Both the position numbers and the translations under genes were made by a program. Positions 1 to 58,637 of a stretch of DNA of 58,637 nucleotides are shown here, one piece after another. Origin of the DNA: Burkholderiaceae bacterium (GTDB lineage: Bacteria; Pseudomonadota; Gammaproteobacteria; Burkholderiales; Burkholderiaceae_C); NCBI GenBank assembly GCA_030654805.1, contig JAURWR010000030.1:1-58637 (forward strand), given 5' to 3'. The notes under the pieces are model-generated. The model saw only the letters and a list, made by a program, of their open reading frames with translations, had not been told where the DNA came from and did not search any database. The number at the start of each line of letters is the position of its first letter. Within the stretch, counting starts at the first letter, position 1.

Positions 1-1
1 G

Positions 2-94
2 GCTGCGACCGCCCGGGCCGCGTCCTCGTCCGCCGCACCGAAGCGGGTGTCCGCCAGCAAGCCGGCAGCGAAGAAGGCCCCGCGCGGCGCGTGA
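2..94 (+). CDS. 3' end of an upstream gene, Ala/Lys-rich tail (possibly ribosome silencing factor RsfS)
   Basis: An open frame enters from the left edge and stops at a TGA that overlaps the GTG start of rlmH by 3 nt. Only about 30 residues are visible. They are rich in Ala, Ser, Lys and Pro and end in KKAPRGA. In Burkholderiales the gene directly before rlmH is usually rsfS, whose product often carries such a low-complexity basic tail, so RsfS is the likely identity. That rests on position and composition only; no RsfS domain is inside the window. Confidence 0.5.
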
Positions 95-558
95 AGCTGC
101 TGCTGGTCGCCGTCGGTCAGCGCCTGCCCACGTGGGCCGACGAGGCCTACCAGGACTACGCCAAGCGCTTCCCGCCCGACCTGCGGCTGGAACTGAAGGC
201 CGTGAAGGCCGAACCGCGCAGCGGCAAGACGGCCGAGCAGTTGATGGCTGCCGAGGCCGTGCGCATCGAGGCGGCGTTGCCCAGGGGCGTGCGCCGGGTC
301 GTGCTCGATGAGCACGGGTCGCGGCTGACGACGATGCAGCTGGCGCAACGCCTCACCGCCTGGGTGAATGATGGGCGCGACGTGGCGCTGATCGTCGGTG
401 GCCCGGACGGGCTGGCTCCACCGCTGAAGGCGAGTGCCGATGAAACGCTGCGTCTGTCGGACCTGACGCTGCCGCACGCCTTCGTTCGGGTGCTGCTGGC
501 CGAAGCGCTGTACCGCGCCTGGACCGTGACGATCAACCACCCGTACCACCGCGAATGA
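91..558 (+). CDS. rlmH: 23S rRNA (pseudouridine1915-N3)-methyltransferase RlmH
   Basis: SPOUT-class methyltransferase that methylates N3 of pseudouridine 1915 in helix 69 of 23S rRNA, using S-adenosylmethionine on assembled 70S ribosomes. The 155 residues match the family length. The family start [10 protein letters not shown], the glycine-rich SAM loop GGPDG near residue 103 and the C-terminal NHPYHRE signature are all present. The start is GTG and overlaps the end of the preceding gene. The stop overlaps the maf ATG by 4 nt, so the genes are probably translationally coupled. Identification is secure. Confidence 0.96.
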
Positions 559-1247
559 AGCGCCAGACCGGTTCCACGAACGACACGAAGGCGACGCCGA
601 AATCGCCCGACGACTTCATCTACCTCGCGTCGCAAAGCCCGCGCCGCCGACAGCTGCTCGAACAGATCGGCGTGCGCCACGAGCTGCTGCTGGCCGATGC
701 GTCGGAAGACGCCGAAGCGCTCGAAGCCGAGCGCCCGGGCGAACTGCCGCTGGCCTATGTGCAGCGCGTCACGCTGGCCAAGCTGGATGCGGCGCGGCAG
801 CGCCTGATTCGGCGGGGCCTGCCGTTCGCGCCGATCTTGTGCTCGGACACGACGGTGGCGCTCGGACGACGCATCTACGGCAAGCCGCTGGATGCGCCCG
901 ATGCGATTACGACGCTGCGGGCGTTGAGCGGCCGCACGCATCGGGTCATCACGGCGGTCGCGGTTGCTGGTGTGGACTCCCTCTCCCCAGCGGGGCGAGG
1001 GAGTGCACCCGCGAGCACCGAGTCATTGGCCATCAGCGTCTCCCGCGTCACCTTCGCCCCCCTCGATGCCGAAACCATCGCCCGCTACGTGGCCAGCGGC
1101 GAACCGTTCGGCAAGGCCGGGGCCTATGCGATCCAGGGCGCGGCCGGGGCCTGGGTGACGCGCATTGATGGCAGCTACACCGGCATCATGGGACTGCCGC
1201 TGCACGAGACGGCCGAGTTGCTGCGCGCTGCGGGCGTGCGCTGCTGA
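555..1247 (+). CDS. maf: Maf-family nucleotide pyrophosphatase with an in-frame repeat-derived insert
   Basis: Maf/YhdE-type house-cleaning nucleoside triphosphate pyrophosphatase, expected to hydrolyse dTTP/UTP or modified nucleotides. The P-loop-like motif [13 protein letters not shown], the central SGRTHRV and the C-terminal [13 protein letters not shown] and [11 protein letters not shown] blocks are present. At 230 residues it is longer than the usual 190-210. The extra length sits between TAVAVAGVD and SLAISVSRV, where the DNA at 976-1004 is a strong hairpin encoding LSPAGRG-type residues. The catalytic blocks on both sides are intact and in frame, so the protein is probably functional. 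The start overlaps the rlmH stop. Confidence 0.92.
976..1004. repeat. Palindromic repeat inside maf
   Basis: An imperfect inverted repeat. ACTCCCTC at 976-983 pairs with GAGGGAGT at 997-1004. After one mismatch (984/996), CCCC pairs with GGGG around the loop AGC (989-991). The same CCCTCTCCC/GGGAGAGGG core recurs at 16876-16896. It looks like a dispersed intergenic hairpin repeat that has landed in frame inside a gene. Confidence 0.75.
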
Positions 1248-1293
1248 AAACTGCCGATGCGCCCCTGCGGCGCGCTCGCATACCATCGACCGG

Positions 1294-2793
1294 ATGCAAG
1301 ACATTCTGATCAACTGGACCCCTCAGGAAACCCGTGTCGCGGTGGTCGAACACGGGGCGGTGCAGGACCTGCACATCGAGCGCACGCTGGAACGCGGACT
1401 GGTCGGCAACATCTACGCGGGCCGCGTCGTGCGGGTGCTGCCGGGCATGCAGTCGGCCTTCATCGACATCGGACTGGAGCGTGCCGCCTTCCTGCATGTG
1501 GCCGACGTGCAGCTCGCTGCCGATCACATCCGGCAGAACGCCAACGCCGCTGCGGGCGGCACGGTCGCCCCGCCGCCGCCGATCGAGCGCCTGGTGTTCG
1601 AGGGCCAGACGATGACGGTGCAGGTCATCAAGGACCCGATCGGCACCAAGGGTGCTCGCCTGTCGACGCAGATCAGCATCGCGGGCCGCCTGCTGGTGTT
1701 CCTGCCGCAGGACGACCACATCGGCATCAGCCAGAAGATCGGCTCGCACGAACTGCGTGAGCAGTTGCGCACACGGGTCGGCCAGCTCGCGCAACTGCCC
1801 GAGGGCGGCGGCCCGACCGGCGGCTTCATCCTGCGCACCAACGCCGAAGAGTCAACGGATGCCGAACTGGCGGAAGACATCGCCTACTTGCGCAAGACCT
1901 GGGCCGCGATCCGCGAGCGCAGCTTCAAGCTGCCTTCTGGCAGCCTGCTGCACCAGGACCTGAGCCTGGTCGAACGCGTGCTGCGCGACCTGGCGCATGA
2001 AGGCACGCAATCGATCCGCATCGATTCAAAGCTGCAGTACGACGCGTTGAAAGCTTTCGGCGAAGCGTTCACGCCAACCTCGGTCAGCAAGCTCGACCTG
2101 TACACCGGCGAGCGGCCGATCTTCGACCTGTTCAACATCGACGAAGACATCGCACGGGCGCTGGCGCGGCGGGTCGATCTGAAGTCCGGCGGCTATCTGA
2201 TCATCGACCAGACCGAGGCGCTGACCACCGTCGACGTCAACACCGGCGGCTATGTCGGGGCGCGCAATTTCGACGACACGATCTTCAAGACGAACCTCGA
2301 AGCGACGCAGGCGATTGCGCGGCAGCTGCGCCTGCGCAACCTGGGCGGCATCATCATCGTCGACTTCATCGACATGACGCGCGAGGAGCATCAGACGGCG
2401 GTGCTGGCCGAGTTCAAGAAGCAGTTGGTGCGTGATCGCACCAAGATCACGGTCAGCGGTTTCACGCAGTTGGGCTTGGTCGAGATGACCCGCAAACGCA
2501 CCCGCGAGTCGCTGTCCCACATGCTGTGCGAGCCGTGCCCGACCTGCGAAGGCAAGGGCCAGGTCAAGACCGCGCGCAGCGTCTGCTACGACATCCTGCG
2601 CGAGATCCTGCGCGAGGCGAAGCAGTTCAATCCGAAGGAGTTCCGCATCATCGCCAGCCCCTCGGTCGTCGAGATGCTGCTCGACGAGGAAAGCCAGCAC
2701 CTCGCCGGCCTCAGCGATTTCATCGGCAAGCCGATCTCGCTGCGCGCCGAGAACGCGGGGTCGCCGGAGCACTACGACATCGTGCTGATGTGA
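1294..2793 (+). CDS. rng: Ribonuclease G (RNase E/G family)
   Basis: Endoribonuclease that trims the 5' end of 16S rRNA and cleaves some mRNAs. The 499 residues correspond to RNase G and lack the long RNase E C-terminal scaffold. An S1 RNA-binding domain spans about residues 36-128 (GNIYAGRVVRVLPGMQSAFI). The metal-binding catalytic aspartates lie in VDVNTGG (Asp314) and IIIVDFIDM (Asp357). The zinc-link cysteines are in CEPCPTCEGKG. The ATG at 1294 gives the family start MQDILINWTPQETRVAV; longer in-frame openings back to 1165 would overlap maf and are not credible. Confidence 0.96.
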   Translation: MQDILINWTPQETRVAVVEHGAVQDLHIERTLERGLVGNIYAGRVVRVLPGMQSAFIDIGLERAAFLHVADVQLAADHIRQNANAAAGGTVAPPPPIERLVFEGQTMTVQVIKDPIGTKGARLSTQISIAGRLLVFLPQDDHIGISQKIGSHELREQLRTRVGQLAQLPEGGGPTGGFILRTNAEESTDAELAEDIAYLRKTWAAIRERSFKLPSGSLLHQDLSLVERVLRDLAHEGTQSIRIDSKLQYDALKAFGEAFTPTSVSKLDLYTGERPIFDLFNIDEDIARALARRVDLKSGGYLIIDQTEALTTVDVNTGGYVGARNFDDTIFKTNLEATQAIARQLRLRNLGGIIIVDFIDMTREEHQTAVLAEFKKQLVRDRTKITVSGFTQLGLVEMTRKRTRESLSHMLCEPCPTCEGKGQVKTARSVCYDILREILREAKQFNPKEFRIIASPSVVEMLLDEESQHLAGLSDFIGKPISLRAENAGSPEHYDIVLM

Positions 2794-2847
2794 TGCTGCG
2801 CTGTCTTCGCTTGCTTAGACCGATGGAAGTTGCGAGGAGTCGCTTCG

Positions 2848-3714
2848 GTGCCTGACCTGTCCGACCGCCTGGCGGTGTTGCTGCAGTACCTGCTGCCCAA
2901 GAAGTTGATGACCGAATTCGCGGGCTGGTGCGCTGCGTCGCGGGCACGGGCCTGGACGAGTCGCGTCATTCCCTGGTTCATTGCCCGCTACGGGGTGAAC
3001 ATGGCCGAGGCGGCGCACCCCGACGTGGCCAGCTACGCGTGCTTCAACGACTTCTTCACCCGAGCGTTGCGCGACGGCGTGCGCCCGCTGGCTGCGGCCG
3101 ACCTCGTCTGTCCGGTGGATGGCGTGGTCAGCCAGTGCGGGGCGATCGAGGGCGAGCGGATCCTGCAGGCCAAGGGCCACACGTACAGCGTGCGCGCCAT
3201 GGTCGGCGGTGATGCCGTTTTGGCGGCGCGGTTCGAGCAAGGCCAGTTCGCGACGGTGTATCTCAGTCCGAAGGACTACCACCGCATCCACATGCCGTGC
3301 GACGGGCGCCTCGTGCGCATGATCCATGTGCCGGGCGACCTGTTTTCGGTCAACCCCACCACGGCCCGTGGCGTGCCCGGGCTGTTCGCCCGCAACGAGC
3401 GGGTGGTGTGCGTGTTCGAGTCGTCAGCCCACGGCACGTTCGTGCTCGCGCTGGTGGGCGCCACCATCGTCGGCAGCATGGCGACCGTGTGGCATGGCCT
3501 GGTGAACCCGCCGAGGCCCGGTGTCGTGCGCGAGTGGTACTACGACGATCGACCCGTCACCTTGCGTCAAGGCGACGAGATGGGTCGCTTCCTGCTCGGA
3601 TCGACCGTGGTCCTGCTGTTCGCGAAGGGCACGATCCGGTTGCGCGACGGCTGGGCTGCCGGGCTCACCGTGTGCATGGGCGAAGCGATGGCCGACGCGT
3701 CGCTGAAGTCATGA
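2848..3714 (+). CDS. psd: Phosphatidylserine decarboxylase proenzyme
   Basis: Makes phosphatidylethanolamine from phosphatidylserine at the inner membrane. The 288-residue protein carries the self-cleavage motif LGST. Cleavage before Ser252 generates the pyruvoyl cofactor on a short alpha chain. YLSPKDYHRIHMP and FARNERVVCVFE are conserved family blocks. GTG at 2848 is chosen because GAGGAG lies 8 nt upstream; a TTG at 2830 would leave no ribosome-binding site. It follows rng on the same strand after 54 nt. Confidence 0.95.
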   Translation: MPDLSDRLAVLLQYLLPKKLMTEFAGWCAASRARAWTSRVIPWFIARYGVNMAEAAHPDVASYACFNDFFTRALRDGVRPLAAADLVCPVDGVVSQCGAIEGERILQAKGHTYSVRAMVGGDAVLAARFEQGQFATVYLSPKDYHRIHMPCDGRLVRMIHVPGDLFSVNPTTARGVPGLFARNERVVCVFESSAHGTFVLALVGATIVGSMATVWHGLVNPPRPGVVREWYYDDRPVTLRQGDEMGRFLLGSTVVLLFAKGTIRLRDGWAAGLTVCMGEAMADASLKS

Positions 3715-3745
3715 CCTCACCTTGACTGTTTGTCGAGGAAACGAG

Positions 3746-4603
3746 ATGAAGCACCCCATGCACCGGCGCACCTTTTGTTTGACGATGCTGTCGAGCGGGA
3801 TGCTTCCCACCGCCGTGTGGGCGCAGACCGCCGCGCCGCTGGAAATCGGTGTGTTGCCGAACATCAGTGCACGCACGCTGCTGGCCCAGTATCAGCCGAT
3901 GCGCGAATATCTTGTGCGCGAGATGAAGCGTTCCGTTCAGATCTCGACCGCACCGGATTGGCCCTCCTTCCACCGGCGGACCTTGGGGCTCGAGTACGAC
4001 CTGGTCGTCACGGCCGCCAACCTGGCGCGCGTGGCCCAGATCGATCGAGGGTACGTGCCGCTGCTGATTTATGCGCCCAACATCAAGGGCCTGGTGATCT
4101 CCGCGACCACCGCCCCGATCCGCAGCGTTGCAGAACTGAAGGGTCAGACGCTTGCTCTTTCGAACCCGCAGTCTCTGGTCGCGTTGCGTGGCATGCAGTG
4201 GCTGGCCGAGAACGGCTTGCAGCGGGACAAGGATTTCAAGGTCGTCAACACACGAGCCGACGACAGCGTCGGCAGTGTGGTGTTGCGGGGCGACGCCATC
4301 GCGGCAATGCTCAGTGGCGGTGAGTTCCGTGCGATTCCAGAGGCGATCAGGGGCCAGCTCCAGGTGCTGACCGTATTTGCCGAGGTGGCTGGCTTTGTGG
4401 CGCTCGCCAGCCCTCGATTGCGGGCGATCGAGGTGAATTCGCTCAAAGAGCATCTGAAGAATTTCGCCACGACCTCCGACGAAAGCAAGACCTTCTTCTC
4501 GAGTTCCGGCTTTACCGGCATGCGCGACCTGCCGTCCGGATGGATGGAGTCCATGGACAACTACCTGGAGGCGACGCGCAGGGCGCTGTCGCCAGCGGGT
4601 TGA
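3746..4603 (+). CDS. PhnD-like periplasmic substrate-binding protein, likely sensor partner
   Basis: A 285-residue exported protein of the phosphate/phosphite/phosphonate binding-protein class (PhnD/PtxB-like). The N-terminus has a twin-arginine-like stretch (MHRRTFCL), a hydrophobic core and a likely cleavage after AVWA. The mature protein begins with the family pattern LEIGVLPNISARTLLAQYQPMREYL, followed by blocks resembling YDLVVTAANLARVAQ and KGQTLALSNP. No ABC permease or ATPase gene is nearby. Instead the stop codon overlaps the start of a membrane GGDEF/EAL gene (TGATG), so it more likely presents a ligand to that receptor than feeds a transporter. GAGG precedes the ATG. The ligand is unknown. 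Confidence 0.82.
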   Translation: MKHPMHRRTFCLTMLSSGMLPTAVWAQTAAPLEIGVLPNISARTLLAQYQPMREYLVREMKRSVQISTAPDWPSFHRRTLGLEYDLVVTAANLARVAQIDRGYVPLLIYAPNIKGLVISATTAPIRSVAELKGQTLALSNPQSLVALRGMQWLAENGLQRDKDFKVVNTRADDSVGSVVLRGDAIAAMLSGGEFRAIPEAIRGQLQVLTVFAEVAGFVALASPRLRAIEVNSLKEHLKNFATTSDESKTFFSSSGFTGMRDLPSGWMESMDNYLEATRRALSPAG

Positions 4604-7026
4604 TGCGCATGTCCTGGTCGGGCTGGTCCCTGCGCAGCAAGCTCATCGCTGCCTGCGTGCTGATCCAACTGGCGGCTGGCGCACTGCTGGTGATCGCCAG
4701 CACGCGCACGCTGGAACACACCCTGATCAATCAGTCTCGATCCGAGATCCGGCAGGTCATCGCGCTGCTCGATCAGGCGATCGCCGCACCGCTGGCGCAG
4801 CGCGACTACGCCACACTTCAGCAGACGCTCGACCTGATTCGCACGGACGAATCCATCAACTACCTGGTCCTGCGGGATCACCGCGACAAGGTCGTTGCGG
4901 CGTCGGGCTGGGACGCCACCCGCGAACTGCCTCAGCGTGACCCCGGCGATGTCGATCTGGAGCGTGCCGACACCACATTGCACCTGGATTTTCCCGTCAA
5001 GCTCGGCACTCAAACCCTGGGCCAGGTCGACTTCGGACTGTCGACTGCCGGGCTGCGCCAGGCCCGGGCTGATTTCCTCCAGCGCAGCCTTGGCATCGGC
5101 TTGGCGGCCCTGCTGGTTTCGATGGCCGTTCTGGCTGTCATCGCCTTCGCCATCACCCGGCATCTGGCGCGGCTCGCGGCCGCCAGCGGTCGCGTTGCTC
5201 AGGGCCACTTCGATGTGCATGTCCCGGTATCGACAAACGACGAGATCGGCCGCCTCGGCGCTGCCTTCAACAAGATGGCCTCGGCACTCAAGCAACGTGT
5301 GCAGGCGCTGGAAGCAAGCGAGACCCAGCAGCGACTGCACCTCGAAGTGGCGCGGGACGAGCAGTCTCGGCTGACCGCGCTGCTCGGGTCGATGCACAGC
5401 GGCATCGTGTTCGCGGATGCCGACGCCCACGTCCTCTACGCGAACTCGTCGTTTGCGCACATCTGGTCGGTTCCGGAACTGGCCCCCGGCCGGCACCTGT
5501 CCGAAATCGTGCCTGTGCTTGTGCGTCAGGTCCAGCCAGTCGATGCGATGCATGTCGAGGCGATGCTGCAGCCGTGCACGAGCGAGTCGGCGCAAAGCCG
5601 GGAGTTGCGGACGCTCGACGGTCGAATCATCGTTCAACGAATGCAGCCGGTCGCGCAGGGCACCGCCGGACAGGGCTGCATCTGGTTCCACGATGACGTC
5701 ACGCTCGAACGCCAAACGCAGCAGCGCGCGCACCTGGCGCTGCATGACCCCTTGACTTCGTTGTTCAATCGGCGCGGACTGTACGAGGCGCTTCAGGCTT
5801 CGATCGCGAAGGCCGCTGCCGGTCAAACCCACGTCGCCTTGCTGTTCATCGATCTGGACGATTTCAAGCTGGCCAACGATGTGGCGGGTCACCGCACCGG
5901 CGACGAGATTCTGGTCGCGGTGGCCCGTACCCTGACTGGCCAGATGCGCAAGGGGGAACTCGTGGCGCGGCTGGGTGGCGATGAGTTTGCCGTGCTGTGC
6001 CCGGGCATCGAGGCAGACGAACCGGGTCTGATCGCTGCCCGTCTCGTTGACGCTGTCGCTGCCTTGCGCTTCGAAACGCCGACGCAGGCGCTGAGCGTGG
6101 GCTGCAGCATCGGTGTCGCGACCTACCCGAGAGATGCGCTCAATGAGGACGATCTGGTTGCCTGCGCCGATGCTGCCATGTACGAAGCCAAGCAGAGCGG
6201 CAAGAACGGCTGGGCGGGCTATCGCAGCGACACGCTGCGGTCACAGCTCGATTCGGCCCGGATGAACTGGAACGCCCGCATCCACCGAGCCATTCAGGAT
6301 CAGCGCCTGGTGCTGCACTTTCAATCGATACATCGGGCCAGCGATCTGACCGTCTCGCACCACGAGGCGTTGGTTCGCATGGTCGACGAGAACGATTCGA
6401 CCCGTGTGCTGCCCCCCGTCGAGTTCGTGCTCCATGCCGAGCGAAGCGGAAAGATCCGGCAGATCGACCGCTGGGTGTTCGAGGCCTGCGTTGGCCAACT
6501 CGCTGCGACGGCAGCGTCGGTCTGTATTGCTGTCAATCTGTCGGCGCGTTCGTTGGAGGATCCCGGCTTCCCCCGTTTTCTGCGCGAGATCCTCAGTCAG
6601 CGCGATGTCGACCCCGGACGACTGCACATCGAGCTGACCGAAACCTCGGCCATCTCCGACCCGATGGCCGCTCAAAGATTCATCGGTGAGCTGCGCAGCC
6701 TGGGCTGCGCGGTGCATCTGGACGATTTCGGCAGCGGGTTCAGTTCATTCGCTCAGTTGAAGCTGCTCGACGTCGACGCGATCAAGATCGACGGCGCCTT
6801 CATCCGCAACCTGCAGTCTGATTCGACCAATCGCCTGTTCGTGGCCTCCATGATCAACATCGCACACAGCCTGAAGAAGGTCGTGATTGCCGAACATGTC
6901 GAAGATGTGGCGACGCTCGACCTGCTGAGGGGGTTGGGGGTCGACTTCGTGCAGGGCTTTCACTTTGGGCTTCCCGGCCCGGACGCTCTGGATGCCGATG
7001 CGTCGAGGCCTGTCGAGAACGACTGA
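4603..7026 (+). CDS. Membrane HAMP-PAS-GGDEF-EAL cyclic di-GMP protein
   Basis: An 807-residue inner-membrane protein expected to make and/or degrade c-di-GMP. The order is TM about 13-33, a periplasmic sensor to about 160, TM about 163-185, HAMP about 186-238, PAS about 255-370, GGDEF and EAL. The cyclase signature GGDEF (458-462) is intact. The inhibitory I-site is RKGE instead of RxxD, so product inhibition may be lost. The EAL motif (Glu588), VNLSARSL, HIELTET, DDFGSGFSS and IKIDG are present, so phosphodiesterase activity is plausible. The ATG overlaps the stop of the PhnD-like gene, implying paired expression and ligand control of c-di-GMP. Confidence 0.93.
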   Translation: MRMSWSGWSLRSKLIAACVLIQLAAGALLVIASTRTLEHTLINQSRSEIRQVIALLDQAIAAPLAQRDYATLQQTLDLIRTDESINYLVLRDHRDKVVAASGWDATRELPQRDPGDVDLERADTTLHLDFPVKLGTQTLGQVDFGLSTAGLRQARADFLQRSLGIGLAALLVSMAVLAVIAFAITRHLARLAAASGRVAQGHFDVHVPVSTNDEIGRLGAAFNKMASALKQRVQALEASETQQRLHLEVARDEQSRLTALLGSMHSGIVFADADAHVLYANSSFAHIWSVPELAPGRHLSEIVPVLVRQVQPVDAMHVEAMLQPCTSESAQSRELRTLDGRIIVQRMQPVAQGTAGQGCIWFHDDVTLERQTQQRAHLALHDPLTSLFNRRGLYEALQASIAKAAAGQTHVALLFIDLDDFKLANDVAGHRTGDEILVAVARTLTGQMRKGELVARLGGDEFAVLCPGIEADEPGLIAARLVDAVAALRFETPTQALSVGCSIGVATYPRDALNEDDLVACADAAMYEAKQSGKNGWAGYRSDTLRSQLDSARMNWNARIHRAIQDQRLVLHFQSIHRASDLTVSHHEALVRMVDENDSTRVLPPVEFVLHAERSGKIRQIDRWVFEACVGQLAATAASVCIAVNLSARSLEDPGFPRFLREILSQRDVDPGRLHIELTETSAISDPMAAQRFIGELRSLGCAVHLDDFGSGFSSFAQLKLLDVDAIKIDGAFIRNLQSDSTNRLFVASMINIAHSLKKVVIAEHVEDVATLDLLRGLGVDFVQGFHFGLPGPDALDADASRPVEND

Positions 7027-7036
7027 CAAATGAACA

Positions 7037-7058
7037 CGGGCCGCGAAGGCCCGCGTTT
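7037..7058. terminator. Terminator-like hairpin between convergent genes
   Basis: CGGGCC (7037-7042) pairs with GGCCCG (7048-7053) around a 5-nt loop, followed by CGTTT. It lies just after the GGDEF/EAL stop and could serve that gene. The T run is short. Confidence 0.5.
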
Positions 7059-7142
7059 GACGGAAGTTCGAAGATCGTCAGCTTCCTGGCCATGATGGAG
7101 GCGCCCCATCCCGCAGCCGGGGCCGGCTGCTCAGGCCGCATC

Positions 7143-7838
7143 TCACTCGTCGCGCGAGCCGAAGATGCCCAGCAATGCAAGCAGCGACTGGAACACGTTG
7201 TACAGGCTCAGGTAGACGCCCAGCGTGGCGGTGATGTAGTTGGTTTCGTGACCGTCCTGCACGCGCTTCAGGTCGTACAGAATGAAGGCCGAGAAGATGC
7301 CGATGGCGAGCACGGCCAGCGTGATCATCAGCGCACTCGACTGCAGGAAGATGTTCGCGATGCCCGCCACCAGCAGCATGATCGCGCCGATGAACAGAAA
7401 CTTTCCCATCGAGCTGAGGTCGCGCTTGATGACCGACGACAACGAGGCCATGCCCAGGAAGATGGCTCCGGTGCCGGCGAAGGCGGTCATGATCAGATTT
7501 GCGCCGTTGGCCAGTCCGAGCACCGAGCCCACCAGGCGCGACAGCATCAGGCCCATGAAGAACGTGAACGCCAGCAGCATCGGCACGCCGGCGGCCGAGT
7601 TCTTGGTCTTCTCGATCGCGAACATGAAGCCGAAGGCCCCGACCATGAACACGACCAGGCCGATGCCGGGCGACATGGCCCGGCTCAGGCCGGTTGAAAC
7701 GCCGATCCAGGCGCCGAGCACGGTGGGCACCATCGACAGCGCGAGCAGCCAGTAGGTGTTGCGCAGCACGCGGTTGCGCTGCACGGCGGTCGAGCTGTCG
7801 TCATAGGTGGACACAGGGGTAGAAGACAGTGGGTTCAT
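7143..7838 (-). CDS. Bax inhibitor-1 / YccA-family membrane protein
   Basis: A 231-residue polytopic protein of the BI-1 (TMBIM) family. In bacteria these are inner-membrane proteins, and some (YccA) modulate the FtsH protease. After a short polar N-terminus (STAVQRNRVLRNTYWLLALSM) there are about seven hydrophobic segments. The family signature FILYDLKRVQDG lies near the C-terminus, followed by the LGVYLSLYNVFQSLLALLG end typical of bacterial members. A GGAAAC ribosome-binding site precedes the ATG. Neighbours on the same strand include a TerC-family protein, but spacing gives no clear operon. Confidence 0.93.
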   Translation of the reverse strand: MNPLSSTPVSTYDDSSTAVQRNRVLRNTYWLLALSMVPTVLGAWIGVSTGLSRAMSPGIGLVVFMVGAFGFMFAIEKTKNSAAGVPMLLAFTFFMGLMLSRLVGSVLGLANGANLIMTAFAGTGAIFLGMASLSSVIKRDLSSMGKFLFIGAIMLLVAGIANIFLQSSALMITLAVLAIGIFSAFILYDLKRVQDGHETNYITATLGVYLSLYNVFQSLLALLGIFGSRDE

Positions 7839-7891
7839 GGTGTTTCCTTCAGAGAGTCGGGCTTGAACGGGTGGATGGATGACGTGCCGGA

Positions 7892-8641
7892 TCAGGATGC
7901 GGCCAGGGAACGGCGTTTGGCGCGTGCGCGGATGTTGAGCGCCTCGACGGCCAGCGAGAACGCCATCGCGGCATAGATGTAGCCCTTCGGGATGGCCACA
8001 TCGAAGGCTTCGGCCGTGAGCGCCATGCCGACCATGACGAGGAAGGCCAGCGCCAGCACCTTGACGGACGGATGGCGGTCGACGAACTCGCCGATGGGCT
8101 TGGCGGCCACGAGCATCACGGCGACCGAGGTGACCACGGCTGCGACCATGACGCCGATCTCATCGACCATGCCGACGGCGGTGATCACCGAGTCCAGCGA
8201 GAACACGATGTCGATCACCGCGATCTGGCCGATGACGCTCCAGAAAAGCTTCTTGCCGGCCGCCTTGATCTGGACTTCGTCGGTCGCGGGCGGACCGTGC
8301 TGCTCCTGAGCCTCGACCTCGACGAAGATTTCGTGCGAGGCCTTCCACAACAGGAACAGGCCCCCGAACAGCAGCACCAGATCGCGGCCGCTGATGCCTT
8401 GTCCGACCACGTTGAACAGGTCGGTGGTGAGGCCCATCACCCAGCTCAGCGAGAACAGCAGCAGCAGCCGCGAGATCATCGCGAAGCCCAGGCCCAGGCG
8501 CCGTGCCTTGTCACGAAGGTGTGCAGGCAAGCGACCCACGAGGATCGAGATGAAGATGATGTTGTCCACGCCGAGGACTATTTCCAGGGCGGTGAGCATC
8601 GCGAAGGCGATCCACAGGTTGGTGTCGAAGAGGAATTCCAT
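7892..8641 (-). CDS. TerC-family integral membrane protein
   Basis: A 249-residue inner-membrane protein of the TerC/YjbE/YgdQ group, linked in several bacteria to metal-ion (notably Mn) export. The two family signatures are clear: EIVLGVDNIIFISI in the first helix region and IVFSLDSVITAVG in the middle, each with the acidic residue thought to bind metal. About seven transmembrane segments are visible, with a polar acidic loop (VEAQEQHGPP) between the halves. It ends in a basic tail (RARAKRRSLAAS). The substrate cannot be read from the sequence. Confidence 0.92.
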   Translation of the reverse strand: MEFLFDTNLWIAFAMLTALEIVLGVDNIIFISILVGRLPAHLRDKARRLGLGFAMISRLLLLFSLSWVMGLTTDLFNVVGQGISGRDLVLLFGGLFLLWKASHEIFVEVEAQEQHGPPATDEVQIKAAGKKLFWSVIGQIAVIDIVFSLDSVITAVGMVDEIGVMVAAVVTSVAVMLVAAKPIGEFVDRHPSVKVLALAFLVMVGMALTAEAFDVAIPKGYIYAAMAFSLAVEALNIRARAKRRSLAAS

Positions 8642-8733
8642 GGCTTGGATGCGTCACCGCAGCGCCCTGCCTGGGGAAGGCACGCGGCGCGGTCGGATGG
8701 GGTCATGGGGCTGCGGACAAGCCGCAGCAAGGC

Positions 8734-9099
8734 TCACGCGATGAGAGCGTGCGCGCAGGGTGGACGCTGGGGTCCGTCCAGGTCAGGTGACAGCCGCGTG
8801 ATCGCGGCATAGGGGCGCGGACGCGCCATGACCAGCAACGGGGCTGGCAGGAGTACCCCGTCCGTCAAGATGGCCGGCAGGTCGGCCTGGGCTTCGGCAC
8901 AGGCCGGCGCAGGCAACTCGTCGGGATGCTGTGCATTCGCCGACTCGCCCGCCATGCGATCCAACGGATCACCCAGGGATCGTGCATCGACTTGCTGTTC
9001 GGCGTTGGCCATCGAGAACGTGATGGATGTTTCCTGAGCCGCGAAACCGGACCAGAAAACAACCAGTGCAACAAGCAGCGCAACGAGTCTTGAAACCAT
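8734..9099 (-). CDS. Small exported protein of unknown function
   Basis: A 121-residue open frame starting with a clear signal peptide (SRLVALLVALVVFWSGFAAQE). The mature part is polar, with EQQVDARSLGDPLDRMAGE and an ending PDLDGPQRPPCAHALIA. Short secreted proteins with a similar plan occur beside metal-efflux genes in Burkholderiales, and a TerC gene is adjacent. That resemblance is from memory and weak. No domain was recognised. Expression could come from the region between this gene and the divergent DUF1800 gene. Confidence 0.55.
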   Translation of the reverse strand: MVSRLVALLVALVVFWSGFAAQETSITFSMANAEQQVDARSLGDPLDRMAGESANAQHPDELPAPACAEAQADLPAILTDGVLLPAPLLVMARPRPYAAITRLSPDLDGPQRPPCAHALIA

Positions 9100-9397
9100 G
9101 TCGAAAAGATTCTAGGTCCCGGCGTGTCGCGATGAGGTTTCGAGTAACCCTCTGAGTCCGCCGCTTATCGGCCAGCGCAAGGTGACCGGTGATCGCCCGT
9201 CCCTGATCGTGGTGACGAGCTGGAGATTGCCAGCAGGTTCAGCGTTGATCGCATCGCAGGCAACCTGCAACCGTCCCCAGTCAACTGCAAGGACCGGCGG
9301 TTCAAACGTCATTTCATGAAAATCTGGAGTGACCGCCGCCCCGCTGAACCCTAGGATTCGGCGTGGCATGCTGCCCTGCCGTGTCATCCTTCCGTTC
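9100..9397. other. Divergent intergenic region
   Basis: About 300 bp between the minus-strand exported protein and the plus-strand DUF1800 gene. I see no convincing ORF, RNA gene or strong hairpin. TAGGAT near 9352 could be a -10 element for the downstream gene, but no matching -35 was found. Confidence 0.4.
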
Positions 9398-11221
9398 ATG
9401 AACCGACTCGTCCCGATGAGACCGCTGCTGCTTGCCTGCCTGTGCTGGGTTGTGTCGATCGCTTCGTCGGCATTTGCGATGTCGCCGCCCGATGGCAAGG
9501 ACGATCTGCGGCCGATCGACGAGGCCCAATGGACCTCTGCTTCGGCTGCTCACCTGCTGCAGCGTGCTGGCTTCGGCGGCCGGCCCGACGAGATCGCCGA
9601 GCTGGCCCAGGCGGGCCCGCGCGAGGCGGTGCGCAGGCTGGTGCGCTGGCAATCCGTTCCAGACAACTTCGTGCCGTTCGACGAATCGGACCTGCACGAC
9701 GCCAGCCTCGAGCCGTTTCCGGCGTCGCGGCCGGCCACCACCGACGCCGCCAAGCGCGATGGTCAGGCGATCGGTGTCGCCGCCAAGCCGGAAGGCAACA
9801 ACCGCCGGCTGCAGCCGGTGACCAACAAGTTCTTCTACTGGCTGCGCGCCAGCCGCCTCGAAACGCACCGGCTGTCGTACTGGTGGGCGCAGCGCATGCT
9901 GGTCACGCCGCGTCCGTTGCAGGAAAAACTGGCACTGTTCTGGCACGGTCATTTCGCCACCAGCGAAGAGAAGGTGCGCGACTACCGCAAGATGCTGCAG
10001 CAGAACATGCTGTTCCGCGAGAAGGGCAACGGCAGCTTCCGCGAACTGATGATCGGTGTGGCTCAGGACCCGGCGATGCTGGCCTTCCTGGACGCCGGCG
10101 TGAACGTCAAGGGCGCGCCGAACGAGAACTTCGCCCGCGAGATCATGGAGATGTTCACGCTGGGCGTCGGCCACTACAGCGAGCACGACATCCGCGAAGC
10201 CGCCCGCGCCTTCACTGGCTGGAACGCACAGGATCTGACGTTCACCATCGATGCGGTGCGCCACGACGACGGCATCAAGCGGGTGCTCGGCCGCGAAGGC
10301 CCGCTCGACGGCATCGACGTGATCGACACGCTGCTGGCCCAGCCGGCGGCCGGCGAATTCATCGCCGGCAAGCTCTACATGTACTTCGTGCGCCAGGACC
10401 TGTCTCCGACGCTGCGCACCCAGCTGGGCGCGCGCCTGCGCGCCAGCGGCTACGACATCGCCGACCTGCTGGAGACCCTCTTCCTGTCGCGCGATTTCTA
10501 CAGCCCCGCTTCGGTGGCCAGCCGCGTGCGCCCGCCGGTGGAACTGGTGGTCTCGACCTACCGCCAGGCCGGCCTGAAGCAAGTGCCGGGCGTACCGGAC
10601 TTCAACGAGGTCACCGATTCGCTGGGCCAGAAGCTTTTCTACCCACCCACCGTCGCGGGCTGGGCCCAGGGCCGCAGCTGGATCACGCCGGGGCTGCTGA
10701 TCGCGCGCAGCAACTTCGCTTATGACGTGGTCTTCCCGGACATCAACTTCATCCCGCCCGATCGCTACCCGGCGGGCGACTACAAGATCCGCGAACTGAG
10801 CGAGAAGCTGGCGCTGGGCATCGACGTCAGCACGGCAACGAAGCTCGAAGGCACCGACATGAGCTCGATGTCGAACCAGATGGCCGACCGCGACGAGGAG
10901 TTCAACACCCGGCTGGCGAGCTACCGCGGCTGGCAGATGGCGCTCGAGCGCGTCAAGCCGATCCCGCGCGCGCCTGCCCGGCTGGAGCTGTCGCGGATGG
11001 TTCTGGCCGAAGGTTGCCGCACCGCCAGCGACGCGGTCAATGCGTTGCTGCGGCGCTTCGTCGCCGTGCCCGTGGCGCCGACCACTCGCGCACGGCTCAC
11101 CGAATTCCTTCAGCACGAGCTCGGCACCACCGACCTCGACGCCGCGCGCAGCTACCTCGACGAGCCGCTGCGGCAGACGCTGCACCTGATCCTGTCGCTG
11201 CCCGAATACCAGCTCGGCTGA
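9398..11221 (+). CDS. DUF1800 domain protein, exported
   Basis: A 607-residue secreted protein. A signal peptide runs from the ATG at 9398 (RPLLLACLCWVVSIASSAFA). The start AAHLLQRAGFGGRPDEI and the central NENFAREIMEMFTLGVGHY and AARAFTGW blocks are diagnostic of DUF1800. FWHGHFATSEEKV is also conserved. The biochemical role is unknown. Genes of this type are nearly always paired with a DUF1501 gene, as here 22 nt downstream, so the two products probably act together in the periplasm. A longer frame back to 9329 would put the signal peptide inside the protein. Confidence 0.92.
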   Translation: MNRLVPMRPLLLACLCWVVSIASSAFAMSPPDGKDDLRPIDEAQWTSASAAHLLQRAGFGGRPDEIAELAQAGPREAVRRLVRWQSVPDNFVPFDESDLHDASLEPFPASRPATTDAAKRDGQAIGVAAKPEGNNRRLQPVTNKFFYWLRASRLETHRLSYWWAQRMLVTPRPLQEKLALFWHGHFATSEEKVRDYRKMLQQNMLFREKGNGSFRELMIGVAQDPAMLAFLDAGVNVKGAPNENFAREIMEMFTLGVGHYSEHDIREAARAFTGWNAQDLTFTIDAVRHDDGIKRVLGREGPLDGIDVIDTLLAQPAAGEFIAGKLYMYFVRQDLSPTLRTQLGARLRASGYDIADLLETLFLSRDFYSPASVASRVRPPVELVVSTYRQAGLKQVPGVPDFNEVTDSLGQKLFYPPTVAGWAQGRSWITPGLLIARSNFAYDVVFPDINFIPPDRYPAGDYKIRELSEKLALGIDVSTATKLEGTDMSSMSNQMADRDEEFNTRLASYRGWQMALERVKPIPRAPARLELSRMVLAEGCRTASDAVNALLRRFVAVPVAPTTRARLTEFLQHELGTTDLDAARSYLDEPLRQTLHLILSLPEYQLG

Positions 11222-11243
11222 CCGGCCGTCTTCTGAATCCACC

Positions 11244-12470
11244 ATGCACAAGCCTTCTTCATTCGATGGATTGCTGAGCCGACGCACCGCGTTGCAGGCC
11301 GGTCTGCTCGGCGCCGGCTGGCTGACCGGTGTGCCCGGCGCATTGCAGCAGGCCCGCGCTGCCGCCACTGCGCCCGACGACCAGCGCATCCTGGTCGTGC
11401 TGGAGCTTTCGGGCGGCAACGACGGACTCAACACACTGGTGCCGTACGGCGACGATGCCTACTACCGGCATCGGCCGAAGCTGGGCATCCGTCGCCAGCA
11501 GTTGCGGGTGATCGACGACCACCATGGCTTCAGCCCCGGCATGGCCGGCTTCGAGCGGTTGTTCAAGGACGGTCGCATGGCCGTGGTGCACGGCTGCGGC
11601 TACACGCAGCCGTCGTTCTCTCATTTCACGTCGGCCGCCTACTGGCATACCGCGATGCCCAACAGCGGCGAGGAGTACGGCTGGATCGGTCGCCTGGCCG
11701 ATGCGATCGATCCGAAGCTCACGCCCAACTTCATCGTCAACATCGACGAGACCCAGACGCTGGCGGTGCGTGCACGCCACCATCTGCCGGTGTCCTTCGA
11801 CGACCCGAAGCGCTTCATGCGCAAGGGCTTGTACGAGGAACGCGCGCTGCTCGACACCGTGCCCGAAGCCCAGTCGCAGGACTCGGCCAGCCTGCGCTTC
11901 ATACGCGACGTGGCAATCAGTGCGCGCGAGTCATCGCAGCTCGTGCGCGAGGCCTGTGCCCGCTACAAGACGCCAGTCGACTACGGCATCAATGCGCTCG
12001 ACCTGAACAAGGTGGCCGCGCTGATCGACGCCAAGCTGCCGACGCGGCTGTACTACACCGCGTTCCGTCACAACGCCTTCGACACCCATGTGCAGCAGGC
12101 CGAACTGCACCAGCGCCTGCTGACCTACGCGTCGGATGCGGTCAGTGCATTCATGCGCGACCTGGAGCGCATCGGCCGGGCCAAGGACGTGACGCTGCTG
12201 GTGTTTTCGGAGTTCGGCCGACGCGTGCCCGAGAACACCAGCCTCGGCACCGACCACGGCACCGCCAACCACATGTACGTCATCGGGCAGCCGGTGCGGG
12301 GTGGCCACTACGGCACGCTGCCCAGCCTGACGCAACTCGACGAGGGCGACAACCTGATCCACACCACCGACTTCCGGCGTGTCTACGCCACCTTGATCGA
12401 CGGGTGGCTGGGTGCCGATGCGCAGCAGGTGCTGCGGGGACGATTCGAGGGGTTCCCGATCTTCGGGTGA
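11244..12470 (+). CDS. DUF1501 domain protein, Tat-exported
   Basis: A 408-residue protein with a twin-arginine signal (LLSRRTALQAGLLGAGWLTG), so it is exported folded, perhaps with a metal cofactor. LVVLELSGGNDGLNTLVPYGDDAYY is the DUF1501 opening. VFSEFGRRVPENTSLGTDHGTANHMYVIG is the conserved C-terminal block and is related to the alkaline phosphatase/sulfatase superfamily metal-binding end. It follows the DUF1800 gene closely, forming the usual two-gene unit. Substrate and reaction are unknown. Confidence 0.93.
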   Translation: MHKPSSFDGLLSRRTALQAGLLGAGWLTGVPGALQQARAAATAPDDQRILVVLELSGGNDGLNTLVPYGDDAYYRHRPKLGIRRQQLRVIDDHHGFSPGMAGFERLFKDGRMAVVHGCGYTQPSFSHFTSAAYWHTAMPNSGEEYGWIGRLADAIDPKLTPNFIVNIDETQTLAVRARHHLPVSFDDPKRFMRKGLYEERALLDTVPEAQSQDSASLRFIRDVAISARESSQLVREACARYKTPVDYGINALDLNKVAALIDAKLPTRLYYTAFRHNAFDTHVQQAELHQRLLTYASDAVSAFMRDLERIGRAKDVTLLVFSEFGRRVPENTSLGTDHGTANHMYVIGQPVRGGHYGTLPSLTQLDEGDNLIHTTDFRRVYATLIDGWLGADAQQVLRGRFEGFPIFG

Positions 12471-12568
12471 GATGACCAGGGGCTTTCAGCTCCGCGCTTC
12501 AGTGCTGAACCAGCAGCCCGAGTCTGTTCATCGCGAGCGTCGACCTGGGGCGACGTCGGGCGTGTTCC

Positions 12569-13147
12569 TCACTCGATCGTCAGTCGGTTGAACCACCGCT
12601 GAGGGGCGGGGATGTCACTGCGCAGCGCCGCGCGGTAGGGCGGCACATGGGGCTTGTCCGGCGGCGCGCTGATCTGGTTCAGGTCGATGGCTTGGGGTCG
12701 GCCCTCCAGCCCCTGTTCGGTGAGATGCAGCTGAAAGTAGATGCCGTTCCAGAGCCTCGCTCCGAACTCGGCCGGCGTCTTGAACATGAACATCAGCGAG
12801 TGCTCCAGCCAGGCGTAGTCGTTCGCCTTCACGGTGCCGGGCTGCGGGTAGGGGTAGGGCACGTGGCACAGGATCTCGCCCGATCCATCGACGCACTTGA
12901 ACTCCTTCATCGACAGGAAGTAGTCCTTGACGCTCTCGGGCTCGATCGTCACGACGAAGCCGGTGCGGCCATCGGCCTGTGGTGTGAACTGAACCGTGCC
13001 GAGCTTCACCGCATCACCGTTGCGGGCATGCAGCGTCAGCGCGCGGGTTCCAGTCATGTCCCAGGCTGCGGCGGCCAGCGGCACGATGCTCAGCCCGATC
13101 AGCACGGCGCAGCCGCTCAGTCGTGTCAGCAGGAGTCGCATCGTCAT
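12569..13147 (-). CDS. Conserved-looking exported protein of unknown function
   Basis: A 192-residue protein with a signal peptide (MRLLLTRLSGCAVLIGLSIVPLAAAAWD). The mature part looks like a real folded domain (TRALTLHARNGDAVKLGTVQF, FVVTIEPESVKDYFLSMKEF, CHVPYPYPQPG). It contains Cys pairs that could form a disulfide and a C-terminal PAPQRWFNRLTIE. I do not recognise the family. Start is the ATG at 13147; the long frame continuing upstream to 13924 is a shadow of the neighbouring YigZ-like gene. It converges with the DUF1501 gene. Confidence 0.7.
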   Translation of the reverse strand: MTMRLLLTRLSGCAVLIGLSIVPLAAAAWDMTGTRALTLHARNGDAVKLGTVQFTPQADGRTGFVVTIEPESVKDYFLSMKEFKCVDGSGEILCHVPYPYPQPGTVKANDYAWLEHSLMFMFKTPAEFGARLWNGIYFQLHLTEQGLEGRPQAIDLNQISAPPDKPHVPPYRAALRSDIPAPQRWFNRLTIE

Positions 13148-13197
13148 GGCTTGGCTCTCGGAAAGGTTCGGCTGGGTCGATGTTCGCAGGTCGAACC

Positions 13198-13791
13198 TTA
13201 CTCCGCCGTCGACAACCACTGAACCTGCCCCTGCGCTGCATCGTCGATGCGGCGCACGAAGTCCACGACCTGCGTGTCTGGCAGGCTGAGCGCCAGCGCG
13301 ACGCTGTCGCCGTGTTTCACGTCGAGCAGCGCATGCCCGGCTGCTTGGATCTCGCGGCGCAGCAGACCCTCCAGTGCGTAAGGCACGCTGCAGCGCAGCG
13401 TCTTCAGGCGTTGCTGCGGCACCTTGACGGCACCGATCAACGCCTGCGCGACGGCATCGGTGTAGGCGCGCAACAGGCCGCCGGCGCCGAGCTTCACGCC
13501 GCCGAAGTAGCGCACCACCGTGGCCAGCACGCTGTCGAGGTCCTGGTGCCTCAGCACCTCCATCATCGGCCGGCCGGCCGTGCCGCCGGGCTCGCCGTCG
13601 TCCACGGCCGCCGACTGCCCGCCGGCCAGCAGGGCCCAGCAGACGTGCGCTGCGCCCGGGTGCTGTGCGCGCAGCGAGGCCACCACCGCCAACGCCTCGG
13701 CGCGGCCCTGAATCGGCTGCACACACGCGATGAAGCGGCTCTTGCGTATGAGCTGCTCGCTGTGCACCGGGGCTTGCAGGGTGTAGGGCAT
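13198..13791 (-). CDS. YigZ/IMPACT-family protein
   Basis: A 197-residue protein of the UPF0029/IMPACT family (E. coli YigZ), whose molecular role is unsettled; eukaryotic IMPACT regulates Gcn2. Family blocks are present: IRKSRFIACV at the start, then VDDGEPGGTAGRPMMEVL, VVRYFGGVKLGAGGLLRAYTDAV, and a DUF1949-type C-terminal half ending FVRRIDDAAQGQVQWLS. Start ATG at 13791 (MPYTLQAP) fits the family length better than the upstream opening at 13839. It lies upstream of the exported unknown on the same strand. Confidence 0.88.
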   Translation of the reverse strand: MPYTLQAPVHSEQLIRKSRFIACVQPIQGRAEALAVVASLRAQHPGAAHVCWALLAGGQSAAVDDGEPGGTAGRPMMEVLRHQDLDSVLATVVRYFGGVKLGAGGLLRAYTDAVAQALIGAVKVPQQRLKTLRCSVPYALEGLLRREIQAAGHALLDVKHGDSVALALSLPDTQVVDFVRRIDDAAQGQVQWLSTAE

Positions 13792-13941
13792 CAGGCGCAA
13801 GCCTACCTGCACGTGACGAGGGTTCGGCACGCGCGACACCGGGGACCGCGAAGCAACGACAATGCGGGCCGCGCCTCGCAGGCCGTCCCGCTGGGGGAAG
13901 GCTGCGCGGCAGGCGCGCAGTCACCGGTGAGGAGAGCAGAT

Positions 13942-14253
13942 TTGAACTTGATGGTGCCGATCACGTTGTTCGACGAATTGTCCGAGTCGATCATCAAGTC
14001 GACCGGGACGCTCGACCTTGCCAGTGGCGAGATCCGCGCGATCCAGTACGAGGACCACGACATCGACCTCCAGGGCCTGCCGGCCGACGACGAGGACTAC
14101 GAGTTCACGTCGGGCATGCTGTCCCATCGCGGCAAGGAAATCGAATTCCGCGTCGATGTCGACGTGCTGACCGGCAAGTACTCGGTGACCCCGAGCGAAT
14201 TGCTGGAACTGAAGGGCCGCGCGGCCAAGCTGGTCACGGCACCACCGGGCTGA
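13942..14253 (+). CDS. Small acidic cytosolic protein, unknown
   Basis: A 103-residue protein (TTG start at 13942 with GAGGAG 7 nt upstream; ATG at 13951 is an alternative). It is acidic and lacks signal or membrane segments: PITLFDELSESIIKSTGTLDLASGEIRAIQYEDHDIDLQGLP, then a second half with repeated strand-like sequence (EIEFRVDVDVLTGKYSVTPSELLELK). It is convergent with the ABC permease gene, and a strong hairpin lies between the two stops. I do not recognise the family. Confidence 0.65.
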   Translation: MNLMVPITLFDELSESIIKSTGTLDLASGEIRAIQYEDHDIDLQGLPADDEDYEFTSGMLSHRGKEIEFRVDVDVLTGKYSVTPSELLELKGRAAKLVTAPPG

Positions 14254-14261
14254 GTGGACCG

Positions 14262-14286
14262 TGGTGACGCATCGCTTGCGTCACCA
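14262..14286. terminator. Bidirectional terminator-like hairpin
   Basis: TGGTGACGCA (14262-14271) pairs perfectly with TGCGTCACCA (14277-14286) around a 5-nt loop, exactly between two convergent genes and overlapping the permease stop. The flanking T runs are weak. Confidence 0.6.
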
Positions 14287-16851
14287 GTCTTCCTTGACCG
14301 CCAGCGCCATGTCGCGTCCGGCGGCGCGGCGGGCGGCCAGGCCGGCGGTGAGCGTGCCCGCTGCGATCACCGTGGCGCACAGCGCGGCCAGCCGTGCCCA
14401 GGGCAGCATCAGGTCCATCGTCCAGTGGAAGCTCTGCGGATTGACCACCTTCACCAGCACCACGCTGACCGCGATGCCCAGCGCGAGGCCGAGCAGCGCT
14501 CCGGCGGCTGTCCACACCGCACCCTCGGCGGTCACCACCGTCAGCACCTGGCGCCGCGTCAGCCCCAGGTGGGCGAGCAGGCCGAATTCCTTGCGGCGCG
14601 CCAGCACCTGCGCCGAGAAGCTGGCCGCGATGCCGAACAGGCCGATCGCGATCGCCACGCCCTGTAGCCAGTAGGTGACCGCGAAGCTGCGGTCGAAGAT
14701 GCGCAGCGAGATCGCGCGGATCTCGCCGGCCGAGGCGAACTCGAGCAGCTCGCCATCCATGCCGTGACGGGCCGCCAGCGCGCGCAGCTGCTGCTGCACC
14801 CGGCCGGCGTCGGTGCCCGGTTGCAGCCACAGCGCGAGGTCGTTGATGCGGGTGTCGCCGGTCAACCGCTGCCAGTCGCCGCTGGCCAGCGCGACCGCGC
14901 CGTGCTGCCGCGCGTAGTCGCGCCACACGCCGCACACGAACACGTTCGCTCGTTGTCCGTTGGGCAGTGGCAGCAGCAACCGCGTGCCGGGTGACGCGCC
15001 GTACAGCGTGACCATCGCCTCGCTGACATAAGCCGCTGTTTCACCCGCAGGCAGTGGAACCAGTTCGCCGACCAGTGGCAGCGATCGCGCCGGGTCGGCC
15101 AGCGGCCGGGCGATCAATGCCACCGCCGGTTGCGCCGGATCGATCTGTACCGACGACACGCGCAGCGTCTCGATGCGTGCGACGCCTTCGATGCGGGCTG
15201 CCTCACGCACCCAGCCGGGTGCCAGCGTGATCACATCGCTGCCACCCGTCGAGGCGCCGGCACGTGCGTACAGATCGGCCGGCAGCACGGTGTCCAGCCA
15301 GGTCGTGATCGAGTCGCGGAAGCTGGCGACCATCACCGTCAGCGCGACCGACAGCGCCAGGCTGGCCACCACGCCGGCCACCGCGACGGTGGCGGTGCGG
15401 CGCTGGTGCCGGGCGCGCTCGACCGCCAGCAGCGCCAGCGCCTGCCGAGGCGGCGCGATCGCGCGCAGCAGCAGACCGACACCGCCCGGCACGCAGACGA
15501 TGCCACCGAGCAGCAGCAGCGCCACCGAAAGGTAAGCGGCGAGCGGCATGTCGAGGATCGGTGGCGCCAGCAGCAGTGCCAGCGCCACCGCGATCACTGC
15601 CGGACCGAGCCATGCTGCAGTTTCGAGCTGGCTGGAGTCGCCGAGCCCCTTCAAGGCTTGCGCCGGCGCGAGCCGCTTCGCCTCGCGCGCCGGCAACCAT
15701 CCACCGACCAGCGCGGCGGCGACGCCGAGCCCACCGTAGACCAGCGCCGCCGGCACGCTGAAATGCAGCGTCGGCGTCACGCCCGGAAAGTAGCCCCCGC
15801 CAAGATCACCCGACAGCAGTCGCAGCGCCGCCGCTGCCAGCGCGGTGCCGAGCGCCAGACCGAGCATGCTGCCCGCCACGCCGATCAGCGCCGACTCGGC
15901 CAGCACCAGCCGCAGCCGCTGACCTGCGCCGAGGCCGAGCACGCCGAGCAAGGCGAACTGCGGCTGCCGCTGCGCGACCGACAGCGACTGGATCGAGAAC
16001 ACCAGGAACGCGCCGGTGAACAGCGCCACCAGCGCCAGCACGGTCAGGTTGACGCGGTAGGCGCGCGACACGTTCGAGACGCGTTGCGCCGCCTCGTCGG
16101 GTGCGGCCGCGCGCACGCCCTGCGCGGCAAAGTCCTGCAAGGCCAGCGAGGCCACGACCTTCTGGCGATCTGCTCCCGGCTTCAACCGCACGTCGATGCG
16201 ACTCAGCTTGCCGAGCAGGCCGAACTGCGCCTGCGCGCCGGCGATGTCCATCACCGCGAGCGGTGGCCCGCCGGCTGCGACGCTGCCATGCACGCGCAGC
16301 GCCACGATGCCGTTGGGAGCCTGTACGCGCAGCGTGTCGATGGCGCCGAGCTGCTGGCGTGCGGCCGCGTTCAGCGACACGGCCGCCGGGTCGAACAGGC
16401 CCAGGCGATCGGGTTCGCCCCCGTTGCTTCCATTCGGCGCCGACAGCTTCGGCAGCAGCGCTGGTGACAGCGGCGCCGCGACCAGCGCATCGATGCCCAG
16501 CACGCGCATGGGCACGCGCTTCGTTCTGGTGTTGCCATCGCCCTGCGCATCGACGGTCAGCGCCAGCGTCTCGACCTCGACGACCGGGCTGGCGAGCGCA
16601 ATGTCCGGGTGCTTGGCGACACGCTCGTACAGGCTCTCGTCGAAGCCACCGCGCTGGCCGCGCAGCTCGAAGTCGGGCTGGCCGTTGATCGAGCGCACCG
16701 CCGCGCTGAACTCGCTGAGCGCCGACTGGTTGATCAACTGCACTGAGAACGCCAGCGCCACGCCCAGCACGACCGCCAGCAGCGCCGCCAGTTGGCGCCA
16801 CGGGTGGTGCCGCCATTCGGGCCAGGTCAGGTGCGTCAGCAGCGCGAGCAT
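14281..16851 (-). CDS. ABC exporter permease, FtsX/MacB type (two FtsX domains)
   Basis: An 856-residue inner-membrane permease with the YbbP/LolC-E plan: an N-terminal helix (WRQLAALLAVVLGVALAFS), a periplasmic domain to about residue 260, three helices, a second pair of helices with a periplasmic domain, and a final three-helix FtsX block (YWLQGVAIAIGLFGIAASFSAQVLARRKEFGLLAHLG). RRKEFGLLAHLGLTRRQVL is a coupling-helix signature for the ATPase. The partner ATPase gene lies directly upstream (gap 21 nt). Likely role: extraction or export of a lipid or lipoprotein, or MacB-like mechanotransmission. The substrate is not evident. Confidence 0.9.
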   Translation of the reverse strand: MLALLTHLTWPEWRHHPWRQLAALLAVVLGVALAFSVQLINQSALSEFSAAVRSINGQPDFELRGQRGGFDESLYERVAKHPDIALASPVVEVETLALTVDAQGDGNTRTKRVPMRVLGIDALVAAPLSPALLPKLSAPNGSNGGEPDRLGLFDPAAVSLNAAARQQLGAIDTLRVQAPNGIVALRVHGSVAAGGPPLAVMDIAGAQAQFGLLGKLSRIDVRLKPGADRQKVVASLALQDFAAQGVRAAAPDEAAQRVSNVSRAYRVNLTVLALVALFTGAFLVFSIQSLSVAQRQPQFALLGVLGLGAGQRLRLVLAESALIGVAGSMLGLALGTALAAAALRLLSGDLGGGYFPGVTPTLHFSVPAALVYGGLGVAAALVGGWLPAREAKRLAPAQALKGLGDSSQLETAAWLGPAVIAVALALLLAPPILDMPLAAYLSVALLLLGGIVCVPGGVGLLLRAIAPPRQALALLAVERARHQRRTATVAVAGVVASLALSVALTVMVASFRDSITTWLDTVLPADLYARAGASTGGSDVITLAPGWVREAARIEGVARIETLRVSSVQIDPAQPAVALIARPLADPARSLPLVGELVPLPAGETAAYVSEAMVTLYGASPGTRLLLPLPNGQRANVFVCGVWRDYARQHGAVALASGDWQRLTGDTRINDLALWLQPGTDAGRVQQQLRALAARHGMDGELLEFASAGEIRAISLRIFDRSFAVTYWLQGVAIAIGLFGIAASFSAQVLARRKEFGLLAHLGLTRRQVLTVVTAEGAVWTAAGALLGLALGIAVSVVLVKVVNPQSFHWTMDLMLPWARLAALCATVIAAGTLTAGLAARRAAGRDMALAVKEDW

Positions 16852-16872
16852 GGGTTTTGTGCCCTCCGCCCC

Positions 16873-17547
<675 letters not shown>

Positions 17548-17710
17548 GCGCGGGCAGGGTGGGCGAATGGGATGCCTGCGACACGGGCAGGCGGCGCGAT
17601 TGTCGACGCTGCCATCTCACCCAGCGTCGTCGCGTGGCAATGGCCCTGCGGTGACGCCTTGTAGCGATCTCGACCGCGAACGATCGGCGAGGCACGCTAC
17701 ATTGAAACGC

Positions 17711-18235
17711 ATGACTCGCGATTCGTTGTCGCCGCTGCTCGTGGCCGTCCTGTTCGGCGTCGCCACGTGTCTGGGTGCGTGCAGCACAACGCCCACCTCG
17801 ACCGCGCCCGCGAAAGGCACGGCCGCACCCCGACCGACGCTGGCCCAGGAACGCCAACGCCTCGGCGACCTGTTTCAGGGCACGCCGGTCACGCTGGCGA
17901 TGGACGGCGATGGCAGCCTGCGCGCCGAGGTGCCGCTGAAGTTCAGCTTCGATGCCGGCCGCGCCGTCGTCAAACCGCCGCTGGGCGCGCTGCTCGACCG
18001 GCTGGCCGGCAGCCCGGCGACGCGTGGCGGCAGCTGGGTCGTCGCGGCGCCCGGCGACCCGAAGAGCAAGGGCAGCACGCTGGCGCTGGAACGCGCCGCG
18101 AGCACGCGCGACTACCTGGTCAGTCGCGGCGCCGATCCGCTGCGGTTTTCGGTTTCGGCGATGGGTGGTGGCGGTGATGTCGCGCTGATCCGCATCGTCG
18201 TGAAGGCGTCAGCTGCCGCTGCTGCGGCGCGCTGA
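17711..18235 (+). CDS. OmpA-like lipoprotein
   Basis: A 174-residue protein with a lipoprotein signal (LLVAVLFGVATCLGACSTT; lipobox LGAC). The C-terminal half resembles an OmpA-like peptidoglycan-binding domain: KFSFDAGRAVVKPPLGALLDRLA followed by ALERAASTRDYLVSRGADPLRF. The expected Asp/Arg anchoring pair is not clearly placed, so peptidoglycan binding is an inference. ATG at 17711 is used; an upstream opening would add a non-signal stretch. It is divergent from the ABC exporter genes, with 163 bp between them. Confidence 0.75.
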   Translation: MTRDSLSPLLVAVLFGVATCLGACSTTPTSTAPAKGTAAPRPTLAQERQRLGDLFQGTPVTLAMDGDGSLRAEVPLKFSFDAGRAVVKPPLGALLDRLAGSPATRGGSWVVAAPGDPKSKGSTLALERAASTRDYLVSRGADPLRFSVSAMGGGGDVALIRIVVKASAAAAAAR

Positions 18236-18255
18236 CGCGGCGCCTGAGCCGACAA

Positions 18256-18273
18256 CGTCAGATCACGCTGACG
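18256..18273. terminator. Weak hairpin between convergent genes
   Basis: CGTCAG (18256-18261) pairs with CTGACG (18268-18273) around a 6-nt loop. It overlaps the miaA stop and follows the lipoprotein stop. There is no T run. Confidence 0.35.
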
Positions 18274-19264
18274 GCGTCGTTGGCGCGGCCAGCAGATCGG
18301 CCAGGCGCAGCGCCAGGGCCACCACCTGGGCTTGCGCGTCATCTGCATCGCACGCCACCACGTGTCGCTGCGGCATGCTGCGCAACCACGTCAGTTGGCG
18401 CTTGGCCAACTGGCGGGTGGCGGCGATGCCGCGCTCCGGCAGCTCGCTCAGGTCGTCGGCCTCCAGCGCTTCCCAGGTCTGCCGGTAGCCGACGCAGCGC
18501 ATCGAGGGCAGGTCGGCATGCAGATCGCCGCGCTGCATCAGCGCCTGCACCTCGTCGACCAGGCCCGCATCGAGCATCTGCGCGAATCGCTCCTCGATGC
18601 GCTGATGCAGCCAAGCGCGGTCGCTGGGTTCGAGCGAGATCAGCGGCGGCATCTCGACTGCGGCCTTCTGCTGGTGGAACGACGACAGCGGCAGGCCGCT
18701 GACCCGGTGCACCTCGAGAGCGCGCTGGATGCGCTGCCGATCGCCCGGCGCCAGCCGCGCGGCGGTGACCGGGTCGACGCGCTGCAGCTCGCGGTACAGC
18801 GCATGCAGGCCCTCGCGCTCGCATTGCGCGTCGAGGGCGGCGCGCACGGCGCGGTCTGCCGCCGGCATCGCGTCGAGTCCCTCGAACAGCGCCTTGAAGT
18901 ACAGCATCGTTCCGCCGACCAGCAGCGGCAGGTGCCCGCGTGCGCGTATCTCGCCGATCAGCCGCTGCGCATCGCCGACGAAGCGCGCCGCCGAATAGGC
19001 CTCGGAAGGGTCGATCAGGTCGATCAGGTGATGTGGCACCGCAGCGAGTTCAGCCGCAGTCGGTTTCGCGGTGCCGATGTCCATGCCGCGATAGACCAGC
19101 GCCGAGTCGACGCTGATGATCTCGACCAGAAGCGGTGGCTTCTGCTCGGCGAATGCCTGCGCAATCGCCAGTGCGGCGGCGGTCTTGCCAGAGGCGGTGG
19201 GGCCGGCGAGGCAGAGCAGCGGGCCCGCCGTCAGCAGGTTCGGCGTGTTCGTGGAGGCCGCCAC
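18263..19264 (-). CDS. miaA: tRNA dimethylallyltransferase MiaA
   Basis: Adds the dimethylallyl group to N6 of A37 in tRNAs reading UNN codons, improving decoding. The 333-residue protein has the P-loop GPTASGKT (residues 21-28), the [16 protein letters not shown] block that recognises substrate, [17 protein letters not shown], and [12 protein letters not shown] near the C-terminus. The start is 1 nt after the stop of the upstream pseudouridine synthase gene. With mutL further upstream this is the familiar mutL-miaA neighbourhood, here with an rRNA/tRNA modification gene inserted between them. Confidence 0.95.
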
Positions 19265-19265
19265 G

Positions 19266-20729
19266 TCAGGCGAAGCTCTCGTCTGCGCGCAGGTAGCGCC
19301 ACTGCCCCACCGGCAGGTCCCCGAGCATCACGCTGCCGATGCGCACGCGCTTGAGGCCGATCACCTTCAGGCCGACGGCTTCGCACATGCGGCGGATCTG
19401 GCGCTTCTTGCCTTCTTGCAGCACGAAGCGCAGCTGGTCGTCGTTGAGCCATTCGACGACGGCCGGCTTCAGCGCTTCGCCGTCGAGTTCGAGGCCGTGG
19501 CGCAGCTGCTCCAGGTCGTCGGGCGACAGCTCGCTCGATGCCGGCCCCACGCCCAGCGGCCCGGCCACGCGCACCAGGTATTCCTTCTCGATCGCGCTGT
19601 CCTCGCCGATCAATTGCTTGGCGATGCGGCCGTCCTGCGTCAGCACCAGCAGCCCGATCGAGTCGATGTCGAGTCGGCCGGCGGGCACCAGGCTGCGCAG
19701 GTGCTCGCGCAGGAAGCGCGTGCCGGACTGGTCTTCGCTCCACTGGTTCTCGGGCTTCACCAGCACCACCGCCGGTTCGTAGCCGTCTTCGGCCTGGCCG
19801 CTGACGTAGCCGATCGGCTTGTTGATGATGACCGTCACCTTCTGCGCCTGCTGGAACTTGGCGCGCGCATCGATCGTGATGCGCTGCTCGGGCAGCACGC
19901 GCGAGCCGAGTTCCTTGACGATGTCGCCGTCGACGCGGACCCAGCCCTTCTCGATCCATTCGTCGGCTTCGCGGCGCGACGCGAGGCCGAGCTCGCTCAT
20001 GCGTTTGGACAGCCGCAGGCTGCCGGGCGCGGCTTCGGGCGTCTGGTGGAACGGGCCGCGATCGTCGTCGTCGTCATCGCGAACCGGGCGCGCGACGTGG
20101 CGGCGCTTGGCCTCGGGTGGACGCTGCGGCGGCCGCTCGAAAGGTCGCTCCAGCGGGCGTTCCGGTGGCCGCGCGGGCGGGCTGACCGGGAAGCGCGGCT
20201 GGGCAATGATGGGCGGACGGTCCGCCTGGCGATCGCCGGAGCGGGGCTGCTGCTGCTGTTCGGGCCCGCGGGGCGGCTCCGAGCGGCGCGGGGGGCGCTC
20301 CTGCGGCGGACGGCCCCGTGGCGAGTCGGCAGCGCGCTTGCGGTCTGCCGAGGCCTCGCGGTCGCGCGTGCTGGGCCGAGGTGGCGGGCCCTCTCTTCGC
20401 TCCTGGCGCGGCTCACCACTTCGCTGCTCGTTGCGCGGATCTCGGCGAGGTTCAGCCGACCGCTCGGCTGGTCTCGGTGTTCTCGGAGCGCGCGGCGCGT
20501 TTCGTGGATCGGAACCCGGACGGGCATCCGATCGAAACGGCGCGCGGGTCGGCGGCGTGCGGTCCGGCCGATCCATCGGCGGTTGCGCGTCGCGTCGCGC
20601 CCGATCGGCCTGCGCCTCGGCCAGCGTCGGCCGTCGGCGCACGCCCATGCCGCTTCCGCGCACCGGGGCGCGCTCGCTGCGCGTCGTCGGGTCGGCGGGG
20701 TTCTTGGGTTTGATCTTCAGCGTGGCCAT
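19266..20729 (-). CDS. RsuA/RluF-family pseudouridine synthase with long disordered N-terminus
   Basis: A 487-residue protein in two parts. Residues 1-235 are low complexity, dominated by Arg, Pro, Glu and Asp ([20 protein letters not shown]; a DDDDDD run near 220). From about 237 there is an S4 RNA-binding domain ([22 protein letters not shown]) and an RsuA-type catalytic domain with [11 protein letters not shown] (catalytic Asp354), EKEYLVRV and [10 protein letters not shown]. The catalytic part most resembles RluF, which modifies 23S rRNA U2604. ATG at 20729 ([10 protein letters not shown]) avoids overlap with mutL; the longer frame to 21569 is a shadow. Confidence 0.88.
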
Positions 20730-20782
20730 GCGGGTCCAGTCGGTGTGCGGGGAAAGGGCGCCTCTCGGCGTTGATCGGGGCT

Positions 20783-22672
20783 TCAGCGCCCGCGCCAGAA
20801 CAGCGCGTCGAGCTCGCGCCGCGTGATCTGTCGCCAGGTCGGGCGGCCGTGGTTGCACTGGTCGGCGCGCTCGGTGCGCTCCATGTCGCGCAGCAGTGCG
20901 TTCATCTCGTCCAGCGTTAGCTGACGGTTCGCGCGCACGGCGCCGTGGCAGGCCATGGTCGACAGGATCTCGTGCTGGGCGCGCTGAACCACGCTGCTCG
21001 CCTCGTGCTCGGCCAGTTCGGCCAACACGCTGCGCGCGAGGTCGACCACGTCGCTGCCGCTGAGCGCGGCGGGCTGCGATCTCACCGCCAGCACGGTCGG
21101 CGACAGTGGCGAGATGTCGAGGCCCAGCGTGCGCAGCGTGTCGCCGTGCGCTTCGGCCGTTGCGATCTCGGCGACGGTGGCGGCGAAGGTGGCCGGAATC
21201 AGCAGCGGCTGCGCCTCGATGCGCGACGCGGCCAGGCTCGCCTTCAATCTCTCGTAGACCACGCGTTCGTGCGCCGCGTGCATGTCGACGATAACCAACC
21301 CCTGAGCGTTCTCGGCCAGCACGTAGATGCCGGCGATCTGCGCGACGGCCTGACCGAGCGGTCGTGTGGAGGCGCCGTGATCGTCTGTTGTCGTTGAACC
21401 TGTGATCGACGGATCGACACGGGCAGCGTCGCCACCGAGGACGTCGGACGCCCAGCGTGCCGCCGGCTCCTGCGCAAACAGCACCGTGGCCTGATGCAGG
21501 CTCAGCGCAACCTGCGCGCTGCTCGGTGTGCCGCCGTAGCGATCGTTGCGGGCGTCGGTTCGTCCCCATGCGATGTTGCCTGCCGGGTCAGGGGCCGAAG
21601 CCAGCCACCCGAGTGCGCTTTGCGGCATGCCGACCGCGTCCGTCTGCATGGCTGCTGCTGCGCCGGCAATCGCCTCGGCCAGCGACGCCTCGACCGCGCG
21701 CCGAACGGCCTGATGCACCTCGCGCGATTCGCGGAAGCGCACCTCGATCTTGGTCGGGTGCACGTTCACGTCGACGCGATCCGGCGCGATGTCGATGAAC
21801 AGCACGTAGGCCGGTTGCCGCCCGCCGTGCAGCACGTCTTCGTAGGCGCTGCGCACGCCGTGCGCGATCAGCTTGTCGCGCACGAAGCGGCCGTTGACGT
21901 AAACGTATTGCTGATCGGCGCGGCTGCGCGCCGAGGCCGGCGTGCCGGCGCGGCCGCTGACGCGCAGCACGCCGAGGTCGAGCGACACCGCGCGGCTGTC
22001 GGCGACGAACTCGGCGCCCAGCACGTCGCGCAAGCGGGCCTCGGCCTCGGCGCGGCGCCACTGCTGCACCAGCTTGCCTTCGTGCCACACCGCGAACGAC
22101 ACATCCGGACGTGTCAGCGCGTGTCGTCGAACCGCCTCGACGCAATGCGCAAGCTCGGTGGATTCGGTCTTCAGGAACTTGCGGCGCGCCGGCGTGCTGA
22201 AAAACAGCTCGCGCACTTCGACACTGGTGCCGACGCCGCGCGCGGCCGGGGTGATTTCGCCCGAGCGTGCATCGAGCCGCCGTGCCTGCGCATCGTCGGC
22301 GCAGCGGCTCGCGATCGACACCTCGGCCACCGAGGCGATCGCGGCCAGCGCCTCGCCGCGAAAACCCATCGTCGCCACGCTTTCCAGATCGCCCAGCGAC
22401 TCGATCTTGCTGGTGGCGTGGCGACGCAGGGCCAGCGGCAGTTCGGCGGCCGGCAGGCCGTGGCCGTCGTCCTCGACCAGCACCGCGCGGATCCCGCCGC
22501 CGATCAGCTTGACGGTCACTTCGCCAGCGCCTGCGTCGAGCGCGTTGTCGACCAGTTCGCGCACCACCGACGCCGGCCGTTCGACCACCTCGCCGGCGGC
22601 GATCTGGCTGATCAGTTCATCGGGCAGTTCCCGGATCGGGCGGCGCGTTGTGTGGGGCCCACGGGCGTTCAT
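20783..22672 (-). CDS. mutL: DNA mismatch repair protein MutL, endonuclease type
   Basis: A 629-residue MutL. The GHKL ATPase domain has Glu39 and Asn43 in RELVDNALDAGA, DDGHGLP, ATSKI and GFRGEAL. A variable linker spans about 335-435. The C-terminal domain carries VDMHAAHERVVYE at 462-474, matching the DQHA(X)2E(X)4E nicking motif except for Met in place of Gln, plus ACHGAVRA and CNHGRPT metal-site blocks. This indicates a MutL that nicks DNA itself, as in species without MutH. ATG at 22672 gives the family N-terminus. Confidence 0.95.
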   Translation of the reverse strand: MNARGPHTTRRPIRELPDELISQIAAGEVVERPASVVRELVDNALDAGAGEVTVKLIGGGIRAVLVEDDGHGLPAAELPLALRRHATSKIESLGDLESVATMGFRGEALAAIASVAEVSIASRCADDAQARRLDARSGEITPAARGVGTSVEVRELFFSTPARRKFLKTESTELAHCVEAVRRHALTRPDVSFAVWHEGKLVQQWRRAEAEARLRDVLGAEFVADSRAVSLDLGVLRVSGRAGTPASARSRADQQYVYVNGRFVRDKLIAHGVRSAYEDVLHGGRQPAYVLFIDIAPDRVDVNVHPTKIEVRFRESREVHQAVRRAVEASLAEAIAGAAAAMQTDAVGMPQSALGWLASAPDPAGNIAWGRTDARNDRYGGTPSSAQVALSLHQATVLFAQEPAARWASDVLGGDAARVDPSITGSTTTDDHGASTRPLGQAVAQIAGIYVLAENAQGLVIVDMHAAHERVVYERLKASLAASRIEAQPLLIPATFAATVAEIATAEAHGDTLRTLGLDISPLSPTVLAVRSQPAALSGSDVVDLARSVLAELAEHEASSVVQRAQHEILSTMACHGAVRANRQLTLDEMNALLRDMERTERADQCNHGRPTWRQITRRELDALFWRGR

Positions 22673-22710
22673 CTGATGATTGTAGAAACCGTGTCCACGG
22701 GATGGCCTGC

Positions 22711-22745
22711 TGGACACCATGCCGATTAGGCGTAGTACGATGTAC
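22711..22745 (+). promoter_or_regulatory. Candidate promoter and operator of the toxin-antitoxin pair
   Basis: TGGACA at 22711 (close to TTGACA) and TACGAT at 22736 (close to TATAAT) are separated by 19 nt, longer than ideal. The -10 overlaps GTAC-GAT-GTAC (22735-22745), a palindrome of the kind ribbon-helix-helix antitoxins bind for autoregulation. A second small palindrome (ACAT-C-ATGT) overlaps the start codon. Confidence 0.45.
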
Positions 22746-22770
22746 ACAAACACATGCGAACGAGTACATC

Positions 22771-23013
22771 ATGTCAACGACGATGACCTTCCGCCTTGAA
22801 GACGACATCAAGGATCGCCTGGATCAACTGGCCGAGGCGACCCAGCGCAGCAAGTCCTTCCTCGCTGCCGAGGCGATCCGCCAGTTCGTCGAAAACAACG
22901 AGTGGCAGATCGGCGAAATCCAAACTGCGCTCGCAGAGGCCGACGACAACGACTTCGCCAGCGACAAGGACGTCGCCGCCATCGCCAAGAAGTGGAAGGT
23001 GAATGCGCGTTGA
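22771..23013 (+). CDS. Ribbon-helix-helix antitoxin (CopG/ParD type)
   Basis: An 80-residue antitoxin. The first half is a ribbon-helix-helix DNA-binding domain (MTFRLEDDIKDRLDQLAEATQRSKSFLAAEAIRQFV). The rest is an acidic, flexible tail (EIQTALAEADDNDFASDKDV) of the type that wraps around a ParE/RelE toxin. Its stop overlaps the toxin start by 11 nt, giving coupled translation with antitoxin first. Such antitoxins repress their own operon together with the toxin. Confidence 0.92.
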   Translation: MSTTMTFRLEDDIKDRLDQLAEATQRSKSFLAAEAIRQFVENNEWQIGEIQTALAEADDNDFASDKDVAAIAKKWKVNAR

Positions 23014-23287
23014 ATGGTTGCGCACCGCCTTGCGCAACCTGGACGAAGAGGCCACCTACATCGCCAATGACGATGTGGTTGCCGCGCGCCTCGTGGTGGC
23101 GCACATCCTCGGCGCGGTTGCGATGCTGTCAGAGCAACCGGGATTGGGGCGTCCAGGCCGAGTGCCGGGAACGCGCGAGCTGGTGGTCGGTCAGACCCGC
23201 TTTCTCGTGCCTTACCGCGTGCGTGGCGACAGCGTCCAAATCCTGCGCGTATTTCACACGTCGCGCCGCCCGCCGCAGCGATGGTGA
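23003..23287 (+). CDS. ParE/RelE-family toxin
   Basis: A 94-residue toxin. VEWLRTALRNLDEEATYIA, GLGRPGRVPGTRELVVG, TRFLVPYRVRGDSVQILRVFHTSRR follow the ParE pattern closely, including GRxGRVxGTREL and the C-terminal LRVxH..R. ParE-type toxins poison DNA gyrase; RelE-type members cleave mRNA. The GTREL and VFH features favour ParE. The reading frame is intact and starts inside the antitoxin gene. It lies between mutL (divergent) and dedA, a typical chromosomal position for a mobile pair. Confidence 0.9.
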   Translation: MRVEWLRTALRNLDEEATYIANDDVVAARLVVAHILGAVAMLSEQPGLGRPGRVPGTRELVVGQTRFLVPYRVRGDSVQILRVFHTSRRPPQRW

Positions 23288-23336
23288 CCTGCGTCGCCCC
23301 ATGACCGTCACCGAGGCCCCTCCATAATTTGATCCC

Positions 23337-23984
23337 ATGGAAATTGTCTCGGTGCTGATCGACTTCATCCTGCACGTCGACGTGCACCTCGTGAACTTCG
23401 TGCAGACCTACGGAACCTGGGTGTATGCGCTGCTGTTCGCCATCATCTTCGTCGAGACGGGCGTCGTCGTGATGCCGTTCCTGCCGGGTGATTCGCTGCT
23501 GTTCGTGGTCGGTGCGCTGTGCGGTGCTGGGCTGATGAGCCTGCCGCTGGCGATGGCGCTGCTGATCGCGGCGGCCATCCTCGGAAACCAGAGCAACTAC
23601 GCGATCGGGCGATATTTCGGGCCGAAGGTGTTCCAGTGGGAGAACTCGCGCTTCTTCAACAAGCGCGCGTTCGAGCAGGCGCATGCGTTTTACGAGAAGT
23701 ACGGCGGCATCACCATCGTCGCCGCGCGCTTCATGCCGTTCCTGCGCACCTTCGCGCCCTTCGTGGCCGGCGTGGCGCAGATGTCGCGCGCCAAGTTCAC
23801 CTTCTACGACGTGGCCGGCGCGCTGTTGTGGGTCGGCGGCGTCACCACCGCCGGGTACCTGTTCGGCAACATTCCGTGGGTCAAGCAGCACCTGGACAAG
23901 ATCATCTGGGGGGCGATCCTGATTCCGGGGTTGTTGGTGATGGTGGGGGCTTACCGGGCGCGGTTGAAGGCGGTGTCCGCTTAA
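23337..23984 (+). CDS. DedA-family membrane protein
   Basis: A 215-residue inner-membrane protein of the DedA/VTT superfamily, implicated in lipid scrambling and in maintaining proton motive force and envelope integrity. The family motifs are visible: FVETGVVVMPFLPGDSLLFVVGAL in the first re-entrant region, then GRYFGPKVF, and the essential arginines in ARFMPFLRTFAPFVAGVAQMS. Four to five transmembrane segments follow the usual layout, with a basic C-terminus (YRARLKAVSA). ATG at 23337 is preceded by only a weak ribosome-binding site. Confidence 0.93.
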   Translation: MEIVSVLIDFILHVDVHLVNFVQTYGTWVYALLFAIIFVETGVVVMPFLPGDSLLFVVGALCGAGLMSLPLAMALLIAAAILGNQSNYAIGRYFGPKVFQWENSRFFNKRAFEQAHAFYEKYGGITIVAARFMPFLRTFAPFVAGVAQMSRAKFTFYDVAGALLWVGGVTTAGYLFGNIPWVKQHLDKIIWGAILIPGLLVMVGAYRARLKAVSA

Positions 23985-24042
23985 ACGATTCAGTTCTCCC
24001 GCAACGGCCATCTCTGTAGGCACCCGCGTCAGGCGCAGCTGC

Positions 24043-25188
24043 TCAGTAGGTGCCGGGCAGCAGGATGTTGCGGTCGACGGTGCGGATGTCGGTGTGGCCG
24101 CAGAAGGCCATCGTCAGGTCGAGTTCGTTGCGGATGATTTCCAGGCAGCGGGTCACGCCGGCCTCGCCCATCGCGCCCAGTCCGTAGAGGAAGCTGCGGC
24201 CGATCAGCGTGCCGCGCGCGCCCAGCGCCCAGGCCTTCAGCACGTCCTGCCCGCTGCGGATGCCGCCGTCCATCCAGACCTCGATGCGCGGACCGACCGC
24301 CTCGGCGATGGCGGGCAGCGCGGCGATCGACGACGGCGCGCCGTCGAGCTGGCGCCCGCCGTGGTTCGACACGATCAGCGCGTCGGCGCCGCTGTCGGCG
24401 GCCAGGCGCGCGTCTTCGGCGTCCATGATGCCCTTCAGGATCAGCTTGCCGCCCCAGCGCTTCTTGATCCATTCGACATCGGCCCAGTTCAGGCCCGGAT
24501 CGAACTGTTCGGCGGTCCACGAACTGAGCGACGACAGGTCGCCGACGCCCTGCGCGTGGCCGACGATGTTGCCGAAGCTGCGCCGCTTCGTGCCCAGCAT
24601 GCCGAGGCACCAGCGTGGTTTGGTGGCGAGGTTGATCAGATTGGCGAGCGTCGGTCTGGGCGGCGCACTGAGGCCGTTCTTGATGTCCTTGTGGCGCTGG
24701 CCGAGGATCTGCAGGTCGAGCGTCAGCATCAGCGCGCTGCACTTCGCGGCGCGTGCTCGCTCAATCAGCCGTTCGATGAAGCCGCGGTCCTTCATCACGT
24801 AGAGCTGGAACCAGAACGGCGCGGTCGTGTGCGCCGCGATGTCCTCGATCGAGCAGATGCTCATCGTGCTCAGCGTGAACGGGATGCCGAATGCCTCGGC
24901 GGCGCGCGCTGCCAGGATCTCGCCATCGGCGTGTTGCATGCCGGTGAGCCCGGTTGGCGCGATCGCCACCGGCATCGCCGCGTCGATGCCGACCATCTGA
25001 GTGCGCGTGGTCCGGTTCTGCATGTTGACCGCGACCCGCTGGCGCAGCTTGATGCGCTGGAAATCCGACGCGTTCGCGCGGTACGTGCTCTCGGTCCACG
25101 AGCCCGAATCGGCGTAGTCGTAGAACATCCGCGGCACCCGCTTCCGGGCGAGCACGCGCAGGTCTTCGATGTTTGTGATGGTGGGCAT
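24043..25188 (-). CDS. lldD: FMN-dependent alpha-hydroxy acid dehydrogenase (L-lactate dehydrogenase LldD-like)
   Basis: A 381-residue flavoenzyme oxidising L-lactate (or a related 2-hydroxy acid) to the keto acid and passing electrons to the respiratory chain. The opening IEDLRVLARKRVPRMFYDYADSGSWTE, the FMN-contacting IAPTGLTGMQHADGE, the catalytic His-Arg segment SNHGGRQLDGAPSSI and the C-terminal DGGIRSGQDVLKAWALGARGTLIGR match LldD. Length equals that of many LldD proteins. ATG at 25188; the longer frame to 25710 runs through the haemoglobin gene. Substrate preference cannot be proven from sequence. Confidence 0.92.
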   Translation of the reverse strand: MPTITNIEDLRVLARKRVPRMFYDYADSGSWTESTYRANASDFQRIKLRQRVAVNMQNRTTRTQMVGIDAAMPVAIAPTGLTGMQHADGEILAARAAEAFGIPFTLSTMSICSIEDIAAHTTAPFWFQLYVMKDRGFIERLIERARAAKCSALMLTLDLQILGQRHKDIKNGLSAPPRPTLANLINLATKPRWCLGMLGTKRRSFGNIVGHAQGVGDLSSLSSWTAEQFDPGLNWADVEWIKKRWGGKLILKGIMDAEDARLAADSGADALIVSNHGGRQLDGAPSSIAALPAIAEAVGPRIEVWMDGGIRSGQDVLKAWALGARGTLIGRSFLYGLGAMGEAGVTRCLEIIRNELDLTMAFCGHTDIRTVDRNILLPGTY

Positions 25189-25259
25189 CGCGTTTCCCGG
25201 AATCCGATCTCCGGATGCTAAAGCGCCGGCGCGTGGCCGGCATGCCGGCCCGAAATGGG

Positions 25260-25751
25260 TCAGCGCACGTTGACGATGTCGCGGTGCATCGGCGCCAGCT
25301 GCGCGAGCAGCCGGTTCTGCGCGTGGAAGGCGACGCCCTGCGCGTCCAGTGCCTGCTGCAGCACCTCGACCACCGCGTTGAAGGCTGCCTTGTTGATGTC
25401 GACGCCGCTGTGCAGCCGCTTCATGTTGTGTTTGGCCTGCTTGCACGGGCCGCCCGAGACTTCGCAGAACTGCACCACCAGGCGCTCGCGGAACTGGGTT
25501 TCGTCGACGTCGCGAAAGTAGGGCGCCAGACGCGGGTCGGCGAGCAGCCGGATGCGGAAATCGGCGACCAGACGGATCAATCCCTGCCGGCCGCCCAGCG
25601 CTTGATACAGCGTGTCGTCCGATGGCGGAACCGGGATGTAGCTGTCGGGCATCTGGTCCGGGCGCTTGCGCTCGTCGGCCGGTGTTGCACCGCACAGGGC
25701 CAGCGCCCACAGGCAGGTCAGCGCACGCAGCAGGGTGGGCAGCTTTGTCAT
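25260..25751 (-). CDS. Exported group 1 truncated haemoglobin
   Basis: A 163-residue protein with an N-terminal signal sequence (TLLRALTCLWALALCGATPAD) followed by a truncated globin: LYQALGGRQGLIRLVADFRIRLLADPRLAPYF, then QFCEVSGGPCKQ and MKRLHSG with the probable proximal haem ligand His114. Cytosolic truncated globins usually lack such a signal, so this one is likely periplasmic, perhaps binding NO or O2. It lies 11 nt downstream of a DUF3034 barrel gene on the same strand, an association I recall from other Burkholderiales. Confidence 0.9.
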   Translation of the reverse strand: MTKLPTLLRALTCLWALALCGATPADERKRPDQMPDSYIPVPPSDDTLYQALGGRQGLIRLVADFRIRLLADPRLAPYFRDVDETQFRERLVVQFCEVSGGPCKQAKHNMKRLHSGVDINKAAFNAVVEVLQQALDAQGVAFHAQNRLLAQLAPMHRDIVNVR

Positions 25752-25762
25752 GTGGGTCGGTA

Positions 25763-26764
25763 TCAATAGGAAAACTGGGCAGACACGTAGGTCCCTGTCT
25801 GCCGCTTCGGCGTCAGCGCCGGCACGATGTGGCCGAGGTCCACGTAGGCCAGCGTCAGCGACACCCACTTGGCTGGCGTCCAGGCGATGAAGGCATCTTT
25901 CCAGTCGTCTTCCCGCAGGCCCCGACCGAAGGCGACGCCGTTCAGGTTGTCGGGCTTGCAGCGGTATTCGATGCCGAGGGCGACATCCTTGCGCAGCAGC
26001 AGCGCCGCAGACATCTCGGCCTGCAGCCGGTAGTCGTCTTGCCTGGAACTGCCGAAGCCGAGCAGGCCGTTCTGGTTGGCGCGGGTGGCGCGCAGCGTGC
26101 CGTTGAGCAGCACGCTCTGCGCGAGGAACAGCTTGGTCGCGCTGACGTAGAAATCGGTGCCCTGCGTGCGCGCGCCCAGCGATCGAAGCACCGGTGCGAA
26201 GTTGGCGGCGTCGAGGTCCTTGTACTGGATGCCCACGGCGATCTGCGGCATCAGGCGGTCGCTGTCGAGGATGGCGTCGCCCGCCAAGCGCACCTTCAAC
26301 CCGACGATCGTCTGCTTGAGCCGCAGCCCGGGAAAGCCGAGCGGCGCGATCGATTGGCCGGTGTGGAAGTCCTGCCGTCCGATCGAGACTTCGACGCGAT
26401 CGCCCCAGGCGACCGCCGCGCCGTAGCCGGTCAGCGCGTAGTCCTGCACCACGGCGCGGGTCAGGTAGGCGCTCGCCCCGAAACTGTCCCCGGTCGCATA
26501 GCTCCCGGTCATCGCCCACGGCGTCAGTCCACCTCCGGCGGTGCCGTCGATGCTGCTCACGCCCGAGGCCAGCAGCAGCTTGCCCTGGTGACCCGATACC
26601 GGCGGTGGCAGGGTCGGTTGCGAGACCGTGGCGGGCGGAGCCTGCGGTTGGTTCGTTGGCTCGGTCGGTTCCGGAATTGAACCCTGTGCCCCGCTCAAGG
26701 CATGCGCCAGGCTCATCGCCAGCAGCAACGCAAGACGGGGGACGAACGATCGAACGCAGCGCAT
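25763..26764 (-). CDS. DUF3034 outer-membrane barrel-like protein
   Basis: A 333-residue exported protein (signal FVPRLALLLAMSLAHALSGAQG, then a Pro-rich linker to about residue 58). GKLLLASGVSSIDGTAGGGLTPWA is the DUF3034 opening. The remainder alternates amphipathic strands, and the chain ends in an aromatic residue (TYVSAQFSY), the usual C-terminal signal for outer-membrane barrel assembly. Function is unknown. The adjacent downstream globin gene suggests a shared haem- or gas-related role, but this is inference. Confidence 0.87.
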   Translation of the reverse strand: MRCVRSFVPRLALLLAMSLAHALSGAQGSIPEPTEPTNQPQAPPATVSQPTLPPPVSGHQGKLLLASGVSSIDGTAGGGLTPWAMTGSYATGDSFGASAYLTRAVVQDYALTGYGAAVAWGDRVEVSIGRQDFHTGQSIAPLGFPGLRLKQTIVGLKVRLAGDAILDSDRLMPQIAVGIQYKDLDAANFAPVLRSLGARTQGTDFYVSATKLFLAQSVLLNGTLRATRANQNGLLGFGSSRQDDYRLQAEMSAALLLRKDVALGIEYRCKPDNLNGVAFGRGLREDDWKDAFIAWTPAKWVSLTLAYVDLGHIVPALTPKRQTGTYVSAQFSY

Positions 26765-26835
26765 CGTGGGTAACGCCCAGGCTGCGCGAGCAGCAGGGTC
26801 CTGAATGGAAGAACCGGGATGGTCCGGGTCATTCT

Positions 26836-28089
26836 TCAGGCCGATGTGTCGTCCGATTCATCGATAAAGGGCAGATCGACCTGACTTATCGGTGGCGATG
26901 CGCGCGTCGTGGTGGCGCCGGCTTTCGGCCCGATCGACTTGCCTTGGGTTTCCAGCGGGGCGGCCCCGTCCGCCATCATCACCAGTGTGCCGGCGCGCAC
27001 GCCGAGCAGTCGCAGGCGACGCGACAAGTCGACGCGCTTCAGGCACGACCCGGCGGCCTGGCGGATCGCCGCAGCGTCGCCGATCGCCGCCGGCAGCGTC
27101 ACGTCGCGCGTGACGATCCTGAAGTCGTCGTAGCGCAGCTTGATGCCCACGGTCTGGGTCGCATAGCCCTTGCGATGCAGGTCGTTGGCGAGCCGCTCGC
27201 ACAGCCGGGTGAAGCTTTCCGACAGCGTGGCGCGGTCGCGTACCGCGTGCAGGTCGCGTTCGAAGGTGGTCTCGCGGCTGATCGACTTCGGCTCGCGGTG
27301 GGTGACGATGGGCCGGTCGTCGCGGCCGTGTGCGGCCGCATGCAGCCAGGCACCGTAGCTGCGCCCGAACTCGGCCAGCAGAAAGCCCGGATCGGCGGCG
27401 GCCACATCGCCGATGGTGTGGAGGTCGAACCCTGCCAGCTTCGCCGCCGCCTTCGGTCCGATGCCGTTGACCTTGGCCGCAGCCAGCGGCCAGATGCGGC
27501 TCGGGATGTCGGTCGCGTCCAGCAGGGTCAGGCCGTCGGGCTTGTCGAGTTCAGAGGCGATCTTCGACAGCAGCTTGTTCGGCGTGACTCCGATCGAGCA
27601 GGTCAGGCCGGTGGCATCGAACACCGCGTCCTTCAGCGAGCGCGCTGCGGCTTGGCCCGCATCGCCCTGCGCGCCGGGCAGATCGGTGAGGTCGATGTAG
27701 ATCTCGTCGATGCCGCGATCCTCGATCACCGGGGCGACGTCCCGCACGGCCTCTTTGAAACGCTGTGAATACCGGCGGTATTCGTCGAAGTCGACCGGCA
27801 GCAGCACCGCATCGGGCGCCAGCCGGGCTGCCTTCATCACGCCCATGCCCGAGTGCACGCCGAACGCGCGGGCCTCGTAGGTGCAGGTGGTGATCACGCC
27901 GCGCCCGGCGTAGTCGCTCAGCGTCGCGTAGCGGCGGGTGCCGTCTTGTTGCCGCACCGGTTGTCGGTCTTTGCTGCCGCCGATGACGACGGGTTGGCCG
28001 CGCAGGTCGGGGTAGCGCAGGAGTTCGACGGACGCGTAGAAGGCGTCCATGTCGAGGTGGGCGATGAGGCGGCGTCTGGCTGCGGGCAT
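26836..28089 (-). CDS. dinB: DNA polymerase IV (Y-family)
   Basis: A 417-residue translesion polymerase. HLDMDAFYASVELLRYP is the N-terminal catalytic aspartate block. DRGIDEIYIDLT holds the second acidic pair. CSIGVTPNKLLSKIASELDKPDGL and KVNGIGPKAAAKLAGF are the palm/thumb signatures. A little-finger domain follows, then a C-terminal tail ending SQVDLPFIDESDD, resembling the beta-clamp binding peptide (QxxLPF-like). Start at 28089 (MPAARRRLIAHLDMD) is chosen; 28098 is an equally placed alternative. The frame upstream runs into a dispersed repeat and is not coding. No LexA box was identified. Confidence 0.94.
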   Translation of the reverse strand: MPAARRRLIAHLDMDAFYASVELLRYPDLRGQPVVIGGSKDRQPVRQQDGTRRYATLSDYAGRGVITTCTYEARAFGVHSGMGVMKAARLAPDAVLLPVDFDEYRRYSQRFKEAVRDVAPVIEDRGIDEIYIDLTDLPGAQGDAGQAAARSLKDAVFDATGLTCSIGVTPNKLLSKIASELDKPDGLTLLDATDIPSRIWPLAAAKVNGIGPKAAAKLAGFDLHTIGDVAAADPGFLLAEFGRSYGAWLHAAAHGRDDRPIVTHREPKSISRETTFERDLHAVRDRATLSESFTRLCERLANDLHRKGYATQTVGIKLRYDDFRIVTRDVTLPAAIGDAAAIRQAAGSCLKRVDLSRRLRLLGVRAGTLVMMADGAAPLETQGKSIGPKAGATTTRASPPISQVDLPFIDESDDTSA

Positions 28090-28132
28090 GACACGCATTC
28101 TCGGCTTGGCGAATGGGTCGCGCCTCGTGACA

Positions 28133-28230
28133 CCGCGCCGGGATTTCGCCCCGGCAGGCGAGTTACCTTTTTCTGCTGGCCCAGAAAAAGGTAACCCAAA
28201 AAGAGGGCCTGAACACCAGCCGATTTGGAT
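28133..28230. repeat. Dispersed hairpin repeat, left copy
   Basis: It contains a perfect 14-bp palindrome: 28162-28175 pairs with 28182-28195 around the loop CTGGCC. The flanks (CGCCGGG, CGGCAGGCGAG, GAACACCAGCC) recur in inverted orientation at 28490-28600. Confidence 0.8.
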
Positions 28231-28337
28231 GTCTCGCTGCGGCCAGAAGGCTGATGGCCGAGGCTCTGGCACGAGAACGCTCGCCGGACTCCGGCCACGA
28301 GTACCTCGCTAACGCCAATCCGCTTGTTCTTGTTTCA

Positions 28338-28383
28338 GCTCGACCCTGCGGGTCATCGCGCCCGATGACCCGCAGGGTCGAGC
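28338..28383. repeat. Perfect 21-bp inverted repeat
   Basis: Positions 28338-28358 and 28363-28383 are exact reverse complements separated by a 4-nt loop (CGCC). It sits between the two inverted copies of the hairpin repeat. A stem this long without mismatch is a strong secondary-structure element. Confidence 0.9.
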
Positions 28384-28489
28384 CGTGTCGATACCGAGTC
28401 ATCTGAATGTGAGCGAGGAAACCGCCGAAGTAGTTCGGCGTGTGTTCTCGAGCCAGAGACTTTGAAGGAGGTGTGTTGCCGACGCAAGC

Positions 28490-28600
28490 CAGCCAAATGG
28501 CTGGTGTTCGGGCACTCTTCTTTGGTGACTTTCTTCTGTGCCAGCAGAAGAAAGTTACTCGGCAGCCGGGCCGAGACCCGGCGGGCTGCCTGCAAGCCAA
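28490..28600. repeat. Dispersed hairpin repeat, right copy (inverted)
   Basis: It has a 14-bp stem with one G-T pair: 28525-28538 with 28545-28558, loop TGCCAG. Read on the minus strand it matches the left copy: GAGTAAC, a hairpin, then GAACACCAGCC. Confidence 0.8.
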
Positions 28601-28658
28601 TCAGAAGGGGAGAAAGCGATCAGACGCCTGCGACGAAGGCAGGCGAACCGCGTGACGA

Positions 28659-29078
28659 TCAAGCCAGCAACGACCCGCTGCGCGTCAACCGTTCGGCGCC
28701 GCCTTGCGAGCCATACAGCACAGGCGCTTCACGCGGCAACAGCACATCGATCGCGCGATCGAGTGCAGCCGTGGCGCGTGCCAGGCTTTCGCGCTGGGCG
28801 GCCACCGTGCCACCGGCACTGGCCAAGCGGCGGCGCAAGGCCGGGGGCACCGGACCGTTGCGCGCAGCGCGTGAAAAATGATCGACGGCGTTCGACAACG
28901 CGCGGTGCAATTCGGTGGCGTGCAGGTCGATGGAGGACAGATCCTGGGTGCGCAGGGCTTCGCCCAGCGACGACAGGCGGTGTTCGACGGCACTCAAAGT
29001 CGACTCCAGCGCGGGATCGGCAACTTCGACCGCAGCACCTGTGGCTGCGGGCAAGAGACTCTGCGACGGCAGGTTCAT
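28659..29078 (-). CDS. FlgN-like flagellar export chaperone (probable)
   Basis: A 139-residue, mostly helical protein directly downstream of flgM on the same strand, the usual position of flgN, the chaperone for the hook-filament junction proteins FlgK and FlgL. It shows long amphipathic helices (ESTLSAVEHRLSSLGEALRTQDLSSIDLHATELHRAL) and a C-terminal APVLYGSQG, resembling the TYGPDG-type ending seen in betaproteobacterial FlgN. Sequence conservation in this family is poor, so the call rests on context, size and helical content. ATG at 29078. Confidence 0.65.
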   Translation of the reverse strand: MNLPSQSLLPAATGAAVEVADPALESTLSAVEHRLSSLGEALRTQDLSSIDLHATELHRALSNAVDHFSRAARNGPVPPALRRRLASAGGTVAAQRESLARATAALDRAIDVLLPREAPVLYGSQGGAERLTRSGSLLA

Positions 29079-29104
29079 GGCGTAGGCGGCGCTCGGTTGG
29101 ACTG

Positions 29105-29428
29105 TCAGGTCTTGGAGGGTGTGCTGTTCAACACCTCGGCGGCGTTCGCGATCAGCTTGTCGGCGATCGCCTCCGCGTTGATCTTGTACTCACCTTTTTC
29201 AATCGCGATCGAGATGCGCTCGACCTTCTCCGAGTCGAAGTCGCCCGAAACACCAGCGTCACCGGACAGCAGTTTGGTGGCCGCGCTCGACAGCGCTACC
29301 TGGGCGCTGGCTTCCGTCGCCTGAGGGGCCGCGCCAGCTTCAGCGGCTGTGCGCGGCGCGGATTGCGCTGCCGGTGTGGTGGCAGCGGCGGGTGCCGCAG
29401 GCTTTTCAGCAGGGTTTCCGATTTTCAT
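29105..29428 (-). CDS. flgM: Anti-sigma-28 factor FlgM
   Basis: A 107-residue protein that holds sigma-28 (FliA) inactive until it is exported through the finished hook. The first half is a disordered Ala/Pro/Thr-rich stretch typical of FlgM. The C-terminal half has the sigma-binding signature SEKVERISIAIEKGEYKINAEAIADKLI. GGGAGAAC precedes the ATG. A sigma-28-like promoter lies at 29480-29506, so the gene is probably under the control of the factor it inhibits, a standard feedback. Confidence 0.95.
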   Translation of the reverse strand: MKIGNPAEKPAAPAAATTPAAQSAPRTAAEAGAAPQATEASAQVALSSAATKLLSGDAGVSGDFDSEKVERISIAIEKGEYKINAEAIADKLIANAAEVLNSTPSKT

Positions 29429-29479
29429 GATGTTCTCCCAACAGGGCGCTGAACGAGCGACCTTCTCAACATGAACGGT

Positions 29480-29506
29480 ATTTCGACCGGGCTGGCCGCG
29501 ACTTTA
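29480..29506 (-). promoter_or_regulatory. Sigma-28 (FliA) promoter of flgM
   Basis: Read on the minus strand: TAAAGTCG, 11 nt, GTCGAAAT, compared with the consensus TAAAGTTT-N11-GCCGATAA (6/8 and 5/8 matches with exact spacing). The -10 lies 51 nt before the flgM start codon. Confidence 0.65.
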
Positions 29507-29566
29507 GGTCTTTTTGCATCCGGAGCGGAACGTCAGAAGCGCCCGCTTGGCGGTGAGACAACGTTT

Positions 29567-30385
29567 TCACAGAGAAACCTCGAGTTCGCGTGTGCCGATC
29601 GGCATGCCGGTGATGACCTGGCCGCCTTCGGTGCGCACGCGGGCGGACTGGCCTTCGAGGCCCGGTGTCAGTGCCTGGCCGCTGCCGGCCACGCTGAACC
29701 CGGGGCCCGTCGCCAGCACCTTGATGGTGTCGCCAGCCGCGAACCATTGCCGCAGCTTCAGATCGGTCTGCCGGACCCCTTGGCCGGCCGTCAGTGGCCG
29801 CGCGAGGGTGCGGCCCACGGCCAGCGCCGATGAAGTCACGACGGCACCGTTTTCTTCGGCCAGATCGATCTCGGCCAGCCTGAGATCGGTCTCGCGCACC
29901 GTGGCGCCGGCGGGCAAGGGAAGGGCAGCCACCAGCGCGTTGCCGTAGACCCGCACGGTGATCGGCAGGTAGACGTTCCAGGCGCGCACGCCTTCGGTGC
30001 AGCGCAGTCCGATGCGCGCCTTGCCCCACAGGCGCACGCCGGGGGGAAGGTAGGGTTCGATTCGGCGGCACGGCGCCAACTTCAGTCGTGGGTCGAGCGC
30101 GCCGACGACGACGTCGAAGCGGATCGGTTTTCCGATGCCCGTGCTGGCGTTGGTGGCGCCAGCGGTCTGGGCCCCCGCCGTCTGCTGCGTCGCCAGCAGC
30201 GCCAGCTCGCGTACCTGATCGACCAGCAGGGCGTCGATGGACTCACCGGCCGCTGCCTGTGCCTGTACGCGCAGCGGTGTGCACAGGATCAGGATGCCTG
30301 CCATCAGTGCCAGGCCGCAGGCAGAAGCGAGCGCCTGCGCGAATCTCGCTGATGTGGCTCGGGCGTGACGAATCGGGACTTTCAT
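29567..30385 (-). CDS. flgA: Flagellar P-ring assembly chaperone FlgA
   Basis: A 272-residue periplasmic chaperone needed to polymerise FlgI into the P ring. It has a signal peptide (ALMAGILILCTPLRVQAQ), an N-terminal segment, and the SAF-like C-terminal domain with RLAEIDLAEENGAV, GRTLARPLTAGQGVRQTDL, VLATGPGFSVAGSGQAL and the terminal GTRELEVSL. DPRLKLAPCRRIEPYLPPG and RCTEGVRAWNVYLP are conserved cysteine-containing blocks. It is divergent from flgB across a 149-bp region. Confidence 0.95.
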   Translation of the reverse strand: MKVPIRHARATSARFAQALASACGLALMAGILILCTPLRVQAQAAAGESIDALLVDQVRELALLATQQTAGAQTAGATNASTGIGKPIRFDVVVGALDPRLKLAPCRRIEPYLPPGVRLWGKARIGLRCTEGVRAWNVYLPITVRVYGNALVAALPLPAGATVRETDLRLAEIDLAEENGAVVTSSALAVGRTLARPLTAGQGVRQTDLKLRQWFAAGDTIKVLATGPGFSVAGSGQALTPGLEGQSARVRTEGGQVITGMPIGTRELEVSL

Positions 30386-30534
30386 CGCTGCACTCTAGCG
30401 GCGACCGTGTGCTGGCCAGCGTCGGAATTGACGGCGAATCAGGCTGTTGTTCCCGCTTATGTTGGCGAGGTCGCTCTCGACAATGGCTGCACTGCGTCCC
30501 TCGCCGGATCGCACCGAACCCTCGGGAGTGCCAC
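30386..30534. promoter_or_regulatory. Shared flgA/flgB upstream region
   Basis: The 149 bp between the divergent flgA and flgB genes must hold the promoters for both flagellar operons. I could not identify a clear FlhDC box, sigma-54 or sigma-70 pair. TTGACG near 30428 is the only -35-like element and lacks a partner at proper spacing. Confidence 0.4.
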
Positions 30535-30954
30535 ATGCTCGACCGCCTCACCAGTTCCATCGACTTTCACGGTCAGGCCTTGAGTCTGCGCGCCGAGCGT
30601 CAGCGCCTGATTGCCAGCAACATCGCGAACGCCGACACGCCGGGCTATGTGTCACGTGACATGAATTTCGCCCAGGCCTTGCGTGACGCGACCGGTTCGC
30701 AGGCCTTGCGCGTCGGCACCACCGGTCGCCTCGATGCGACGCAGGCCGGACACATCGCCGGCAGCGGCGCCGCGCCGGGGCAGGCGAATCTGCAGTACTC
30801 GACCGTCGGCCAGACCAGTCTCGACAACAACAGCGTCGACATGGACCGCGAGCGGGCCAGCTTCGTCGACAACTCGGTGAAGTACGAGGCCACGCTGCGC
30901 TTCATCAACGGCAACGTCCGCACGATGCTCGAGGCCATCAAGGGGCAATCATGA
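30535..30954 (+). CDS. flgB: Flagellar basal-body rod protein FlgB
   Basis: A proximal rod subunit of 139 residues. The N-terminal rod signature RQRLIASNIANADTPGYVSRD and the C-terminal helix NSVKYEATLRFINGNVRTMLEAIKG form the usual coiled-coil pair. First gene of the flgBCDEFGHIJKL run; GGGAG precedes the ATG. The 109-nt gap to flgC contains CTGACG-TATT-CGTCAG, a small palindrome that may be structural or regulatory. Confidence 0.96.
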   Translation: MLDRLTSSIDFHGQALSLRAERQRLIASNIANADTPGYVSRDMNFAQALRDATGSQALRVGTTGRLDATQAGHIAGSGAAPGQANLQYSTVGQTSLDNNSVDMDRERASFVDNSVKYEATLRFINGNVRTMLEAIKGQS

Positions 30955-31063
30955 TGATTCGATCAGCGACTGTTGACGCGCGGTCCGAGCGCCGGGCCGC
31001 TCCCAAGCCGGACCGCATCTCCTCGGGGGAGCGGCTGACGTATTCGTCAGACGAGGGGTTGTC

Positions 31064-31480
31064 ATGAGCATGCTGGACATCTTCAACGTCGCGGGCAGCG
31101 CGGTCAGTGCGCAGAGCCAGCGGCTCAACGTGGTGGCATCGAACCTCGCGAATGCCGACACCGTGGCCGGACCCGATGGCACCGCCTACAAGGCGCGCCA
31201 GGTGACGTTCCAGACGCAATTGATGGGCACGATGGGCGGAGATGCCGCCACGGCCGGCGTCACCGTCAGCAACATCAGCGAAGACCAGACGCCGGGCCGT
31301 CGCATCCACGACCCGAAGCATCCGTCGGCCGACGCCGATGGCTACGTCACCTACAGCAACGTCAACGCGGTCGAGGAGATGGTCAACATGATCTCGGCCT
31401 CGCGCTCTTATCAGAACAACGTAGAGGTCATGAACACGGCCAAATCTCTGCTGCTCAAGACCATTCAGATGGGCAACTGA
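31064..31480 (+). CDS. flgC: Flagellar basal-body rod protein FlgC
   Basis: A proximal rod subunit of 138 residues. QRLNVVASNLANADTVAGPDG near the N-terminus and NAVEEMVNMISASRSYQNNVEVMNTAKSLLLKTIQMG at the C-terminus are the FlgC signatures. It belongs to the same operon as flgB and flgD. Confidence 0.96.
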   Translation: MSMLDIFNVAGSAVSAQSQRLNVVASNLANADTVAGPDGTAYKARQVTFQTQLMGTMGGDAATAGVTVSNISEDQTPGRRIHDPKHPSADADGYVTYSNVNAVEEMVNMISASRSYQNNVEVMNTAKSLLLKTIQMGN

Positions 31481-31509
31481 GCCCGACGCCGTCCACCAGG
31501 AACCGCACC

Positions 31510-32163
31510 ATGGCCATCGATTTTACGACCCTCAACAAGACATCGGGCACCGGCACGTCCGGCACATCGACGACCACGGCCGACGAAGCCGGATCGGAAG
31601 ACCGATTTCTGAAGCTGCTGGTCACGCAGTTGCAGAACCAGGACCCGCTGAAGCCGATGGACAACGCGGAGCTGACGTCACAGATCGCACAGATCAACAC
31701 CGTCAAGGGCATCAACAAGCTCAACTCCTCCGTGGAGGGTTTGTCGGGTCAGTTCACCCAGATGCAGGCGCTGCAGGGCGCTGCGCTGGTGGGGCGCGAT
31801 GTCGTCGTGCCCGGCAACGTGCTCGACATCGCCGAGGGTGTCGGACAGGGCGGCTTCGAGCTGGCCGGGGCCGCCGATGCGGTCCAGGTCGAGGTGCTGT
31901 CGCCGGCCGGTGCGGTCGTCGACACCTTCGGGCTCGGTGCCCTGGGCAGCGGAATGCACAGCTTCGATTGGCCCACGACCACTGCCACCAACGACAGCGG
32001 CCTGCGCTTTCGCGTCACGGCCTCCAACGGCACCGTCAAGTCGACTCCCACCTTGCTGATGCGCGACCGCGTCAATGCGGTCACCACCAGCGGTAACACG
32101 CTGAACCTCGAGTTGCAGAACTCGGGCAGCGTGCCCTACAGCAGCGTCAAGGCGCTGAACTGA
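31510..32163 (+). CDS. flgD: Flagellar hook-cap protein FlgD
   Basis: A 217-residue scaffold that caps the growing hook and is later discarded. It has the N-terminal export segment with a Ser/Thr-rich stretch, the conserved FLKLLVTQLQNQDPLKPMDNAELTSQIAQ block, and a C-terminal FlgD Ig-like region (AVQVEVLSPAGAVVDTF). Spacing to flgC is 29 nt. Confidence 0.96.
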   Translation: MAIDFTTLNKTSGTGTSGTSTTTADEAGSEDRFLKLLVTQLQNQDPLKPMDNAELTSQIAQINTVKGINKLNSSVEGLSGQFTQMQALQGAALVGRDVVVPGNVLDIAEGVGQGGFELAGAADAVQVEVLSPAGAVVDTFGLGALGSGMHSFDWPTTTATNDSGLRFRVTASNGTVKSTPTLLMRDRVNAVTTSGNTLNLELQNSGSVPYSSVKALN

Positions 32164-32212
32164 ATTTCCCCTCCCTGCATCGATCACCCCCCTGCATCTC
32201 TAAGGACACACC

Positions 32213-33484
32213 ATGAGCTTCCAGCAAGGTCTCTCGGGTCTCAGCGCCACCAGCAAGAATCTCGAAGTCATCGGCAACAACATCGCCAACGCGGGGACCT
32301 ACGGGGCCAAGTCGTCGCGTGCCGAGTTCGGCGACATGTACGCCACCGCAATCAACGGCGCTGGCAGCGCCAAGTCCGGTATCGGCGTCAATCTCCTGGC
32401 GGTGGCCCAGCAGTTCACCCAGGGCAACACCTCCACGACGGGCAACCCGATGGACCTGTCGATCAATGGTCGAGGTTTCTTCCAGGTCTCCAGTCCGAGC
32501 GGAGAGACCCTTTACAGCCGCAACGGGCAGTTCAAGCTCGACCGCGAGGGCTACGTGGTCAACAACACCGGCGACAAGCTGCTGGCCCAGGGGTGGAACG
32601 AGGCGGCCGGCCGGGCGGCCGGCGATGCCGCACCGATCCGCCTGCAAAGCGGGTTGGGCGATCCGGTCGCCACGGGGGCGGGCAGCGACCTTGCGCTGCG
32701 AGGTGTGAGGCTGGCGATCAACCTGGATGCACGCAAGGACGTGCCGGCGACCGCCATGTCCTTCACCCAGCCCGACAGCTACAACTTTTCGACCTCGCAG
32801 ACGCTGTACGACAGTCAGGGCGCGCCGCTGACGATGAACTACTACTTCCGCAAGACCGCAGCGAATGCCTGGGATGTCTACGCCTCGGTCAACGGACAAG
32901 CGTTCGACGGGCCGACGCCCGCGACCGGCCTGGTGACGTCGATGACTTTCGATGCCCAGGGCCAGATGACCGCCCCGGCGGTCATGCCGGCCATCAACGT
33001 CATCGACCCGCGTGCCACGCCCCTGGCGACTCCCCTGTTCGCCGCCTTGCCGATCAACTTCACCGGCACCAGCCAGTACGCAGCGGGCTTCAGCATCTCG
33101 GAGCTCAAGCAGGATGGCTTCGCATCCGGCGAGTTGACGGGCATCACCTTCGATACATCCGGCGTCGTCAAGGCCAGCTATTCGAACGGCCGCTCGACGA
33201 ACTTGGCGCAGCTCCAGCTGGCCGACTTCACCAACCTGCAAGGTCTGCAGCCACTCGGTTCCAACCTTTGGAAGGCGACCTACGCCTCCGGCGAGCCGAC
33301 GGGTGGCGGCGCTCCGGGCAGCGGCACCTACGGCGCGCTGCAGGCCGGCGCGCTGGAAGAGTCCAACGTCGACCTGACCGGCGAACTGGTCAACCTGATC
33401 ACCGCGCAGCGCATGTACCAAGCCAATGCGCAGACCATCTCGACGCAGAGCGAGATTCTGCAGACGCTGACCAACCTGCGCTGA
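32213..33484 (+). CDS. flgE: Flagellar hook protein FlgE
   Basis: The 423-residue hook subunit. The N-terminal LSATSKNLEVIGNNIANAGTYGAKSSRAEF and the C-terminal LEESNVDLTGELVNLITAQRMYQANAQTISTQSEILQTLTNLR are the rod/hook family ends. The central region includes FTQGNTSTTGNPMDLSINGRGFFQV and a D2-like outer domain. Length is close to that of Salmonella FlgE (403). It follows flgD after a 49-nt gap with AAGGA upstream of the ATG. Confidence 0.97.
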   Translation: MSFQQGLSGLSATSKNLEVIGNNIANAGTYGAKSSRAEFGDMYATAINGAGSAKSGIGVNLLAVAQQFTQGNTSTTGNPMDLSINGRGFFQVSSPSGETLYSRNGQFKLDREGYVVNNTGDKLLAQGWNEAAGRAAGDAAPIRLQSGLGDPVATGAGSDLALRGVRLAINLDARKDVPATAMSFTQPDSYNFSTSQTLYDSQGAPLTMNYYFRKTAANAWDVYASVNGQAFDGPTPATGLVTSMTFDAQGQMTAPAVMPAINVIDPRATPLATPLFAALPINFTGTSQYAAGFSISELKQDGFASGELTGITFDTSGVVKASYSNGRSTNLAQLQLADFTNLQGLQPLGSNLWKATYASGEPTGGGAPGSGTYGALQAGALEESNVDLTGELVNLITAQRMYQANAQTISTQSEILQTLTNLR

Positions 33485-33530
33485 TCCGTCCGGTTCACGA
33501 TTCCTGAAACCAGCCTGAGAGGAGCAGCCG

Positions 33531-34256
33531 ATGGATCGCATGATCTACCTGTCGATGTCCGGCGCCAAGGCGATGATGCAGCGCCAGGACACGCTGGCGC
33601 ACAACCTCGCGAACGTCTCGACGCCCGGCTTTCGCGCCGAGCTGCAGGCGTTTCGGGCGGTGCCGGTGCAGGGCAGTGGCGCCAGCACCCGCGTCTACGC
33701 GCTCGAATCGACGCCCGGTTACGACGCCACGCCCGGACCGGTGGCCGCCACCGGACGCAATCTCGATGTGGCGGTCAAGGGCAACGCCTGGCTGGCGGTG
33801 CAGGGGCTCGATGGCACCGAGGCATACACCCGAGGCGGCTCGCTCGAACTCTCCGCCGATGGCACGCTGACCACGCGCAACGGTCTCACCGTGCTGGGCG
33901 ACGGCGGCCCGATCCAGGTGCCGCAGAACAGCCAGGTCGCCATCGGCGAGGACGGCACGATCAGCGCGCGTACCGGCAACACGGCGCCGACCGTGGTAGG
34001 TCGACTGAAGCTGGTGACGCCCGAGGCCGCGCTGACGCGCGGCGAGGACGGCTTGTTCCGGGCCGCCGATGGCGACCTGCCGGCCGACGCGACCGCGCGT
34101 GTTCAGGATGGCGCACTGGAGGGCTCGAATGTCAGCTCGGTCGAGACCATGGTGGCCATGATCACCGCCGCGCGTCAGTTCGAAGCCCAGATGAAGATGA
34201 TGCAGACCGCCAAGGACGACGAGTCTGCCGCAGCGCAATTGCTGTCGATGAGTTGA
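33531..34256 (+). CDS. flgF: Flagellar rod protein FlgF
   Basis: A 241-residue rod subunit. The N-terminus [31 protein letters not shown] and the C-terminus ALEGSNVSSVETMVAMITAARQFEAQMKMMQTAKDDESAAAQLL match FlgF. The internal NLDVAVKGNAWLAVQG is the family core. AGAGGAG precedes the ATG. Confidence 0.96.
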   Translation: MDRMIYLSMSGAKAMMQRQDTLAHNLANVSTPGFRAELQAFRAVPVQGSGASTRVYALESTPGYDATPGPVAATGRNLDVAVKGNAWLAVQGLDGTEAYTRGGSLELSADGTLTTRNGLTVLGDGGPIQVPQNSQVAIGEDGTISARTGNTAPTVVGRLKLVTPEAALTRGEDGLFRAADGDLPADATARVQDGALEGSNVSSVETMVAMITAARQFEAQMKMMQTAKDDESAAAQLLSMS

Positions 34257-34316
34257 TTCCCTCGACCCCGCACAACGCGCCCACCGTTTGAACCCGCCTG
34301 AACCAGGACCCTCACC

Positions 34317-35099
34317 ATGATGCGTTCTCTGTGGATATCCAAGACCGGCATGGAGGCCCAGCAAACCCAGCTGGACACCATCTCGCACAACCTCGCCAAC
34401 GTGTCGACCAACGGCTACAAGAAGTCGCACGCGGTGTTCGAGGATCTGATGTACCAGAACATGCGCCAGGCCGGCGCCAACAGCACCGAGCAGACCACGT
34501 TGCCGACCGGCTTGCAGCTCGGTCTGGGCACTCGCGCGGTGGCCACCTCGCGCAGCTTCTCGCAGGGCAACCTGCAGCAGACGACCAATCCGCTGGATGT
34601 GGCGGTACGAGGCAACGGTTTCTTCGAGGTGCAGATGCCCGACGGAACCACCGGCTACACCCGCGACGGTTCGTTCCAGGTCAGCTCCACCGGACAGTTG
34701 GTGACGAACAACGGCTACACCATCAGCCCGGGCATCACGATCCCGACCACCGCACAGAGCGTCACCATCGGCAGTGACGGCACGATCAGCGTGGCGCTGC
34801 CCGGTCAGTCGCTCCCGCAAACGGTGGGTCAGCTGCAACTGGCCAACTTCATCAATCCGGCCGGTCTGGAGCCCAAGGGACAGAACCTGTTCGGAGAAAC
34901 CGCCTCGTCGGGCACGCCGACCGTCGGTGCGCCAGGCGCCACCGGACTCGGCGCGCTGCAGCAGGGCTTCGTCGAAACCTCCAACGTCAACGTGGTCGAG
35001 GAGCTGGTCTCGATGATCCAGACCCAGCGCGCCTACGAGTTGAACTCCAAGGCGATCACGACCTCGGACGAGATGCTGCAGAAGCTGGGGCAGCTGTGA
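34317..35099 (+). CDS. flgG: Flagellar distal rod protein FlgG
   Basis: The 260-residue distal rod subunit, the standard FlgG length. [44 protein letters not shown] and the C-terminal [42 protein letters not shown] are diagnostic. The stop overlaps the GTG start of flgH by 3 nt. Confidence 0.97.
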
Positions 35100-35824
35100 G
35101 CCGCAGCCCTCTTGTTCATCCCGTGCGGATGTCGACCCGAGCGCGCCGAGTGCTTGCCGGCATCGGTCGCACCGGTCTGTGGCTGGGCGTCATCGCGCTC
35201 GCTGGCTGCGAGGCCATGCGGCCGAAGGTCGACGTGGCGCTGCCGACGAGCGCCGCACCGCTCCCGATCGACGCACCGGCGGTCAACAACGGTGCGATCT
35301 TCCAGGCCGCGCAATACCGTCCGCTGTTCGAGGATCACCGCGCCCGGCTGGTCGGCGACGCCCTGACGGTTCAGATCGTCGAGAAGGTGTCGGCCACGCA
35401 GAAAAGCACCAGCACGATCGACAAGTCCGGCAAGGTCAGCGCCGGCCTGAGTGCCGTTCCGTTCCTGCCGTCGAGCGCGTTGAACCGGGCCAAGGCGACC
35501 GGGGATTCGAGCAACACCTTCGCCGGCAAGGGCAGCACCGAGAACACCAACGATTTTTCGGGCGTGATCACCGCCACCGTCACCGGCGTGTTGCCGAATG
35601 GCCACCTGCTGATCTCCGGCGAGAAGCAGATCGGCGTCAACGACAACGTGGACGTGCTGCGCTTCTCGGGGCAGGTCGATCCGCGGTCGATCCAGCCGGG
35701 CAATTCGGTGGCCTCCGCGCAGATTGCAAACGTGCGTCTGGAGCACCGCGGTCGCGGTGCACAGGCCGATGCGCAGGTAATTGGCTGGTTGGCACGGTTC
35801 TTTTTGAGCGTTATCCCGATTTAA
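35096..35824 (+). CDS. flgH: Flagellar L-ring lipoprotein FlgH
   Basis: A 242-residue outer-membrane lipoprotein forming the L ring. The lipobox is LAGC after [78 protein letters not shown] and the [29 protein letters not shown] end are family blocks. The GTG at 35096 overlaps the flgG stop. An ATG at 35129 would still leave a full signal peptide and may be the true start. Confidence 0.96.
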
Positions 35825-35864
35825 GTCTGTCCAGAATCGGATGCAACAAGGGGTGCATCCGAAC

Positions 35865-36995
35865 ATGGACAGGACCGAAAGAATCTTGAAGGGATTGCTC
35901 TGGCTCGGCTTCTTCGCCGCCAGCGCGGCGGTGTGGTGGCCGGCTCCGGCGAGTGCCGCACGCATCAAGGAAGTGGCCTCGGTCCAGGGCGTTCGCAGCA
36001 ACCCGCTGATCGGCTATGGCTTGGTGGTCGGCCTCGACGGCACCGGCGACCAGACCACCTCCGCACCGTTCACCACGCAGAGCATCAACTCGCTGCTGCA
36101 GCAGCTCGGCGTCACCGTGCCGTCGGGCACCAGCATGCAGCTGAAGAACGTCGCTGCGGTGATGGTGACTGCCCAGTTGCCGGCCTTTGCACAACCCGGG
36201 CAGACGATCGACGTCAACGTGTCGTCGCTCGCCAACGCCAAGAGCCTGCGCGGCGGCATGCTGATCGCCACGCCGCTGAAGGGCGCCGACGGACAGATCT
36301 ACGCGCTGGCGCAGGGCAGCCTGATCGTTGGTGGCGCCGGGGCGTCTGCCGGTGGCTCCAAGGTGCAGATCAACCACCTGAGTGCCGGGCGCGTGCCCGA
36401 AGGCGCCACCGTCGAGCGCGCGGTGCCCACCCCCTTGAATCAGGGCGACAGCCTGCAGCTCGATCTGAATTCGAACGACTACAACACCGCCCGCGAAGTC
36501 GCGCGTGCCATCAACAACCGCATGGGCGGCGCTATCGCGCAGGCCATCGACGGCCGTCGAGTGCAGGTGCGCATGCCCGAGTCGCCGGATGCGCGTGTCT
36601 CGTTCATGGCCGAGATCGAGAACCTCAACATTGACCTGGCCCGACCCGCTGCGCGCGTCATCATCAATGCGCGCACCGGCTCGATCGTCGTCAACGAAGC
36701 GGTCACGCTGTCTGCCTGTGCGGTGGCCCACGGCAGCCTCTCGGTGACGATCAACACGACACCGGTGATCAGCCAGCCGAACGCGCTGGCGCAGGGCCAG
36801 ACGGTGCAGGCCGAGAAGAGCGACATCACGATCCGCCAGGAGCCCGGCTCGCTGATCCAGCTGCCGGCCGGAACCAAGCTGGCCGACGTGGTGAAGGCGC
36901 TGAACTCGCTCGGCGCGACGCCGCAGGACCTGCTCGCGATCTTGCAGGCGATGAAATCGGCGGGCGCGCTGAACGCTGAACTGGAGGTGATCTGA
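35865..36995 (+). CDS. flgI: Flagellar P-ring protein FlgI
   Basis: A 376-residue periplasmic P-ring subunit with a signal peptide ending APASA, then the mature start ARIKEVASVQGVRSNPLIGYGLVVGLDGTGD. SINSLLQQLGVTVP, KNVAAVMVTAQLPAFAQPGQTIDV and the C-terminal LADVVKALNSLGATPQDLLAILQAMKSAGALNAEL are signatures. ATG at 35865 is used; an in-frame ATG at 35841 would add eight residues. The stop overlaps the flgJ start by 1 nt. Confidence 0.96.
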   Translation: MDRTERILKGLLWLGFFAASAAVWWPAPASAARIKEVASVQGVRSNPLIGYGLVVGLDGTGDQTTSAPFTTQSINSLLQQLGVTVPSGTSMQLKNVAAVMVTAQLPAFAQPGQTIDVNVSSLANAKSLRGGMLIATPLKGADGQIYALAQGSLIVGGAGASAGGSKVQINHLSAGRVPEGATVERAVPTPLNQGDSLQLDLNSNDYNTAREVARAINNRMGGAIAQAIDGRRVQVRMPESPDARVSFMAEIENLNIDLARPAARVIINARTGSIVVNEAVTLSACAVAHGSLSVTINTTPVISQPNALAQGQTVQAEKSDITIRQEPGSLIQLPAGTKLADVVKALNSLGATPQDLLAILQAMKSAGALNAELEVI

Positions 36996-37945
36996 TGTCG
37001 CTTTCCTCACCGTCGTCCCTGTCCGGGGTGCTCAGCGGATCGGTCACCGCGTCGGCGTCGGGCGCCGCATCGTCGGCCATCGACACGCGTGCTCTTGCGG
37101 CATTGCGCAACTCCGCATCGCACGATCCGAAGGCCGCGATCAAGGAGACCGCGAAGCAGTTCGAGACGATGTTCATGCAGCAACTGATGAAGGGCATGCG
37201 CGATGCGCAGGCAGCCATGTCGTCGGGGCTGATGGAGAACTCGGCCACCAAGCTCGGCACCGAGATGCTCGACACCGAATATGCCAAGCAGATGAGCGGC
37301 GCGCCCGGTGGGCTGGCCGACGTGATTGCGCGGCAGCTCGAGCGGCAGATGGTGGGTTCAATGCCGGCCGATGCGGCCGGGGCCGTGCCGCGCGTTGCGC
37401 CGAATTCAGTGCCCGCCGCTGGCGTTCCGCTGTCGTCGCTGGGCCTGAAGTCCGGCGCCCGCCAGGTCGATTTCGTGCAACGGCACACCGACGCGGCACG
37501 TGCCGCCGAGGCGCAGACCGGCATCCCGGCGGGCTACATGGTCGCGCAGGCGGCCCACGAATCCGGTTGGGGCAAGCGCGAAATTCTCAACGCCAACGGG
37601 TCGAGCTCGTTCAACGTGTTCGGCATCAAGGCGGGCGCGAGCTGGAGCGGCCCGGTGGCCGAGGTGACCACCACCGAGTACGTCAACGGCGAGGCTCGCA
37701 AGGTGACGGCGAAATTCCGCTCGTACGACTCGTACGACGCGGCGTTCAGCGACTACGCCCGGCTGATGAAGGAGAGCCCGCGCTACAGCGGCGTGATGGC
37801 TCAGGCCAGCACCGGAACGGTCACCGCAGCGGGCTTTGCGCAGGGCCTGCAAAAGGCCGGCTACGCCACCGATCCGGCCTACGCCGACAAGCTGACCCGC
37901 GTCATCAACACCACGCTGCGCCTGCAGCGGGTGATGACGACTTGA
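36995..37945 (+). CDS. flgJ: Flagellar rod-capping muramidase FlgJ
   Basis: A 316-residue bifunctional protein. The N-terminal rod-scaffold domain (KETAKQFETMFMQQLMKGMRDAQ) caps the growing rod. The C-terminal glucosaminidase domain opens peptidoglycan for it, with catalytic Glu189 in AQAAHESGWGK, then SSFNVFGIKAG and FRSYDSYDAAFSDYARLM. Both domains are complete, unlike the short single-domain forms in some lineages. Confidence 0.96.
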   Translation: MSLSSPSSLSGVLSGSVTASASGAASSAIDTRALAALRNSASHDPKAAIKETAKQFETMFMQQLMKGMRDAQAAMSSGLMENSATKLGTEMLDTEYAKQMSGAPGGLADVIARQLERQMVGSMPADAAGAVPRVAPNSVPAAGVPLSSLGLKSGARQVDFVQRHTDAARAAEAQTGIPAGYMVAQAAHESGWGKREILNANGSSSFNVFGIKAGASWSGPVAEVTTTEYVNGEARKVTAKFRSYDSYDAAFSDYARLMKESPRYSGVMAQASTGTVTAAGFAQGLQKAGYATDPAYADKLTRVINTTLRLQRVMTT

Positions 37946-37977
37946 TGACGACCTGAAGCGACGGAAGGCGAAGCAAC

Positions 37978-40017
37978 ATGGGAACCGGTGCATTGATGTC
38001 CCTGGGCGTGGGGGCCATGGCCGCCAGCTATGCCCAGCTGCAGACCACCAGCAACAACATCGCCAACGTCAACACCAAGGGGTACTCGCGCCAGGAAGCC
38101 CAGCTCGAGACCGCAGGTGGGCAATTCACGGGCGCCGGGTTCTTCGGCAAGGGCGTCAACGTGAAGACGGTGGCGCGTGCGCACGACGAGTTCCTGTCGC
38201 GTGAGGCCGCCCTGTCTCGTTCACTGGCTGCCGCTGACGGTGCGCGCAGCGATCAACTGACGCGGCTCGAGAAAGTGTTCGGCGTCGGCGAGGCCGGGCT
38301 GGGCTATGCCGCCGGCCAGTTGTTCAATTCGTTTGCCGACGTGGCCAGCAAGCCGCAAGACTCTTCGGCGAGGCAGGTGGTTCTGTCGCGAGCCGGCGAG
38401 CTGGCGGCTCGATTCACGACGGCCGCCGAACGAATCGACGATCTGCAGACTGGCGTGACACAAGACCTTCGCTCGTCGGTGGCCAAAGTCAACGACCTGA
38501 CGCAGCAGATCGCCACGCTGAACCAGCGTGTCACCGATGTGCGCGGACTGGGACAAGCCCCGAACGATCTGCTGGACCAGCGCGACCAGCTCGTCAGCGA
38601 TCTCAGTCAGTACGTTCAGGTGACCACGGTCGAAGCCGAGGACGGTTCTTTGTCGGTGTTCATGGGGGGGGGGCAGGCGCTGGTGCTGTCTTCCCACAAC
38701 ACGAAGTTGGCGGCCATGCCCGATCCCTACGACGCGTCGCGTGTCGTGATCGGCATCGAGACCCAGGCCGGCGATCGCCAGCTGCCGACGTCGCTGCTCA
38801 ATGGCGGTTCGATTTCCGGCCTGATTCATTTCCAGGCCGGCGACCTGACCGACGCCCGCAATCTGCTGGGCCAGATGGCGCTGTCGATCGGCTTGCAGGT
38901 CAACCAGCAGCAAAGCCTCGGTCTGGATCTGCTCGGTCAGACCGGCGCCGCGATGTTCCGCTTCGGATCGGCTTCCGGGTTGCCGGTGGTCGCGGCACAA
39001 GCCTCGTCGGCCAACACCGGCACCGGCAGCGTCTCGCTGACGCTGCAGGCACCGGCCACGCTGGATGCAGCCCTGGTCAGCGGCGTGCAGGCGAGCGACT
39101 ACGAGCTGCGCGCCGACGGCCTCGGCGGGTTCCAGATGTACCGACTCAACGGCGGGGCGATCGACCCGCAGTTTCCGGCGGTCGCCGTGGCCAACGGCGA
39201 CGTGGTCGAAGGCTTCAAGATCAGCATCGGCGGCGTGCCGGCGGCGGGTGACCGCTACCTGTTGCGGCCGGCGGGCAACGCGGCGCGCGACATGCGCCTG
39301 GACATGAGCAACCCGAAACTGATCGCCGCAGCCTCACCGCTGAGCGCAACGGCGGGCACGCTCAACCAGGGCACTGCGGCGGTGGCAGCGCTCAGCGCGG
39401 AGAGCACAGCCGCCGGTGCCCATCCCAACCTGCCCGCGACGTTGAAGTTTCAGGTCACCGCGACACCGGGCCAGTACACCTACACGTGGACGGACGGCGC
39501 CGGCACCAGCGCGGCCGCCGCCTGGGTGCCCGGCCAGTCCATCGACTACCCCGGAACCACGCCGACCAACGGCTTCCAGCTGAAGATCACCGGTGTGCCG
39601 GTGGCGGCCGATGCCAGCACCACGCCAGCGGTGGTGAGCGACACCTTCACCATCGCTCCCAACACCTACACGCTGGCCGACAACACCAATGCCAACGCGA
39701 TGCTGTCGCTGCGCGACACGCCGCTGGTCGGAACCATCTGGAACGGCGGCACCCTCCAGCCCGGCAACAGCGTGACCGACGCCTACGCCAGCATCCTCGC
39801 CAACGTCGGCGTGCGCGTGCAGAGCGCCAAGTCTGCGGCCACGCTGTCGGCGTCCGTCGCGGCCGAAGCCGAGCAGAACCGTTCCGGCAAGTCGGGCGTC
39901 AACCTCGACGAAGAGGCTGCGCGACTGATCCAGTACCAGCAGGCCTACCAGGCGGCAGCCAAGATGCTTCAGGTGGCGCAATCGGTGTTCGACACCCTGC
40001 TGCAGAGCGCCCGCTGA
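37978..40017 (+). CDS. flgK: Hook-filament junction protein FlgK (HAP1)
   Basis: A 679-residue junction protein, longer than enterobacterial FlgK (about 550). The extra length is in the variable central domain. N-terminus: MAASYAQLQTTSNNIANVNTKGYSRQEAQLE; also LLDQRDQLVSDLSQYVQVTT and MGGGQALVL. The C-terminal KSGVNLDEEAARLIQYQQAYQAAAKMLQVAQSVFDTLL is diagnostic. A long open frame in another phase across its 3' end (from 39486) is the upstream extension of flgL and not coding. Confidence 0.96.
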   Translation: MGTGALMSLGVGAMAASYAQLQTTSNNIANVNTKGYSRQEAQLETAGGQFTGAGFFGKGVNVKTVARAHDEFLSREAALSRSLAAADGARSDQLTRLEKVFGVGEAGLGYAAGQLFNSFADVASKPQDSSARQVVLSRAGELAARFTTAAERIDDLQTGVTQDLRSSVAKVNDLTQQIATLNQRVTDVRGLGQAPNDLLDQRDQLVSDLSQYVQVTTVEAEDGSLSVFMGGGQALVLSSHNTKLAAMPDPYDASRVVIGIETQAGDRQLPTSLLNGGSISGLIHFQAGDLTDARNLLGQMALSIGLQVNQQQSLGLDLLGQTGAAMFRFGSASGLPVVAAQASSANTGTGSVSLTLQAPATLDAALVSGVQASDYELRADGLGGFQMYRLNGGAIDPQFPAVAVANGDVVEGFKISIGGVPAAGDRYLLRPAGNAARDMRLDMSNPKLIAAASPLSATAGTLNQGTAAVAALSAESTAAGAHPNLPATLKFQVTATPGQYTYTWTDGAGTSAAAAWVPGQSIDYPGTTPTNGFQLKITGVPVAADASTTPAVVSDTFTIAPNTYTLADNTNANAMLSLRDTPLVGTIWNGGTLQPGNSVTDAYASILANVGVRVQSAKSAATLSASVAAEAEQNRSGKSGVNLDEEAARLIQYQQAYQAAAKMLQVAQSVFDTLLQSAR

Positions 40018-40055
40018 CCGCCAGCATTCGTCTGATATTCGACCGAGACCTCGCC

Positions 40056-41294
40056 ATGCGCATCAGCACAGCCAACACCTACGAAGCGGCGATCGACAAC
40101 CTGCAGCGCCGGCAGGTCGAGATGAGCGACCAGCAGACGCGCATGACCAGCGGCAAGCGCGTTCTCAAGGCCAGCGACGACCCGGCCGCCGCATCACGTG
40201 CAGAGCGCGCGCTGGCCACCGAGATGCGCAGCGTGACCTCGCAGCGCAGCGTCGATGCCAGCAAGGCGCTCGCCACCCAGACCGAAAGTGCGCTCGGCGA
40301 TGCCGAGGAATTGCTTCAGCAGGTGCGCGAGGCCCTGGTCGCCTCGGGCAATGCGACGTTCTCCGATGGTGAGCGCAAGATCCAGGCGAACAAGCTGGCG
40401 AGCCTGCGGGAGGCGCTGTTCTCCGTGGCAAACCGGTCCGATGGCGCGGGCAGCTACCTGTTCGGTGGCCAGGGTTCGACCGAGCCTCCGTTCATCGACT
40501 TGCCGGCGCCGACCGGCGTGCAGTTCCGCGGCATCACCGGACAGCTGCTGACCGATGCCGATACCTTGCTTCCGCTGAGCACCGACGGTGCCGACGCGTG
40601 GTTGAACGCTCGCAGCGGCAATGGCGTGTTCGTGACCAGTTCGGCCACCAACAGCGTCACCGGTACGGCGGTGACGGGAGCCTGGTCCAACGCCGGCAGC
40701 GTGACCGACCCGTCATCGCTGTTTCCGGTCGCCGACACCGGCTACCGCATTCACTTCACCAGCGGCACGACCTACGACGTGGAGCGCTTTCCGCTGGCCA
40801 CGCCCGCCGTTGTAACGATCGAAAGCTCGGGCAACGCTTACCAGGACGGCCGAGCGATCCAGTTCCACGGCATGAGCGTCACCGTTTCGGGGTCGCCACT
40901 CAACGGCGACCAGTTCGAGATCCGGCCGTCGACGCCTTCCTTGAGCGTCTTCGGCATGCTCGATGACGCGATCTCCCATCTTCGTTTGACCAACCAGACC
41001 ACGGCCCAGCGCGCCCAGTCGACCGCCGACAGCCTGCGCGACGTCGATGCGGCGATGGGACCGCTGCGCTCGGCACGTTCTGCGGCGGGTGAAGTGTTGA
41101 ACCGCATCGACACCGAATCGGACCGCCTTTCGGCGCAGAAACTGAACGCGCAGACCGATCGGTCGAACGCCGAGGACCTCGACGCGGTGCAGGCGTACTC
41201 GGACTTCACCAACCAGCAGACCGGCTACGATGCTGCGCTGAAGTCATATTCGCTGGTCCAGAAGATGTCGCTGTTCCAGTACCTCAATCCGTGA
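40056..41294 (+). CDS. flgL: Hook-filament junction protein FlgL (HAP3)
   Basis: A 412-residue junction protein. MRISTANTYEAAIDNLQRRQVEMSDQQTRMTSGKRV and the C-terminal DLDAVQAYSDFTNQQTGYDAALKSYSLVQKMSLFQYLNP are the flagellin-like coiled-coil ends of FlgL. SYLFGGQGSTEPPF is a typical central block. ATG at 40056 follows the flgK stop by 38 nt. It is the last flagellar structural gene here. Confidence 0.96.
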   Translation: MRISTANTYEAAIDNLQRRQVEMSDQQTRMTSGKRVLKASDDPAAASRAERALATEMRSVTSQRSVDASKALATQTESALGDAEELLQQVREALVASGNATFSDGERKIQANKLASLREALFSVANRSDGAGSYLFGGQGSTEPPFIDLPAPTGVQFRGITGQLLTDADTLLPLSTDGADAWLNARSGNGVFVTSSATNSVTGTAVTGAWSNAGSVTDPSSLFPVADTGYRIHFTSGTTYDVERFPLATPAVVTIESSGNAYQDGRAIQFHGMSVTVSGSPLNGDQFEIRPSTPSLSVFGMLDDAISHLRLTNQTTAQRAQSTADSLRDVDAAMGPLRSARSAAGEVLNRIDTESDRLSAQKLNAQTDRSNAEDLDAVQAYSDFTNQQTGYDAALKSYSLVQKMSLFQYLNP

Positions 41295-41346
41295 CCGGTG
41301 CCGCAGGTTCTGCGCGGGCCCGGTTCTTCACTGCGTAGGAGTTGTT

Positions 41347-42552
41347 GTGTCGGACGAGATCCTGGGTCAGGTGGCGCTGGGCTATTCGGCCTTCATCGAT
41401 CGCAATCGGGCGGTGACAGCCACCCGCCTGACGGTGTTCCCGTTGAAGCCCGATCTGGTGCTCGACGCCGCGCAACTGCTGGAAGCGGTGGGCTCGGTGT
41501 GGCCGCCCGAAGGCGGACGCGTGTCGCTCAACGTCACCAGCGAGAGCCTGCTGCAAGACCTGCTGCGCTCGTCGCCCTCGCACAACCTGATGGTCGAGGT
41601 GCCGGCGTTCATGGCGGCGGACCCTGCCAACACCGATTCCATCGTCGCGCTGCACGCCCATGGCACGACCCTGATGCTCAAGGGACGCCCGCTGAGGGAT
41701 TTGCCGCGCGAGGTGCTGCCCTGCTTCAAGCAGTCCATCATCGACCTGTCCGACGACCGCCGCATCGCGACCGGTGGGGCCGTATCCGCCGGGGTCACGC
41801 GGAACATTGCGCACGTTCTGGCCGGCATCCATTCGGTGGCAGACATGGAGGGTGCGTTCGAGCGCGGGGCGGTAGCCGTCTTGGGCTGGCCGATCGGCGA
41901 CGAGGTCACCGAGCGGCCCAAGTCCTCTCGCGAGAAATCGACGCCGATTGATCTTCAGACCGTGGTCGAGCTGATGGGTCAGGTCGACCGGGAAGAGCCG
42001 GTGGAAAAGATCGAGAACACGCTCAAGCGGGATCCCTCGCTGGGCTTCAAGGTGCTGCGCTACATCAATTCGCCGGCTTTCGGCCTGTCGGTCGAGATCA
42101 GCTCGTTCAGCCACGCGGTCATGCTGCTCGGCTACCAGCGCCTCAAGCGCTGGCTCGCGCTGCTGCTGGCGACGGCAAGCAAGGAGCCGAACATGAAGGC
42201 GGCGATGTTCGCCTCCGTGCGTCGCGGGCTGCTGATGGAGGAACTGGCGCGCCACGTCGGCGATCAGGAAATGCGCAACGAGTTGTTCATCTGCGGCGTC
42301 TTCTCGCTGCTGGACCGCCTGTTCCAGCAGCCGTTGGCCGAGTTGCTGCGCACGGTGCCCGTGCCGCAACGGGTGCACGAAACCCTGGTCGACGGCACCG
42401 GACCGTATGCGCCGTATTTCCGGTTGGTCCAGGCCATCGAAGCCGAGTCGCTGTACGACTTTCGCGAGTGCGCGGAAGCGCTGATGATGGACGTGCGAGA
42501 AATCAACCGGGCCGAACTGCGTGCGTTGGCGGCGGCTGCCGACCTCGACTGA
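41347..42552 (+). CDS. YuxH-like signalling protein: degenerate EAL plus HDOD
   Basis: A 401-residue cytosolic protein. The N-terminal half is EAL-like (GYSAFIDRNRAVTATRLTVFP) but has no EAL motif or metal ligands, so it should not cleave c-di-GMP. The C-terminal half is an HDOD domain: VEKIENTLKRDPSLGFKVLRYINSPAFGLSVEISSFSHAVMLLGYQRLKRWLALLLATAS. The family includes CdgJ, a flagellar motility regulator in Vibrio. GTG start with TAGGAG upstream. It follows flgL after 52 nt and may be co-transcribed with the flagellar operon. Confidence 0.9.
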   Translation: MSDEILGQVALGYSAFIDRNRAVTATRLTVFPLKPDLVLDAAQLLEAVGSVWPPEGGRVSLNVTSESLLQDLLRSSPSHNLMVEVPAFMAADPANTDSIVALHAHGTTLMLKGRPLRDLPREVLPCFKQSIIDLSDDRRIATGGAVSAGVTRNIAHVLAGIHSVADMEGAFERGAVAVLGWPIGDEVTERPKSSREKSTPIDLQTVVELMGQVDREEPVEKIENTLKRDPSLGFKVLRYINSPAFGLSVEISSFSHAVMLLGYQRLKRWLALLLATASKEPNMKAAMFASVRRGLLMEELARHVGDQEMRNELFICGVFSLLDRLFQQPLAELLRTVPVPQRVHETLVDGTGPYAPYFRLVQAIEAESLYDFRECAEALMMDVREINRAELRALAAAADLD

Positions 42553-42629
42553 TCTGGATCGACGCTTTCTGTTGCGCGGGCCGGTGCGGCGCGCGATAGA
42601 TTCGCCGACATGACGACAGAAACCGCGCC

Positions 42630-45600
42630 GTGGTGACCTCGATGGATGGCAGCGCAAGCCTGCAATCGCTCGAACAGTTCTTCGATCACCTTTCCGACGG
42701 GGTGCTGCTGTTCGACCGTCGTGCGCTCGTGACCTTCGCCAACACCGCTGCGTTGAGGCGCCTGCCCGGTGTCGTCGACACCTCGGTTGCTCAGTGGGAA
42801 GGTGCATTGGGCGCCCCGCTGGTCGAATGGCTGCGGCACGCGATTGCCGCATCTCCCGGCGCGATGCGGGTGCCTGGTCAGGCGGCCGCCCGATCGGCGG
42901 CGGCGGCGCGTCGAACGGCGTCGCAGGCGCCGCCGCCGGCGGTCCTGCTCGACGGGCAAACGGCCGACGCGGCCTGGCAGTCCCTGGGCACCGGGTTGTA
43001 CGCGTTGCGCCTGCACTGGCGCGACAGCCAGGATCCCCGATCTGCCAGCGACGTTGTCGCAGCTGCAGATTCTGTTCGCGACACCAACCCGATCGCCGAC
43101 CGTGCACGGCGATCGGCTGCCGCGCTTCCGCCGACCATCGCCGGCCCGGTGATCGCCGAGCTGATGCAGGTGCTGTGGAACTCGCCATTTCCCGCGATGC
43201 TGCAAGACAGCCGGATGCGCATCGTCGATGTGAACCCGGCGTTCGCGTCCTTCAGCGGCTACGCGCGCGAACAATTGATCGGAAGTGATCCGATCGGCCT
43301 CGAACCTGAGGAGGACCGTGCGAGCAGTCTCGAATTGCGCGAACGCTGGCAGGATCCAGCGCGGCGCGATGCCGAGCCAGCGCTGGTCAGTCGCCGCATC
43401 GTTGCCGCCGACGGCCGCGAGCGCTGGTTTCGCGCCACCGGCAGTTCGCTGACCGATGAGAACGGTCGCATTTTCAAGATGTCGGTGCTGCAAGACAGCA
43501 CGGCCGAACACGTGGCTCGCGAACGCGCCGACCGTTCGGCACGCGAGATCGACGACTGGTTCGACCTCAGCCCGATTGGCATGGTGCTGTTCGACGAGGC
43601 CGGCCTGCTGGTGCGCACCAATCCGGCGTTCGATGCGCTGGCCGGCGTGGTGCCGACGGTGTTGTCCGACGCTTCGCCCGAACTGCGGCAGTTGCTGGGC
43701 TGGACCGATCACGGGCCGTCGCCCGCGCTGGAGCCGTCCGCCAAGCCGGTCGTTGCCCACGGCTGGCTGCCTCTGGCGCAGGGTGGGTTGCGGCGGTTGC
43801 GCTCGATCGTGCGCTGCTACACCACGCCGGGCGGCGCGCGCCGCCACATGGCGATCCTGGAGGATCGCAGCGCCGAGGAAGAGCGCGATCTGGCGCAGAT
43901 GCAGATCGGTGCGCTGATGGACACCGCCGGTGTCGGCCTGGCCACGTTTCAGGAGACTTCGGGGTGGGTGCGGCAACGCCAGGCACCGTCCGCTGCGGAG
44001 CCGGGCGTCGACGAGGCGGCGGTGCCGACATCGGCCGCGCTGCAATCGATCAGCCGCGACATCGTCGCCGACGAGTCGATGGCCGAATACGACGCGCTGC
44101 AGCAGGCCCTGCGCACGGCACAGCGCGCCGAGGTGCGCTACGCGATCCGCCATCCGAAACTGGGCCTGCGCTGGCTGCTGACCCGCGTCGAGCCGGCCAC
44201 GCTGGCCTCGGGCAAGCGCACCACGTCGGTGGTCACGCTCGACATCACCGAACAGCATCAGACCCAGCAGCGCAGCGAGCAGTTGCTGCGCGAGCTCACC
44301 ACCATCCTCGAAAGCACGTCGGCCGGCATCGCCTACATCCGAGGCGACGTGCTGGTGCGCTGCAACCGCCGCTTCGAGGCGATGCTCGGATTGCATTCGG
44401 TCGGGGTCGCCGGCAGCGGCATTCAGGAACTTTTCGGCAGCTCACCGCAGGGCCAGCGCATCGCCAGTGAGACGCTTCAGGCGTTGACCGCCGGGCTCAT
44501 CTTCGAGACCGAGTTCTCGATGGATCCCGGGGCCACCTTGACCGGTGAAGCGACTCACAACGGAAATGCAGCGTCAAATCCGACGCGCTGGTACGCGCTT
44601 TCCGTTCGGCGCACCGGCCCGGTGTCTGATCAGATCGAGGCGATCGCGGTGCTGTCCGACATCACCCGGTTGAAATCGCAACAGGTCGAACTGGAGCAGC
44701 TCGCGCGCGACCGCGAATTGATGTTCAGCCTGTCGGAGGTCGGCATCGCTTTCCTGCGCGACGGCGTGCTGCAGCGTGTCAACGACGCGCTGGCCCAGCT
44801 GGCTGGCTATCCGGCCGCCGAACTGCAGGGGCTGGCGTTGAGCTCGCTGTTTGCTGACGCCGACGAGCACGAACGCCTGACCGTGCAGGAGCAGAACGCG
44901 CTGCGCCAGCATGGCCGGTGGATCGGCGAGCGACAGCTTCATCAGCGCGACGGTCGGGTGGTGTGGGTGCAGGTCAGCACACGGCTGGTCGGCGACGACC
45001 CGTCGGGCGGTGTGATCGCGTCGTTCGTCAACGTCGATGCGCGGCACCGTGCCGAACACGCCGTGGCCTTGCAGGCCAACCGCACGCGCGCCATTCTGGA
45101 TTCGGTGCTCGTCGGCATCGTGACAGTCGGCCCACGCGGCATCGAGTGGATGAACCGCTCGGCCCGACGGATGTTCGGTGCCGATCTGGGCGACTTCATC
45201 GACCAGCCGATCAGCACGGTGGCGACACCCGAACCCGATCACCCGTTCCGGCGCACGCAGTACCTCGAGGACCTGATCGAAGGCGAGGCCGAGACCTTCG
45301 AGTGTCGCGTCAAGGCGCGCGACGGGCGCGAGTTCTGGGTCGTCGGCAACGCCGTCGTCACCGGCCGCGAGTCGCGCGGGCGCCAACTCACCTACGCCTT
45401 GCTCGACATCGAGCAGCGCCGCCAAGCCGAGGCGCGCATCGAGGAGGCTCAGGCCTCGCTGCAACGCATCATCGAGGCCGCGCCGATGGCAATCACCGTG
45501 CGCGACGCGCGCACGCTGCGCATCCTTCAGGCCAACGTGGTTGCCGCGCGGAGCATGGATCTGACGCCCGCGCAGATTGTCGGGCGCAGCCCCGAGGAAA

Positions 45601-46511
45601 TGTTCACTCCCGAGGAGGCCGCTCAGCGACGCCTCGACATGGAGAGTGCGCTGCGCGCGAGTGCGGTCACGCAGCGCGAGTACCGGATGACGGAGCAGGG
45701 CGAGGCACGGGTGTGGGACGCGCGCTACCTGCCGCTGGCTGCGCCGGGGCAGGCGCCGGACCAGTTGCTGATGGTCGCCACCGACGTGACCGAGCAGCGT
45801 GCGGCCGAGCAGGCCAAGTTCGATGCCGCCATCGCGCAGCGCGAAATGCTGGTCAAGGAAGTGCATCACCGCATCAAGAACAACCTGCAGGGCGTCGCCG
45901 GACTGCTGCAGCAGATCGGAACCCGCAAGCCCGAGATGGCGGCGGCGATGTCCGAGGTGGTCGGGCAGGTGCAGGCGATAGCCCAGGTCTACGGGTTGCA
46001 GGTCGGTGCGGGCGGACCGTTGCATGTCACGGGCGTTGTCGAGGCCATTGCCGGTTCGGTGCAGCGCACGTTCGGGCACCCGATCCGCTTTTCGGTGCAG
46101 GGGGAAGGCGCGGAATTGTGGGTGCTGCCCGAGGCGGAGTCGATTCCAATCGCCCTGACCCTCAACGAGTTGCTGACGAACGCGGTCAAGCACAGCCTGA
46201 TGCAGCATCGCGAAGCGCAAACCGCTGGCGACACCCTGGTGCCGGCAGTCGATTGCACGCTGATCTGCGACGACAGCAGCGTGCGCATCGTGATTCGCAA
46301 CCGCGCGCGCCTTCCCGACGGATTTAATCTGGCGCGCGTGCCAGGCGGTGTGTCGGGTCTCGGTCTGGTGCGCGCACTGCTGCCCAGGCGCTGCGCGAAG
46401 CTGACCATCGAGCCGGACCCAGATCAAGAACACGTCGTGGCCACTGTCTCGATCGGCGCTCCCGGGGTGGTGTTCACCGGACGCCGGACATCAGACGCGC
46501 CGATTCACTGA
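42630..46511 (+). CDS. Cytosolic multi-PAS sensor histidine kinase (HisKA_2 type)
   Basis: A 1293-residue kinase with no signal peptide or membrane segment. I count about eight PAS-like modules between residues 15 and 1060, for example FFDHLSDGVLLFDRRALVTFAN, FSLSEVGIAFLRDGVLQRVNDALAQLAGY and IIEAAPMAITVRDARTLRILQAN. The phosphorylation motif KEVHHRIKNNLQG (His at about 1080) is HisKA_2, followed by an ATPase domain (LTLNELLTNAVKHS, GGVSGLGLVRALL). Kinases of this class often pair with ANTAR response regulators, as with PdtaS-PdtaR; such a gene is next. GTG at 42630; ATG at 42642 is possible. Confidence 0.93.
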   Translation: MVTSMDGSASLQSLEQFFDHLSDGVLLFDRRALVTFANTAALRRLPGVVDTSVAQWEGALGAPLVEWLRHAIAASPGAMRVPGQAAARSAAAARRTASQAPPPAVLLDGQTADAAWQSLGTGLYALRLHWRDSQDPRSASDVVAAADSVRDTNPIADRARRSAAALPPTIAGPVIAELMQVLWNSPFPAMLQDSRMRIVDVNPAFASFSGYAREQLIGSDPIGLEPEEDRASSLELRERWQDPARRDAEPALVSRRIVAADGRERWFRATGSSLTDENGRIFKMSVLQDSTAEHVARERADRSAREIDDWFDLSPIGMVLFDEAGLLVRTNPAFDALAGVVPTVLSDASPELRQLLGWTDHGPSPALEPSAKPVVAHGWLPLAQGGLRRLRSIVRCYTTPGGARRHMAILEDRSAEEERDLAQMQIGALMDTAGVGLATFQETSGWVRQRQAPSAAEPGVDEAAVPTSAALQSISRDIVADESMAEYDALQQALRTAQRAEVRYAIRHPKLGLRWLLTRVEPATLASGKRTTSVVTLDITEQHQTQQRSEQLLRELTTILESTSAGIAYIRGDVLVRCNRRFEAMLGLHSVGVAGSGIQELFGSSPQGQRIASETLQALTAGLIFETEFSMDPGATLTGEATHNGNAASNPTRWYALSVRRTGPVSDQIEAIAVLSDITRLKSQQVELEQLARDRELMFSLSEVGIAFLRDGVLQRVNDALAQLAGYPAAELQGLALSSLFADADEHERLTVQEQNALRQHGRWIGERQLHQRDGRVVWVQVSTRLVGDDPSGGVIASFVNVDARHRAEHAVALQANRTRAILDSVLVGIVTVGPRGIEWMNRSARRMFGADLGDFIDQPISTVATPEPDHPFRRTQYLEDLIEGEAETFECRVKARDGREFWVVGNAVVTGRESRGRQLTYALLDIEQRRQAEARIEEAQASLQRIIEAAPMAITVRDARTLRILQANVVAARSMDLTPAQIVGRSPEEMFTPEEAAQRRLDMESALRASAVTQREYRMTEQGEARVWDARYLPLAAPGQAPDQLLMVATDVTEQRAAEQAKFDAAIAQREMLVKEVHHRIKNNLQGVAGLLQQIGTRKPEMAAAMSEVVGQVQAIAQVYGLQVGAGGPLHVTGVVEAIAGSVQRTFGHPIRFSVQGEGAELWVLPEAESIPIALTLNELLTNAVKHSLMQHREAQTAGDTLVPAVDCTLICDDSSVRIVIRNRARLPDGFNLARVPGGVSGLGLVRALLPRRCAKLTIEPDPDQEHVVATVSIGAPGVVFTGRRTSDAPIH

Positions 46512-46542
46512 CCTATTCGTTGGGATTTCGAGAGGTCTTGCC

Positions 46543-46569
46543 GGCGGTTTCGCTGTTCATGAGACCGCC
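46543..46569 (+). terminator. Hairpin between the kinase and ANTAR regulator genes
   Basis: GGCGGTTTC (46543-46551) pairs with GAGACCGCC (46561-46569), 9 bp with one G-T pair, loop 9 nt, followed by TTTC. GGTCT at 46534-46538 could instead pair with AGACC at 46562-46566, an alternative fold that would disrupt it. It may be a terminator or attenuator. Confidence 0.5.
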
Positions 46570-46667
46570 TTTCGGACAGAATCCGAGGCACCAGCCAAAG
46601 CGTCGCGTGCAGCGTCGGCTTCGTCGAACAGATTTCCAGAATCAACCCGGTCAGCAGGAGTACGCAG

Positions 46668-47312
46668 GTGGCAGTCGTGCAGGAACAGCGAGGTCAGAGC
46701 GGCAAGATTCTTGTCGTGGATGACGATCGTCTGGTGCTTGCCACGCTGGCGCACGGCCTGACCGAAGCAGGCTACGAGGTAATCGACGCCGACAACGGCG
46801 ACGACGCCATCCTGCTGGCGCGCGAGCACCGTCCCGACCTCGCGCTGCTCGACATCCGCATGGAGGGCATGAGCGGCTTCGACGTGGCCGCCTACCTGCG
46901 CGAGTACTGCAAGATGCCGTTCATGTTCTTGTCGGCCTTCTCCGACGACGACACGGTGCGGCAGGTGCATGAACTCGGCGCCGTTGATTACCTGGTGAAG
47001 CCGCTGGACATCGGGCACATCGTGCCGGCGGTTCAGGCGGTGTTCGCACGGCTGCGCGCGTCTTCAGTCGCCGCGACGGCCGCTGAAGCGCCTGCACAGC
47101 GGACGACCCCAGCCGTCGCGCCGCTCACTGCCTCGCTGCTGCCGGTCGAGGCGATGGCGGTCGGCGTATTGATGCATCGCTTCTCGCTTGCCCGCGCGGC
47201 GGCCTTCGACCGACTTCAACGCATGGCCACGGTCAACGGGCGTGCGACGGTCGACGAAGCCGAGCGGCTGCTGCAGGCGGTTGAACTGCTTTCCGGAACG
47301 GCCGAGATCTGA
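46668..47312 (+). CDS. Response regulator with ANTAR RNA-binding output domain
   Basis: A 214-residue regulator. The receiver (residues 12-130) has ILVVDDD, phospho-acceptor Asp62 in LALLDIRMEGMSG, and FLSAFSDDD with the Lys in YLVKPLD. After an Ala/Pro linker the C-terminal part (VGVLMHRFSLARAAAFDRLQRMATVNGRATVDEAERLL) has the spacing and helices of an ANTAR domain, which binds paired stem-loops in mRNA leaders and prevents termination. Likely partner of the multi-PAS kinase upstream. GTG start with AGGAG 7 nt before it. Confidence 0.9.
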   Translation: MAVVQEQRGQSGKILVVDDDRLVLATLAHGLTEAGYEVIDADNGDDAILLAREHRPDLALLDIRMEGMSGFDVAAYLREYCKMPFMFLSAFSDDDTVRQVHELGAVDYLVKPLDIGHIVPAVQAVFARLRASSVAATAAEAPAQRTTPAVAPLTASLLPVEAMAVGVLMHRFSLARAAAFDRLQRMATVNGRATVDEAERLLQAVELLSGTAEI

Positions 47313-47319
47313 TCGATCC

Positions 47320-47337
47320 GGGCGGCAGTCGCCGCCT
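47320..47337. terminator. Terminator-like hairpin between convergent genes
   Basis: GGCGGC (47321-47326) pairs with GCCGCC (47331-47336) around AGTC. It is placed between the stops of the ANTAR regulator and the minus-strand kinase. No strong T run on either side. Confidence 0.45.
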
Positions 47338-47346
47338 GTCCGCGCT

Positions 47347-48780
47347 TCAGAGCGACGGATTTCCGAGTGAGAAATGGAAGCTGGCGCCTTTGCCTACCTC
47401 GGACTCGGCCCACACCTCGCCGCCGTGCTTGTGCACGATGCGGCGCACCGACGCCAGGCCGACACCCGTGCCTTGAAACTCGGTGGCGCTGTGCAGGCGC
47501 TGAAACACGCCGAACAACCGATCGGCAAAGCGCATGTCGAATCCGGCCCCGTTGTCTCGCACCGTGAAGCTGGGCGTCATGGTGTCGGTACAGCGTTCGA
47601 ACCAGACCTGCGGAGAGGCACATTTGCCGGTGTATTTCCATGCATTGCCCAGCAGGTTTTCGAGCACCACCCGCAGCAGCGTCGGGTCGCCGTGCACCTG
47701 CATCCCCGGGTCGATACGCACCGTGACCGCATGTTGCGGCCATTGCCGGCGCAGGTCGTCGATCACGAAGCCGGCCAGCTGAGACAGATTGACCGGTTGC
47801 CGTGATACCGGCTTCGCCGTCAGCTGCGACAGCGCCAGCAGCGCGTCGATCATGCTGTTCATGCGCGCTGCGGCGCCCAGCACGCGGTCGAGGTGGTCGT
47901 TGCCGACGCGGTCGAGCAGCCGGCCGTAGTCTTCCTTGACGATCTTGGTGAAACCCTCGACCACCCGGATCGGCGCGCGCAGGTCGTGCGACACCGTGTA
48001 GCTGAAGGACTCCGCGTCCTGTTCGGCCGGTATCGCCAACGGGGTCAGCGACGGCATCGCAAGGACGTGGTCGATATCGACAGAAGAAGCGGCTGTTGCC
48101 GATGTGGGCACCGGCGTGGCCGAGCTGGCTGCGCCAGGTTGCTCACGCACGGTGCCCACGTGGCCGATGAAGGCGCCTCGCGCGTCGTGCAGCGGCAGTG
48201 CGCGCAGCTGCCCGAGACGCGCGCCGCCGTCGGCTGGGCGAAAGGCGATCAGCACATCCTCGGCCGGTTGCTGTGATTCCAGCCGCTGACGCAACGCAGC
48301 GTGTCCGCCGGTTCGGGGAGCTCCGGTGTCCGGATCGGTTCCGGTGAACAGAGTCCACACCGGTTGTGGGTCAGCGTTCTGCGGGACCAACGAGGGCGGT
48401 GCGACCACTCCCGCTGGTGGAATGAGGGAGACCAGGCGGTGTCGTCGGTCGGTGCGCCACTGCCACACGTCGAGCAGCCTACCCAGCGCCTCGCCCTGGG
48501 CTTGCCGCTGGCGCAGCTCGGCGGCTTCCTGTCGGCATCGCTCGGCCCGACGGTGCAGCGTGACGACCACCATCAGGGCCAGCAGGACAAAGCCGAGCCC
48601 CATGGCGAACCCCAATCCACTGGACATCGAACCTGCCGCGTTGCCGTTATCGGCCAACGCATGGCCCGACCAGCCAGCCAGGGTGACCGATGTGCACCAC
48701 ACGCCACATGCCGACCTGTACCCCGCAGAGGCACCGATCTGTCTGGCGGCTGACGTGTGCTGGCCGAGACCCCGATTCAT
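47347..48780 (-). CDS. Membrane sensor histidine kinase
   Basis: A 477-residue kinase. One clear transmembrane helix at about 54-75 (GLGFAMGLGFVLLALMVVVTL) follows a hydrophobic N-terminal stretch, and there is a coiled coil (RRAERCRQEAAELRQRQAQGEAL). A PAS-like region spans about 100-210. The HisKA motif is SYTVSHDLRAPIRVVEGF (His265). The ATPase has VLENLLGNAWKYTG, VRDNGAGFDM and GTGVGLASVRRIVHKHGG. It lacks a receiver domain, and its cognate regulator is not adjacent on the same strand. It diverges from the Hpt gene, which could belong to the same phosphorelay only via another receiver. Confidence 0.92.
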   Translation of the reverse strand: MNRGLGQHTSAARQIGASAGYRSACGVWCTSVTLAGWSGHALADNGNAAGSMSSGLGFAMGLGFVLLALMVVVTLHRRAERCRQEAAELRQRQAQGEALGRLLDVWQWRTDRRHRLVSLIPPAGVVAPPSLVPQNADPQPVWTLFTGTDPDTGAPRTGGHAALRQRLESQQPAEDVLIAFRPADGGARLGQLRALPLHDARGAFIGHVGTVREQPGAASSATPVPTSATAASSVDIDHVLAMPSLTPLAIPAEQDAESFSYTVSHDLRAPIRVVEGFTKIVKEDYGRLLDRVGNDHLDRVLGAAARMNSMIDALLALSQLTAKPVSRQPVNLSQLAGFVIDDLRRQWPQHAVTVRIDPGMQVHGDPTLLRVVLENLLGNAWKYTGKCASPQVWFERCTDTMTPSFTVRDNGAGFDMRFADRLFGVFQRLHSATEFQGTGVGLASVRRIVHKHGGEVWAESEVGKGASFHFSLGNPSL

Positions 48781-49156
48781 AGCGGCGGATTGTAGGCAGC
48801 GCCTGGACGCAGTCCGAAGGCAGGCTGGGCCAGGCCGAGTGACCGGCGATTCACGGGTGGTGCCCGGCGCGAATAAGCTGCGCATCTCTGCGAGAAACTC
48901 AAGTTGCAGGGCTGGCGGCCGATACCACGATCACGGTCGTCCCACCGCAGCGACTTCAGCCCGAACGGCCTTTTCAGATGCAAATCCTTTGGCAAGCCAT
49001 TCCGGTTCCCCCCCTGCCCGGCACGAATCCCTCGGATGACGGCGCGCGCGCCTGCATCGGCGGGGGTATCAGCCTTTCGAGGCACCCGGCGACTGAGGCA
49101 CACTCAGGCATGCGCGAAGAACCGCTGATCCCAGCCGTGTGTGCTGGCTTTTTCTG
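48781..49156. other. Divergent intergenic region, 376 bp
   Basis: It separates the minus-strand kinase from the Hpt gene. It contains the sigma-28-like promoter described at 48899-48925. I see no convincing small gene; the short open frames lack ribosome-binding sites. Confidence 0.5.
48899..48925 (+). promoter_or_regulatory. Sigma-28 (FliA) promoter upstream of the Hpt/GGDEF genes
   Basis: TCAAGTTG (48899-48906), 11 nt, GCCGATAC (48918-48925): 6/8 and 7/8 matches to TAAAGTTT-N11-GCCGATAA with exact spacing. The first gene downstream starts at 49157, leaving a leader of about 230 nt. Confidence 0.65.
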
Positions 49157-49618
49157 ATGACAACCGCACCGTTGTCCCCTCGTTCCTCCGCCGTCGACCC
49201 AGAATCGACGGGTGGTAGCTCTCAATGGCTGTCACCATCCGCGCGTGGTGTGTTGGACGATGGTGCTATTCGCCGATTGCGTGAACTCGACCCCACCGGA
49301 GAGAGCCATTTGCTGATGCGCGTATTCAACGCCTTCGAAACTTCGCTGAACCGGCTCTTGCCCCAGCTGGCACAGGCAAGGGATGCCGCCGACGCGTCGG
49401 GTGTGCGGTTGGTTGCGCACACGTTGAAGTCATCTTCGGCCACCGTTGGTGCACTGGAGTTGTCGCGCCTGTGCGCCGAGGTGGAGGTCCAGGCACGCGA
49501 AATGAGGCTCGCTGATGCAGCGGGCGGAATCGAGCAGATGCTGCTGGAGGCAGAGGCGGTTCGTATATCGCTGGGCGCACTTTCCCGCCGCTCGGACACC
49601 ATCGCGGGTGCTGCATGA
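49157..49618 (+). CDS. Hpt domain phosphotransfer protein
   Basis: A 153-residue histidine phosphotransfer protein. LVAHTLKSSSATVGALELSRLC carries the phospho-accepting His followed by the Lys-Ser pattern of Hpt domains. The surrounding helices match the four-helix bundle (GAIRRLRELDPTGESHLLMRVFNAFE). The N-terminal 35 residues are a disordered Ser/Pro-rich lead. Its stop overlaps the next gene by 4 nt (ATGA), tying it to the REC-GGDEF-EAL protein, the probable phosphate recipient. ATG at 49157 preferred. Confidence 0.92.
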   Translation: MTTAPLSPRSSAVDPESTGGSSQWLSPSARGVLDDGAIRRLRELDPTGESHLLMRVFNAFETSLNRLLPQLAQARDAADASGVRLVAHTLKSSSATVGALELSRLCAEVEVQAREMRLADAAGGIEQMLLEAEAVRISLGALSRRSDTIAGAA

Positions 49619-51876
49619 GCATCGATTCAAGTCTGTCTGCTGCGGACGACGTCACGGTCCAGCCACGCGTGCTGCTGGTCGACGACGATGAAGTCAACTT
49701 GCTGCTCACGTCGATCGCCTTGCGCGAGCGCGGATTCGTGATCACCGAGGCTTCCAGTGGCGAGCGCGCGCTGGAAATCCTCACCAGTTGGCAACCCGAT
49801 GTGGTGGTGCTCGACGCGCTGATGCCTGGCATGGATGGGTTCGAGACCTGCCGCCAGATGCGTCAGATGGCCGCTTGCGTGTCGCTGCCGGTCCTGATGC
49901 TGACGGGGCTCGACGACGACGCGTCGATCAACCGGGCGTACGAAGCCGGCGCCACCGATTTCTTCGTCAAATCCAACCAGTGGAGCCTGCTGGCGGGTCG
50001 CCTGCGCTACTTGCTGAGATCGTCGCGCACCCGCCTTGAACTCGAATTGAGCCAGAGTCGGCTGGCGCGTGCGCAGGATCTGGCGCGCATGGGCAGCTTC
50101 GACTGGCGCATCGGATCGCCGGCCCCGATGTTTTCGGCCGAAGCCTTGCGAGTGTTCCAGATGGAGCCCGGCACCATGCTGCCGTTTCGTGACCTGCTGC
50201 TCATGATGCCGAAGGAAGAACGGCGCGGGAAGCGTGCGCTCCTGGCTGAAACGCTGCAGAGCAAGGGGGGTCTGACTCGGGACATTCCGCTGGTGCTGGC
50301 CGATGGCATCGCGCACATCATTCACACCGAAGCTTCGCCCGAGTACAACGAACAGGGCCAGTTGATCGGCTATGCCGGCATCGTGCAGGACGTGACCGAC
50401 CGATGGAACGCCGAACACAAGATTCGCCAGCTCGCGAACTTCGATTCGCTGACCGGCCTGCCGAACCGAAACCAGCTGATCGAGCGAGCCGAGCGCGCCC
50501 TGGAAGCGGCACGCCGCATGGGCCATCAGGTCGGGCTGCTTCTGATCGACCTCGACCGATTCAAGGTCATCAATGACACGCTGGGCCACGGTGCCGGTGA
50601 CGAGTTGCTGATCGAGGTCGCCCGCCGCCTGCGGTCCTGCGTGCGCCACTCCGATCAGGTCACCGACAACCTGCTCGACTCGATGGGCACCCGGGCATTC
50701 CGCACGCTCGAAGCGATGTGCCGCCTCGGTGGTGACGAATTCGTCGCACTGCTGCCTGAAGTGATCGACGAGCATGACGCCGAGATCGTCGCCGCGCGCG
50801 TGCTTGAACAGATGCGTGCGCCGATTCATGTCGGTGGGCAGGAGTGCTTCGTCACCGCGTCGGTTGGCATCGCGCTGTTCCCTCGCGACGGCATCAACGT
50901 GGCCGACCTGATCCGCAACTCCGACGTGGCGATGTTCGCGGTCAAGGCCCAGGGCCGCAACGCTGCGACGGTCTACCGGCCGCAGCTGGCAGGCAAGGGC
51001 CGCGAGAAGCTCGAACTCGAAAGCGCGCTGCACAAGGCGATTGAGCGCAACGAACTGGTGCTGCATTACCAGCCGAAGATCGACGTGCGTGCTGCACGCA
51101 TGGTCGGTGTCGAGGCGCTGATGCGCTGGCAACGCGGCAACGTGCTGGTGCCGCCGGGCGACTTCATCCCGCTGGCCGAAGAAAGCGGTCTGATCCGGCC
51201 GATGAGCGAGTGGGCGATCCGGGAGGCGGCGCGTCAGGCCCGTGTCTGGCTCGACACCTTCGGTTTCACCGACTCGATCGCTGTCAACCTGCCCAGCCGC
51301 ATGTTCGACCGGGGCGACCTGGTCGAGACCATCCACGAGGCGGTGGTCCAGAACGGTGTGCCGCATCACTCTCTGGTGCTCGAGATCACCGAAAACTCCC
51401 TGATGAAGGACCTGCAGAGCGTCATCCCGTCGCTGCACCGGCTCAACGAGATCGGTGTCGAGATTTCGATCGATGACTTCGGCACCGGATACTCGTCGCT
51501 GGCCTACCTGACGACCTTGCCGATCAGTGAGCTGAAGATCGACCGCGGGTTCATCCGTGATCTGGGCATGACGCCACAAAGCTCGGCGGTGGTGACGGCC
51601 ATCATCGCGCTCGCGCGGTCTTTGGGTCTGCGCGTGATCGCCGAAGGCGTCGAGAACCTGCGCCAGATGGAGGTGCTGCACCGGTTGGGCTGCGGTGTGA
51701 TGCAAGGCTTCCTCTTCAGCAAGCCGCGGCCACCTGCGGAAATCCAGTCCTGGCTTGAGGAAACGGTGCTGCCCAGAAAGGCGCCGTGGATGGACATGGC
51801 TCCCGACGAGGTGTCCACCGAGCCTTCACGTTCCAGCATGGCGCGCCCGGCACGCACGCCCAACAATGCGGGCTGA
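49615..51876 (+). CDS. REC-PAS-GGDEF-EAL response regulator
   Basis: A 753-residue c-di-GMP enzyme. Receiver with Asp67 (VVVLDALMPGMDG) and TDFFVKS; PAS at about 145-265; GGDEF at 372-376; EAL at 500-502. RHSD (344-347) matches the I-site, but 24 residues instead of the usual 5 separate it from GGDEF, so a segment of about 19 residues has been inserted. IDDFGTGYSSLAYL, LEITENS, LKIDRGFI and IAEGVEN are intact, so phosphodiesterase activity is likely. It probably receives phosphate from the co-translated Hpt protein. Confidence 0.95.
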   Translation: MSIDSSLSAADDVTVQPRVLLVDDDEVNLLLTSIALRERGFVITEASSGERALEILTSWQPDVVVLDALMPGMDGFETCRQMRQMAACVSLPVLMLTGLDDDASINRAYEAGATDFFVKSNQWSLLAGRLRYLLRSSRTRLELELSQSRLARAQDLARMGSFDWRIGSPAPMFSAEALRVFQMEPGTMLPFRDLLLMMPKEERRGKRALLAETLQSKGGLTRDIPLVLADGIAHIIHTEASPEYNEQGQLIGYAGIVQDVTDRWNAEHKIRQLANFDSLTGLPNRNQLIERAERALEAARRMGHQVGLLLIDLDRFKVINDTLGHGAGDELLIEVARRLRSCVRHSDQVTDNLLDSMGTRAFRTLEAMCRLGGDEFVALLPEVIDEHDAEIVAARVLEQMRAPIHVGGQECFVTASVGIALFPRDGINVADLIRNSDVAMFAVKAQGRNAATVYRPQLAGKGREKLELESALHKAIERNELVLHYQPKIDVRAARMVGVEALMRWQRGNVLVPPGDFIPLAEESGLIRPMSEWAIREAARQARVWLDTFGFTDSIAVNLPSRMFDRGDLVETIHEAVVQNGVPHHSLVLEITENSLMKDLQSVIPSLHRLNEIGVEISIDDFGTGYSSLAYLTTLPISELKIDRGFIRDLGMTPQSSAVVTAIIALARSLGLRVIAEGVENLRQMEVLHRLGCGVMQGFLFSKPRPPAEIQSWLEETVLPRKAPWMDMAPDEVSTEPSRSSMARPARTPNNAG

Positions 51877-51890
51877 AATCACACTGAAAG

Positions 51891-53648
51891 ATGGGTAATC
51901 CGACCTCTGCTCCCAAAGGGAGCGCTGCTGCCGCAACAGGCGTGGCCGCTGCCGAGCCGACGTCCCAGCCCGACGGTCAACTCCCCGCCCAGCTCGCCAA
52001 GGCCGCATTGCGTCGGCTGGCGCTTGAAAAGCTCGAACCGACCCCGGAGAACTACGTCCGAGCGTATCAGCAGGAACAGGGCAAGACACCTGCCGGCGGG
52101 GACTCGCTCGCCGATCTGATCGAAAGCATCGTGCGCGGCATCGAGCGCGGCGGCAAGCAGTGGACGCTGGCTCGCAAGAAGGAGAGCCTGCAGCGCGTGC
52201 TCAGCGGCAGCCGTGGTGATGCCAATCGACTTCAGCAGCGCCTGCGCCAGCTGATCGGCAACTGGGACTCCGATTCCAGCCCCGGAACCAATCGCGACCT
52301 GGTCGATGAGGCTCCGACTGAGCCTGTCACTGCCTCTGCGGAACCCGAAACGGTGTCCAGCGAGGTCTTGGCTTCCGTGCTCGCGGTGCCCGAACCGGCC
52401 GAGGCGGATGAGGCGAAGGAAGCCTCGACGGAGGCAGCCGGCCGTGTTGTCGCCGCTTTCGGCCAGACCGTGGTGCGTGCGCTGCCGTTGGCCGAAACGA
52501 GCAATCGTGATCTGGCCGAGGCGATCACGCAGGCGTCGCAACGCATCCGGACCGAAGGCGCATGCGAGGCGAGTGCCGCCGAGGTCGAAGGCCTCTGTGA
52601 GCGTGCCGACTGGGTGCTGCAGCACCGCGAGCACCTGTTCGAGCAGATCAGCGGGCTGTGCCTGGAGTTGACCGCCAGCCTGACCGACCTGGCCGAGGAC
52701 GACAGCTGGGCGCAAGGCCAGTGCGACGCGATGAGGGTCACCGTCGAGGAAGGCCTGACCGGGCGCGGCGTCAAGTCGGTCAGCGAGTTGCTGCGCTCGA
52801 CCCGGGCGAAGCAGGCCGAATTGCGCGTCGAGCGCGATGCGGCCCGCGATGCGCTCAAGCAGATGATCAACCGCATGCTCAGCGAACTGGGTGAACTCGG
52901 TTCGCAGACCGGCCGTTTTCACGAGAGCGTCGGCCGCTATGCCGACGTGATCGAGCGTGCCGACACGCTCGAAAGTCTGGCCGGCGTCGTTCGCGAGATG
53001 GTCGAGGAAAGCCGCACCGTGCAGGGGCTGGTCGACCAGACCCAGCACCGCTTGCGCGAAGAACACAGCCGTGCCACGGGCCTGTCGGAGCGCGTGACCG
53101 AACTGGAAAGCGAACTGAAACGGCTGTCGAGCGAGGTCTCCACCGACCAGCTGACGCAGATCGCGAATCGGCGCGGCCTGCTCCAGGCCTTCGAGGTCGA
53201 ATGCTCGCGCCTGGAGCGTGCTCTTGCGGACGACCCTGGCGGCACCAGCGCGGCAGGTTTGGCGATTGGGCTGCTCGACATCGACAACTTCAAGCGCCTG
53301 AACGATGAACTCGGCCACAGCGCGGGCGACGAAGCGCTGAAGGCGCTGGCAGCCACGGTGAGCAAGACCCTGCGGCCGACCGATCTGGTCGCGCGCTACG
53401 GTGGCGAGGAGTTCGTGGTGCTGTTACCCGAGACGCCAGTCGACGAGGGCCAGCAGATCCTCACCCGCCTGCAGCGCTCGTTGACGGGCGGGCTGTTCAT
53501 GCACGAGCAGAAGCAGGTCTTTGTCACTTTCTCCGCCGGTGTCACCGCCTACCGCACCGGCGAGCGCATCGAAGATGCGCTCGAGCGAGCCGATCTGGCG
53601 CTGTACCAGGCCAAGCGCGCCGGCAAGAACCGGACCCTGATCGGCTGA
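51891..53648 (+). CDS. Cytosolic diguanylate cyclase with helical N-terminus
   Basis: A 585-residue protein. Residues 1-420 have no recognised sensor domain: an Ala-rich start, a Glu/Pro/Ala linker at about 135-175 and long coiled-coil helices (VRERADWV-like and RVTELESELKRLSSEV). The C-terminal GGDEF domain has the active variant GGEEF (504-508) and an intact I-site RPTD (495-498) five residues before it, so it should make c-di-GMP with product inhibition. It starts 14 nt after the previous stop, in the same operon. N-terminal similarity to other DGCs of this order is from memory. Confidence 0.92.
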   Translation: MGNPTSAPKGSAAAATGVAAAEPTSQPDGQLPAQLAKAALRRLALEKLEPTPENYVRAYQQEQGKTPAGGDSLADLIESIVRGIERGGKQWTLARKKESLQRVLSGSRGDANRLQQRLRQLIGNWDSDSSPGTNRDLVDEAPTEPVTASAEPETVSSEVLASVLAVPEPAEADEAKEASTEAAGRVVAAFGQTVVRALPLAETSNRDLAEAITQASQRIRTEGACEASAAEVEGLCERADWVLQHREHLFEQISGLCLELTASLTDLAEDDSWAQGQCDAMRVTVEEGLTGRGVKSVSELLRSTRAKQAELRVERDAARDALKQMINRMLSELGELGSQTGRFHESVGRYADVIERADTLESLAGVVREMVEESRTVQGLVDQTQHRLREEHSRATGLSERVTELESELKRLSSEVSTDQLTQIANRRGLLQAFEVECSRLERALADDPGGTSAAGLAIGLLDIDNFKRLNDELGHSAGDEALKALAATVSKTLRPTDLVARYGGEEFVVLLPETPVDEGQQILTRLQRSLTGGLFMHEQKQVFVTFSAGVTAYRTGERIEDALERADLALYQAKRAGKNRTLIG

Positions 53649-53690
53649 CCGGCCGATCGCCTGGACAGATCGGCACGGCGGAGCCCACGG

Positions 53691-54476
53691 ATGACTGCGT
53701 TCACCCTGCCGATGACCTACCTTGCTCTGGCAATCGGTATGGCGTTGCTGGTGCTGGTGGTGCTTTGGCATCGACGGCGCCTGAATCGGCGACCCGCATC
53801 GGCATCGAAGCGGGGGCCCGCCTCCTTGAGCCAGATGCGCACCAGCGAATTCGTGCGCCTCGTCGGGCTGGCGTTCGAGGCGCGCGGCTACAACGTCGTC
53901 GAATCCGGAGTGAAAGGCGCGCGTGCCGAGGGGGCCGTGGACATCGAGTTGCGCAAGGATCGCGAGGCTCACCTCGTGCACTGCAAGCACTGGCGATCAC
54001 GCAAGATCGATGTCGATGCGGTGCGCGAATTCCATGCGTTGATGACCGAGCGCCGCGCGGCCGGTGGCTTCATCGTCACGACCGGACGATTCAGCCGCGA
54101 GGCGATGCACTACGTGCGCGGCATCAGCCTCAGCCTGATCGATGGATCGCTGCTCGGACCGATGCTCGATGATGGCCGATACCGCAAGGGCGCCGCCACT
54201 GCGTCGGCGACCATGCCCCTTGATCGACCGAAGCCCGTGGAATGGGCTCCGGTGTCCGTGATGGCGTCGGTGCCCGATGCGATGGAAGACACCTATGACC
54301 TGGCGCGACAAACAGGGGGCGACACGCGACCGCCTCCGATCCCGCCGCCGCCGAGCTGCCCGCTGTGTTCCGCACCGATGCTGATGCGCACGGCGCCGGA
54401 GGGCAAACATGCCGGACGCATGTTCTGGCGATGTTCGCGTCGCCGCGAATGCAAGGGCATGCGACCGCTGGTCTAG
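53691..54476 (+). CDS. Membrane-anchored Mrr-like nuclease with zinc ribbon
   Basis: A 261-residue protein. One N-terminal transmembrane helix (MTYLALAIGMALLVLVVLW), then an Mrr_cat restriction-endonuclease fold: SEFVRLVGLAFEARGYNVV, Asp84 in GAVDIELR, and HCK (97-99) in LVHCKHW, where Gln/Glu-x-Lys is usual. A Pro-rich linker leads to a topoisomerase-type zinc ribbon with Cys pairs in CPLCSAPM and FWRCSRRRECKG. It could be a DNA-processing or defence enzyme, but membrane-tethered members have no assigned role. No methylase gene accompanies it. Confidence 0.88.
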   Translation: MTAFTLPMTYLALAIGMALLVLVVLWHRRRLNRRPASASKRGPASLSQMRTSEFVRLVGLAFEARGYNVVESGVKGARAEGAVDIELRKDREAHLVHCKHWRSRKIDVDAVREFHALMTERRAAGGFIVTTGRFSREAMHYVRGISLSLIDGSLLGPMLDDGRYRKGAATASATMPLDRPKPVEWAPVSVMASVPDAMEDTYDLARQTGGDTRPPPIPPPPSCPLCSAPMLMRTAPEGKHAGRMFWRCSRRRECKGMRPLV

Positions 54477-54494
54477 AACTCAGCCCAGCCCGTC

Positions 54495-54515
54495 ATGCCG
54501 CTCGACCGGCGGCAT
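54495..54515. terminator. Hairpin between convergent genes
   Basis: ATGCCGC (54495-54501) pairs with GCGGCAT (54509-54515), loop 7 nt, between the nuclease and dienelactone hydrolase stops. No T run is visible. Confidence 0.4.
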
Positions 54516-54575
54516 CCGCTGGAGAGGCTTCTGGATGTGTCGCCCGAGCAGGGCGCGCCTGGGCCTGATCCGCGC

Positions 54576-55268
54576 CTACCGCAGCCACTGCCCGAGGAAG
54601 CCGAAGGTCCGGTCCCAGGCGATCTGCGACCACGCCGGGTCGAACTGCGTCGCCGGCAAGCGGTGCGGCCCGACGGCGGTTTCGTTCGCGAAGGCATGCT
54701 TGGCCAGGTAGCGGTGGCCGCTGTAGCGCACGCCTGCGGCCTGCAGCTTCTGCTCCAGCGCATCGACGGTGGCGATCGGGAAGAACTCGTCGTCGGTCGC
54801 CCAGTGCGCGAGCATGGGCGCGCGGATCGCCGACGTGTCGATGAACTCCAGAGGCGGGTAGCCGTACCAGACCACGCCGGCATCGACCTCGGGCACCTTC
54901 GTCAGGGCCAGCAAGGTCAGCGCACCGCCCATGCAGAAGCCGGTCAGGCCAACCTTGCGGGAGCGCGCTTTCAGGAACTGGACCGCACCGCGAATGTCCT
55001 GCGAGGCAGCGTCGCCGAAGTCGAGGCCGCCCATCAGGTGATGCGCTTCCTCCGCCTCCACGGTGGCCTTGCCGCGATACAGGTCGGGCACCAGCGCGAT
55101 GTAGCCGGCCTGGGCGAAGCGATCGGCGACGCCGCGAATCTGCTCGTTGACGCCCCACCATTCCTGGATCACCACCACGGCGGCCGCATCGTCGGAATGG
55201 GCGGGTTCGGACAGATACCCCTCGATGCCCCTCCCGTCCGGACGATCGAATTTGACGCGCGTTCCCAT
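54576..55268 (-). CDS. Dienelactone hydrolase family protein
   Basis: A 230-residue alpha/beta hydrolase. The nucleophile Cys112 lies in GFCMGGAL, Asp160 in ATDDEFFP and His191 in YLAKHAFANE, the Cys-Asp-His triad of dienelactone hydrolases. VVVIQEWWGVNEQIRGVADRFAQAGYIALVPDLYRG is the family opening. Many members act on substrates other than dienelactone, and no aromatic-degradation genes are nearby, so the substrate is open. GGAGACCGAG precedes ATG 55268; the longer frame to 55637 is a shadow. Confidence 0.93.
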   Translation of the reverse strand: MGTRVKFDRPDGRGIEGYLSEPAHSDDAAAVVVIQEWWGVNEQIRGVADRFAQAGYIALVPDLYRGKATVEAEEAHHLMGGLDFGDAASQDIRGAVQFLKARSRKVGLTGFCMGGALTLLALTKVPEVDAGVVWYGYPPLEFIDTSAIRAPMLAHWATDDEFFPIATVDALEQKLQAAGVRYSGHRYLAKHAFANETAVGPHRLPATQFDPAWSQIAWDRTFGFLGQWLR

Positions 55269-55318
55269 CTCGGTCTCCTCTGTGTTGTGGCGTGGGCGCA
55301 GAGGATAAATGCTGCGGT

Positions 55319-56419
55319 TCATGGCGCCGCGAACGGCGGCCTCTCGAAGCGCTTGAGAAAGCGTCGGTCGATGCGATCCTTCCAGCGCCAGACCCATGCG
55401 CCTTCTGCGGACCACGGGCCCCACGATGCGATCGCGCGGCGGTTGCCGGTTGCCAGCAGCGACAGCACGCGGCGCTGCGGCGTGTAGGCGGCGGGCGTCT
55501 GGCCGCTGACGGCCGCTTGCAGGTTGCGCGACAGCACCGGCCCCATGCGGACTGCAAACACCCCTGCCTTCGGCAGCGGCTGCGCCCAGGCGGCGCAATC
55601 GCCGGTGGCGTAGACCTCGGGGTGCGAGATCGAGCACAGTCGGCGATCGATGCGTATCCAGCCGGGTTCGCTGACAGCCAGACCGGAGGCCCGCTGCCAG
55701 TCATGCGCTTCGGCACCGGTGGCCCACAGCAGCAGGTCGCTGTCTGCGCGCTGCGCGTCGTCGTAGCGTTTGCCCAGTTCAACCGTGGCATCCAGCGAGG
55801 CCAATGTCCGACGGCCGTACTCGATTGCGCCAGGAGCCAGTCCCGGCAACAGATCGACTCCGGCGCTCACCAGCGTCACATGCACCGTGCTGCGCGGCTG
55901 TATCTGGAGGATCCGGTGCCTTACCGCCAGCAGGGCCTCGAAGCCGGCGGCGCCGCCGCCGATGGCGGTGATCGTCACCGGCCGCACGGCCGCGATGCGG
56001 GAAAGCGTGGCCAATGTGGGAACCCACCGGAGGTGCAGCTCACCGAGCGGTCGCAGAGCCAGCAGCGGGGCCGGCGTAGAGGGCGGCGGCCGGAGCGTCG
56101 ATCCGACGTTGAGTGACAGCAGGTCGTAGTCCAGCACCCGCCGGCTGGCGAGCGTCAGCCGGCGTTGCTCGGGATCGAGCTCGACCAGTTCGTCGCGAAC
56201 CCAGTGCGCACCTGCCGCGGCAGCCAGCGCGGCGAAGTCGATGCAGATGTCCTCGTAGCGGTAGTACCCGGCCAGCCAGCCTGGAACCATGCCCGAATAG
56301 GGTGCCAGCGCATGCGGCGACACGACCCACAGCTCGGCGCCTGCAGGTCGATCGGTGATCCAGTCCTTCAGCACCTGCGCGTGGGCGTGTCCGGCGCCGA
56401 TGAGAACGACGCGCTTCAT
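55319..56419 (-). CDS. FAD/NAD(P)-dependent oxidoreductase (Ndh/SelD-associated type)
   Basis: A 366-residue flavoprotein of the pyridine nucleotide-disulfide superfamily. MKRVVLIGAGHAHAQVL is the FAD-binding GxGxxH fingerprint of the branch also found fused to selenide water dikinase. VTITAIGGGAAGFEALLAVRHR is the NAD(P) site, and VYATGDCAAWAQPLPKAGVFAVRMGPVLSRNL is the C-terminal FAD block. No redox-active CxxxxC is present. It is last in a tight minus-strand operon: its start overlaps the stop of the TIGR04282 gene by 4 nt. Confidence 0.9.
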   Translation of the reverse strand: MKRVVLIGAGHAHAQVLKDWITDRPAGAELWVVSPHALAPYSGMVPGWLAGYYRYEDICIDFAALAAAAGAHWVRDELVELDPEQRRLTLASRRVLDYDLLSLNVGSTLRPPPSTPAPLLALRPLGELHLRWVPTLATLSRIAAVRPVTITAIGGGAAGFEALLAVRHRILQIQPRSTVHVTLVSAGVDLLPGLAPGAIEYGRRTLASLDATVELGKRYDDAQRADSDLLLWATGAEAHDWQRASGLAVSEPGWIRIDRRLCSISHPEVYATGDCAAWAQPLPKAGVFAVRMGPVLSRNLQAAVSGQTPAAYTPQRRVLSLLATGNRRAIASWGPWSAEGAWVWRWKDRIDRRFLKRFERPPFAAP

Positions 56420-57030
56420 GCAAGCCAGCCCGCAGGCAGGTGGGCGAGGTCGGTGGCTTCATCGATGTCGTGCACCGGCGCCAGTTCGGCATGTCGCACG
56501 CTGTGTACCCGCAGTCGGGCGCGGGTGTCATCCATGACTCGGGGTGTGCTCCACGTCATGCCTTCAAACAGCCACGGCATCGCATACCGCAGGCCGACCA
56601 GCGCATAGCCGCCATCGTGTGCCGGGACGAAGACCGCGTCGCGCGTGTCGAGCGCAGCGGCGGCTTCGCGCAGGCGGCCAGCATCGAGATGTGGCGCGTC
56701 GGTGCCTATCAGCAGAGCGCGGCCGTGGCCGGCCAGTGCCCGTGCGAAGGCGTGGTGCATGCGCGCGCCCAGGTCGCCATCGAACTGGTTCGACAGCTGC
56801 ACTCGTTCCGATGCGGCACAGCGGCGAAACGCGGGGTGAGATGCATCGGGTGCGCAGCACAGGTCCACCGGACCCAGCGCGCTGGTCAGCGCCTGCTCGA
56901 TCGCATGCACCAGCAGCCGCTCGGCCAGCGTCGCTGCGCCTGCCTCGCCCAGCGTTGGAATCAGGCGCGTCTTCGCATAGCCAGGCTCGGGTGCCTTGGC
57001 CATCACGATTACCGGGCAAGGCCTGCTCAT
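56416..57030 (-). CDS. TIGR04282-type glycosyltransferase (arsenosugar locus type, DUF2064)
   Basis: A 204-residue nucleotide-sugar-type transferase. PVIVMAKAPEPGYAKTRLIPTLGEAGAATLAERLL, IGTDAPHL and VFVPAHDGGYALVGLR are the DUF2064/TIGR04282 signatures. The family name comes from loci with arsenosugar synthesis genes, but the reaction of this member is not established. It overlaps the neighbouring genes by 4 nt on both sides, so it is translated as part of an operon with the TIGR04283 enzyme. ATG at 57030 is the family start. Confidence 0.93.
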   Translation of the reverse strand: MSRPCPVIVMAKAPEPGYAKTRLIPTLGEAGAATLAERLLVHAIEQALTSALGPVDLCCAPDASHPAFRRCAASERVQLSNQFDGDLGARMHHAFARALAGHGRALLIGTDAPHLDAGRLREAAAALDTRDAVFVPAHDGGYALVGLRYAMPWLFEGMTWSTPRVMDDTRARLRVHSVRHAELAPVHDIDEATDLAHLPAGWLA

Positions 57031-57704
57031 CGGTACGAGCGGGCCAGCGTGTCGGCCGGCGTGCCCAGCCAGTAGCGCCAGCGCAGGGACCACATCAGCA
57101 GGATCGTTCGCCAGACCCCATGCCGTTCCCAGCGCCGCCCCGAGGTCACGACACGGGCGCGCAGGCACGCAGGACGGCAGCGCAGGCGCAGGCGGGTCGA
57201 CAGCTCGATGTCTTCCATCAGGGGCTGGTCCGGGAATCCGCCGGCCGATTCGAACAGCGCGCGACGCACGAAGATCGCCTGATCTCCGGTGGCGATGCCG
57301 GTCCAGCGCGATCGAAGGTTCATGAGTGTGGCGATCACCGGCAACATCACCGACCGGCCGGCGATCTCGACGTCAAAGCGGCCCCAATCGACGCCAGCGG
57401 CCAGCGCCGCACCGATCGATGCCATGGCGTCCTCGGGCAGTCGGGTGTCTGCGTGCAGGAACAGCAATGCCTCTCCGCGTGCCGAAGCGGCACCGGCGTT
57501 GAGTTGCTTCGCTCGACCGCGTGGCGCCTGCAGCACCCGATCGGCACCGTCGGTGCAGCGCGCCACGGTGTCGTCGTCACTGCCGCCGTCGATCACCAGG
57601 ACCTCGACACCGGCCTCGCGCAACGCAGAGAGCCCATCGAGCGTGTCGGCGATGGTTGCGGCCTCGTTCCAGGTCGGGATGACGATGGTCAGGGAGGGAC
57701 TCAT
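57027..57704 (-). CDS. TIGR04283-type family 2 glycosyltransferase
   Basis: A 225-residue GT2 enzyme. LTIVIPTWNEAATIADTL, DGGSDDDTVARC, GRAKQLNAGAASARGEALLFLHADTRLPEDA (the DxD-like metal site is ADT) and GDQAIFVRRALFESAGGFPDQPLMEDIELSTRLR define the TIGR04283 family. The C-terminus is basic and aromatic (WSLRWRYWLGTPADTLARSYR). It regularly co-occurs with TIGR04282, as here with 4-nt overlap. It sits 6 nt from the FAD oxidoreductase gene upstream. Confidence 0.94.
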   Translation of the reverse strand: MSPSLTIVIPTWNEAATIADTLDGLSALREAGVEVLVIDGGSDDDTVARCTDGADRVLQAPRGRAKQLNAGAASARGEALLFLHADTRLPEDAMASIGAALAAGVDWGRFDVEIAGRSVMLPVIATLMNLRSRWTGIATGDQAIFVRRALFESAGGFPDQPLMEDIELSTRLRLRCRPACLRARVVTSGRRWERHGVWRTILLMWSLRWRYWLGTPADTLARSYR

Positions 57705-57710
57705 CGCGAC

Positions 57711-58637
57711 TCAACCGCGTTGCCAGGCGTGGAACCGCTCGACCCAGGCCAGCAGGCGCTGCGGCGCGTGGGCGCGCTTCCAGGCGCCGGCGACGTACTT
57801 GTTGGCCTCGGCCAGTGTCGGGTAGGTGTGGATCGTGCCGAGAATCTTGTTGAGACCGATGCCGTGCTTCATCGCCAGCACGTACTCGGCCAGCAGGTCA
57901 CCGGCATGCGCGCCGACGATGGTCGCACCGAGGATCTTGTCCTTGCCTGGCACGGTCAGTACCTTGATGAAGCCCTGCGTGGTTCCGTCGGCGATCGCGC
58001 GGTCCAGGTCATCGAGCGGGAAGCGCGTGACCTCGACCGAAACGCCCTGTGCTGCCGCCTCGGCTTCCGACAGGCCGACGCGCGCCACCTCGGGGTCGGT
58101 GAATGTCGCCCAGGGGATCACCGAATAGTCCACGCGGAAGCTCTTGAAGCGACCGAACAGCGCGTTCACCGCCGCATACCAGGCCTGGTGCGCGGCGACG
58201 TGCGTGAGCTGATAGGGCCCCGCCACATCCCCCACCGCGTAGATGTTGGGGTAGAGCGTCTGGAGGTACGCGTTCGTCTCGATGGTCTTCCTGGCGGACA
58301 GCCCAATGCCGAGCTCCTCGAGGCCGTAGCCCTCGACCCGCGGGCTGCGGCCGACCGCGCAGATCAGCTGGTCGAAGGCGACTGCGCGCTCCAGACCGCC
58401 TTGCCTGACGATCAGACGGCGCTCTCCATCGACGCTCTCGACCCGCAGCGCTTCGTGACCTGTCAGCAGTTCAACGCCGTCGTCGCGCAGCGACTGCGCG
58501 ACGAGTGCCGAGGCGTCTTCGTCTTCGCGACCCAGTACCCGCATCGCCATCTCGACCTGCGTGACCTGGGAGCCGAGCCGCGCAAGACATTGCGCCAGCT
58601 CGCAGCCGATCGGCCCGCCGCCCAGAACCAGCAGGCG
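57711..58637 (-). CDS. Pyridine nucleotide-disulfide oxidoreductase, partial (N-terminus off the window)
   Basis: At least 308 residues, open to the right edge. Visible parts: the NAD-binding loop LVLGGGPIGCELAQCLARLG at the extreme end, ICAVGRSPR, the second FAD block NIYAVGDVAGPYQLTHVAAHQ, and a dimerisation domain with HTYPTLAEANKYVAGAWKR. It resembles mercuric reductase/dihydrolipoamide dehydrogenase relatives often fused to a TVP38 membrane domain in this order. The redox cysteine region and any fused domain lie outside. It is first of the visible operon genes. Confidence 0.88.
   Translation of the reverse strand, partial: RLLVLGGGPIGCELAQCLARLGSQVTQVEMAMRVLGREDEDASALVAQSLRDDGVELLTGHEALRVESVDGERRLIVRQGGLERAVAFDQLICAVGRSPRVEGYGLEELGIGLSARKTIETNAYLQTLYPNIYAVGDVAGPYQLTHVAAHQAWYAAVNALFGRFKSFRVDYSVIPWATFTDPEVARVGLSEAEAAAQGVSVEVTRFPLDDLDRAIADGTTQGFIKVLTVPGKDKILGATIVGAHAGDLLAEYVLAMKHGIGLNKILGTIHTYPTLAEANKYVAGAWKRAHAPQRLLAWVERFHAWQRG

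Follow-up and report, generated by a model that had tools for sequence, protein, structure and literature searches.

Results

Organization of the locus

The window, by which we mean the whole 58,637-nucleotide stretch of DNA that was analysed, contains a multi-PAS sensor kinase followed directly by a response regulator that combines a receiver with an ANTAR-descended domain (Table 1). Flagellar genes for FlgJ- and FlgK-type proteins and for a flagellin-type protein, identified as FlgL by its domains and position, lie on one side of this pair, and REC-GGDEF-EAL and GGDEF proteins were found downstream by domain scan. The initial annotation had described a pair of the kinase/antiterminator type beside flagellar and c-di-GMP genes, and the architecture itself, a HisKA_2 kinase beside a regulator of ANTAR descent among such neighbors, is borne out. 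The neighboring histidine kinase has strong HisKA and HATPase_c matches and one strongly hydrophobic segment, and the domain scan found no receiver domain within either kinase. Between positions 41200 and 49700 there were five terminator-like sites (4.6 in shuffled sequence) and no promoter-like sites (0.6 in shuffled sequence).

Table 1. Features of the kinase/regulator locus and its neighbors, in window coordinates
Feature	Position	Strand	Basis
flgJ	36995-37945	+	FlgJ-type protein
flgK	37978-40017	+	FlgK-type protein
flgL	40056-41294	+	flagellin domains and position
HDOD protein, between flgL and kinase	41347..42552	+	domain scan
Sensor kinase, 1293 aa, about 8 PAS modules, HisKA_2 DHp, atypical HATPase	42630..46511	+	profile matches, hydropathy
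Kinase PAS-sized segments, n=8 (6/8 above a Pfam PAS cut-off)	42633..45821	+	
Kinase DHp-CA core	45792..46508	+	profiles, alignment, AlphaFold2 model
Response regulator, 214 aa	46668..47312	+	
Regulator receiver domain	46701..47042	+	profile match, aligned active-site residues
Regulator Ala/Pro-rich linker where the ANTAR coiled coil is expected	47043..47132	+	alignment, model
Regulator degenerate ANTAR domain, three predicted helices	47133..47306	+	profile, model, contact-residue alignment
Pfam ANTAR match within regulator	47154-47273	+	
Histidine kinase (HisKA, HATPase_c), convergent with regulator	47347..48885	-	domain scan
Hpt phosphotransfer protein, motif AHTLKSSSA	49139..49618	+	domain scan, motif
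REC-GGDEF-EAL protein, both GGDEF and EAL motifs present	49615..51876	+	domain scan, motifs
GGDEF protein, GGEEF motif	51891..53648	+	domain scan, motif

The regulator retains an ANTAR-type domain without its coiled coil

The receiver of the regulator (92.1 bits) has the acidic pair, the phospho-acceptor D62, the Ser and the Lys all in place. An ANTAR domain had been expected in the C-terminal region, and a Pfam match (PF03861) is indeed present there; it is borderline, however, with 25.4 bits for the whole regulator against a cut-off of 27.3, 28.5 bits for the C-terminal piece alone and 27.9 in the genome search, and it spans only profile positions 15-54 of 54. The same match recurs at E<=0.001 in 14 of the 15 genomes of the genus (positions 15-54 in 13, 15-53 in one), and the two best PDB fold matches of the regulator model in Foldseek are the EutV chains 6ww6 and 6wsh, with Rv1626 also among the top matches; because of this recurrence and of the fold matches, the ANTAR match is beyond chance. 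The EutV and Rv1626 alignments span both domains at an rmsd of 14-16 A, since the two domains sit differently relative to each other. In the model, helices occupy residues 159-172, 176-189 and 194-213 and block-mean pLDDT is 86-94 over residues 161-210, so that the C-terminal domain is predicted to keep the three-helix ANTAR fold.

The ANTAR coiled-coil helix (profile positions 1-14) is unmatched, and a Pro/Ala linker with model pLDDT under 50 at residues 135-154 takes its place. The Pro fraction of this linker is 0.20 in 70 rows of the clade to which the regulator belongs and 0.00 both in the outgroup (16 rows) and among canonical sequences (4 rows), the row set for this and for the charge figures given below including the duplicates L034-L036 and omitting L049, L061, L065, L095 and L100. 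A distant coil-bearing homologue, L088, scores 54.4 bits for ANTAR, compared with 25.4 for the window regulator.

Loss of the known RNA-contact residues

To describe the former RNA interface we used the contacts named in the EutV:RNA structure report (PMC8934654), namely R142, K143, K147, K149, E160, Y164, R168, M172, N173, R175 and R177. According to the same report, these residues hold the hexaloop, and replacement by Ala at some of them weakens or abolishes binding (PMC8934654). At these positions the window regulator has Leu, Pro, Met, Val, Arg, Phe, Gln, Thr, Val, Gly and Ala, respectively; none of the 11 is identical to EutV and one is conservative (Phe at 164), or two if Gln at 168, which is also found in PdtaR, is counted.

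This replacement extends across the clade. The contact alignment comprised 70 clade rows, including the window's own sequence and mostly from Sphaerotilaceae-type Burkholderiales; it left out L034-L036 (duplicates of L013, L015 and L017) and the unrelated L104, as well as L024, which is of outgroup type by eye. As 80 loci were kept of at least 538, the clade is a sample. The Glu that reads G4 (E160) is Arg in all 70 rows, the EutV residue is found in 0/70 rows at each of K149, E160, M172 and R177 and in 3/70 at R175, and 55 rows have no EutV-identical residue at any contact position. The aromatic Phe of the window regulator at the G4-stacking position has a counterpart (Phe, Trp or His) in just 15/70 rows. 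Canonical rows, consisting of EutV, PdtaR and the two other ANTAR proteins of the same genome (L001, which we take to resemble NasT, and L002), carry contact-type residues at no fewer than 10 of the 11 positions, so that the contact set is retained elsewhere in this very genome.

Judged by alignment, the regulator is without the interface that holds A1/G4 hexaloops, and it thus most likely does not bring about mRNA antitermination by the known route. The residue losses indicate that the known RNA interface is gone; they do not prove that all RNA binding is lost. The initial annotation took the regulator for an ANTAR protein that targets terminator hairpins. This part is not supported, given the replacement of the hexaloop-holding residues in the window and the clade together with the loss of the coiled coil. 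A conventional antiterminator that targets hexaloop pairs in mRNA leaders and has simply diverged in sequence would account for the Pfam match, the paired HisKA_2 kinase, the ANTAR-type fold match, the receiver residues and the Phe at the stacking position. We nevertheless consider it highly improbable, given the absence of any contact identical to EutV, the charge reversal from Glu160 to Arg, and the consequences of single and combined replacements in EutV, where binding was abolished by M172A as well as by the triple N173A/R175A/R177A and weakened 60-fold by E160A (PMC8934654).

A strict scan for dual hairpins (stems of at least 5 pairs, six-base loops with A1/G4) was applied to the window and to two 19-kb stretches around L001 and L002. 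It gave one match per strand in the window, against shuffled means of 0.10 and 0.13, and both matches fall inside listed reading frames and neither adjoins flagellar leaders. Neither of the 19-kb stretches with a canonical ANTAR gene yielded such a hairpin pair; the scan therefore has no positive control and counts as weak evidence.

It is also conceivable, though unlikely, that nucleic-acid binding was rewired rather than lost, with the family recognizing a different RNA or DNA element, such as one in the leader of a GGDEF/EAL gene further downstream, and with the window clade representing a further step on a path begun in an outgroup with an Arg-rich loop. Arg160 is shared by all 70 clade rows and by 13/18 outgroup rows, and the outgroup has Phe164, Arg168 and Arg172 in 18/18 rows each, Arg175 in 14/18 and Lys or Arg177 in 17/18. 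Arg155 is likewise invariant in the clade rows, and the two arginines together might provide a novel basic surface. Against such rewiring, the clade has lost the loop at 175 and 177, and across EutV positions 142-180 it carries a mean net charge of +1.2, compared with +4.0 in the outgroup. The coil by which two ANTAR domains pair is missing as well, and few parts of the domain are less conserved than the former contact loop.

The domain is conserved by selection in a distinct clade

In a tree of receiver sequences the clade (69 rows) is set apart by a branch with 100/99 support; this tree omitted L086, L104 and duplicates, is based on few columns with an unsettled bootstrap, and has long branches meeting where the clade joins the rest. 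In 14 sequences of the genus the ANTAR-like domain has a dN/dS of 0.19, the linker one of 0.53 and the receiver one of 0.065; a strict extraction pattern limited the dN/dS set to 43 sequences for the clade and 14 for the genus. The domain is therefore under purifying selection, and it evolves faster than canonical ANTAR in the same eight genomes (0.167 vs 0.066).

The faster evolution and the variable former RNA loop are what would be expected if the C-terminal domain were decaying and functionless and only the receiver mattered, serving as a carrier like CheY or Spo0F. There is a precedent for a single-domain regulator that integrates kinases in MrrA of Caulobacter (PMC5964349). We regard such decay as distinctly unlikely, for A148, G150, M153, R155, A163 and L167 are each invariant in 70/70 clade rows (L152 in 62/70), the dN/dS lies far under that of the linker, and three helices are predicted with good confidence.

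Conservation of the neighborhood

Among loci reaching far enough, the kinase lies just upstream of the regulator in 50/52 clade and 13/15 outgroup loci. Downstream or upstream neighbors are similarly stable in the clade: the histidine kinase is found in 43/46 loci (45/46 when two overlapping matches are counted), Hpt in 41/46, REC-GGDEF-EAL in 42/46 and flgL in 37/43. At the same orthologue thresholds, these neighbors were seen in 0/12 and 0/11 outgroup loci, which belong to distant homologues with a fuller ANTAR. In one clade locus, L039, the pair is present and the histidine kinase, Hpt and REC-GGDEF-EAL were not found in the 10 kb downstream. The siting beside flagellar and c-di-GMP genes is thus real and conserved, with a looser flagellar part: six of 43 clade loci have no flg genes in the approximately 10 kb upstream, and all six still have the histidine kinase, Hpt and c-di-GMP genes downstream, which makes the Hpt/GGDEF-EAL module, rather than flagella, the closer tie.

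The proposition that outgroup pairs are without c-di-GMP neighbors was dropped, as 8/15 outgroup loci have weaker GGDEF and/or EAL matches on the same strand, 0.5-5.2 kb downstream (upstream in 1/15). These genes suggest that pairs of this kind may long have been tied to c-di-GMP, and they support rewired binding a little.

An orthologue of the REC-GGDEF-EAL protein with at least 64% identity occurs in 20 of 60 relatives, 18 of which also have the regulator. The two without it (G008 and G035) are missing the kinase and a close histidine kinase as well; the HDOD gene there runs directly into Hpt, and Hpt and REC-GGDEF-EAL persist without the kinase/regulator/histidine kinase block.

The multi-PAS kinase

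The description of the kinase as a soluble HisKA_2 protein with about eight PAS modules agrees with the profile and hydropathy results: eight PAS-sized segments were delimited, of which the third and fourth are weak matches (14.7 and 18.7 bits), HisKA_2 scores 37.1 bits, and there is no membrane helix by hydropathy (top 19-residue mean 1.32). It is the only HisKA_2 match in the whole genome. Its PAS number had been called unusually high; it is ordinary for this family, as clade orthologues have room for about 4 to 11 modules ahead of the His domain, judged by length alone and leaving out frames cut by a contig end.

H1080 (base 45867), picked via the HWE/HisKA_2 H-box, is presumably the phospho-accepting histidine, and the DHp-CA core was modeled by AlphaFold2 with a mean pLDDT of 91.9 over 45780-46508. 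A PDB sequence search with the kinase at E<=1e-8 matched nothing. HATPase_c (13.6 bits) and HATPase_c_2 (17.1 bits) are both below cut-off. In this ATPase fold the G1-box Asp contacts adenine, and in the window kinase it is replaced by Asn (N1224, base 46299). The Asp is missing at the aligned position in 36/36 kinases, a selection from a larger set, and Asn is present in 31; a few rows have Asp in the adjoining column, so the G1-box alignment is not beyond doubt. All 36 share the H-box His and the N-box Asn, together with a single Gly and a single Leu in the G2 box.

The missing Asp and the low HATPase scores raise the question of whether the multi-PAS protein is a pseudokinase or phosphatase, the regulator being charged instead by the neighboring histidine kinase, which has strong domain matches and is missing together with the pair in two relatives. 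This seems unlikely in view of the invariant H-, N- and G2-box residues and the confidently modeled CA fold; moreover, the Asn is present in outgroup kinases too, and is thus a family trait and not clade-specific decay.

Discussion

The reading that we prefer, with a probability of roughly 0.55, is that of an ANTAR-derived regulator without the canonical RNA interface that acts by protein contacts in a flagellar/c-di-GMP module. The pair would descend from a HisKA_2 kinase/ANTAR-regulator pair that was built into this locus. The cytosolic multi-PAS kinase would integrate signals and pass phosphate to D62 of the regulator. The regulator in turn probably contacts other proteins of the block in a phosphorylation-dependent manner, most likely the neighboring histidine kinase and the branch leading from Hpt to REC-GGDEF-EAL. 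The output would be the c-di-GMP level and hence motility. In one concrete form, the regulator may be a phosphorelay intermediate that feeds Hpt; as neither kinase carries its own receiver, that of the regulator is the one that could do so within the kinase/regulator/histidine kinase block.

More specifically, this Burkholderiales clade may have exapted an ANTAR regulator into a protein-signaling element between flgKL-HDOD and Hpt/REC-GGDEF-EAL, possibly a relay coupling two kinases to c-di-GMP, a proposal that we hold at slightly less than even odds. The RNA interface appears lost and the fold kept under selection in the lineage that lodges the pair at the flagellar/c-di-GMP locus.

A profile match alone tends to label ANTAR domains as RNA antiterminators. 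If the preferred reading is true, a fold that survives without its contact residues would show that ANTAR annotation can mislead; the clade supplies natural variants of the ANTAR RNA interface, and a testable link emerges that connects c-di-GMP turnover in some Burkholderiales with a cytosolic kinase of many PAS modules and with the end of the flg operon. Among the matches listed from titles and abstract beginnings in the open-licence literature, we found neither an RNA-deaf ANTAR regulator nor such a kinase/regulator/c-di-GMP circuit.

Several known systems bear comparison. PdtaS-PdtaR (Rv1626) of mycobacteria provides the closest solved sequence (1s8n, 84.3 bits, receiver and ANTAR both aligned), and PdtaS is a soluble HisKA_2-type kinase; PdtaR has contact-type residues at 10 of the 11 positions, whereas the window regulator does not. 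EutW-EutV of Enterococcus faecalis is alike in receiver and ANTAR fold, EutV being the best fold match, and the initial annotation likened the window kinase to EutW. The window regulator differs from EutV in having neither the contact residues nor the coiled coil, and the window pair from EutW-EutV in its flagellar/c-di-GMP neighborhood. NasR, NasT and AmiR of Proteobacteria share ANTAR descent with the window regulator but keep the RNA interface. NasR detects nitrate by means of a NIT domain of its own, and ANTAR domains have been proposed to be unspecialized, their RNA-binding activity merely being employed in different ways (PMC7496416). Single-domain regulators or carriers such as Spo0F and MrrA resemble what is proposed for the window regulator, a receiver-driven output by protein contact, with the difference that a conserved ANTAR-type domain is still attached to the window regulator.

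Loss of the known RNA face in a retained ANTAR fold

To ask whether the ANTAR domain in the regulator of the two-component pair is functional, we compared this C-terminal domain with EutV, for which a crystal structure of the RNA complex names the residues that grip the hexaloop. In that work (PMC8934654), RNA binding is 60-fold weaker in E160A and 55-fold weaker in Y164A, and is lost in M172A and in N173A/R175A/R177A. With the alignment anchored at core residues, the eleven contact positions (EutV R142, K143, K147, K149, E160, Y164, R168, M172, N173, R175 and R177) are occupied by R K K K E Y R M N R R in EutV and by L P M V R F Q T V G A in the window regulator. The genome encodes two further ANTAR proteins, which carry R K R K E Y R M D G R and R K R K E F R M E K R at these positions, so the canonical contact set is present elsewhere in the same cell. 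Among 70 aligned regulators of the clade, the window's own included, Glu160 is replaced by Arg in all 70, and K149, M172 and R177 are each retained in 0/70. Contact-type residues average 1.5 of 11 in the clade (n=70), 5.5 in an outgroup of distant homologues (n=18) and 10.5 in canonical proteins (n=4, EutV among them). Whereas EutV has a coiled-coil helix, the clade regulators have a Pro-rich linker (pLDDT < 50 at residues 135-154 of the window regulator); an outgroup regulator with the coil matches ANTAR at 54.4 bits over profile positions 2-54, nearly the whole profile. The initial annotation had described a receiver-ANTAR protein acting on mRNA hairpins. Its receiver is clear and its ANTAR match borderline, and action on hairpins by the ANTAR mechanism is not supported: the EutV-type contact residues are replaced in the window and clade, and the coil is lost.

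Simple decay of the ANTAR-type domain is improbable by the following measures. Six core positions are invariant in 70/70 clade rows, dN/dS across 14 genus sequences is 0.19 (linker 0.53, receiver 0.065), and three confident helices are modelled across residues 161-210 (block-mean pLDDT 86 to 94). Constraint on the domain is weaker than that on a canonical ANTAR compared across the same eight genomes (dN/dS 0.167 vs 0.066). EutV chains are the best two fold matches of the model and Rv1626 the third; these matches cover both domains at an rmsd of 14-16 A because the domains are differently placed. Sequence and model together indicate that the ANTAR fold is retained and the known RNA face gone. 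Among the open-licence papers listed, none dealt with such an ANTAR regulator.

In one of the other ANTAR proteins of this genome (L002, contig C44), the ANTAR domain leads, within a single open frame, into an extended C-terminal region that contains repeats of RQRMLSQR-type motifs and presumably resembles type IV pili methyl-accepting (PilJ-like) domains.

Coordinates of the features discussed
Feature	Position	Strand	Length	Description
Kinase, window	42630-46511	+	1293 aa	PAS-sized segments, then HisKA_2 and CA domain
Regulator, window	46668-47312	+	214 aa	Receiver (92.1 bits), borderline ANTAR match
Convergent histidine kinase (HK), window	47347-48885	-
Block presence/absence site, L144 (G008)	28-4162			HDOD to Hpt
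Block presence/absence site, L145 (G035)	3670-7360			HDOD to Hpt
Kinase orthologue, L065	5026-9933		1636 residues	Open frame

An atypical multi-PAS kinase

The kinase, annotated initially with about eight PAS modules and a HisKA_2 domain, does contain eight PAS-sized segments and HisKA_2 (37.1 bits, Pfam), with six segments above the Pfam PAS cut-off and two giving only weak matches. It is the sole HisKA_2 match in the genome, and hydropathy indicates no membrane helix. The CA domain is faint in Pfam (17.1 and 13.6 bits) and well modelled by AlphaFold2 (mean pLDDT 91.9). In a chosen set of 36 aligned HisKA_2 kinases, outgroup kinases included, the G1-box Asp of the ATPase domain is missing at the aligned position in 36/36, extending to the outgroup, and is Asn in 31 (window 45792-46508 and alignment A3). 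By its sequence the kinase is atypical, and given this G1 box its activity is putative. The L065 orthologue is the longest in the set, with approximately eleven PAS modules by length.

Conserved gene order and joint absence of three genes

The flagellar and c-di-GMP neighbours noted initially are confirmed. A flagellar operon ends here with genes for FlgJ- and FlgK-type proteins and for a flagellin-type protein that is FlgL by position; next come an HDOD protein, the kinase and the regulator, and downstream of these the HK, Hpt, REC-GGDEF-EAL and GGDEF proteins. Past these genes, positions 53691-54476 encode a restriction endonuclease domain of the Mrr type; its GRF zinc-finger-like match stays below cut-off (21.2 bits).

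In a tree of receiver sequences, which has few columns and some long branches, a branch supported at 100/99 separates the clade from the other sequences; among the 80 loci listed, named members are mostly Sphaerotilaceae-type Burkholderiales, e.g. Roseateles, Pelomonas, Paucibacter, Rubrivivax, Ideonella and Aquabacterium. Upstream of the regulator, clade loci carry the kinase (50/52), HDOD (37/43), flgL (37/43) and flgK (36/43), and downstream the HK (43/46, or 45/46 with two overlapping matches counted), Hpt (41/46), REC-GGDEF-EAL (42/46) and GGDEF (43/46). HK, Hpt and REC-GGDEF-EAL are still present at the six clade loci whose upstream stretch lacks flg genes. At L039, which carries both the pair and flg genes, none of these three lies within 10 kb downstream. 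In the outgroup (other Beta- and Gammaproteobacteria) the regulator adjoins a HisKA_2-type kinase in 13/15 loci, and at orthologue thresholds HDOD or flgKL were found in 0/11 loci and HK, Hpt, REC-GGDEF-EAL or GGDEF in 0/12.

Of 60 relatives, 20 encode an orthologue of REC-GGDEF-EAL (identity 64% or higher), and 18 of these 20 have the regulator. The other two, G008 (in genus) and G035 (in family), give no match to the multi-PAS kinase at E<=1e-5 and lack a close HK (matches at most 34% identical in G008; none at E<=1e-25 in G035). In both, Hpt and REC-GGDEF-EAL come immediately after HDOD, a junction that lies inside one contig of the G008 draft (310 contigs). This joint absence argues that kinase, regulator and HK form one functional unit.

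Proposed output of the regulator

From the pairing and the active-site residues, the kinase would pass phosphate to D62 of the regulator. As the regulator lacks the known RNA interface, it most likely acts through protein contact, and the nearest candidate partners would be the HK and the branch that runs from Hpt to REC-GGDEF-EAL. A possible phosphorelay through the regulator receiver to Hpt would fit the genes present at the locus, but Hpt and REC-GGDEF-EAL occur without the block in G008 and G035. Less probably, the regulator may instead bind nucleic acid through a new surface, as every clade sequence keeps Arg155 and Arg160 and the outgroup regulators carry their own basic loop.

Outgroup regulators and c-di-GMP genes

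Outgroup ANTARs (L022, L023, L025, L088-L097 and L099-L103) share an altered contact set, with Arg for Met172 in 18/18, Arg for Glu160 in 13/18 and the basic loop, which suggests an RNA specificity unlike that of EutV. When weaker matches are counted, a GGDEF and/or EAL gene lies 0.5-5.2 kb downstream on the same strand in 8/15 outgroup loci (L088, L090-L093, L095, L097 and L101) and upstream in 1/15; the downstream genes are possible targets of those regulators. If the downstream tie is real, proximity of HisKA_2/ANTAR pairs to c-di-GMP genes would predate the clade, whose special traits would be the flgKL-HDOD/HK/Hpt arrangement and loss of the RNA face, in either order.
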